IMG/VR virus record: IMGVR_UViG_3300021079_000723
Coordinates: 1 to 31,883 of that record
Origin: a virus
Direction: 5' to 3' (one strand)
Length of the DNA stretch: 31,883 bases
Part shown: one piece after another, positions 1 through 31,883 of the stretch
Layout of the letters: each line of letters starts with the position of its first letter
Numbering within the stretch: the first letter of the stretch is position 1
Notes under the pieces: model-generated
What the model was told of the DNA's origin: nothing
The model's database searches: none
What the model saw: the letters and a program-made list of their open reading frames with translations, nothing else
Program-made: the position numbers and the translations under genes

Positions 1-72
1 ATTCTGGCTGTTTCACAACTTATATCATCTTTGACTAATTGTCAATTCCTCTTTTCATATTTTTTTAAAAAT

Positions 73-80
73 TATAAATA
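73..80 (+). promoter_or_regulatory. possible T4-type late promoter box
   Basis: The octamer TATAAATA is an exact match to the T4 late-promoter -10 consensus and lies 9 bases before the ATG at 89. A start that close would leave almost no leader, and no ribosome site is visible, so the transcript would be nearly leaderless. The surroundings are very AT-rich, so a chance match is quite possible. Confidence 0.28.
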
Positions 81-88
81 CATATATT

Positions 89-472
89 ATGATTCTTACT
101 AACCCAATAACTTTCACTCCACCGCCTACAAATCGAGATGGAGTTATCACAACATACGAACCTGTTGTTTGTTCTGCTCTAGAAATTATATTAACCGACA
201 ACAATTATCATAAAATAGTAACTGTAAAGGTACGTGTTCGGAATGGTCCTTCTCATTGCGTCTTTTTTTTAAAATTATGGTCAGGAAAAGGATATGATGG
301 TGCTGGGGATTACACACAAGATATGATTGAATCTAAAATATTAAACTTATTAGGAGACAATAGCTCAAAAACTATAGAGTCTCTTATGGAAAGTTATAAT
401 AAACCACAACAAAAAATTGTTCAAATCCAAGCACGAAAACTTAAAAACACTTCACAAATTAAAATGTTTTAA
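89..472 (+). CDS. hypothetical protein (127 aa)
   Basis: I do not recognise this protein. The open frame starts at an ATG with no clear Shine-Dalgarno sequence and ends 11 bases before the convergent gene at 484. The first two thirds have alternating polar and hydrophobic residues suggesting beta structure, with a phenylalanine-rich stretch near residues 58-61 and a glycine-rich loop at residues 66-73. The last 35 residues are rich in K and Q and probably helical. No signal peptide or catalytic motif is visible. The reading frame fits the AT-rich codon use of its neighbours. Confidence 0.6.
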   Translation: MILTNPITFTPPPTNRDGVITTYEPVVCSALEIILTDNNYHKIVTVKVRVRNGPSHCVFFLKLWSGKGYDGAGDYTQDMIESKILNLLGDNSSKTIESLMESYNKPQQKIVQIQARKLKNTSQIKMF

Positions 473-483
473 TGTTAGTTTGT

Positions 484-771
484 TCATTCGTGAATAGAAA
501 TAATGTGGTTACGACTAAAGTAAAGATTTATAAAAAACCCACAAAATGCACTTAAAATATTACTAACTATTGGATAGCTGTATTCCTCTACAGGATTAAT
601 GAATAAGCTAAGAATTAAACTGAACCAAAAACTTGAGCATTCATGGCACAATAATACTTTATTTAAATAAGGAATGGTTGCCACCTTATTCCTTATTGGT
701 GTGCTAACTTCTGTATCATGCCATGCGTAGCAAATTCCTAGGGACGATAAAAGATAAATAATTATTTCCAT
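484..771 (-). CDS. small three-helix membrane protein
   Basis: A 95-residue protein with three hydrophobic segments at about residues 1-17, 42-58 and 65-85, so it is likely an inner-membrane protein. The motif CHECSSFWFS (residues 42-51) resembles the C-x2-C-x-S-F-W signature of small phage and bacterial membrane proteins of the DUF1360 type, but that match is from memory and tentative. The ATG at 771 is preceded by GGA at suitable spacing. It lies 14 bases downstream of the next minus-strand gene, so the two are probably co-transcribed. Function unknown. Confidence 0.65.
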   Translation of the reverse strand: MEIIIYLLSSLGICYAWHDTEVSTPIRNKVATIPYLNKVLLCHECSSFWFSLILSLFINPVEEYSYPIVSNILSAFCGFFINLYFSRNHIISIHE

Positions 772-785
772 AATTAGTCCATGAT

Positions 786-1190
786 TTATAAAAAGTATAC
801 AGCTACTGCGTCGTCTCGTTCTGCTACGCTAAACCCTCTGAATGATTTGCCCGCAAGAGTTTTTGAAAATTCACTCCATGCAGTTTGAGTTTTGTCTATA
901 ATGAAAACTTTTCCATTGTAATTATTTGCTTGTCTTTGTTCGTTTCCAGATTTTATTATTTCTGCTAGTTCTTCTTGATTCTTAACATACTTATTTAAAA
1001 CCGTTGAGTCCTTTTGTAGTGCTTCTGTAAAGAATTTAAAAACTCTACCTCTACAGGAACAGTTTGGATTGCTTCTATAAGAAACTAAGTCAGCTAATAT
1101 TTCTGGAAAATCTTTTTTAATTTCCTCAAAAACAACATCATTTCTTATGAGAAAATTTAAAGAATCTGGCAGGTTCATTATAGTAATCAT
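786..1190 (-). CDS. hypothetical protein (134 aa)
   Basis: I do not recognise this protein. It is mostly helical in its first 95 residues, with a CSCRGRV segment around residues 44-50 that could be a metal- or nucleic-acid-binding turn, and a beta-rich C-terminal third (residues 93-134). The start at 1190 is supported by AAGGGA about seven bases upstream; a second ATG four codons later lacks this. It is probably transcribed together with the membrane-protein gene at 484-771. No membrane segment or known catalytic motif is visible. Confidence 0.65.
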   Translation of the reverse strand: MITIMNLPDSLNFLIRNDVVFEEIKKDFPEILADLVSYRSNPNCSCRGRVFKFFTEALQKDSTVLNKYVKNQEELAEIIKSGNEQRQANNYNGKVFIIDKTQTAWSEFSKTLAGKSFRGFSVAERDDAVAVYFL

Positions 1191-1326
1191 TTTTTAGTCC
1201 CTTTGTTGCAAGTGAATAAACTGGCGAAAATACAATTGTTTGCTAATAATTCTAACAAAAATATACTTTAATGTCAACAGGATTCAACGAAATTCCACAT
1301 TGGTTTGTGCTCCAACGGAATGCGAT

Positions 1327-1343
1327 CTATGATAGCATCATAG
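1327..1343. other. small stem-loop after the SpoVR operon
   Basis: CTATGAT and ATCATAG form a 7-base-pair stem around a 3-base loop, a few bases beyond the stop codon of the last gene of the minus-strand run. There is no U-tract, so it is not a classical terminator. It could mark or protect the transcript 3' end. The rest of 1191-1350 shows no gene. Confidence 0.3.
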
Positions 1344-1350
1344 TGTGCTA

Positions 1351-1626
1351 CTAAAATACTTGCTCTTTGCTTTTTTTGAATTCTTCAAAAGCCAATTCTA
1401 AAGTTTTTGCTTCTTCTTCCAAAGCTTTTAGTTCTAATTGAACCTTCTCATAAAAAGTTTTTAGTTCTAATTTTTTAATTTTTTTGTCTTCAAATATTTG
1501 AGATATTTTCTTTGAAAATTCAACAAATTCTTCTGTCAAAAGATACTCATTTTTTTCCATATTTTCCTCCAATTTACCATCTAAAGGTTTTTTATCCTTG
1601 CTTTGTATATATCGTTTTTTAGCCAT
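1351..1626 (-). CDS. small coiled-coil protein (91 aa)
   Basis: A 91-residue, highly charged protein rich in K and E. From about residue 28 to the end it is predicted to be one long helix with heptad-like spacing of leucine, isoleucine and phenylalanine, typical of a coiled coil. The first 20 residues are basic. Its ATG at 1626 overlaps the end of the SpoVR gene by 8 bases, so it is translationally coupled and the last gene of the PrkA-DUF444-SpoVR run. It may be an accessory partner of that system, but nothing in the sequence proves it. Confidence 0.65.
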   Translation of the reverse strand: MAKKRYIQSKDKKPLDGKLEENMEKNEYLLTEEFVEFSKKISQIFEDKKIKKLELKTFYEKVQLELKALEEEAKTLELAFEEFKKSKEQVF

Positions 1627-4600
1627 TTTTTGTGTGCTCTTCTCTGCTTACAACTTCAATATCTTTTATCGGATCAGTGCCATAACAGCAATAGACCTTT
1701 TCATTACCATCTTTGTCTTGCGTGGACAAATAAACATCATTTCCCCAAATAGCTCTTAAAGCCACTAAAACGTCTGATACGTAAGGCTCGTATAAAGTTC
1801 GTCCATCAAACTGATGCTGCAACATCATGCCCCCTTTGCCCCTATAATTGGGCTCTGTGAGCTTTATTTCTGGCTGACCTCCATTTAAGTGCCTTTTCAT
1901 TAAAAGACTTTTTATTTTCTTATAATCTCTACTTTCTAAACGAAACTCACCATTAGGATAGTGAGTCCAATAAAAATATTCTTGTGTTCTGCAAAAATCT
2001 TCTGTGAAGAATTCATGTATAAATGTTAAATCATCATAATACTTTCTTACCTCAAATATTTTCTCTTTTCCTAAATTAGTTTTAACATCCCAAGATTCTT
2101 TTTGATGAATATTAGTGCATTCGTCCCATTCAGAGCCAAATCTTCCTTTATCCCATCTATCACGAATATCGGATAATAAATAATACCCAAGTTTATAAGG
2201 ATTCATAGAATACTTACCACCTAAAACGCCCATTTTATGCTCAGAATATTCTACAATTCCACAATCATGACTTTTTTGTCCAAGAGAAGCAAACCCCTGT
2301 TCTGCCATAATTACTGAGTCTGTCGTGCTATTATGATTTATGAATCCACAAGCTGAATATCTATTGCTTGTTTCTACCGTAATATCATAAACTGTATCTT
2401 TTCCAATTTTTTCGACAGAAACAATTTTATTTTCAAGTTTTTGTTTCACAAACCATTTGTGACTAGAGATGTATTTCCTTAATTTGTCTTTTTTTCTTTG
2501 TAAACCAAATCCAATTTGTTCTTCGTATTTAACAGCTTCTGAGCCGGTCATCCGAATATGCCAACATGAATCCTTTTGTTTTCTTCTTGTAGAGAGAATC
2601 TTAAAATTCAAAAGCACATTCTGAATTTGTCTGGACATGCTTTCGCTTGATGTGGAGAGTATTACCCCTGCAGTCCCCGCATAACCATCGCAATCAAAAT
2701 AAGATCGGATGAATGCCGCAACCACACTTTTTGGTGATTTCAATATAATTTCTGGTATGTTTTTAAGTCTAGCACAAACCCCTGTTTTCATACCAAGATG
2801 AACAAGGAGTTCTTCCAAATCTTTAGAGTATACAACAGCCCTATATCTACCATTTTTTGATGATCCATCCCATTTTACCTTACATTCTAATCCAAATAGA
2901 TTACTCAGCAAAGTAGCGTAATGATCAATTTGCTCTTTATCTCCAGATGTTAAACCCATAGTTCTTTTAACTAAAGAAATATGACCATCACCAATCATGT
3001 ATCCAATAAACGAAGCAAAGTCTTCATTCATATATTCAGGAACATTAATAATGTTCCTCTTGTTTCTCATAAAAGTAGTTTTTTGATTGTCATATTCTTT
3101 AATCAAAGTTCCTAAAGAATCATTTTTTTCTTCACCTTTGTATTGATATTTCCTATAAATCACTTTATATTTTGAAACAGATGCCATTTCGGCAAGTTCA
3201 TTAAGTTCAATTCTTTTTTCTGGTACCTCGTACTTAACCTCTTGCAAGTCATTCTGCCAGATATCGGAAAAAGACAACTCCAATACCTGTCCAACGGACA
3301 TTTCGTCCATACGAATCCAATCATACCTGCCCATAATACGATGGTTATTAGATCCCTCAAAAACATATCCACGACGAGTTTCTATACGATACACATCTCG
3401 ATTTTCAAAAGTGAACCAATTCGTAACTTTTCTTTCTTTCTCTCCATCGTAAATGGTGACTTGCATTCTATTTTCAACTATTTCTCCCAAAGTCAAAATA
3501 CCAAAATTGCTACAAACAAGAGTGTCCTTTTTCCCGCAAGCCCATCCTTCGTTTAAGGTCTTAGTTTGTCTTTGTGGGAAAAAATACATTGCCTCGTCAT
3601 AAAGCATAGAGATAATATCAGCTTGCCATGGTTTGAGCGGTGCGTTATCCCTTAAAAATCCCAAAATATTTTTTGTTGGCTCCTTAAAAATACCTATTTC
3701 TTCTTCAATGTCTTCTTGATGAATTTTTTCATTCTCTTTTTGGCGAAATTCTTGTGTGTTTATAAAAGGCTCCATATACATTCTTTCTTTATTAACTGTG
3801 AGCCTTCTTGGTTGTCTATAAACTCTTTCGTCTTGCACGATAACATTCTTTGAAATTTTATCAGACCACGCTTCTGCTCCGTCAATTAAAGTTTCCAGCC
3901 TCATAACCCAATCAAGAAACTCTATGACTCTTTCTTTTCCCCAACGAGACATATAATTTCTAATTCTTGTGCCATGATTTGCCATTTTATTAAGCATATT
4001 TGTATCTGTGGCACTAAAATGTATATTGTTCTTAAAAAAGTCATTATGCCCTGTGGCATGTGCAATAACAGTCAAATGGTCCAAAAGAGTGTTGCTACTC
4101 AAGCAGTAAATATAACAAGGATTTGTATTGTGTGTGATCAATCCATACGCAATAAAATCATGAGCATCATGATCCAGTGCAATATCAACGGTTTCGATCT
4201 CGTCTCCTTCGGTAACACTATCAACAACAAATAAAGGATTTGAAATAATATCTTTAATATAATTTGGAACACTTAATCCTTGTTCTTCTGCTTTCTGTAC
4301 AAATGACGAACAAGAATTAATCCCGACATTTTTTTTCTCAAACTTTTTAATAGAATAGCCAAGACTATGGTTTTTATATGTTGTGATACCAATATCTTTT
4401 GCCCACATAATCAATTGTCGTTGAATGTATGGTACCTCTATTCCAGAACCACGACAAAATTTTCTATCAAGTAGTTTTTTAAGTGATTCTTGCTTATATT
4501 CAAATACAAAACCTATTCTATTGTAAAATTTATTTTCAGCCCAAATTCCTTGAATTTTAACAACATTAATATATTTTTGATCACCTTTTTTGCCCTTACC

Positions 4601-5746
4601 ATTTTTTAATGTTTTTAAATTAGAAAGAATTCCCATTTCCGAAAGCATAATCTGAACATCATCTGCTAATTTTTTATTGTAACAACTAAAACCAACATGG
4701 TTAGTTACATATCCATCAGTATCGAACAAACCACGAAGAAAAGCACATCTATAGGCAGGAGGAGACTTACAAATAATATCTGGAATTATTTTTTCTTTAA
4801 ATGTTTTACCTTTCTTTAAACCAATCGAATTAACAAAATCAACTGCGTTTTTTGAACATAATGTTACAGTGAAACAATTTGGCTTTTCGTAAATCTCTGC
4901 AACAACTCCAAATACCTTTTTAAATAAATCTACAACATGTTCTGCATATGTCCTGTGTTTTTTACCAACAGCAACGGTTAACATATTTTCAGCAGACTTT
5001 ACTCCTATCGACCCATCTCCAACCAAAATTCCAAGAAGTTCCGCCAATTCTATCGTAATATGATTCGGTGGATAAATTTCTTTAATACAATGCCTAATGT
5101 TGGGACTTGTTGATTCAAAAACTTGTTCGGATGACCAATCAATTCTTGGTGCATCCCAATTACTTTCATATGAATCAGTTCCTACAAAAATGTCACCAGG
5201 CACAACATCCGATGCCTTTTTCCAGATCAAACCATTATTAGAAAGAACACGCCATTTGTGATTTGGCGTACATACTAATGTTTGACCATACTTCAAACAA
5301 ATTTTCTTAGTTTTAGAGGCATCTTGTCTTTTTATCCCAACAACATTCCTAGTTTCATTTCCAACAATAACCTGATCGCCAGCCACTACATCTCCAGCTA
5401 GAACCGTACCCCGCTTAGTCAAAACCGGAGCATCAAGTTCACAGCAATTGATTACCATTTCATATATTTTAAAAAGTCCGAACTCATACCCACGTTGTAA
5501 CTCTTCGTATTCCATACCAAACGACCAGTGTGGAAAACGAACAGGGAATCCATTATATGCTGCTATTTCGCTAATTTCGTCGTATGTTAGCAACTGAACT
5601 ACTGTTGGATAAAAATCTAGACCCCAATCTTTACAAGACTGTAATATCTTTGGTGCTAGCTCTTTTAGCTCTTTAGAAAGCTGCACGCCTGGAACAGTAT
5701 TATCTCCTAACAGAATAGGAGATCCATGCAAAAATTTATTTGACAT
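1619..5746 (-). CDS. spoVR: SpoVR family protein containing two inteins
   Basis: The 1375-residue frame becomes a normal-sized SpoVR-family protein of about 532 residues (E. coli YcgB is about 510) once two inteins are removed. Exteins are residues 1-100, 541-736 and 1140-1375. Family landmarks visible across the joins are IYEMVIN/TNPCYIY, IAHATGHNDFFKNN (histidines 563 and 567), FFPQRQTKTLNEGWA, and MNPYKLGYYL followed by the RDRWDKGRFG block. SpoVR is needed for spore cortex formation in Bacillus and also occurs in non-sporulating bacteria, usually beside prkA and yeaH; its biochemical role is not established. All three partners are present here on one strand. The start overlaps the preceding gene by 11 bases. 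Both inteins sit at highly conserved sites, so the protein must splice to work. Strong family call; role in the phage unknown. Confidence 0.93.
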   Translation of the reverse strand: MSNKFLHGSPILLGDNTVPGVQLSKELKELAPKILQSCKDWGLDFYPTVVQLLTYDEISEIAAYNGFPVRFPHWSFGMEYEELQRGYEFGLFKIYEMVINCCELDAPVLTKRGTVLAGDVVAGDQVIVGNETRNVVGIKRQDASKTKKICLKYGQTLVCTPNHKWRVLSNNGLIWKKASDVVPGDIFVGTDSYESNWDAPRIDWSSEQVFESTSPNIRHCIKEIYPPNHITIELAELLGILVGDGSIGVKSAENMLTVAVGKKHRTYAEHVVDLFKKVFGVVAEIYEKPNCFTVTLCSKNAVDFVNSIGLKKGKTFKEKIIPDIICKSPPAYRCAFLRGLFDTDGYVTNHVGFSCYNKKLADDVQIMLSEMGILSNLKTLKNGKGKKGDQKYINVVKIQGIWAENKFYNRIGFVFEYKQESLKKLLDRKFCRGSGIEVPYIQRQLIMWAKDIGITTYKNHSLGYSIKKFEKKNVGINSCSSFVQKAEEQGLSVPNYIKDIISNPLFVVDSVTEGDEIETVDIALDHDAHDFIAYGLITHNTNPCYIYCLSSNTLLDHLTVIAHATGHNDFFKNNIHFSATDTNMLNKMANHGTRIRNYMSRWGKERVIEFLDWVMRLETLIDGAEAWSDKISKNVIVQDERVYRQPRRLTVNKERMYMEPFINTQEFRQKENEKIHQEDIEEEIGIFKEPTKNILGFLRDNAPLKPWQADIISMLYDEAMYFFPQRQTKTLNEGWACGKKDTLVCSNFGILTLGEIVENRMQVTIYDGEKERKVTNWFTFENRDVYRIETRRGYVFEGSNNHRIMGRYDWIRMDEMSVGQVLELSFSDIWQNDLQEVKYEVPEKRIELNELAEMASVSKYKVIYRKYQYKGEEKNDSLGTLIKEYDNQKTTFMRNKRNIINVPEYMNEDFASFIGYMIGDGHISLVKRTMGLTSGDKEQIDHYATLLSNLFGLECKVKWDGSSKNGRYRAVVYSKDLEELLVHLGMKTGVCARLKNIPEIILKSPKSVVAAFIRSYFDCDGYAGTAGVILSTSSESMSRQIQNVLLNFKILSTRRKQKDSCWHIRMTGSEAVKYEEQIGFGLQRKKDKLRKYISSHKWFVKQKLENKIVSVEKIGKDTVYDITVETSNRYSACGFINHNSTTDSVIMAEQGFASLGQKSHDCGIVEYSEHKMGVLGGKYSMNPYKLGYYLLSDIRDRWDKGRFGSEWDECTNIHQKESWDVKTNLGKEKIFEVRKYYDDLTFIHEFFTEDFCRTQEYFYWTHYPNGEFRLESRDYKKIKSLLMKRHLNGGQPEIKLTEPNYRGKGGMMLQHQFDGRTLYEPYVSDVLVALRAIWGNDVYLSTQDKDGNEKVYCCYGTDPIKDIEVVSREEHTKNG
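2330..3538 (-). mobile_element. intein 2 in SpoVR, with LAGLIDADG endonuclease
   Basis: Residues 737-1139 of the SpoVR frame (403 aa). It begins with Cys after NEGWA and ends in FINHN before Ser, the +1 nucleophile of the C-extein. Hedgehog/intein block A runs from the Cys (CGKKDTLVCSNFG), and a block B-like NHRIMG segment lies near residue 801. Two LAGLIDADG motifs, FIGYMIGDG (about 913-921) and FIRSYFDCDG (about 1012-1021), are about 90 residues apart, the normal spacing for an intact homing endonuclease. Their acidic residues are present. It should be splicing-competent and possibly still mobile. Confidence 0.92.
4127..5446 (-). mobile_element. intein 1 in SpoVR, with LAGLIDADG endonuclease
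   Basis: Residues 101-540 of the SpoVR frame (440 aa). It begins with Cys in a CCELDAPVLT block A and has a TPNHKWRV block B (about 160-167). The LAGLIDADG motifs are LLGILVGDG (about 237-245) and FLRGLFDTDG (about 336-345). It ends in YGLITHN before Thr, which opens the conserved TNPCY block of SpoVR. Key splicing residues (Cys1, the block B His, the terminal His-Asn and Thr+1) are all visible, and the endonuclease motifs look intact. The coordinates follow from the extein alignment and are exact if Cys101 is residue 1. Confidence 0.93.
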
Positions 5747-6287
5747 TAGTTTTTCTCAATGGGTATTTTGCTACAAAAAAGTTCATTTCTTTTTTTAACG
5801 TTTTACTATTTTTGGTGGATAGCCTAAAACCAGATTTCATCAACTTTTGTGAAATTGTAGGATTGTCCAAACGTGCACCAGTTTCTATTATGCGTAGCAC
5901 TTCTTTGATTTCTCTTATAGGCATATTAATCTTTTTTGCAGCTTTAATCAAGCAAGAACATGCACGAATAGCTTTATTAATTCTTTCTTCACATTTCATA
6001 AAAAAAGGTTCAAGTGAATTTGGATGATGAATATACAGATCTTCTATTTTCATTCCTTTTGTATTTTTCTTGCCTTTAGCAAACAACCAATATCTTTGTC
6101 TCCATTTATTAATTTTTTTAACATGTACTTGCCTAGCTGTTGATATGCCTTTGTATGGAGAAGTAAGCGTTTTAACTTCAAACATATTGCCTTTTTTATC
6201 TTCTGCGTCGTGTAAATATCTGCTGTCAACCTTAATAAGTTGACATAATTTAATTATTTGTTTTTCTCTTGAATCATCTTGAGTCAT
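5736..6287 (-). CDS. hypothetical protein, possible PD-(D/E)xK nuclease
   Basis: A 183-residue basic protein. The N-terminal half contains a possible restriction-endonuclease-like core: Asp26 or Asp30, then the F-E-V-K strand around residues 37-40, then a basic segment with a conserved-looking INKWRQRYWLFAKG stretch. The C-terminal half is helical and lysine-rich. This pattern is compatible with a PD-(D/E)xK nuclease fold but does not prove it. The gene lies between DUF444 and SpoVR, overlaps the SpoVR start by 11 bases and is therefore coupled to it. The ATG at 6287 has no clear ribosome site; the TTG-started DUF444 gene ends 30 bases upstream. Confidence 0.6.
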   Translation of the reverse strand: MTQDDSREKQIIKLCQLIKVDSRYLHDAEDKKGNMFEVKTLTSPYKGISTARQVHVKKINKWRQRYWLFAKGKKNTKGMKIEDLYIHHPNSLEPFFMKCEERINKAIRACSCLIKAAKKINMPIREIKEVLRIIETGARLDNPTISQKLMKSGFRLSTKNSKTLKKEMNFFVAKYPLRKTNVK

Positions 6288-6317
6288 AGCTAAAATTTTT
6301 TTGTAATGATATTACTT

Positions 6318-7529
6318 TTAAGGGTAAGAAGCATCTTCTTCGTTATTCCCTAAAAGCGATTTTATTGCATTCATTATTTGTTTATTTCTTTCTTCTTCAC
6401 TTAGTGCAGAAGAATTCCAATAACCAGCCGTAGAACCTTCTCCAACAGAAACAGTTCTCACATAATCACGCTCTAGTTTTCCTTGTCTTATTGCTTGATC
6501 CACATCATGCTTAACGCTTCCGGTTGTAACAGAAGAAAGTATTTGAGTAATACCTGTAAAATTAACAACATTTGATCCAAAGTCTGATTCTAAAGTTGAA
6601 ATAAAAACTTGGTTATCATCAGTCCAGTTTTCACCGTCTGTAAAATAAAAAACATAGATATTCCATTTGTTTGTAGGATACCTATTTTCAAACTGTTTAG
6701 AAATAAACTTTAAAGCACTGCTGCAGGTTGTTCCGCCGCCAAATCTATATTTATAAAATTTATCTTCATCTACTTCCATGGCACTAGAATCATGCCAAAC
6801 GTATAATCGATCCACTCGATCATAAAACCTTCTTATCCACGTATCTATCCACCAACTCATATCAGAAACAATATCGCATTTCGTAGCGTCCATAGAACCA
6901 GATCCATCTCTTGCAAAAACAATAAGAGCATTGCTTGATGGTATTTTTATTTCATTAAACTGTCTGTACCTCTTATCTTCATTTATTGGCTTAAGAATTC
7001 TTACAGGATCTTTTAGTCCTGGAACGTAAGAAAGATCACTCAACGTTCCTTCTACAGCTTGTCTCTTTAATGTTTGCATTAGAGTGCGTCTGTTGTGCCG
7101 CAGTGACTCTGGACCAATTAAAGAGATATTGTTATATTTTATTTTTATTTCATCATAAGTTTCATTTGTTTTTTTCTTTAAATTTGGAAGCTTTAGTTCT
7201 TCCTGCATAAATTTAAGAACATCTTCTAGATCTAGGCTAATGGTAATTCCCTCGGATTCACCTTGCCCAGCAGACCCTTTGCCTTTCTTGGGTTCGTCTT
7301 TTCCGATCACATCCCCATCTTTACCTTCTCCTCTTCCAACGCCATCGTCGCCCGATCCGTAAACAATATGGGGAATATCTATTTTTGGAATTGTGATAGA
7401 TATTTTTCCGTTTTTACCACGGTTACGAACGATCTGTCCGCTTTTTATAAACTTTTTAAGGGCTTTTCTTATCTTGCCCCCTACAACGTCTCGGAAGTCT
7501 TTCCAATCTTCTTCAATTCTTCTAGGCAA
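6318..7529 (-). CDS. yeaH: DUF444 (YeaH/YhbH) von Willebrand A-like protein
   Basis: A 403-residue protein of the YeaH/YhbH (DUF444) family, close to the usual length of about 400-430. It has the family N-terminus (MPRRIEEDWKDFRDVVGGKI), the conserved IDIPHIVYG block near residue 51, a glycine-rich linker (residues 59-92) and a von Willebrand A-like domain. The domain has a metal-site motif D-x-S-x-S at residues 208-212 and a GGGTTCSSAL segment at 264-273. In bacteria it is usually co-transcribed with the kinase PrkA (YeaG), and the pair is linked to starvation and stress responses. The start is TTG at 7529, with AGGTGA just upstream; no ATG fits the conserved N-terminus. Confidence 0.93.
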   Translation of the reverse strand: MPRRIEEDWKDFRDVVGGKIRKALKKFIKSGQIVRNRGKNGKISITIPKIDIPHIVYGSGDDGVGRGEGKDGDVIGKDEPKKGKGSAGQGESEGITISLDLEDVLKFMQEELKLPNLKKKTNETYDEIKIKYNNISLIGPESLRHNRRTLMQTLKRQAVEGTLSDLSYVPGLKDPVRILKPINEDKRYRQFNEIKIPSSNALIVFARDGSGSMDATKCDIVSDMSWWIDTWIRRFYDRVDRLYVWHDSSAMEVDEDKFYKYRFGGGTTCSSALKFISKQFENRYPTNKWNIYVFYFTDGENWTDDNQVFISTLESDFGSNVVNFTGITQILSSVTTGSVKHDVDQAIRQGKLERDYVRTVSVGEGSTAGYWNSSALSEEERNKQIMNAIKSLLGNNEEDASYP

Positions 7530-7558
7530 GGTTCACCTTTTTAAATTTAAATTATCAA

Positions 7559-7789
7559 TTAATCTAAACAAACCAATTCAAAAATAAACTTATTATCATC
7601 TATTTCGCAAACAAAGTCGGAAAGATTAAGGTGCATAAGAAAATCTTTTTCTTGTTTGGTTAATCTTTTAAAAAAGTCACCAAAAGTTCCATCTTCACTC
7701 CATACCTCTAGACCAGCATCATCAATTTTATTGACGATTCTCTTTTTTTTCGCAGTACCCAACCAATGGTTTTTCATTTTAATTTTCAT
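7559..7789 (-). CDS. small hypothetical protein (about 76 aa)
   Basis: I do not recognise this protein. It has a basic N-terminus (MKIKMKNHWLGTAKKKR) and an acidic, hydrophobic C-terminal half ending in EIDDNKFIFELVCLD. The ATG at 7789 is chosen; an ATG at 7777 is equally possible. A longer reading from a TTG at 7813 would run through one arm of the GC-rich inverted repeat described below and is unlikely. It lies between prkA and the DUF444 gene, so it is probably part of the same transcription unit. Confidence 0.5.
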   Translation of the reverse strand: MKIKMKNHWLGTAKKKRIVNKIDDAGLEVWSEDGTFGDFFKRLTKQEKDFLMHLNLSDFVCEIDDNKFIFELVCLD

Positions 7790-7795
7790 TTTCCA

Positions 7796-7860
7796 GTAGG
7801 GGCAGAGCCCCAAAAAAGGTGAACTTACACACCTTGCCCACAGAATAACTCTGCCCCTAC
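7796..7860 (-). terminator. nested inverted repeat after prkA, terminator-like
   Basis: An outer perfect 12-base-pair stem, GTAGGGGCAGAG (7796-7807) with CTCTGCCCCTAC (7849-7860), encloses an inner hairpin, AAGGTG (7816-7821) with CACCTT (7830-7835). On the minus strand the inner hairpin is followed by a run of T, like a rho-independent terminator. The outer stem is strikingly GC-rich for this AT-rich window. It starts four bases after the prkA stop codon. It may partly end transcription so that prkA is made in excess over yeaH and spoVR, or stabilise the mRNA. It may instead be a palindromic repeat unit. Confidence 0.55.
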
Positions 7861-7863
7861 CAA

Positions 7864-9951
7864 TTAATTTTCTTCCTCAGCTAAATCCCCACGAGCAAAT
7901 ATACTACCAACAAAGTCCAAAACATCGGTAGCAGACCTTTCGTTGTATCCATACTGTTTGATCAGTCTGGTTTTGATAGCATCTATTTTTTCTTGAATAT
8001 CTTTATCTACAACAGTTGCTCCACTCACATTAAGAGCGGATAGCTTTATGGTGTCCTTAACATCTTCAAAAAGTTTTGCTTCTAAAGCTTTTCTTAATTT
8101 TGGGTTTGAATCCCATCTAAATTGCTTTTGTTTGTGTGCTAAATCACCAATAAATGCAGCCATCTGACGACGAAAATCTTCTGCACCAGTTTCAGGTATT
8201 TGAATCTTTTCCTCAATCTGACGCATTAATCTCTCGTCAGGTTTTCTGTCCTGACCTGTTATTGGGTCTTTGATCCTAGACTTATTAATATAAGCCATCA
8301 CGTTGTCGATATAATTGGTGCACAATCTGATAATTGCATCTTCGTCACCAACAAGTGCTTTTTGAACCTCAGCCTTAAGAATTTCTGTTAACTTCTTCAG
8401 TGCTAAATCCACACAAGTAATGTATCTACCGACTTGTTCTTTATTCGTTAGAAGAGAAGAATTTTCCAATCCATCTCTTAGCTCATTTAGAACCATAAAC
8501 ATATTTACATATTCATGATTGTTTGCTAAACAATTAGATATTTTGTCTTGTAAGTATCTCACACTAACCCCACCAGCCATTCCTTCATCTGGATACTTGT
8601 CTTTCATTTCTTTAACAGCATCTTCTGTCCATCCCGGCAGAAGCCGTCCATCATAAAGCTCGGCTTTTTCTATTAAAGAAAGCTTTCCATCTTTATCATC
8701 TAGCATTCGAGTAAGTACAGAAAAAAGAGCAGCTATTTCTAGTGTATGAGGTGCTATATGTTGCTTTACCTTATTCGGACCATAGTCCTTCTCTAGTATC
8801 TTCACTTCTTCAGACCACTTTAAGGTGTATGGAACATCAATTTTTGTTGTTCGATCACGAAATGCTTCCATATACTGATTGCTCTTTAGCTTCTGAAATT
8901 CTGGATCGTTTGTATGGCTAAAAATTGCTTCATCGATACTAACCTGTGCGAATTTCTTTGGCTTAATACTTTGTTCTTGACTCGCTCCTAAAAGGTCATA
9001 CAAGAATGCTGTGTCTAACTTCAATACTTCTATAAATTCTATTAGCCCTCGATTACCAGCCATAAATTCGCCATCAAAAGAAAATGCTCGAGGATCTGAG
9101 TCAGAACCAAAGTTGCCAATTTGCCTAAAATTAATATCTCCTGTTAGCTCAGTACTGTCCTGATTCTTTTCGTCCTTTGGTTGGAATGTTGCAATTCCAC
9201 AGCGATCAGCCTCGCTATAAACTTTTCTAATTACACGAATATGATTAACTAAAACTTTTTCTAGATCTCCTTCATACTTTTTAAGCAATGATCCCATGAA
9301 CTTTTTGCATAAAGGATCTAATTCATCATTACACTTTAAAGTATAAGAATCAGTTCTTCTGTTTTCTGGTAGCGTTTCCTCAAATATTCTGTTTAACTCT
9401 GCCATAAAAACTTTTCTAATTTCTAACGGCAAAAGCTTTAATGGTTGTTCATGCATAGGACATGCACATTCTGTATCGGTGTAAATACCATCAGGTCCTG
9501 TTGGCAAATTAACCCACTTGAATGAATACCAAGCTCCATCATCGGTTTGCGAGAATCGCTCAAGACCCCTTTTAAGAAGTCGGCAGATTGTGGACTTGGA
9601 GCTTCCAACAGGACCGTGTAGAAGCAAAATACGACGCTCCGCACCGTATCCTCCAGCAGCTCCTTTTATAAACTTTACAAGTGCATCTTTCATCGGAATC
9701 AAACCAACAATTGGTAGTTCCGCATCATCAAAAAAATTATAATGTACATAAGTTTTTCTGTATTCTTCAACAGTAGAACTTCCTTTTTCCATTATCATTT
9801 CATAAATGTTTTGCCAAGAATTTCTAGCAAGATATGGTTTTTGTTTTACTAGTTCCAGATATTCAATAAAACTCATTTCTGAGTTTAAAGATTTAAACAC
9901 ATCTTTGTTAAAAATACTTAGTAGTTTTTCTAAGGTGTTTTGTTCAGTCAT
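7864..9951 (-). CDS. prkA: PrkA (YeaG) family serine protein kinase, AAA+ type
   Basis: A 695-residue protein (E. coli YeaG is 644) with the AAA+ architecture of PrkA. The Walker A motif GPVGSSKST is at residues 113-121. Further on come a GNRGLIEFIEVLKLD block, the SIDEAIFSHTNDPEFQKLK block with the following EAFRDRTTKIDVPYTLKWSEEVKILEKDYG segment, and a C-terminal kinase-related region containing GGVSVRYLQDKIS. PrkA-family kinases phosphorylate serine or threonine and act in sporulation and starvation responses. It is the first of the trio to be transcribed. The ATG at 9951 is preferred because it gives the canonical N-terminus; a TTG at 10017 would add 22 residues with no visible ribosome site. 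Strong family call; the target in the infected cell is unknown. Confidence 0.93.
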   Translation of the reverse strand: MTEQNTLEKLLSIFNKDVFKSLNSEMSFIEYLELVKQKPYLARNSWQNIYEMIMEKGSSTVEEYRKTYVHYNFFDDAELPIVGLIPMKDALVKFIKGAAGGYGAERRILLLHGPVGSSKSTICRLLKRGLERFSQTDDGAWYSFKWVNLPTGPDGIYTDTECACPMHEQPLKLLPLEIRKVFMAELNRIFEETLPENRRTDSYTLKCNDELDPLCKKFMGSLLKKYEGDLEKVLVNHIRVIRKVYSEADRCGIATFQPKDEKNQDSTELTGDINFRQIGNFGSDSDPRAFSFDGEFMAGNRGLIEFIEVLKLDTAFLYDLLGASQEQSIKPKKFAQVSIDEAIFSHTNDPEFQKLKSNQYMEAFRDRTTKIDVPYTLKWSEEVKILEKDYGPNKVKQHIAPHTLEIAALFSVLTRMLDDKDGKLSLIEKAELYDGRLLPGWTEDAVKEMKDKYPDEGMAGGVSVRYLQDKISNCLANNHEYVNMFMVLNELRDGLENSSLLTNKEQVGRYITCVDLALKKLTEILKAEVQKALVGDEDAIIRLCTNYIDNVMAYINKSRIKDPITGQDRKPDERLMRQIEEKIQIPETGAEDFRRQMAAFIGDLAHKQKQFRWDSNPKLRKALEAKLFEDVKDTIKLSALNVSGATVVDKDIQEKIDAIKTRLIKQYGYNERSATDVLDFVGSIFARGDLAEEEN

Positions 9952-10072
9952 GATATTTTTCCCATTTTGAATTAGTACTAAAATTTCTGGTGTGATACAC
10001 GCATCATACAAAAACAAATTGACTCGATCAAGTCACGAAATTAATATAGTGAACTACTAACAATTTTAGAAT

Positions 10073-10408
10073 TTAGTTTGTCCAAGAACTATTTTTATTA
10101 ATATCATTTATTTTATTATAAGGATCTTTTGTTTTTTGTGCGATTTCTGCGGACTTCCTTTGTTTTATCACGGAAGGAAGATTATGTTTGAATCTATAAT
10201 CGTGTCCACCAGATTCACTTGTCCAGCGACCTGTACCTTCAGGATTAGTAAATTGAAATCCTGAAGAAGATACTAATTTGCATTTTTTATGTGACCCACA
10301 ATGTGGGCATTCAACCTTAGGATATTTATCCTTTTCATTTAAGGAAACTAGTTCCTCATATGTTTTATTGCATTTTTTGTTTTTACATTGAAATTCATAT
10401 AGAGGAAT
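10073..10408 (-). CDS. FmdB-type zinc-ribbon protein, apparent ATT start
   Basis: A 111-residue frame with no ATG, GTG or TTG start. Read from the ATT at 10408 it opens (M)PLYEFQCKNKKC, which aligns with the MPxYEYxC start of FmdB-family zinc ribbons. A second pair of cysteines is in VECPHCGSH (about residues 33-41). The rest (SSSGFQFTNPEGTGRWTSES, then a basic tail) is typical of phage members. An in-frame stop a few codons upstream leaves only AAA-GGC-AGG-TGT-ATT-ATT before the protein, with the AAGGCAGGTG stretch serving as ribosome site. So the start is ATT at 10408 or 10411, or the base after AT is a mutation or sequencing error. The reading frame is open to its stop. It precedes prkA by 121 bases. 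Confidence 0.75.
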   Translation of the reverse strand: MPLYEFQCKNKKCNKTYEELVSLNEKDKYPKVECPHCGSHKKCKLVSSSGFQFTNPEGTGRWTSESGGHDYRFKHNLPSVIKQRKSAEIAQKTKDPYNKINDINKNSSWTN

Positions 10409-10466
10409 AATACACCTGCCTTTTTAAGAAATATTGTGCGAAAACAAAAAACTTGTTTCCAAAACC

Positions 10467-10778
10467 TTATTCTTCTTTTTCAAACTTAATTAATTCTTTT
10501 AATTTGTTAAAAGTCTTATCGATATAATCTAATCTAGTATGAACTGTATGAAATTTCCACCAAAAAGAATTTTTTAATATTTGAATAGATTCTCTGAGTA
10601 AAATATGATTTTTTCTTTGCTCCATATGTTGAAGCTTAGCTTCAAATAAAGTTAATTCTTGTTCTAAAATATCTCTATATTCATCAGGAGTAATAGTGTT
10701 TTCTGATTCTGGCGGTTCATGATCATAGAAATTACCTTCGGAACCTGAATCCTCCTCATCAAAATTAAATCTTTTCAT
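10467..10778 (-). CDS. hypothetical helical protein (103 aa)
   Basis: I do not recognise this protein. It has an acidic, disordered N-terminal third (residues 1-32, many D, E and S) followed by a long amphipathic helical region from about residue 33 to the end, with probable coiled-coil character. The start codon overlaps the stop of the preceding gene (ATGA), so the two are translationally coupled. Confidence 0.65.
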   Translation of the reverse strand: MKRFNFDEEDSGSEGNFYDHEPPESENTITPDEYRDILEQELTLFEAKLQHMEQRKNHILLRESIQILKNSFWWKFHTVHTRLDYIDKTFNKLKELIKFEKEE

Positions 10779-11356
10779 AATTTTCCTGTCGATATTGTTT
10801 GAAATAAACTAATACTTTCTTTCCAAATATCCGCCATCCGTACTTCATTAGAATTCATTCCATTGTGAAAAAAACGTTTTGAAAAAGATGACACAAGTGG
10901 ACAATTCATATTATCTATCCACTCGGATGTAACAAAATTACCAAAACCATTTAAATAAGAAGAAAAAACACACATTGTATCTTCTTTGGCTTCGCATAAA
11001 AAATTAGTTTGAACTAAAAAATGTCTATCATTTAATATATTCTGATCTTGTTTCGCCTCTTCAAAGTCTCTTATTGCTATAACTTCTGGTGATGTAATTA
11101 ACAAAGGCACATCTTTAATGCCTGATAAATTGCCAATATCATATTCCCCATTATACATTTTAAAAGGAACATTAAACTTTTTTGTCCAAAGAAATAAACT
11201 TCCTGTTACGTTTCTTCTTCTGCATACTACAAAAACCTTAGCTTCTGGAAGGTTTTTAAAAATAGAGTAATAACATAAATATGACATCCAATTGTGACCA
11301 AAACTATGGTCACAAGATATTAATATATTTAATCCTTTGCCTAAACTAGAAATCAT
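10775..11356 (-). CDS. hypothetical protein (193 aa), Rossmann-like start
   Basis: The opening GLNILISCDHSFGHNWMSYL and the later AKVFVVCRRRN strand suggest an alternating alpha/beta, Rossmann-like or glycosyltransferase-like fold. No defining motif lets me name the family. The central part (VPLLITSPEVIAI) is another probable beta strand. There is no transmembrane segment or signal peptide. The start at 11356 lacks a clear ribosome site, so the true start could be slightly inside. Its stop overlaps the start of the next gene by 4 bases. Confidence 0.6.
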   Translation of the reverse strand: MISSLGKGLNILISCDHSFGHNWMSYLCYYSIFKNLPEAKVFVVCRRRNVTGSLFLWTKKFNVPFKMYNGEYDIGNLSGIKDVPLLITSPEVIAIRDFEEAKQDQNILNDRHFLVQTNFLCEAKEDTMCVFSSYLNGFGNFVTSEWIDNMNCPLVSSFSKRFFHNGMNSNEVRMADIWKESISLFQTISTGKL

Positions 11357-11414
11357 ACTATAAACTAGTTAAGAACTGTGAAATGTTGCATCCTATCCAG
11401 TTCACACTGGGAAA

Positions 11415-11699
11415 TTATACAATTTGTTGCTTGATTGGTTGCTTCTTTGCCTGTGTTCGCATAAAGGTGTCCACATCTTTTTGTATGGTGATTGGATCAG
11501 GCTTTAATCCAGATAATGCTCGGGCAGCATTTTGAAATTTTGGATCCTTTAATACGGCTCTTGCAACATTACTAGCATTGGGCTTCTCACCAGCACTAGC
11601 CAACTCTGTTGCTATAGTTCCTTGCTTTTGTAAATTAAATTTTTCATATGAATCTTCTTTTATATATCTACATTCAAGCCATTTTAAAAAAGTAATCAA
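11415..11699 (-). CDS. small protein with capsid-targeting-like N-terminus
   Basis: A 94-residue protein starting at a TTG preceded by a strong AAAGGAG six bases upstream. Its first residues, MITFLKWLECRYIKED, form a short amphipathic segment with I-K-E at 13-15. This fits the (L/I)-x-E cleavage signal of T4-type prohead proteases and the style of T4 internal-protein capsid-targeting sequences. The remainder is helical and ends in a basic KKQPIKQQIV tail. It sits directly downstream of the ArdC-like gene, which has a similar N-terminus. Packaging in the capsid is an inference from this motif only. Confidence 0.65.
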   Translation of the reverse strand: MITFLKWLECRYIKEDSYEKFNLQKQGTIATELASAGEKPNASNVARAVLKDPKFQNAARALSGLKPDPITIQKDVDTFMRTQAKKQPIKQQIV

Positions 11700-11761
11700 A
11701 TTTAACTCCTTTGTCTATGCTTCCACTCATGAAGCTATACTATATAGCTTAATTAATAATA

Positions 11762-13000
11762 TTAATAATTTTTTAATAAAAATGATTTGAAAGATTCCGC
11801 TTTTGGTTCTTCTTCAGACTTTACTTCCATTGTTTTTTTATCAATATATTCAATAAACATGCGGGTGGTTTCTAGTATTATTTCTTCATTTTCTCTTATG
11901 TTATCAGGATCTATTTTCCATAATGTCATATACACTATGGAATGTGCATTCGGGAGTCCGTAATGACCCAAAACAAAATAATTTACTCCTTCCGCTTGCA
12001 ATTCGAGTATTTCTTTAGCCAGTCCAGTTCTTTTTTCTGCTGTGTGTAAAATTTCATGAGTCAATTCATGAATCATTGTGCTTATGTTTTCTTGCAATAA
12101 CTGAATGGATCCTTTTCTACTAACTCCCCTAGCTCCATCTAAACCTTTTGCACTGACTGAGACTTCTATGTTTTTTTCTTTTGCAAAATCAAGCAAGGCA
12201 TCATAAATGTATCTTGTTGACTCGTCAGGAGTTTCTTCATCATACCACTTAGGAGTTGGAACATACATATGTTCTTTTCCTACTATGGGTACTGTGTCTA
12301 AAATGTCATAGATATTTCCCAATGTAAATCCGGCAAGTTTGGTTTCATCTGCGTTAGTATCTCTTATAGGAGCGTCTTCTTCTCCATTTTTTGCTTTATA
12401 CGTAATTGGGACATATATCTTAATAGCTGTTGAACCAAGCTTAAGCATTCTACCAAATTTTTCTTTCCATGTGTTTTTACCTTCGACATGTGTTGCGTTT
12501 GGTTTTTGAATCCAAATCAACATTTGATTATTAAAAGATCTATGTGTGAATTTTTTTCTAAAATTAAGAAATTGGTTGATTTCTTCCGAGCCTCGACTTT
12601 CTAGAATTTTTTTCTTTAGATCTTGAAATCTTTCTTTGAGTTTTTCTGACACTCCTAAATCCGCATGCTCTTCCACATCAGGTTCTTCTGGCGATGGTGG
12701 ATTAAAATTTTTATTTAATTGATTTAATTTTTGCCTTATTTGTGGCAAAGCAACTATTAATTCTTCTGGTTCGTATTGTTGAACAGAAACCCACTTGCTT
12801 ATTTCTTTGTCCCATCTAAATCCTAGGGACTTAATTTTTTGTTTATTTTTATAGGTTTCATACCCAGCGGCAGATTTGTCAGCTAGATCACTATCAACAA
12901 CAAACACAAGTTTTTTATCTGGGGTGTACCTTTTTTTAAGAACCAAATTTTCTTGAAGCTCTTGTTGCCTCATCTTAACAAACTCATTAAATTTTTTCAT
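11762..13000 (-). CDS. ArdC-like antirestriction metallopeptidase, possibly capsid-packaged
   Basis: A 412-residue multidomain protein. Residues 1-17 (MKKFNEFVKMRQQELQE) look like a T4-type capsid-targeting peptide ending in L-Q-E. Residues 24-72 contain an IKSLGFRWDKEISKWVSV segment like the DUF5710 domain. Residues 115-205 match the ArdC N-terminal ssDNA-binding domain (RSFNNQMLIWIQKPNATHV, then the KLGSTAIKIYVPITYK strand). Residues 311-315 (HELTH) are a zinc metallopeptidase HExxH motif, with E337 in LQAEGVNYF as likely third ligand. ArdC proteins protect incoming plasmid DNA against restriction in the recipient cell. Here the protein could be delivered with the phage DNA. The start at 13000 follows AGAAGAG; a plus-strand gene diverges from 13093. 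Confidence 0.82.
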   Translation of the reverse strand: MKKFNEFVKMRQQELQENLVLKKRYTPDKKLVFVVDSDLADKSAAGYETYKNKQKIKSLGFRWDKEISKWVSVQQYEPEELIVALPQIRQKLNQLNKNFNPPSPEEPDVEEHADLGVSEKLKERFQDLKKKILESRGSEEINQFLNFRKKFTHRSFNNQMLIWIQKPNATHVEGKNTWKEKFGRMLKLGSTAIKIYVPITYKAKNGEEDAPIRDTNADETKLAGFTLGNIYDILDTVPIVGKEHMYVPTPKWYDEETPDESTRYIYDALLDFAKEKNIEVSVSAKGLDGARGVSRKGSIQLLQENISTMIHELTHEILHTAEKRTGLAKEILELQAEGVNYFVLGHYGLPNAHSIVYMTLWKIDPDNIRENEEIILETTRMFIEYIDKKTMEVKSEEEPKAESFKSFLLKNY

Positions 13001-13058
13001 TTTTTCTCTTCTTAGAATTTACAAGCAAGTTTGGAATTATGCATTTTCTGAATAATTG

Positions 13059-13066
13059 CATAAATA
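13059..13066 (+). promoter_or_regulatory. possible late-promoter box
   Basis: CATAAATA differs by one base from the T4 late consensus TATAAATA. It lies 27 bases before the ATG at 13093, leaving room for a start site and the AGAGGA ribosome site. A late promoter would fit a virion-packaged product, but AT-richness makes chance matches common. Confidence 0.32.
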
Positions 13067-13092
13067 TATAGTTATTAAGAGGAATTTGTTTT

Positions 13093-13335
13093 ATGAAATT
13101 TATAGAATGGATAAGACTGAAAGAAGAGGCGGAATCCGCTCCTGTGGCGGCGGCAACAGCAGCAGCTCAGACTACTCCTGCTCCCTCTGTGAATTTAAGC
13201 AGCACAATCACCAGCGATATAGCAAAAGTCCCTCAAAGAATGTTTAGCAAACAAGTACAAACATCTGATAATTGCAGAAATTGCTCTAAAGATTGGAAAA
13301 ACTGGCACTATACTAAAAAGAAGAAAAATAAATGA
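13093..13335 (+). CDS. small protein with capsid-targeting-like N-terminus
   Basis: An 80-residue protein. It starts MKFIEWIRLKEEAES, an amphipathic leader with L-K-E at residues 9-11 that fits a T4-type prohead-protease site. An alanine/proline/threonine-rich linker (residues 15-33) follows. The C-terminal half is basic, with a CRNC motif (residues 61-64) and a KKKKNK end. The ATG has AGAGGA nine bases upstream. The basic tail and possible zinc knuckle suggest nucleic-acid binding. The gene diverges from the ArdC-like gene. Confidence 0.7.
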   Translation: MKFIEWIRLKEEAESAPVAAATAAAQTTPAPSVNLSSTITSDIAKVPQRMFSKQVQTSDNCRNCSKDWKNWHYTKKKKNK

Positions 13336-13409
13336 GCAAAGTTGACTTTTTTCTAGTAAAAAAGTTGAAGAAGCAGGAATTGAATTCTCTTGAAAAAAAA
13401 GCTAATTAA
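13332..13409 (+). CDS. tiny ORF overlapping the previous stop (25 aa)
   Basis: The sequence ATGAG couples the stop of the preceding gene to an ATG that opens a 25-residue lysine-rich frame (MSKVDFFLVKKLKKQELNSL...). The ATGA overlap is typical of coupled genes here, but the product is very short and runs into the HNH remnant, so it may be a chance frame. Confidence 0.25.
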   Translation: MSKVDFFLVKKLKKQELNSLEKKAN

Positions 13410-13527
13410 CAAAAGAATAAAAAAGCTATCAGATAAAAAGTGCTATTTTTGCAGTTGTGATGTTTACGAACTTCTTGACGTACACAGCTCCTACAAAACA
13501 ATAATTCATATAATTTTCCTTTGTTGA
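13390..13527 (+). pseudogene. HNH endonuclease remnant, N-terminal part
   Basis: The plus-strand frame (45 codons) reads LKKKLINKRIKKLSDKKC, then YFCSCDVYELLDVH. This aligns with the start of the intact HNH gene at 14757-15038 (MARKRMLINKKATKML, then CFFCGMDDYACLHCH). After the DVH position the similarity stops, and the second Cys pair and the HNH core are missing. It is therefore a truncated remnant of the same family, on the opposite strand. Confidence 0.6.
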
Positions 13528-13579
13528 AATTTAATTCAATATATCTATCATGTAGGTATAGTTTTACTTATGTGATATC

Positions 13580-13642
13580 ATGTCAAGACGCAAAAAATTA
13601 ATCAATAAAATTACCAAGAAGAGTTGGTTGCACTGCCGATAA
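13580..13642 (+). pseudogene. second HNH N-terminal fragment (20 aa)
   Basis: ATG opens MSRRKKLINKITKKSWLHCR and then stops. The first 15 residues match the MARKRMLINKKATK start of the HNH gene nearby, so this looks like the head of another degraded family member. It lies in the 13336-13667 stretch, which holds only such fragments and no full gene. Confidence 0.45.
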
Positions 13643-13667
13643 TAAACAATTTTAGCCATTCATTGTT

Positions 13668-14684
13668 TCAATATTGTTTCAATATTTTTTCAATATTCTT
13701 CAATTCATTCCAAGCCTTTTGTCTAATAGGACGCCATATTTTACCATAGCCAGCATTTTCATAATATTGTTTAAAAAACAAAAAGCGATTGTATTTGCGT
13801 TCAAGACTGAAATTTGCCCCTTGGTAAATATAATTCATAAATAACATAGCGTTTCTTTTATTGAATGACACTTTCCAAATATTCCTGTTGAATCTCAAAT
13901 AACTTTTTGCACCAAACTCATCTAAACAAACTTCTTGTAATTTTTTTGCAAAATCATAAGAAGCACAAATCGTTACACACGGATAGACATAATATTTATG
14001 AGAATTTTGTATGCAGCCATCGCCATCAAAATACCCTCGTAAGAAATGCCTCAATAAACAAACTTTAATGTTCGGAAATTTAACTATTTTAGTTTTTCTT
14101 GGAACGCACCCAAGAGTGACAAGTTGGTTAGCCAAAATAACATTCGTGATACATAACGACACTTGGTCGCCACAATCAGTTCGGGGGACCAATTTTACTG
14201 AATAATCAGTAACAAGACATTTTTTAATGTAATCTAATATAGCCCTGTCATTTTCTTTAATTTGCACTCTAAATCCAGTCAATTTACCTTTGCTGTCGTA
14301 CACGCATCCATCGGCAAAAATGAAACCTAATGAATACGCCTTGTCTTGAGTATCTATTTGTTGAAAAAAAGTTTCATCAATATCAATAGTTGTTCTCTTG
14401 CGTAACTTAATGCCACCTAATTGCAATGCTTTTTTAACTCTGGGTCTATTAGACTTAATGACATCAGAAATTTGCTTTAATGTAAAATTTTGATTATAAA
14501 GAAGAACCACCTTATTTATCTCATCTTGTTGCAACACAAGTTTTTCTTTATTTGACTTTGGCACTTTAAGGTTGTGTGCAACACAAATACGACGAATTAC
14601 AGACCTGTCACAACCGCACTTTTTTGCAATTTTAGTTAAACTTGTGCCAGATTTTAACCAAATACAAATTTGTTCAATATCCAC
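13668..14684 (-). CDS. free-standing LAGLIDADG homing endonuclease
   Basis: A 338-residue protein. The N-terminal 95 residues contain two helix-turn-helix-like segments (SLTKIAKKCGCDRSVIRRI at about 15-33 and TLKQISDVIKSNRPRVKKAL at about 68-87), like the DNA-recognition domains fused to some homing endonucleases. Two LAGLIDADG motifs follow, AYSLGFIFADG (117-127) and HFLRGYFDGDG (213-223), each ending in the catalytic acidic pair. Spacing of about 95 residues fits an intact two-motif enzyme. It is flanked by HNH genes and fragments and is not inside an intron or intein. The C-terminal and intergenic DNA has a short repeated AATATTGTTTCAATATT-like pattern. Confidence 0.88.
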   Translation of the reverse strand: MDIEQICIWLKSGTSLTKIAKKCGCDRSVIRRICVAHNLKVPKSNKEKLVLQQDEINKVVLLYNQNFTLKQISDVIKSNRPRVKKALQLGGIKLRKRTTIDIDETFFQQIDTQDKAYSLGFIFADGCVYDSKGKLTGFRVQIKENDRAILDYIKKCLVTDYSVKLVPRTDCGDQVSLCITNVILANQLVTLGCVPRKTKIVKFPNIKVCLLRHFLRGYFDGDGCIQNSHKYYVYPCVTICASYDFAKKLQEVCLDEFGAKSYLRFNRNIWKVSFNKRNAMLFMNYIYQGANFSLERKYNRFLFFKQYYENAGYGKIWRPIRQKAWNELKNIEKILKQY

Positions 14685-14756
14685 AAATAACTCCTATTAG
14701 ACATCTCTAAGTATTATTGTAAGTATAGATAGTGGCAATGAGTAAATTATTTTGAA

Positions 14757-15038
14757 TTATTTCCATAATTCCTTTTTATTTTCCCAAAAATGTAATATCC
14801 ATCCTCGTCGATTAGTAGACATATATTTTCTATCAATTATAATTTGATGGTCATGTATTTTGTTGTGACAATTAGAACAAACAACAAGTGTGTTGAAATC
14901 ACTATAAATTCCATTTGATTCACCAGCTATAATCCGATGACAGTGAAGACAGGCATAATCATCCATACCACAAAAGAAACAACCCCCAGACAACATTTTT
15001 GTTGCCTTCTTGTTTATTAACATTCTTTTTCTAGCCAT
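14757..15038 (-). CDS. HNH homing endonuclease (93 aa)
   Basis: A compact HNH nuclease with a zinc-binding CFFC pair (residues 20-23), CHRII (33-37) for the first His, and CSNCHNKIH (54-62) for the second Cys pair and the Asn/His of the motif. It ends in a GWILHFWENKKELWK tail typical of small phage HNH enzymes. The start at 15038 follows TGCAAAGGAGATTT, the same leader seen before the genes at 26425 and 27152. The gene is likely mobile and probably active. Confidence 0.85.
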   Translation of the reverse strand: MARKRMLINKKATKMLSGGCFFCGMDDYACLHCHRIIAGESNGIYSDFNTLVVCSNCHNKIHDHQIIIDRKYMSTNRRGWILHFWENKKELWK

Positions 15039-15104
15039 AGTAAAAATCTCCTTTGCAATACGTCACCAACGTATTATGCCCAGTCCCCTTTAGGGGTTTC
15101 TTGT

Positions 15105-15170
15105 GGAAGGCATATAAACGGTTGGGTTTTGCACTATATTGATGAAAATGGCTTAGAACACTATGATTGA
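15105..15170 (+). pseudogene. HNH endonuclease remnant, C-terminal part
   Basis: The plus-strand frame reads GRHINGWVLHYIDENGLEHYD and a stop. It matches the C-terminal end of the intact HNH gene (GWILHFWENKKELWK). It has no start and no HNH core. With the N-terminal remnant at 13390-13527 it may be the other end of one plus-strand HNH gene that was split when the region 13528-15100 was inserted or rearranged. Confidence 0.5.
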
Positions 15171-15171
15171 A

Positions 15172-15747
15172 CTAACCGATATTTTTTTTCTTGAACAAAC
15201 TATTGCGGTGCTGTTTTATTAATGCACAAGCTTCTGGAGTCCAGCTTCTTGTTCTAACATGTCCTTTGAAAACATATTGGTCCATCTCTGCTTGACCAAA
15301 TCTTATGGCTTTATCATTTGGAGAAAAAGACCTATAAATCATATGTTCAAATGATTTTAACATATCTCGCATTGAAGTAGGACTCATTACATAATATAAA
15401 TTCATTCTAGGCACTAAAATACAAGCACCTTGATTGATATAATCCTGTAAAAGAAATGTTTTAAATGTAAAAGTTGTAGACCATTCTGGGATTGTCTTAA
15501 TATCTACTTTATAAGTCTTTCCGTTGATTATAATTAAATTATCTGCGTTGTTATTGCATAGATTGCCTGCTATCAAGCCACCGGTATTGTCTACTCCATA
15601 ATTACATATTTCTACGGATTCTCCTCTAGAAGACAAATCTGCTGCGTATATCCTTATCCAGTCCTGTTCCCTGCCTGTGAAATCCTTTATATTTTCTGAA
15701 AATATTTCTTTAGATCTGTTGTCCATTCTGTGTGTTAAGCTGTTCAT
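15172..15747 (-). CDS. putative PD-(D/E)xK nuclease next to Dam
   Basis: A 191-residue protein. Glu28 in GREQDW, Asp69 in NNNADNLII and the D82-I-K84 motif in YKVDIKTI have the order and spacing of a PD-(D/E)xK active site, with a glycine-rich turn (about residues 51-61) before the first Asp. No exact family can be named. The start at 15747 has AAAGG at good spacing; an upstream ATG would overlap the methylase gene by 98 bases and is rejected. It begins ten bases after the methylase stop and is coupled to it. A nuclease beside a DNA methylase could form a restriction-modification-like pair or act in DNA degradation or repair. Confidence 0.62.
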   Translation of the reverse strand: MNSLTHRMDNRSKEIFSENIKDFTGREQDWIRIYAADLSSRGESVEICNYGVDNTGGLIAGNLCNNNADNLIIINGKTYKVDIKTIPEWSTTFTFKTFLLQDYINQGACILVPRMNLYYVMSPTSMRDMLKSFEHMIYRSFSPNDKAIRFGQAEMDQYVFKGHVRTRSWTPEACALIKQHRNSLFKKKNIG

Positions 15748-15757
15748 ATTATAACCT

Positions 15758-16597
15758 TTAATAATTTGTAATAAAAAGTTCTTTTCCTTTTTTCTTAGTT
15801 TTAGATTGATTTTTAGCACTAGATGTGCCGCAATATGTCCAAGAAGCAGATTCAATATTGAAGTTGCTAAACAATTTTCGTATCACTCCTCCTTCATCAT
15901 CATCATAACTAATCAATATTTTATGCTTGCACTTATAAACAGCATCTCTAAATTTTTCATGATCCTCAAGCATAAAACCATATCTGTACAATTGTGAACT
16001 TCGAGCCAAATTTGTATTAACCAAGTACGGAGGATCAGCATATATCCACACATCTTCTCCTGGTGTAGAAAGCAATTGTTCGTAACTGCCTACAGTAATA
16101 TTAACATCTTTCAAGTGCTCTGCTGCTTTTTCTAGTTTATTGCCTTTTACAATATTCCATCCAGAAGGATTAGAAAAATACATTCTAGATGGCATGTCAT
16201 AATTTGTTCTGCCTGCAAAAACTGTTTTATTTACAAATAAATACCGCAAAGCTTGATCGCACTTATCATCAAAAGATAATTTATCAAATACAGATTTTAG
16301 ACGAGCGTTATAAATTTTTTTCCCACCAGGACGAGCCGAAGTAAGTTTTTCACCTTGCTTTTGAGGTTTTATTTTTTTACACATTTCTATGAATTCAGTG
16401 GGTCTATCTCTTAGTGCCAGATATACGCTCATTAAATGTGGGTCAATATCGTTAATCCATCTGCTTATTGGCTGAATAGCAAAAAATACAGATGAGCCAC
16501 CACAAAATGGCTCTCGATAATCCTTTATTACACTTGGTGCTTTTGAGACTATCAATTTCGCCACTCGGCTTTTACCGCCCGGAAACCGAAATATCAT
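15758..16597 (-). CDS. dam: Dam-type N6-adenine DNA methyltransferase
   Basis: A 279-residue D12-class adenine methylase, the usual length. Visible motifs are PGGKSR (residues 6-11), the FCGG segment (31-34) for AdoMet binding, and the catalytic DPPY (188-191). These sit in the alpha order expected for Dam, T4 Dam and DpnM. It probably methylates adenine in a short site such as GATC, but specificity cannot be read from sequence. It could protect phage DNA from host restriction or mark replication. It follows the 98-residue gene by 4 bases and is followed by a coupled nuclease-like gene. Confidence 0.92.
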   Translation of the reverse strand: MIFRFPGGKSRVAKLIVSKAPSVIKDYREPFCGGSSVFFAIQPISRWINDIDPHLMSVYLALRDRPTEFIEMCKKIKPQKQGEKLTSARPGGKKIYNARLKSVFDKLSFDDKCDQALRYLFVNKTVFAGRTNYDMPSRMYFSNPSGWNIVKGNKLEKAAEHLKDVNITVGSYEQLLSTPGEDVWIYADPPYLVNTNLARSSQLYRYGFMLEDHEKFRDAVYKCKHKILISYDDDEGGVIRKLFSNFNIESASWTYCGTSSAKNQSKTKKKGKELFITNY

Positions 16598-16601
16598 TTT
16601 A

Positions 16602-16898
16602 TCACTGAATAATTTTTTTGTTATTTGAAGCTAAGACAATGCCACTGCCGTATTGGCTACTGTATCCATTTTTAACATCTGCATCTGGCTCTGATATTAA
16701 AACAACATGATTTATACCAATAGTATAACTTTCATCACTACTAAGAGGCATAAGCGGAATAGATCCTATGCCTTCCGCTGTCATCATAAACCTTTGTGGT
16801 TTTTTCATTTTTATACTTTTGCCAAATAATTCATCATCAACCAATTCAATATCTGCAACGATGTCTTCCCCTGTGGCTATTTTTACTAGTTTAATCAT
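16602..16898 (-). CDS. small beta-rich protein (98 aa)
   Basis: A 98-residue protein opening MIKLVKIATGEDIVADI, then a KSIKMKKPQRFMM strand, and a C-terminal half of short beta strands. This resembles the small Sm-like phage proteins with a TGEdIvaei opening, although I cannot confirm the family. It overlaps the end of the HldE-type gene by 8 bases and is followed by the Dam gene four bases later, so it is probably co-translated with both. No catalytic residues are evident. Confidence 0.6.
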   Translation of the reverse strand: MIKLVKIATGEDIVADIELVDDELFGKSIKMKKPQRFMMTAEGIGSIPLMPLSSDESYTIGINHVVLISEPDADVKNGYSSQYGSGIVLASNNKKIIQ

Positions 16899-18270
16899 TT
16901 TTTACCTTTTCTACTATTTGTGAAATTAAATTCGTTGTTGAAAAACCTGACACCATCGGAAAAACACAAACCTCTGCTGCGTGGCTAGCACCTACAATAT
17001 CCTCTTTTTTGTATTCAGAACCTTTAACAATTACATCCGGAAGTATTTCTTGGATAATGTTAAGAGGCGTTTTTTCATCAAAAACAACAATATAGTCTAT
17101 TGATTCTAAAGATGATAACACTTTTATTCTATCACATAAGGACTGTATAGGTCTACCCTTCTTTAGTTGAGAAACACTTCTGTCTGTATTGATTCCTACT
17201 ACTAGTTTCTCTCCTTTTGACTTAGAAAAGTTAAGAAGCTCAATATGTCCGGTATGCAATAAGTCAAAACACCCATTTGTAAAAACTAATTTAAAGTCTC
17301 TTCTTCTCAAATCGGAAGCGTTTACAACTTTATCTTTGCCAACTAAATCAAGCTTGTTTATTGGCTCATTGTACTTTTTACGCACATAGATCAAACCCGC
17401 TTCTAATGCTATTTTAGATGCTTCTAATATTGAGGCTCCTCTAACAAGAGCCATAGTTAAAAATGCGACAAAACAATCGCCAGCACCTATAACCGATTCT
17501 GCCTGAGGTGCTGTGCAATCTGGAAATATCTCAACTGCCTTGATTCCTTCTGCCTGATTAGAAATTACCGTTATGCATTTATCTTCATTTGTTATGACAA
17601 CATGTTCACAATTAATCTTTTTAATTATCCATATACCAGCATCAATAGCGTTGCTACAGCCAGATATTGATATTGCTTCTTTGTAGTTTGGCTTAAAAAC
17701 GGTACATCCATTCCACTTTTCAATATTCTTACATTTGGAATCAACTACAGTTATGGGAACATTTTTTATCAAAGACGGCAAATAGTGTTCACAAACGCCT
17801 TTGTCATAATCAGAGAATATTAATGCTGAAAACTCCCCTATTCTAGGTAAGTTTTTATCATATAACTCTTGACATAATTCCAGTATAGATTGTGAATCCA
17901 TTCCATAGAATTCTTCCTCAATGTCCCATCGATAAGTAGGAAAATTTTCGCTATAGAACCTTCTTTTCCTTGGTATATTATTTTCTATCATCAAACATAA
18001 CGACGTATCTATGTTATGTTCTTCAAGTTGCAGTTTAGACTCTTGATCTAAAAAACATAAAAGTTTAGCTTCAATGCTAAAATGAGAAAACTGATGTGCT
18101 ACATTTGCTGCTCCGCCAGGACATATTTTAGATTTGTCCGTTTTTGAATGCATCACCGGTATTGGAAATTCTGGCGATATTTTTTTTACATTAACAAAGA
18201 AATATTCATCAATCATGGCATCGCCAATAATGCCTATTTTTTTATTTTCTCCAATCAAATATTTCATCAT
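16891..18270 (-). CDS. hldE: HldE-type fused heptose kinase/nucleotidyltransferase
   Basis: A 459-residue two-domain protein, near the usual 475 of HldE. The N-terminal PfkB/ribokinase domain has GDAMIDEY (16-23), CPGGAANVA (50-58) and the catalytic IGAGDCF (261-267; D265 is the likely base). The C-terminal nucleotidyltransferase domain has TNGCFDLLHTGH (331-342, with the H-x-G-H site), then VVGINTD and PDVIVKGSEYKKEDIVGA. HldE makes ADP-L-glycero-D-manno-heptose precursors of lipopolysaccharide. In a phage it could alter host LPS or make an activated sugar for another modification. A related fused sugar kinase/nucleotidyltransferase with a different substrate is possible. The start used (MMKYLIG) is the second-best of two adjacent ATGs; the choice does not affect the fold. 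Confidence 0.88.
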   Translation of the reverse strand: MMKYLIGENKKIGIIGDAMIDEYFFVNVKKISPEFPIPVMHSKTDKSKICPGGAANVAHQFSHFSIEAKLLCFLDQESKLQLEEHNIDTSLCLMIENNIPRKRRFYSENFPTYRWDIEEEFYGMDSQSILELCQELYDKNLPRIGEFSALIFSDYDKGVCEHYLPSLIKNVPITVVDSKCKNIEKWNGCTVFKPNYKEAISISGCSNAIDAGIWIIKKINCEHVVITNEDKCITVISNQAEGIKAVEIFPDCTAPQAESVIGAGDCFVAFLTMALVRGASILEASKIALEAGLIYVRKKYNEPINKLDLVGKDKVVNASDLRRRDFKLVFTNGCFDLLHTGHIELLNFSKSKGEKLVVGINTDRSVSQLKKGRPIQSLCDRIKVLSSLESIDYIVVFDEKTPLNIIQEILPDVIVKGSEYKKEDIVGASHAAEVCVFPMVSGFSTTNLISQIVEKVKND

Positions 18271-18309
18271 TATAATATATGAAAAAAAAGATTATCAATC
18301 AAGTCGTTT

Positions 18310-18966
18310 TTAGTTATTTTGGTTTTTTATTTCTTTTTTAATTTTACTCATTCCAATTTCTGTAAGTACCATGAATTTATATCCTCTTGCCTCACAAAAG
18401 TATTGGCATGCTGCCCATTTTGCATTATTTTTAGGCAAGCTTGTTTGATTGGAAGGTTTTATTTCCCATATTTCAACTCTGTTGTTAAAAAAAATTTGCA
18501 AGTCAGGATTGTATTCGTGTGGCTCACCTTGAAAACTGTATGGCACTGCGAACGGCTCTACTTTGTATCCTACAACATCATTCATAGCTTCCAGACATTC
18601 ATATACTTCACACTCCATTCCGGATCTGTAATGAACCTCTTTGCCGTTTTTTACAGAATACATATAGCCTTCTCTAAACTTAGGCTTTCTCTGCGTCATT
18701 TTTCCTGTTTTATGGTTTTGGTCTTTCCATATCGTTGCTTTCAATTGACCTTTTTTTGGAATAGATTCTGTTTTGTGATTAACTAAAAAATGTTGTCTTA
18801 AATCTCTTACACATGCTCCACACCTTTCAAGAGGGCATTTTATATATTCTCTGCCCTCTTCATGGTTTTCTACAATGTGATCTGTAAACTCTTTAAAACA
18901 AGTGTAGCTCAAACCACATACAAAACAGGCGTAGTGTCGTATAGCATTGTTTTGAAAAGGAAACAT
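18310..18966 (-). CDS. gp4-like head-completion nuclease with N-terminal zinc fingers
   Basis: A 218-residue protein. Two zinc-finger-like modules come first: C14-x2-C17 with H30/H35, and C44, C49, C52 with H59/H64. The C-terminal part (about 112-205) is a PD-(D/E)xK nuclease domain like T4 head-completion protein gp4 and TnsA. Its markers are YRSGMECEVYECLE (E118/E120), YNPDL (D155), EIWEIKPS (E168-x-K170) and AKWAACQYFCEARGYKFMVLTE. T4 gp4 helps finish DNA-filled heads, probably by trimming DNA. The zinc-finger extension is absent from T4 gp4. The start at 18966 has AGTAGG at good spacing. It follows the 96-residue gene directly. Confidence 0.85.
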   Translation of the reverse strand: MFPFQNNAIRHYACFVCGLSYTCFKEFTDHIVENHEEGREYIKCPLERCGACVRDLRQHFLVNHKTESIPKKGQLKATIWKDQNHKTGKMTQRKPKFREGYMYSVKNGKEVHYRSGMECEVYECLEAMNDVVGYKVEPFAVPYSFQGEPHEYNPDLQIFFNNRVEIWEIKPSNQTSLPKNNAKWAACQYFCEARGYKFMVLTEIGMSKIKKEIKNQNN

Positions 18967-18967
18967 T

Positions 18968-19258
18968 TTACCTACTTTTCAATATTTGCTTTATTATTTC
19001 TTTTTTGTCACAAACTTCTATTTCTGGCATGTCTTTCTCAATGAAAACTTCTTTTTTGTTTGTACTGATATTTTTTGCAACAAAACTTACTTTTTCATCT
19101 GCGGTCATATCTTCCGTGTCATGCGACTTAATTTTTGCAAATATAATCCTATTATCCTCGGTAGCCACATAATAATTTCCATTTTTTTTAAAAAATAAAG
19201 TGTAGCCTTCTGAGTCTAAACTATTAGATATATTAAAAAAGTTTTCCCAAGTAATCAT
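18968..19258 (-). CDS. hypothetical protein (96 aa)
   Basis: I do not recognise this protein. It alternates beta-like strands in the first half (GYTLFFKKNGNYYVATED, then RIIFAKI) with a helical, charged second half, ending in CDKKEIIKQILKSR. The ATG at 19258 is preceded by AAAGGA, so the start is well supported. It is the first gene of the minus-strand run leading to the head-completion nuclease, with 1 base between them, so it may serve virion assembly. Confidence 0.65.
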   Translation of the reverse strand: MITWENFFNISNSLDSEGYTLFFKKNGNYYVATEDNRIIFAKIKSHDTEDMTADEKVSFVAKNISTNKKEVFIEKDMPEIEVCDKKEIIKQILKSR

Positions 19259-19301
19259 TAATAATTCCTTTAAATAACCTATTATCTTATATATATATAA
19301 T

Positions 19302-19424
19302 ATGTTAAATGCCTGTAGTTTTAAAACGTTCTTTTTCCATGAACAGCAAAAAAAAGCTGACTACCTTGCCGCTTTGGGCGACGAAGAAGGAATTGAATGG
19401 AGCAATCTTGTTATAAAATATTAG
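19302..19424 (+). CDS. possible tiny protein (40 aa)
   Basis: A 40-residue frame (MLNACSFKTFFFHEQQKKAD..., ending EWSNLVIKY). It overlaps the next gene by 28 bases in another frame. No ribosome site is seen; only an AT-rich tract lies upstream. The aromatic head and acidic middle look protein-like, but the evidence is weak. Confidence 0.35.
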   Translation: MLNACSFKTFFFHEQQKKADYLAALGDEEGIEWSNLVIKY

Positions 19425-19696
19425 AAACAGAGCCTTGGATTTCCTCGCATTTTGGCTTAGGAAGCCCAAATAAAGAAATACTGTATAAGCTCTCAGCATG
19501 GGAAGTTGTTAAAGGATCATTATCGCCACAAGGAGCCGATATAAGATTAAAACCACAAACAGGTAGTAGAAGCTATTTATCTGGTAATAAGCTTAACAAA
19601 TCTAGCTATCAAGATAAAAAAAGGTATCACTTAAACAGAAAAGAATTAACCAGTTTTCTTACAACAGGCTGGTCGCCAGCTTTAGGCGGAGTATGA
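19397..19696 (+). CDS. hypothetical protein (99 aa)
   Basis: A 99-residue protein whose ATG follows AGAAGGA five bases upstream, a strong ribosome site. The central region (SAWEVVKGSLSPQGADIRLK) is likely beta-rich, then a serine/glycine-rich section with SRSYLSGNKLNKSSY, and the C-terminus is HLNRKELTSFLTTGWSPALG. The run of polar and basic residues suggests a structural or nucleic-acid-linked role, but I cannot name the family. Its stop overlaps the start of the next gene (ATGA). Confidence 0.65.
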   Translation: MEQSCYKILETEPWISSHFGLGSPNKEILYKLSAWEVVKGSLSPQGADIRLKPQTGSRSYLSGNKLNKSSYQDKKRYHLNRKELTSFLTTGWSPALGGV

Positions 19697-19866
19697 ATTT
19701 TAAAGAGTGGATTAAATTAAAAGAAACAGGAACCTCTACAGCATCTATTGCTGTATTTGCTAGACCTTTGTTTAGTAGTCCAATTAAAAGAATTCCAACG
19801 CAGAAACTTAAAGTATCAGACAAAAAGTCAGTTGCTACCGTTAACTCCGAAATCCCTATTTTGTAG
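19693..19866 (+). CDS. small protein with capsid-targeting-like N-terminus (57 aa)
   Basis: A 57-residue frame that starts in an ATGA overlap with the previous stop and encodes MNFKEWIKLKETGTSTASI..., ending in VATVNSEIPIL. The first residues match the MKFIEWIRLKE leader of the gene at 13093 (M-x-F-x-E-W-I-x-L-K-E), including L-K-E at 9-11, a prohead-protease-like site. The rest is basic (SSPIKRIPTQKLKVSDKK). The coupled start and the shared leader make it a likely real gene despite its size. Confidence 0.68.
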   Translation: MNFKEWIKLKETGTSTASIAVFARPLFSSPIKRIPTQKLKVSDKKSVATVNSEIPIL

Positions 19867-19992
19867 TGCCCTTGCTTCTATAGCTATGAATCAATGGTTT
19901 TTTGATTCTAAACTTAGCAGGAGTTATACGGGTCGGTGCAACTATCTCAGGCGATCCTAACATGCACTTAAAAAAGTGAAAAAAATACTTAA

Positions 19993-20595
19993 TCATTTTG
20001 GATCGATTATATTAGAAAAGAGTGAGGATATAAATAGTAATATTGACTTATTCTTTTCTTCAATAGTCATGGATGCGTTCTCAATAATCAAATCAAAATT
20101 AGACCAATCATATGATGATTTGTCTAAAGAGCTTTCACTGATAGATTTCGAGTTAAATGGGTCTAAATCTAACCTGATATTATATCCACCACACTTTTTG
20201 ATCGCCTCTACCTCATTTGGGAATCTACAATCAGAAATAATAGCTAAGTCTAAATTTTCTTTTTTAATCTTATTAATTGTGGCGTCCACCCACACATTGT
20301 TTTTTAATGCTCTAAATACCTTTGTTCCAATAATCTCCATAGATTCTCGAGCAGTTAATTGGACTCCATCCCAACAAATATCCGTCATTGTATTTTTATC
20401 ATCGTCGGTACCATAACATTGGTCATGGGATAACCCCAATATATTGATACAAATATCCTGTTTTAAAGGGTCTGCAAAACTGTACACCTTGCAAGAAAAA
20501 TTAAAACTATTTTTCTCCATAAAAGACATAATATAATCGGCAGACGAGCTTTTGCCAGATTGCTTGCGTCCAGAAAGTCCTATTATTACAGTCAT
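19993..20595 (-). CDS. deoxynucleoside monophosphate kinase (T4 gp1-like)
   Basis: A 200-residue P-loop kinase of the T4 gp1 type (T4 gp1 is 241 aa). The P-loop GLSGRKQSGKSSS is at residues 6-18, SFADPLKQDI (about 39-48) is the family segment after it, and DCRFPNEVEAI (about 122-132) carries the conserved D-x-R-F-x-N-E motif. It phosphorylates dNMPs to dNDPs to supply phage DNA synthesis. The start has only a weak ribosome site. It converges with the plus-strand genes ending at 19866; 19867-19992 shows no gene. Confidence 0.88.
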   Translation of the reverse strand: MTVIIGLSGRKQSGKSSSADYIMSFMEKNSFNFSCKVYSFADPLKQDICINILGLSHDQCYGTDDDKNTMTDICWDGVQLTARESMEIIGTKVFRALKNNVWVDATINKIKKENLDLAIISDCRFPNEVEAIKKCGGYNIRLDLDPFNSKSISESSLDKSSYDWSNFDLIIENASMTIEEKNKSILLFISSLFSNIIDPK

Positions 20596-20745
20596 GTATC
20601 TGTCTATTTCTGTGGAAAAATTTATTCCTCAAATTATTGAGGTTTCGTTTAATCCAGTGAAGCACACTCTACTATTTTAGCACAATATTTTCAAAAGCAT
20701 AGCAAAAACAAAAAATCATGTCAATACTGTAAATAGAAAGATAAC

Positions 20746-21021
20746 ATGTCTAAAAAAATAGAACCTATATGCAAAAATTGCTTGTTATATGACGGCAATA
20801 AAAAACAATGTAAAGTTGCTATTTTGGTAGAAGGTACCGAGTACCATTTGCCTGTTAGTCCCAATGATAAATGCCACATGGAAGAACTTGGAATAGAAGT
20901 TGAGCAAGTACGTTGGTGGGTAGAAGACTCTGAAGGAAAACCAACGAATAAAAAAGGAACTGTAAAAATTGAATATCCAAAAAATTTCTTTGGTTATGGA
21001 AAGAATATAAATGTCATGTGA
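20746..21021 (+). CDS. small cysteine-containing protein (91 aa)
   Basis: A 91-residue protein with four cysteines in the first half, CKNC at residues 9-12 and further cysteines at about 22 and 43 (NDKCHMEELG). This could be a small zinc or disulphide unit; the C-terminal half is charged with likely beta strands. The ribosome site is weak. It overlaps the next gene by 11 bases (AATGTCATGTGA contains both its stop and the next ATG), so the two are coupled and probably related in function. Confidence 0.68.
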   Translation: MSKKIEPICKNCLLYDGNKKQCKVAILVEGTEYHLPVSPNDKCHMEELGIEVEQVRWWVEDSEGKPTNKKGTVKIEYPKNFFGYGKNINVM

Positions 21022-22501
21022 GCCACCATATGATTGTCCGGGTGCTACAGGATCAGGAAACTGGTGTGATATTCCATGCTGCAACTGCTGCCCGCCTTGC
21101 CCATGTCACACCAGTGCCACATTCACATATGCTGCTGGTTCATTACGATTAGATCAACCTCCATCATGTGATTGTGCGACTCTGAATGCTACTGGCTATA
21201 CTCTCAAAATAACCCTGACCGGACCTTATGGGCTCAACGACTCTACTGATCCGATACTATACTCATTAACATCCGTCAATCGCACCAATGGTTGTAATTT
21301 CACAAAAAACGGCGACATAGATACCACTATAAATTACGGATTCGAATCAGAAATAAGCTGTGGTAGCTTTATCGCAATCTTGAGCCTTGTTAGCGTAGGT
21401 ATAAATACTTGTAATTGTTCCACGTTGGAAGGTTGCAAGATAGTACTGCTTAGTTGGGAGGAAGACAACTGCGATGGTGGAATAGCTAATATTGAGTTGA
21501 TATCTCCTGATGAAAGCACCACAGGGCAAGAAGAAGATTTAGGATGTGTGTGCGTGCCAGATGAAAACACTCCTTTTGCAATTAAAAAAAGAGTAAAAAT
21601 GGATGCTGTTGATAGTTTCTATACGAACGAATATTCTATTGCAACTGAAGCAAAAATTCCTACGTACCCAAAAGAAATAAATCATAGACAAAACAAACCT
21701 TTAATACATTTTTCTACTTGCGTTGAAGGAGGCTGTTCAGGATGGATAGCATCAAATGGAAAATGCATTAAAACAGAATCTTCTGTTGCTGGCGACCTTG
21801 TTTATAGTGATGTTACAAGTTGTTTATGTAATTCATACCAAGATGTATATGCTTGCAAAGAAATGGCAAAGAAAAACTTATATCCAAGTTTATCGTCAGA
21901 ATTTCCAAAGTTTAATTATGATCTTTCAAAAGACTTTAAACTAAATGTAGACGATAACACATATAAAGATGATGAGGGAAATACTGTAAGTGTTTTAACT
22001 CATTACTGCTCCGTGCCCTGTGAAGAAGTTGTTGTGACTTTAGTATTTACTGGTTGTTGTATGGCAAATCTTGAAATACTAGGATCTCCAACTGCGGAGT
22101 GGACAGCAGGTCGCCCAGTTTTTGCACGTGAAGTTCATTTTATTGCAATAGGAGATGGTACGGTTACAGTAGGAAAGGATAAAGAGGGTCCATGCAAGAC
22201 CATATGCAATGGCTGGGTATTTTCAATAAGTATAAATGGTGGTACATCGCACCATACATTTCCAGCGGCTGTGGTGAATTGTGATTCTGTGGTGGTATCA
22301 TGGATCCCGCCATTTAAAGAAGAATGTTGTATTCACTGTTTAGTTGATTATTCATTTACTAGTTTACCAGCTTGCGAAAATGGTGTTTCTGTGGCTGGTA
22401 TACATCGTAAAAATAAAAAAACTATAAGCAAGAAGAAACTAATCAAAAAAGTAAAAGATCAAACGAACAAAAACCAATTCAAAAAGAAGCGGAATCTTTA
22501 A
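21011..22501 (+). CDS. large cysteine-rich protein, possible virion/surface protein
   Basis: A 496-residue protein with 36 cysteines, many in pairs or C-x-C clusters; residues 19-32 alone carry seven (WCDIPCCNCCPPCPCH). Several strands-and-turns blocks follow, suggesting repeated beta-sandwich modules. The last 35 residues are strongly basic (NKKTISKKKLIKKVKD...). No signal peptide or membrane segment is seen. So many cysteines in a phage protein suggest metal-binding or a disulphide-stabilised structural or receptor-contact protein. It is coupled to the small cysteine protein upstream. Its 3' end overlaps the convergent helicase gene by 23 bases. The family is not recognised. Confidence 0.75.
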   Translation: MSCEPPYDCPGATGSGNWCDIPCCNCCPPCPCHTSATFTYAAGSLRLDQPPSCDCATLNATGYTLKITLTGPYGLNDSTDPILYSLTSVNRTNGCNFTKNGDIDTTINYGFESEISCGSFIAILSLVSVGINTCNCSTLEGCKIVLLSWEEDNCDGGIANIELISPDESTTGQEEDLGCVCVPDENTPFAIKKRVKMDAVDSFYTNEYSIATEAKIPTYPKEINHRQNKPLIHFSTCVEGGCSGWIASNGKCIKTESSVAGDLVYSDVTSCLCNSYQDVYACKEMAKKNLYPSLSSEFPKFNYDLSKDFKLNVDDNTYKDDEGNTVSVLTHYCSVPCEEVVVTLVFTGCCMANLEILGSPTAEWTAGRPVFAREVHFIAIGDGTVTVGKDKEGPCKTICNGWVFSISINGGTSHHTFPAAVVNCDSVVVSWIPPFKEECCIHCLVDYSFTSLPACENGVSVAGIHRKNKKTISKKKLIKKVKDQTNKNQFKKKRNL

Positions 22502-25406
22502 TTGCTTGTTCAACTAGTTCCATTTTCATATTTAAAAGTTTTTTTAGTTTATCTTTATCGCATAAAGAAAATGATTTTGCATCTTTAATTCCAGCTTCAT
22601 ATAATTTTGTTGCTCTTACTTTGCCTATATTTGGTATGCTACATAAATTTATCAGGTGCACTGGAACACCATATACAATTTTTCCTTCTATTTCTTTCAT
22701 CCATGATATTTTCCCCCATTTACCTCCAAACGTATCCAACGATTGAATTACTTGTGAAACACGATTAAACTCAAGTTGTATATTTCTTTGGAAAGAAGCG
22801 AACACAGGATTATTTCTCCCCTGCATCAGGTTGAAATAACAAAATCCAACTTTACAAGATCCTTCTGTAATAAACTTATTCGTTTTATTTCTTAACACTT
22901 TCGTTCTATAAGCACTCATTGCATCTTTTTCTGCTCTAGAAACGATATTATTTCTAGCGGAATCTGTGTTCGCTAAAGCCATAGAAACAAAATAATCATC
23001 ATCTTGCTTTTGATTGTCAAAGATAAACTTCAAATTAAAAAATAAATCGGACGCATCAAATGGTGAATAATAAAACATACTTGCCACTTTACCTATTGCT
23101 CTTGCATACCACACATCATTTTCTGAGCCTATAGCCCCACATTTAGTAAGGGATGTCAAAGTATCGTCTATAGATTTTTCATTTAATTGATTGCTTTGAA
23201 AATACGCCAAAGATCTTTTATACCACCGATAAATGTCTTCTGTGTTTTTCACATATCCATGATGTATTTCGCTCACTAGGTGGAACGCTAAATTTTTATA
23301 ATATGGTCCTGTTTTATTTAAAAGTTGCGATTCTATTTTAGATGGTTTTTGAAGTTCGGCTTTACACTCTAGCTGTTCACTTTCTGGTATAAGAACGTAT
23401 GCATCTCCCATTGGATCTATTCCAAGCCTGCCAGACCTTCCTACCATTTGAGATATATCATATGATGCAATCTTTTCATTTGCTCTATTAACTCCTAAAA
23501 CAATCACTCGTCTTGCCGGTAAATTACAGTTGTGAGATATTGCTCCACATCCTACATAGGCATGTGGACTATCAACCTCAATCTCCTTGAAAAGACCGCC
23601 GGAACACTTCCTAACCTCCTTTATCCTCGACCAGAAATATGGTTTGCCGACCAGATATTTAGGATTATCCGATGGATTTGACAACAAGTACGAGTAAACC
23701 CTTGCACACTTTTCGGGACAATTGAATCCCACCCGACTCATAAAAAGATCAAGATTCTTCGATCCAAAAATGCGTAGCCTGTAAATATACTTTCTCGCTG
23801 GCATTAGAATCTTGCCACTGAGCGTAGACGGCATCATTCTTTTGCGTGCGTAAGAAGACATTATGCCGAAACCAAGAAGAGCGGTACGGACAGACTGAAT
23901 CATCTTCTCGCTTATGTTACAAATACCGACAGAAACTTTTCCGTTAGAATGGTCTTTGGATCCGCCATTAGCATCGAAAAGCCCCCTCAAGAAGCTTCTC
24001 ATAATGAGCTGTTTGTCGTAAATCTCATGAGGAATATCGTCACATCCATTTTTTCTTTCAATGCAACCGTCTCCGAAAGCGAAACCTGCCAAATACCAGA
24101 ATCGGTCAACGTCTGAAATCTCTTTTGTCCACAAGCCAAAATCGGATGGCACAGCAATAAAATCGCCTTTAGAAAGAGATGACACTTCATTCCAATCTGG
24201 AGCCTTCCTTCCTTCCGCCGCCAAAAAGACATGATCTTCAGACACAGTCATCGTGTCACCGCACTCGAGTTTAACAAAATATCCACGTTCAGACTCAAAA
24301 GTCTCCTGCCTGATAACTTTCCTAGGTTCGAAGCCGTTGTTGACTGGACAAAGCAGTTCGTCGCCAACCGAAATATCGGCAACGTCCATCATCGATCCGT
24401 TAGGAAGAACCACACGACTGCCGTGCTTATAACAACCCCATGCAAGTGTGCTGGTAGCGACTATGACTCTAGGTTCTTTATCATTTTTAAACCTATTCTC
24501 TAAGCTAATTCTTGCACTTTTGGCAAGATCAGCACTATGAAACTCCGCTTTTATTCCTGATTTTATCAGGGTGTTTTTCATTAATTCGCCAGTTTTTTTA
24601 GTATGTGAGAATATTAAAAACTTGTCTTCTGTATAATATTCTACTATTTCGAGAGCATTATTAACTTTTTCTTTTTCAATAATATCATAGCTTTTTACTT
24701 TATCTGAATATATTTCATAATGTGTTGTTAGCGGTACTGGTCTAAAGGTAGAATTTAAAACAAACGTTTTTCTTTTGGTAAGACCATAAGAAATCCAACT
24801 GGCAATTTCTTCTACGTTTGGCATAGTAGCAGAAAGAAGAATGATTCTTGCTTTACTGTTGATTTCTGTAAACTTCATCAATCCAACTTCAAGATGATCG
24901 CCACGGCCTGGAACAGTGAGCAAATGAGCTTCGTCAACAATCAATGTGCCAATTTCTCTTAAGAATGCATTTTGATCAGACGTATAGTTTCTGCTTCTAT
25001 GTGACAACATTTCGCTTGTCATAATTATCAAATTTGATTCATTTAATTCTTTTGTTCTATCCTTGGTAATTCTGTAGTCACCTGTACAGATAGAAACATT
25101 TAGATCTTTAAAATGATAATTAGGATCTGTCCATTGGTCTATTTTTTCTTGTGCTAATGCCCTCATTGGCACAAGATACATTCCCTTGCCGCCTCTTTTT
25201 CTTATCTCATAACTTAAAAACTGCTCTGCCACAACGGTTTTTCCGCTACTGGTAGATGCTGCGATCAATCCGTTGACCTCTTTATCGTAAAAATCCATCA
25301 TGCTGCTTTGAACACAATTAAATTTCTCAAATTTCCAATTTGCATATGGATATTCGCTTGTGTTAATTAGTTCGGTCTTATCTACAGCTTTAATAAGCGG
25401 AGGCAT
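22479..25406 (-). CDS. Ski2/Hel308-like superfamily 2 helicase containing an intein
   Basis: The 975-residue frame is a helicase of about 673 residues after removal of a 302-residue intein, close to Hel308 (about 700). Visible motifs are I (ASTSSGKTVV, 50-59), II (DEAH, 158-161), III (LSATM, 191-195), V (ATSTLAWG joined after splicing to CNLPARRVIVLG) and VI (QMVGRSGR, after the intein). The late region has a helix-hairpin-helix-like LCSIPNIGKVRATKLYEAG. Such helicases unwind forked DNA, which fits phage replication and recombination. The start at 25406 has AGGTAAAT upstream. The gene is convergent and overlapping with the cysteine-rich gene. Confidence 0.9.
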   Translation of the reverse strand: MPPLIKAVDKTELINTSEYPYANWKFEKFNCVQSSMMDFYDKEVNGLIAASTSSGKTVVAEQFLSYEIRKRGGKGMYLVPMRALAQEKIDQWTDPNYHFKDLNVSICTGDYRITKDRTKELNESNLIIMTSEMLSHRSRNYTSDQNAFLREIGTLIVDEAHLLTVPGRGDHLEVGLMKFTEINSKARIILLSATMPNVEEIASWISYGLTKRKTFVLNSTFRPVPLTTHYEIYSDKVKSYDIIEKEKVNNALEIVEYYTEDKFLIFSHTKKTGELMKNTLIKSGIKAEFHSADLAKSARISLENRFKNDKEPRVIVATSTLAWGCYKHGSRVVLPNGSMMDVADISVGDELLCPVNNGFEPRKVIRQETFESERGYFVKLECGDTMTVSEDHVFLAAEGRKAPDWNEVSSLSKGDFIAVPSDFGLWTKEISDVDRFWYLAGFAFGDGCIERKNGCDDIPHEIYDKQLIMRSFLRGLFDANGGSKDHSNGKVSVGICNISEKMIQSVRTALLGFGIMSSYARKRMMPSTLSGKILMPARKYIYRLRIFGSKNLDLFMSRVGFNCPEKCARVYSYLLSNPSDNPKYLVGKPYFWSRIKEVRKCSGGLFKEIEVDSPHAYVGCGAISHNCNLPARRVIVLGVNRANEKIASYDISQMVGRSGRLGIDPMGDAYVLIPESEQLECKAELQKPSKIESQLLNKTGPYYKNLAFHLVSEIHHGYVKNTEDIYRWYKRSLAYFQSNQLNEKSIDDTLTSLTKCGAIGSENDVWYARAIGKVASMFYYSPFDASDLFFNLKFIFDNQKQDDDYFVSMALANTDSARNNIVSRAEKDAMSAYRTKVLRNKTNKFITEGSCKVGFCYFNLMQGRNNPVFASFQRNIQLEFNRVSQVIQSLDTFGGKWGKISWMKEIEGKIVYGVPVHLINLCSIPNIGKVRATKLYEAGIKDAKSFSLCDKDKLKKLLNMKMELVEQAIKDSASF
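23529..24434 (-). mobile_element. intein in helicase motif V, degenerate endonuclease
   Basis: Residues 325-626 of the helicase frame (302 aa). It starts with Cys after STLAWG and ends in GAISHN before Cys, with block A (CYKHGSRVVLPNG) and block B (EDHVFL, about 390-395). Two LAGLIDADG-like motifs are present, YLAGFAFGDG (about 438-447) and FLRGLFDANG (about 472-481), but only about 24 residues separate them instead of about 90, and the second has Asn for the usual Asp. So the endonuclease has lost its middle and its catalytic acid, while the splicing residues remain. The DNA is richer in G+C (two 60-base lines: 29 and 27) than the extein (one line: 10). Confidence 0.9.
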
Positions 25407-25469
25407 ATTTACCTGTACCGGCAGAGGGCAATTGCTTAGTTTATGAAACTAGCAGACAAAGAATTTTCT

Positions 25470-25727
25470 TCAAGCGGCAGACTGTCTAGCTGTTATTTCT
25501 TTTTCAATAGAAAAATGAACAGAATCTAGCATATCATAAAACTCTTTGGAAGACGATGCCGAAGACAACCATTTATCTATCTCCTTCGTTTCTCCTAAAA
25601 AAATTAAAGCGTCATCTATGTCCCCTTGAAATTTTTGTGAAAACCTTTGGGAAATGAACTTAAATTGGTCTTCTGAAAGACGCTTGCAGTAATCTCTTAA
25701 ATATAGATCAATTGTTTTTTTAGCCAT
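25470..25727 (-). CDS. hypothetical protein (85 aa)
   Basis: I do not recognise this protein. It is an all-helical 85-residue polypeptide with amphipathic stretches and no cysteines. It is preceded by AAGGATTAAATA, a good ribosome site, and lies 63 bases upstream of the helicase gene on the same strand, so it is probably co-transcribed with it. A role with the helicase is possible but unproven. Confidence 0.65.
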   Translation of the reverse strand: MAKKTIDLYLRDYCKRLSEDQFKFISQRFSQKFQGDIDDALIFLGETKEIDKWLSSASSSKEFYDMLDSVHFSIEKEITARQSAA

Positions 25728-25897
25728 TATTTAATCCTTGAATATAGTATGAACTAAAGCGAATAACAGGTCGTTCCGACCTTTCTTAATATTAATATAG
25801 CGTACAAGATAAAATTTTAAAAGAAAAATAATTTTCAAATAACTAAAAACTTTTCAAAGATAACTAAATAATATTACTACTCCTTCAATGAGGAAAA

Positions 25898-26368
25898 ATG
25901 TTAAGAAAAGAACCAAAACTTAATGACGTTATTTCAAATATGAAGTCTTTAGGAAAAATGTTAATTCCTTATAATTATCCGCAAACGCCTTTTTCAGAGG
26001 ATGATAGATTAGATATTTTTAAAGAAAGAGAAATAGTAGTTGATGGATATTCTATTATTGTGAACTATCAACAATCGGACTACAACACATATTTACTTAA
26101 AACTTTACAGATATACAACAGGGTAGGATATTTACTTCCATTTAATTTTATTATAAAAGTAGTAAAAAAGTTTTTGGGTGCTGATCACTTGGTTTTAGTA
26201 GAAATTACTAAAGAAGATGTACAAATTTATTGCTGGTCTTTGGCATGCGACTACGAAAACAAAGCTATTAAAATGCCATATTGTGAGGATTGTGATGATT
26301 GTGATGAACGGATTTTTGAAGGCACTCATTACATGCATATAAATGCATCGAATGTTTTTTTCTATTGA
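25898..26368 (+). CDS. hypothetical protein (156 aa), acidic Cys cluster near the C-terminus
   Basis: A 156-residue protein starting after GAGGA at good spacing. The middle has a probable helical and beta segment (LLKTLQIYNRVGYLLPFNFI). A cluster of cysteines and aspartates, YCEDCDDCDERIFEG (about 127-141), may bind metal. The ending is beta-rich. No family was recognised. It opens a plus-strand run of small genes. Confidence 0.68.
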   Translation: MLRKEPKLNDVISNMKSLGKMLIPYNYPQTPFSEDDRLDIFKEREIVVDGYSIIVNYQQSDYNTYLLKTLQIYNRVGYLLPFNFIIKVVKKFLGADHLVLVEITKEDVQIYCWSLACDYENKAIKMPYCEDCDDCDERIFEGTHYMHINASNVFFY

Positions 26369-26372
26369 ACAA

Positions 26373-26420
26373 CTATATATGTTAAGGTCATAGTGACCGA
26401 TACTTTTGCAAAAGGAGATT
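26373..26420 (+). promoter_or_regulatory. leader of the first paralogous cassette
   Basis: CTATATAT at 26373-26380 is followed by a gene-free stretch and then TACTTTTGCAAAAGGAGATT before the ATG at 26425. The second cassette has CTATATA (27108-27114) and TACTTTTGCAAAGGAGATT. The conserved leader with strong AAAGGAG suggests high expression. The TATA box is tentative. Confidence 0.45.
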
Positions 26421-26424
26421 TAGT

Positions 26425-26664
26425 ATGGCAACATTTACAGTAGGTCTTGTGCCTGGTGATGTTAATGCGTACACAGAGAGTGGACTTGATACATCCGTTG
26501 TAAACGGACTTTCAAAGCAAAGAACTGTTAATATGATGATGACAAGTCTTGCCGGTGTTATGAAAATGACCGTGGCTCGAGTTGACGGCGGAACATTTAC
26601 AGAGGCTGCTGATGGATCTACTCAGTACGGTAACGTAACCGGCTTAACCGGCGTGTCTGCGTAA
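26425..26664 (+). CDS. small paralogous protein A (79 aa)
   Basis: A 79-residue protein with a strong AAAGGAG ribosome site and a dedicated terminator. It is a paralogue of the gene at 27152: both share the central block (ESGLDTSVV-GxSKQRTVNMMMT), the MAT start, and a similar end with VDGGTFTE / VDAGTFTD. Predicted beta-rich and free of cysteine. The family is not recognised. The repeated, well-expressed design suggests an abundant product such as a virion surface or decoration protein, but nothing here proves it. Confidence 0.8.
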   Translation: MATFTVGLVPGDVNAYTESGLDTSVVNGLSKQRTVNMMMTSLAGVMKMTVARVDGGTFTEAADGSTQYGNVTGLTGVSA

Positions 26665-26688
26665 TTATAATTAATTCTATTATTAAGT

Positions 26689-26738
26689 AAAAAAGAATCG
26701 TCCTGTTAAAAGTTCGATTCTTTTTTATTTTTTTTTTA
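26689..26738 (+). terminator. rho-independent terminator
   Basis: AAAAAAGAATCG (26689-26700) pairs with CGATTCTTTTTT (26715-26726), 12 base pairs, followed by a long T-rich tract. It ends the first paralogous cassette. Confidence 0.88.
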
Positions 26739-26779
26739 ATATATATTGTGTTCCATTCCTTCTATAAAAGGAGCTTCAA

Positions 26780-27082
26780 ATGTCTTCTAAAGGCAAAATA
26801 CAACATCTTCTTGTTGGGTATCTTCTTAAGTACGGTCAAATCGAATTGGCTCTTCCAGACGGTTTAATTTTAGAAATCGGCGTTACACAAGAAGACGAAA
26901 AAGGCGGCTTCATTGTGAGAGAAGATTATTGTTGGGTTATTGCGACTCATAAAAATAGATCAGCATCATTAGACGCATACAATCTTGGTGTAAGGTTTTC
27001 TGGTCCGGATAACAACTTAGTTTTAGAAGATAAATTCATTGATCAGTATGGAATAGAGGTCACGAGACTAGATGTTGTTTAA
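26780..27082 (+). CDS. hypothetical protein (100 aa)
   Basis: A 100-residue protein with AAGGAG (in TATAAAAGGAGCTTCAA) before the ATG. Predicted mixed alpha/beta, with IELALPDGLILEIGVTQED as probable beta strands and a C-terminal DKFIDQYGIEVTRLDVV. It is not similar to the paralogues on either side, although it lies between them. No motif is recognised. Confidence 0.7.
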   Translation: MSSKGKIQHLLVGYLLKYGQIELALPDGLILEIGVTQEDEKGGFIVREDYCWVIATHKNRSASLDAYNLGVRFSGPDNNLVLEDKFIDQYGIEVTRLDVV

Positions 27083-27107
27083 AATGTCAAAAAAGATACA
27101 ATAAACA

Positions 27108-27147
27108 CTATATACAATTAGTAGAATTCTACTTTTGCAAAGGAGAT
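27108..27147 (+). promoter_or_regulatory. leader of the second paralogous cassette
   Basis: CTATATA (27108-27114) is followed by TACTTTTGCAAAGGAGATTT just before the ATG at 27152. It matches the leader of the first cassette almost base for base over the last 20 bases. The strong AAAGGAG is clear; the TATA box is tentative. Confidence 0.45.
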
Positions 27148-27151
27148 TTAA

Positions 27152-27379
27152 ATGGCAACTGTCACATATACACTTAAATTGGTACCAAATTTGTTAAATT
27201 TTGCATCAGAAAGTGGTCTTGATACATCAGTTGTAGGCGGTGTTTCTAAACAAAGAACCGTCAACATGATGATGACAAAAAACGATACTGGCAATTACAA
27301 AATGACAGCATCGGTTGTAGATGCCGGTACTTTTACCGACACTCCACAAACATTCGCAGATGTAACAGGTATTAATTGA
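27152..27379 (+). CDS. small paralogous protein B (75 aa)
   Basis: Paralogue of the gene at 26425, with the same ESGLDTSVV block, SKQRTVNMMMT and the ending VDAGTFTD. It has an extra 2-3 residues near the start (MATVTYTLKLVPNLL). Strong AAAGGAG ribosome site; dedicated terminator downstream. The two copies differ in length and in the middle (residues 45-55). A tandem duplication of gene, leader and terminator is the simplest origin. Function unknown. Confidence 0.8.
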   Translation: MATVTYTLKLVPNLLNFASESGLDTSVVGGVSKQRTVNMMMTKNDTGNYKMTASVVDAGTFTDTPQTFADVTGIN

Positions 27380-27403
27380 TTAGACTTGTAAATCGGTGAA
27401 AAA

Positions 27404-27437
27404 AAAAGAATCGATCTGTAAAAAGATCGATTCTTTT
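27404..27437. terminator. strong, possibly bidirectional terminator
   Basis: AAAAGAATCGATCT (27404-27417) pairs perfectly with AGATCGATTCTTTT (27424-27437) over 14 base pairs with a 6-base loop. T-tracts on both sides allow it to end both the plus-strand gene at 27152 and the minus-strand recombinase gene at 27469. Confidence 0.88.
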
Positions 27438-27468
27438 ATTTTTTAATCGAGATAATACGCAGTTAATT

Positions 27469-28695
27469 CTACGAATCCTCAGATTCTTCTTCTTCAACAT
27501 CATCAATATCAAATTCGCCTATTGTATTCATTTCTACATCTTCCATCTGTTCTGGATGAAAATTAACCGCAGCCATGAATGGTTCTAAATATTTTATCAC
27601 TTCCTCTTCATTTTCTGCATCTATTAATGCTGGGCATTTTAAAAGAATATCAAGCGGAACATTATTAATAACTTGACTAGCTTTAAATTTTACTTCCTGC
27701 CCATTGCTCCAGTTTGGTTTTACAGCAAAGTTGCCTTTACTGCTTACTACGACTCTTTCAGCATCCATCAAACAAGACAATAAACCACTTATTGGATTTA
27801 CACCCAAATCAAAAAGAAGACTTATATTTTCAGATTCAATAAATGGTCTGTGCGTCTTATTCTTAACATTTTTCATTTTTATGTTTATGCCTAAAATCTT
27901 TTTCTTTGTTTCAGTTATTTTTTTATCAATTTTCGTCTTTGCTGCTGTTTCAATTCTACAAGACGCATAAAAAGGCAAGGCTTGTCCACCACCCGCTGTG
28001 ACCTTCGTTGGATGGAAAGTTCCAATCTTATCACGTGTCTGGTTAAGAATAATTACTGTAACATTATTCTTTTCCATAACAGTATTTAACTTCCTAAACT
28101 CTCTAGAGCATATTTTTGCTCTTTCGCCTGGCTGTTCCCTTCCTCCTACTATAGCTTTAAACTGAGCAACAGAAAATTTTTCTGGAAGCTTTACCTCTTT
28201 GAGTTCTCTCGCTGATGGAGATACTCCGATAGAGTCATAGACGATAACAATGGGCTTATCTGCACCGTACCTTTGACGAGACACATCTACAATTTTATAT
28301 ATTTTAGAAAAAACTTCTTCTAAAGATTCTGGTCTCAAGGTAACAAGTCTATTAAGATTGCAATGAGATGCCTTTTCTACAAACTCTTGGTTTACAGAAT
28401 TTTCGCAATCCATTAAGACTCCGATGCCATTCATTCTTTGGCAACCGAACAGAATATTGGAACCAATTAAACTCTTTGATGAAGAGTTTGGTCCATATAT
28501 CTCTGTTAGCTTTCCGCCTGGAACGCCGCCGCCAATAAATCGACCAGAGCAAATGTAGTTCAATGCTAAAGAGCCTGTGTCTACAAAATACTTAATGCTA
28601 TCAACATTACTTAGAACATCCCCGCCAGTTTTATCAGCTAAATCCTTAAAGAAACTGTCGAAAGAATCATCGCCTTCACATTTTTTCTTAGCCAT
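27469..28695 (-). CDS. uvsX: UvsX-like RecA-family recombinase
   Basis: A 408-residue recombinase (T4 UvsX is 391). Visible are the Walker A GPNSSSKS (residues 68-75), the Walker B-like strand IVIVYDSIGV, a QTRDKIG loop and a GGGQALPFYASCRIE segment typical of RecA/UvsX loop 2. It ends in a strongly acidic tail. It pairs homologous DNA strands in recombination-dependent replication and repair. The ATG is preceded by AAAGGTTAAA. The SSB gene lies 76 bases upstream on the same strand, the T4-like order of recombination genes. Confidence 0.92.
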   Translation of the reverse strand: MAKKKCEGDDSFDSFFKDLADKTGGDVLSNVDSIKYFVDTGSLALNYICSGRFIGGGVPGGKLTEIYGPNSSSKSLIGSNILFGCQRMNGIGVLMDCENSVNQEFVEKASHCNLNRLVTLRPESLEEVFSKIYKIVDVSRQRYGADKPIVIVYDSIGVSPSARELKEVKLPEKFSVAQFKAIVGGREQPGERAKICSREFRKLNTVMEKNNVTVIILNQTRDKIGTFHPTKVTAGGGQALPFYASCRIETAAKTKIDKKITETKKKILGINIKMKNVKNKTHRPFIESENISLLFDLGVNPISGLLSCLMDAERVVVSSKGNFAVKPNWSNGQEVKFKASQVINNVPLDILLKCPALIDAENEEEVIKYLEPFMAAVNFHPEQMEDVEMNTIGEFDIDDVEEEESEDS

Positions 28696-28771
28696 TTTAA
28701 CCTTTTAAGATGTAGAAACAGATCTTTTTTTTAAGCCACAGTTAGCCAAAACTAGGTTGCCTAATACTGAG

Positions 28772-29758
28772 CTACATTGAACCAAGTTCTTTCATAAACT
28801 CATCGTCTGCCATAAGGTCTGCATCTTCAGATGTTTCTTCTGATTTTGACACTTTAACTTCATCTTTTACTTTTGAAGATGACATAGATACTGATACTGA
28901 CGTAGAGCTTCCAACATTCCTAAACTCTTCTAAATCATTGTTATCAGGATCATTTCCGCTCTTAATCATTCCAAGATGAATTCTAAGTCCATCCTTTATC
29001 TCATCTTGAGATTTAACAGATCTTAACGACTGAAGATCGTTGGATTTTTCCATCCACATGGCAATTTCATCCTTCGTTCCAAGTGGCGATTGGTCTTCAA
29101 ACTTGGAATTATCATAGTTTGGATATTCCATTCCACCACCACCTTTGACGACCTTTTTCACGACTTTAAAGTCTCGCCCCGTTAGTGGGTGCGTAATGTC
29201 GCCAAGACCTTTTTCTCCAGCAACTGGATCGCCATAAATGGCACGAATAATCTTCGCATGTTGAACTTTACCGCAACTGTAGATCTTTGGTCCAACATTG
29301 GTCTCTATAACGCCATCTTTGTTTTTAGCAGAACGAACAATTACATTGTAGTAATATCGCTCTACAGGTTTAATACTTCTAGCTTGTGCTTGAAGATCTT
29401 CCTGTGCTTTTCCAGATAGGCTCTCAGACTTCTGCCAAAGGTCGGAGTAGTACTTACAAATAATACAATCTCCTACCCATCTTTCGCCTCTGCCTGAGTT
29501 TACAAGCTCTCTGGGGCAATGATATGTCAGCTTTCTTCGGTTGCTAGGGTCGAATAAGGTATGAACTCTTGTCACACACCATAGCTTTTGACCTTTTTTA
29601 ATAGGCAGGAATCTCATCATAACAAATCCATCTCTTTCAGGTAGTCGCACATACCTTGAAAGATAATCATCTGTACTGGCTCCTGTTTCTACTGTCATCC
29701 TTGCTAGCTCTGACTCCATCTGGGACATGTCCAGTGGTTCATATTCGTTTTTTGACAT
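28772..29758 (-). CDS. gp32-like single-stranded DNA-binding protein
   Basis: A 328-residue protein like T4 gp32 (301 aa). It has an N-terminal acidic/helical region, then a core with a zinc site: H80, C81, C98 and C101 in the LTYHCPREL and DCIICKYY segments. Aromatic/basic binding strands follow (YYYNVIVRSAKNKD). The tail is serine-rich and then acidic (EDADLMADDEFMKELGSM), the usual protein-interaction arm. The start follows AAGGAG, a strong site. It coats ssDNA for the replication and UvsX reactions. Good family call; exact gp32 identity rests on size, order and zinc residues. Confidence 0.88.
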   Translation of the reverse strand: MSKNEYEPLDMSQMESELARMTVETGASTDDYLSRYVRLPERDGFVMMRFLPIKKGQKLWCVTRVHTLFDPSNRRKLTYHCPRELVNSGRGERWVGDCIICKYYSDLWQKSESLSGKAQEDLQAQARSIKPVERYYYNVIVRSAKNKDGVIETNVGPKIYSCGKVQHAKIIRAIYGDPVAGEKGLGDITHPLTGRDFKVVKKVVKGGGGMEYPNYDNSKFEDQSPLGTKDEIAMWMEKSNDLQSLRSVKSQDEIKDGLRIHLGMIKSGNDPDNNDLEEFRNVGSSTSVSVSMSSSKVKDEVKVSKSEETSEDADLMADDEFMKELGSM

Positions 29759-29823
29759 ATCATATCTCCTTGTTTAATTTTCTAATTCTCGAAACGGCAT
29801 CCTACCAAAAATAAATGGTTCTG

Positions 29824-30348
29824 TCAAGAAGAAATTTCATTTTCTTGAGAATTATCAATTGTTGGGGTTTCCTCTAAAATAATTTCTTCTTTTGAACTTT
29901 CGTCCAAAACTATTTTGTTTATATCTAAATCATCTACCCCTTCTTTTCTTGCATTTTCTTCCAAAGCTTTTAAATGCAAGGCATCCATTTTTTCTTTTAT
30001 TGTTTTGTAGCCTTCTTGCTCTAATTTTTCATTTATTTCTTGCCTTTTTGAATGCTCTTGATCATATTCTTGTTCTAATGCTTCCAGAATTTTAAAGTTA
30101 CGATTTATTTTTTCTTTAATTTCATCCATTTTTTTAGCTTTTTCATCTGGCTCAAGCTCTTTTATTGAGTTGTTTTTCAAAAAAGGCTGCTCTTTACCAT
30201 AAACAGCGTCCTCTACACTCTTTTGTTTTTTCTGTTCCATTATTGCTTCCTTTTTTTGTTTTCTCAAAGTAAGTCTCTTTCCCAAAACTCTTTTATGAGC
30301 AATTTTCTCTCGATTTTTCTTTTTTCTTTCTTTTTGTTTTTTAGACAT
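29824..30348 (-). CDS. highly charged coiled-coil protein (174 aa)
   Basis: A 174-residue protein with a very basic N-terminus (MSKKQKERKKKNREK...) followed by long helices rich in K and E, then an acidic tail ending in SQENEISS. It is probably a coiled coil. It lies between a 232-residue gene and the SSB gene, both on its strand. T4 has the gp59 helicase loader near gp32, but nothing in this sequence identifies gp59. Function unknown. The ribosome site AAGGTAAATT supports the start. Confidence 0.65.
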   Translation of the reverse strand: MSKKQKERKKKNREKIAHKRVLGKRLTLRKQKKEAIMEQKKQKSVEDAVYGKEQPFLKNNSIKELEPDEKAKKMDEIKEKINRNFKILEALEQEYDQEHSKRQEINEKLEQEGYKTIKEKMDALHLKALEENARKEGVDDLDINKIVLDESSKEEIILEETPTIDNSQENEISS

Positions 30349-30353
30349 ATAAT

Positions 30354-31052
30354 TTACCTTTTACGAAGATTTGGCATACCGGATTCGACTGAAGCACCTT
30401 CCCACAAAAGATCGCTTTTGTCTTTACTTTTATTAGAGAACCCAAGCTCTCTATCTCCATACAAGTTTATTTGACCTGGAATAAAATTGCTGTCTGCAAC
30501 CTGTACATCTTTATTTTCATCATCCATGACCGTATAAATTTCACCTATATTTGAAGCTGTTTTCTTATAAACAGAATATTTTTTATCTGGGGTAAGCTTC
30601 AACCCTTTTCTTTTTGCTTGTTCTAGTTGCTGTGGTTCTGGCGAGAAAATAACTACTTCCAAAACCTTTCTGGTTAATGTAGCGTTCGATTGCGAAGCGT
30701 CTGCTACGGGTGTGGTCTTTATTGGCAAAGATTTTTGTGGGACCTCTTCTTCAACTTCTATTTCTACAACCATATCCCCTTCAATTGTATCGAATAGGAA
30801 CTTTTTGTTTTTAATGACTATACCGCCTTTTGTTTCTTTAAAGGCTACTTTTTTCTTTGAAAGTTCATAAACATCTAACGCAATAATCCAAATGTCTCTT
30901 CTTGCTAATTGCGATATAATCGAACTTGCTAATTTTTCTAAAGAGATTTCATCAAATGGATCTCCAACCTTCTTTTTAAAGGTTTTAACCTCTTCTTTGT
31001 TGTATTCACCATTTATTCTATCGTGAAATGAGTAACAAACTTCAAATCCCAT
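30354..31052 (-). CDS. hypothetical protein (232 aa)
   Basis: I do not recognise this protein, although its N-terminal 90 residues look conserved: MGFEVCYSFHDRI, VKTFKKKVGDPFDE, QLARRDIWIIALDVYE, then KKKVAFKETKGGIVIKNKKF. That half is alternating helix and strand; the second half is low-complexity and polar. The ATG at 31052 follows AGGAAAATGT. It is probably the first gene of the SSB/UvsX transcription unit, 5 bases before the coiled-coil gene. It diverges from the plus-strand methyltransferase. Confidence 0.7.
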   Translation of the reverse strand: MGFEVCYSFHDRINGEYNKEEVKTFKKKVGDPFDEISLEKLASSIISQLARRDIWIIALDVYELSKKKVAFKETKGGIVIKNKKFLFDTIEGDMVVEIEVEEEVPQKSLPIKTTPVADASQSNATLTRKVLEVVIFSPEPQQLEQAKRKGLKLTPDKKYSVYKKTASNIGEIYTVMDDENKDVQVADSNFIPGQINLYGDRELGFSNKSKDKSDLLWEGASVESGMPNLRKR

Positions 31053-31092
31053 ACATTTTCCTAAATTAAAGAAATTATAACTCTATTATAGT

Positions 31093-31728
31093 ATGGAAAA
31101 ATCAGACCTGGATCAAATAAAAAATAAAATAAATTTTGATTTAGATTCTCAGATAATAAGTGGCAGAACGCTTCTTGACAGATTGTGTGTCATAGAAGAA
31201 AGCTCAAGAAAAACGGCTGCATATCTGGATAATAAATACGCTCCTTTCTATTATTACATTGGAAGATATTTAAAGGCAAAATCTTTATTAGAAATAGGTT
31301 TCAATATAGGTCTTTTAAGCTCTTGCTTTCTTCTTTCCTGTACCGGTGTTGAAACTTTTTTTGGATTTAAAGAAAACACCAATAATGAGTTCATACCAAT
31401 AAGAATAGGCAAAGCCAACATAAAAAAAACATTTAAAAAAAATAAAAATTTTTATATTGGTAAACTATATGATAAAAACTTCATAGAAATGTGCAATCAA
31501 ATTAAATGGGATGTTGTAATCATCAACGAAGAGCAATCTTATGATAAGCATCTTCAGTATCTGGAAACAGTTTGGGGGCAACTTAGTGAAAATGGAATTA
31601 TAATAGTCGATTATATTAAAAGTCATAAGCCATCAAAAACAGCATTTGACATATTCTGTCAAGAAAAATCGATAACTCCATATTTGTTTGAAACAAGATA
31701 TGGAACAGGAATAATTGTCAAAAATTAA
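31093..31728 (+). CDS. class I SAM-dependent methyltransferase-like protein
   Basis: A 211-residue protein with the Rossmann-like methyltransferase order. Motif I LLEIGFNIGLLSS (residues 65-77) carries a G-x-N-x-G-type AdoMet loop, and WDVVIINEEQSYD followed by LSENGIIIVDYI (about 139-175) matches the later strands of Methyltransf_24-type enzymes. The substrate cannot be read. It stands alone on the plus strand beside the recombination genes. No ribosome site is clear before the ATG, so the start is uncertain. Confidence 0.72.
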   Translation: MEKSDLDQIKNKINFDLDSQIISGRTLLDRLCVIEESSRKTAAYLDNKYAPFYYYIGRYLKAKSLLEIGFNIGLLSSCFLLSCTGVETFFGFKENTNNEFIPIRIGKANIKKTFKKNKNFYIGKLYDKNFIEMCNQIKWDVVIINEEQSYDKHLQYLETVWGQLSENGIIIVDYIKSHKPSKTAFDIFCQEKSITPYLFETRYGTGIIVKN

Positions 31729-31883
31729 TTTGGCTTTAATACAAAATCCACAAAAGAAATAGACATATTATTTTGTGTTGCCATATCATTTTTGTACCAA
31801 AACTCCATAATTCTTTTTTGTATTATTTTGTCCTCAATAAATATTTTATCTACTTCCGTTTTTATAATATCTTGTTCTAATAT
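31725..31883 (-). CDS. hypothetical protein, 3' end only (cut by window edge)
   Basis: An open frame of 52 codons and a stop runs off the right edge of the window. The visible C-terminus is helical and charged (ILEQDIIKTEVDK..., ending SFVDFVLKPN). Its stop overlaps the stop of the convergent methyltransferase gene by 4 bases. Too little is visible for a family name. Confidence 0.55.
   Translation of the reverse strand: MLEQDIIKTEVDKIFIEDKIIQKRIMEFWYKNDMATQNNMSISFVDFVLKPN

Follow-up and report, generated by a model that had tools for sequence, protein, structure and literature searches.

A PrkA-DUF444-SpoVR module common to many bacteria is maintained in a family of environmental phages and, in the phage analysed, carries two mobile inteins in its SpoVR gene

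A family of large environmental phages carries a three-gene, ATP-driven stress module that is common to many bacteria, and the genes of this module, encoding PrkA, DUF444 and SpoVR, are under purifying selection in the phage lineage. The occurrence of the three-gene set is far beyond chance. The SpoVR gene analysed here is additionally interrupted by two inteins, both of which are patchy in occurrence and have moved between related phages. We consider it quite possible that the lineage keeps PrkA, DUF444 and SpoVR as a working three-part machine made up of a motor, an adaptor and a metal-binding SpoVR. Coordinates refer to the window, i.e. the whole 31,883-nt stretch of IMG/VR record IMGVR_UViG_3300021079_000723, in which all operon genes lie on the minus strand:

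7864..9951, minus strand: PrkA/YeaG-family AAA+ protein of 695 aa (start ATG 9951), in a frame open to a TTG at 10017
7559..7813, minus strand: small gene between PrkA and DUF444, with a likely ATG start at 7777 from comparison with locus L014
6318..7529, minus strand: DUF444/YeaH-family VWA-like protein (PF04285), TTG start
5736..6287, minus strand: solitary gene for a PvuII-like nuclease, situated between DUF444 and SpoVR and retaining the D..ExK motif
1619..5746, minus strand: SpoVR precursor frame (PF04293), 1375 aa, consisting of a 532-aa extein and two inteins
5746-5447, 4126-3539 and 2329-1619, minus strand: the three pieces of the SpoVR extein, 532 aa in total
4127..5446, minus strand: intein 1 of SpoVR, 440 aa, site YEMVIN|TNP (PF14528 and PF14890 matches in the precursor)
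2330..3538, minus strand: intein 2 of SpoVR, 403 aa, site NEGWA|S
1351..1626, minus strand: small gene for a charged protein, an open frame overlapping the SpoVR end

The initial annotation had placed PrkA, DUF444 and SpoVR in that order on a single strand of a phage contig, which was confirmed by Pfam matches and by comparison with related loci. All three genes are found in the same order and orientation in 75 of the 80 IMG/VR loci that were kept out of 132 confirmed, and the remaining five stop at a contig end, so the arrangement is not an assembly accident. An erroneous joining of bacterial DNA to a phage contig, against which that annotation had cautioned, can practically be dismissed: no support for it was found beyond the module being common in bacteria, the window is also covered, at about 99% identity, by another contig of 61.7 kb, and tail sheath genes occur in 4 of the 13 records of the window's clade. 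The proposed PrkA start at ATG 9951 is probable (ORF 10017-7864), and the three small genes are indeed open frames (7813-7559, 6287-5736 and 1626-1351). Within the window, no RNA families at gathering threshold and no tRNAs were found.

Carriage of the full operon by the phage likewise held up, with the module being kept as a phage lineage. In a PrkA tree of 133 out of 168 proteins, retained after dropping those at least 95% identical, the phage PrkAs form one group (52 rows, support 98) as against 75 bacterial rows, grouping apart from the sampled bacterial copies. Setting aside the near-identical locus L011, dN/dS of PrkA, DUF444 and SpoVR was 0.03-0.12 where dS was unsaturated, with many of the pairwise comparisons being saturated in dS.

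PrkA matches PF08298 (257.8 bits) and the C-terminal 'kinase' domain PF06798 (239.5 bits; both cut-offs 25), as well as PDB entry 9xip, titled 'Serine protein kinase' (686 bits). Its Walker A motif is GPVGSSKST, in which the Lys, K141, corresponds to K116 of YeaG and is Lys in all eight aligned rows. R232 of YeaG corresponds to R298, with Arg in only 6 of the 8 rows. In DUF444 (PF04285, 205.9 bits, cut-off 27), the MIDAS residues D208xS210xS212 (DGSGS), T267 and D298 are invariant in 8/8 aligned rows. Loss of essential residues, named at the outset as an argument against the module, was found for one putative kinase residue only; the AAA+ Walker A, the MIDAS and the SpoVR residues are all retained. 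The exception is K426 of YeaG, which aligns with Asp491 in the window's PrkA. Among the eight aligned rows this position is Asp in six and Lys in two, and across 20 phage-clade rows the Asp is nearly invariant.

This substitution bears on the interpretation of the module in the initial annotation as a phosphorylation-signalling cassette, in which PrkA would be a true serine kinase that keeps a starved host productive. The presence of the PF06798 domain fits such a role, and in the available part of the E. coli study, in vitro kinase activity is reported for YeaG along with a requirement for the C-terminal domain, in which mutants were inactive; K426 is among the residues whose change abolished complementation (PMC4664914). 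With Asp in the window where E. coli YeaG requires a lysine, the kinase reading is weak here. A 2026 study of B. anthracis PrkA, in the part of it available, further reports no kinase activity, negligible protease activity and a kinase domain without a P-loop (PMC13001217). A kinase-based stress-signalling role is therefore unlikely. Alternatively, the module could serve particle assembly, as an AAA+/VWA chaperone with virion or packaging proteins as its targets. The three genes of Thermus phage Lalka8 are flanked by a minor head protein and TerL, those of phiYS40 are found near terminase and tail sheath, SpoVR of locus L071 is followed by a head-maturation-protease-like gene, and the window and locus L090 each have a TnsA-like nuclease frame matching phrog_218, which is labelled head closure. 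However, the other neighbours with known relatives that were scanned in these two mostly fall under replication, recombination, nucleotide and modification functions, including UvsX, a gp32-like protein, a helicase, dNMP kinase, thymidylate synthase and DNA polymerase, and many bacteria have this operon as well, all of which makes a role in particle assembly improbable.

The SpoVR component matches PF04293 with 309.5 bits (cut-off 27), in a match split into three stretches, while the accessory SpoVR_C domain (PF24755), not taken as defining, stays below its cut-off (25.6 vs 27.6 bits). Conservation was assessed in intein-free SpoVRs (53 phage and 42 bacterial), 39 and 41 of which entered an 80-row alignment and 69/80 a core alignment. 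H123 and H127, which form an H-x3-H motif, and E293 are invariant in all 80 rows, with 166 positions separating the second His from the Glu. The position of the HExxH glutamate is Ala in 39/39 phage rows and Val in 41/41 bacterial rows, which makes ordinary peptidase chemistry unlikely for SpoVR. Residue 300 separates the two groups completely, being Asp in 39/39 phage rows and His in 41/41 bacterial rows. In E. coli YcgB and in two distant huge phages, the two His are one residue further apart, a spacing at odds with a canonical zinc helix.

Structure models of SpoVR (pLDDT 85.7 and 83.4) provide moderate evidence for a zinc-peptidase-like (gluzincin) fold without the catalytic Glu. In VIA-align comparisons of the core, all rows with Z of at least 4 are titled metallopeptidases or inactive kin, except for the first; they include leukotriene A4 hydrolase, M32 carboxypeptidases, an aureolysin complex, ACE/ACE2, BepA, PprI and lethal factor. 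That first match, 3o0y, is a putative lipoprotein of unassigned function (Z 11.9, 189 residues, 3.6 A). The best Z values were 11.9-12.3; at about 10-12 the VIA-align Z is moderate, and for helical models values under about 13 may reflect a common arrangement only, according to the tool's own note. With full-length SpoVR, unrelated chains appeared from Z 5.0, and with neither the full model nor the core did Foldseek find a PDB match below E 0.7. The gluzincin grouping includes the M1 and M32 metallopeptidases, with which SpoVR would share the predicted core fold, the H-x3-H motif and a NEGxA helix, but from which it differs by the Ala or Val in place of the HExxH Glu. There is a resemblance to M1 enzymes at NEGFA. 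Among the open-licence PMC papers on SpoVR that were listed, no title or opening abstract text calls it a metallopeptidase-like fold. As the modelled gluzincin core has two His and one Glu that are invariant in this branch, in the absence of the usual catalytic Glu, SpoVR is probably metal-binding.

Inteins 1 and 2, which had been overlooked in the initial annotation, account for 843 of the 1375 residues of the SpoVR frame, and both sites fall in SpoVR motifs carrying invariant residues. Intein 1 has Cys1 (it begins with two Cys), block-B TPNH, a C-terminal HN and Thr+1, and intein 2 has Cys1, block-B SNNH, a C-terminal HN and Ser+1; each contains two LAGLIDADG motifs with the acids kept. From these motifs, both are predicted to self-splice out of SpoVR. 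The closest solved chains to intein 2 are 7qsu and 7qss, titled V-ATPase / V-type ATP synthase. A free-standing LAGLIDADG gene at 13668-14684 was considered as a relative of the inteins and rejected, the similarity being weak (E 0.002).

Among 76 phage SpoVRs, 14 have an intein at site 1, 15 have one at site 2 (among others those of L020, L022, L052, L053, L062, L063 and L065) and 55 have none. Loci L012 and L004 encode an uninterrupted SpoVR with exact empty sites at both positions, and in L029 site 1 is empty at the DNA level. Between the window and L025, dS is 0.19 for intein 1 and 2.43 for the SpoVR extein, and L029 and L032 are identical over 13,591 + 3,610 nt (17.2 kb) apart from intein 1. 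Little change between otherwise diverged SpoVRs, together with presence or absence in otherwise identical contigs, points to recent homing of intein 1. Contigs that differ over 17.2 kb by the element alone represent a natural example of homing. Inteins at NEGWA|S are also found in bacteria of three phyla, and site 1 was occupied in none of the bacterial loci compared. Bacterial SpoVR inteins may already be included in earlier compilations of inteins; among open-licence PMC papers, no paper linking SpoVR with inteins was found.

Perhaps the inteins are switches and not only parasites, with redox-, metal- or temperature-dependent splicing timing SpoVR activity. Their location in motifs with invariant residues, the two Cys at the start of intein 1 and the bacterial inteins at NEGWA|S would be in line with such a function. 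Nevertheless, most phage SpoVRs are intein-free, and allele swapping as well as presence or absence in near-identical contigs fit plain homing, which leaves a regulatory role very unlikely. The inteins would best be read as selfish elements sited where loss or imprecise excision costs most.

The genes located between and after the three core genes differ in their distribution. The PvuII-like gene scores just below the PF09225 cut-off (24.4 bits vs 25), matches PvuII in the PDB with E 5.9e-12 and keeps the D..ExK catalytic motif in an alignment to 3ksk; other phages also have members of its family (phrog_28628). It had been suggested that this nuclease-like partner may belong to the system, but among 88 sources it was found in two only, the window and L011, which are of the same population. 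The gene is a local insertion within the operon and not part of the module. Its specificity was explored through avoidance of CAGCTG, the site read by the His-rich loop of PvuII. The 61.7-kb contig G001, which has the nuclease, contains no CAGCTG; the site occurs 13 times in 126.6 kb, 39 times in 381 kb, 20 times in 225.5 kb and 56 times in 595 kb in four records where the nuclease was not seen in the operon loci. Three other palindromes of similar expectation are likewise absent from G001 and the residues of the recognition loop differ (STHHHMNP of PvuII aligns with STARQVHV), so no conclusion on specificity is drawn. Counting the window, 30 loci have a frame related to the small gene at 7559..7813 in the interval from PrkA to DUF444, and many close phages have a relative of the gene at 1351..1626 on the downstream side of SpoVR. 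Up to E 0.1, the former has no Pfam match and the latter no Pfam or PHROG match.

In the three-part machine favoured here, PrkA would act as an AAA+ motor rather than a classical kinase and DUF444 as its VWA/MIDAS adaptor, the two together remodelling or loading SpoVR, which may in turn handle or modify a protein target in a non-growing or stressed host. The inteins would have to splice out for the two split SpoVR motifs to be rebuilt. A bolder proposal, which we regard as rather doubtful, is that PrkA-DUF444-SpoVR is an unrecognised class of ATP-driven machine in bacteria and phages, in which SpoVR, as an atypical metalloprotein of gluzincin fold lacking the HExxH glutamate, acts on proteins and is fed or activated by the AAA+ motor and VWA adaptor, the phage version having an altered neighbour of the active site (Asp for His at 300) and two core motifs that are intein homing sites. 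Bacteria widely possess the PrkA/YeaH/SpoVR module, the biochemistry of which is under dispute. Its retention under purifying selection in a phage lineage, with lineage-specific change and inteins in two highly conserved motifs, offers testable predictions: a metal in SpoVR at H123/H127/E293, a motor and not a kinase in PrkA, and a phage version that differs at residue 300.

Phage copies of these genes are already known in outline from Thermus phages and RsoM2USA, and PHROG families 22605, 19072 and 35217, all listed as of unknown function, match PrkA, DUF444 and SpoVR, respectively, which means that phage copies have already been clustered. For the Ralstonia jumbo phage RsoM2USA, the available part of the report describes SpoVR (ORF28), 56% identical to Vibrio, and PrkA (ORF30), and mentions neither DUF444 nor inteins (PMC8504454). 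The Thermus phages phiYS40, TMA, phiLo, Lalka and MN1 likewise have PrkA and DUF444 genes, and in the two examined, phiYS40 and Lalka8, a SpoVR-family frame lies between them (order DUF444-SpoVR-PrkA). The Thermus phages differ from the window by a PrkA identity of 28-30% and, in the two examined, by a location near head/packaging genes and the lack of SpoVR inteins. Unlike the window, the huge phages LR745206, LR756502 and LR756504 belong to a distant YeaG-like branch; in LR756502 SpoVR is far from PrkA, and the SpoVR intein of LR756504 is at NEG|C, which lies two residues away from site 2 of the window. The huge phage LR756511 (595 kb), in contrast, falls in the window's clade with the same gene order and 65% PrkA identity, although its SpoVR is intein-free. 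In E. coli, yeaGH are together and ycgB is elsewhere. The bacterial operon of Planctomycetota, Bdellovibrionota, Chloroflexota and others consists of the same three families, with PrkA 50-55% identical. Among 80 bacterial loci, 54 share the phage gene order, and 15 of the 26 that do not show all three in order have 8 kb downstream of PrkA. The bacterial operon is distinguished from the phage version by its separate PrkA group, its intein-free site 1 and the His at SpoVR residue 300, where the phages have Asp.

The operon region of the window, a virus record of 31,883 bases, comprises six genes on the minus strand. Neighbouring genes overlap slightly or lie no more than 50 nt apart. They are given here in order of transcription.

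9951-7864, minus strand: PrkA (first)
7813-7559, minus strand: small gene between PrkA and DUF444 (second)
7529-6318, minus strand: DUF444 (third)
6287-5736, minus strand: PvuII-like nuclease gene between DUF444 and SpoVR (fourth)
5746-1619, minus strand: SpoVR frame of 1375 aa (fifth)
1626-1351, minus strand: small gene (sixth and last)

PrkA, DUF444 and SpoVR of the window widely exceeded their Pfam cut-offs. When IMG/VR was searched with the PrkA protein, 132 stretches were confirmed; in 75 of the best 80 of these the three genes are consecutive on one strand, while in the other five (L021, L082, L083, L085, L086) the locus stops at a contig end. In addition, a 61.7-kb contig of the same phage population (G001, containing L011, one of these 80 loci) matches the window throughout at about 99% identity, apart from one replaced stretch. 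The operon therefore lies on a phage, as initially annotated, and is not bacterial DNA joined by an assembly error. Other frames of the window include phage replication and recombination genes, namely those for a UvsX-like recombinase, a gp32-like protein, a DEAD/Holliday-type helicase, a dNMP kinase and a D12 methyltransferase. Tail sheath genes are present in 4 of 13 related records and terminase domains above the cut-off in three of nine, with a fourth below it. Among 50,697 GenBank phage records, PrkA was found in 16 (11 Thermus phages, 4 uncultured huge phages and 1 Enterobacter phage) and DUF444 in 17; the 595-kb phage LR756511 is a member of the window's own clade.

Several features near the operon were also observed. 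A gene for an HldE-like kinase and nucleotidyltransferase lies close to it in two phages of the clade (window 16891-18270, minus strand; L071:6605-7960). The apparent DUF444 start, following a Shine-Dalgarno-like sequence, is ATT in four phage loci (L012, L015, L041, L068) and ATC in another (L087), and a zinc-ribbon-like frame upstream of the window PrkA, at 30.2 bits below the cut-off of 34.4, may start with ATT at 10408; these are possible rare start codons. In a Cys-rich frame (21011-22501, plus strand), the middle 508 bases are exchanged for 1,792 different bases in G001, which is otherwise about 99% identical. The exchange amounts to a module swap; the protein concerned may be a surface protein.

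Two peptide patterns were used to scan GTDB genomes, giving at least 546 confirmed relatives; the analysis kept the best 80. Within these, bacterial PrkAs are 50-55% identical to that of the phage and belong to Planctomycetota, Myxococcota, Bdellovibrionota, Chloroflexota and others. Gene order matches that of the phage in 54 of these 80 bacterial loci; one (L125) has another order, 10 have at most 6 kb of DNA downstream of PrkA, and 15 lack the full set despite 8 kb downstream, including two Sorangium genomes in which SpoVR is located elsewhere. As to whether phage copies cluster with phage or host genes, a question raised initially, 52 phage rows of a FastTree PrkA tree (133 rows) form one group with support 98 beside 75 bacterial rows. 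Thermus phages, distant huge phages and Enterobacter LAU1 make up a far group. As the root was set on this far group and the bacterial sample consists of near matches, the tree shows one phage lineage rather than a direction of transfer. With many comparisons saturated in dS, those with unsaturated dS, near-identical L011 aside, gave dN/dS of 0.03-0.12 for the three phage genes: PrkA, DUF444 and SpoVR are under purifying selection.

SpoVR was modelled from the intein-free relative L012 (80 sequences, mean pLDDT 85.7) and as a core domain (69 of these sequences, pLDDT 83.4). Foldseek returned no significant match for either model (best E 0.71). In VIA-align 2 the core matched first 3o0y, a putative lipoprotein of unassigned function (best Z 11.9), followed by leukotriene A4 hydrolase, M32 carboxypeptidases, an aureolysin complex, ACE/ACE2, BepA, PprI and lethal factor; unrelated folds set in at about Z 3 and continue below it. 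The same groups lead for the full-length protein (best Z 12.3), where unrelated chains appear from Z 5.0. H123, H127 and E293 are invariant in all 80 aligned rows, and the first His is followed by Ala in 39/39 phage and by Val in 41/41 bacterial rows, and by Glu in none of the 80. Residue 300 is likewise Asp in all 39 phage and His in all 41 bacterial rows, although this split is not clean outside these rows (Asp in phiYS40, His in Lalka8 and E. coli). The His pair is one residue further apart in YcgB of E. coli and in two distant huge phages. Our reading of SpoVR is therefore a gluzincin-like protein that probably binds a metal, and we do not take it for an ordinary peptidase.

LAGLIDADG and intein-splicing domains mark two stretches of the window SpoVR frame, which break it at YEMVIN|TNP (site 1) and NEGWA|S (site 2) in alignment with intein-free relatives; the 532-residue remainder aligns with these nearly end to end. 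Both inteins, intein 1 with 440 aa and intein 2 with 403 aa, start with Cys, end in His-Asn and retain the block-B His and both LAGLIDADG acids, with Thr and Ser following, respectively. Among 76 phage SpoVRs including the window, 14 carry an intein at site 1, 15 at site 2, 8 at both and 21 at one site or more; these are contigs rather than independent phages, with near-identical sets (window/L011, L025/L026, L031-L033, L052/L053, L062/L063), and L030 ends before site 2. On a quick PrkA tree of 81 rows, without a shuffled control and with six cut loci unscored, parsimony gave at least 10 changes at site 1 and at least 7 at site 2.

Intein 1 of the window and of phage locus L025 are 93% identical in DNA (dS 0.19), whereas their SpoVR exteins are 70% identical (dS 2.43) and PrkA dS is saturated. 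Conversely, L013 is far nearer to the window in PrkA (88% against 78% aa identity for L025), but its intein 1 allele is only 40% identical. Phage loci L029 and L032 share identical DNA on both sides of site 1, for 13,591 nt before it and 3,610 nt after it, with intein 1 in L032 only. L031 carries this intein too; compared with L029 it has five differences in the 103 nt upstream of site 1, one further difference 12 kb away and none in 7,156 nt downstream. Such a short one-sided cluster is the expected trace of co-conversion during homing. As L032 combines the intein with an unchanged flank, events were more complex than this, and the picture may be blurred by metagenome assembly. Overall, these comparisons show movement of the inteins between phages. 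NEGWA|S is also occupied in six (L110, L115 from Chloroflexus islandicus, L117, L132, L158, L167) of 55 bacterial SpoVRs, not all of which are complete, and the L132 and L167 inteins are 42% and 39% identical to intein 2 of the window. The bacteria are Chloroflexota, Planctomycetota and Myxococcota; in L110, L115 and L158 the intein is short, at 279-287 aa, and lacks a clear LAGLIDADG motif pair. Huge phage LR756504 has an intein at another position, NEG|C. Outside SpoVR, the window helicase (22479-25406, minus strand) is split at TLAWG|CNLPA by a third intein, whose second LAGLIDADG motif reads LFDANG with Asn in place of the expected acid, and a free-standing gene (13668-14684, minus strand; phrog_4645) combines a resolvase-type helix-turn-helix with a LAGLIDADG domain.

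The nuclease gene had been proposed as a possible phage-specific part of the system. It resembles PvuII (E 5.9e-12), keeps the D..ExK motif and has a phage family (phrog_28628), but just two of 88 sources, the window and L011, were found to have it, and the same junction takes other genes. Phage loci L022 and L023 have another frame there, BglII-like in L023 (Pfam, E 3.3e-14), and L043 has a methyltransferase. This variety marks the DUF444-SpoVR junction as an insertion hot spot for foreign genes, none of which we assign to the module; a role of the nuclease in the system is not borne out. A junction frame with a weak glycosyltransferase match was seen in L075 and relatives; junction insert and intein 1 occur together in the window, L011, L022 and L023.

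Module genes are annotated in Thermus phages, a report on Ralstonia phage RsoM2USA describes phage copies (PMC8504454), and the PHROG clusters of these genes are listed as of unknown function. No paper on SpoVR inteins was found in the open-licence PMC literature. To this the analysis adds a large phage clade in which the module is conserved, SpoVR has a lineage-specific signature and two SpoVR core motifs harbour mobile inteins.

Most key residues are retained: the Walker A lysine of YeaG (K141 in the window PrkA), Arg298 at the position of YeaG R232 (Arg in 6/8 aligned rows), the MIDAS residues of DUF444 and the SpoVR His/Glu residues. The exception is YeaG K426, needed in E. coli according to PMC4664914, which is Asp491 in the window PrkA; Asp likewise stands at this position in the aligned PDB chain 9xip (686 bits), named 'Serine protein kinase'. 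A B. anthracis PrkA study describes no kinase and negligible protease activity (PMC13001217). We read PrkA and DUF444 as an AAA+/VWA pair that would work on or with SpoVR, their interactions being predicted. Other AAA+/VWA pairs for comparison are RavA-ViaA and the magnesium and cobalt chelatases.
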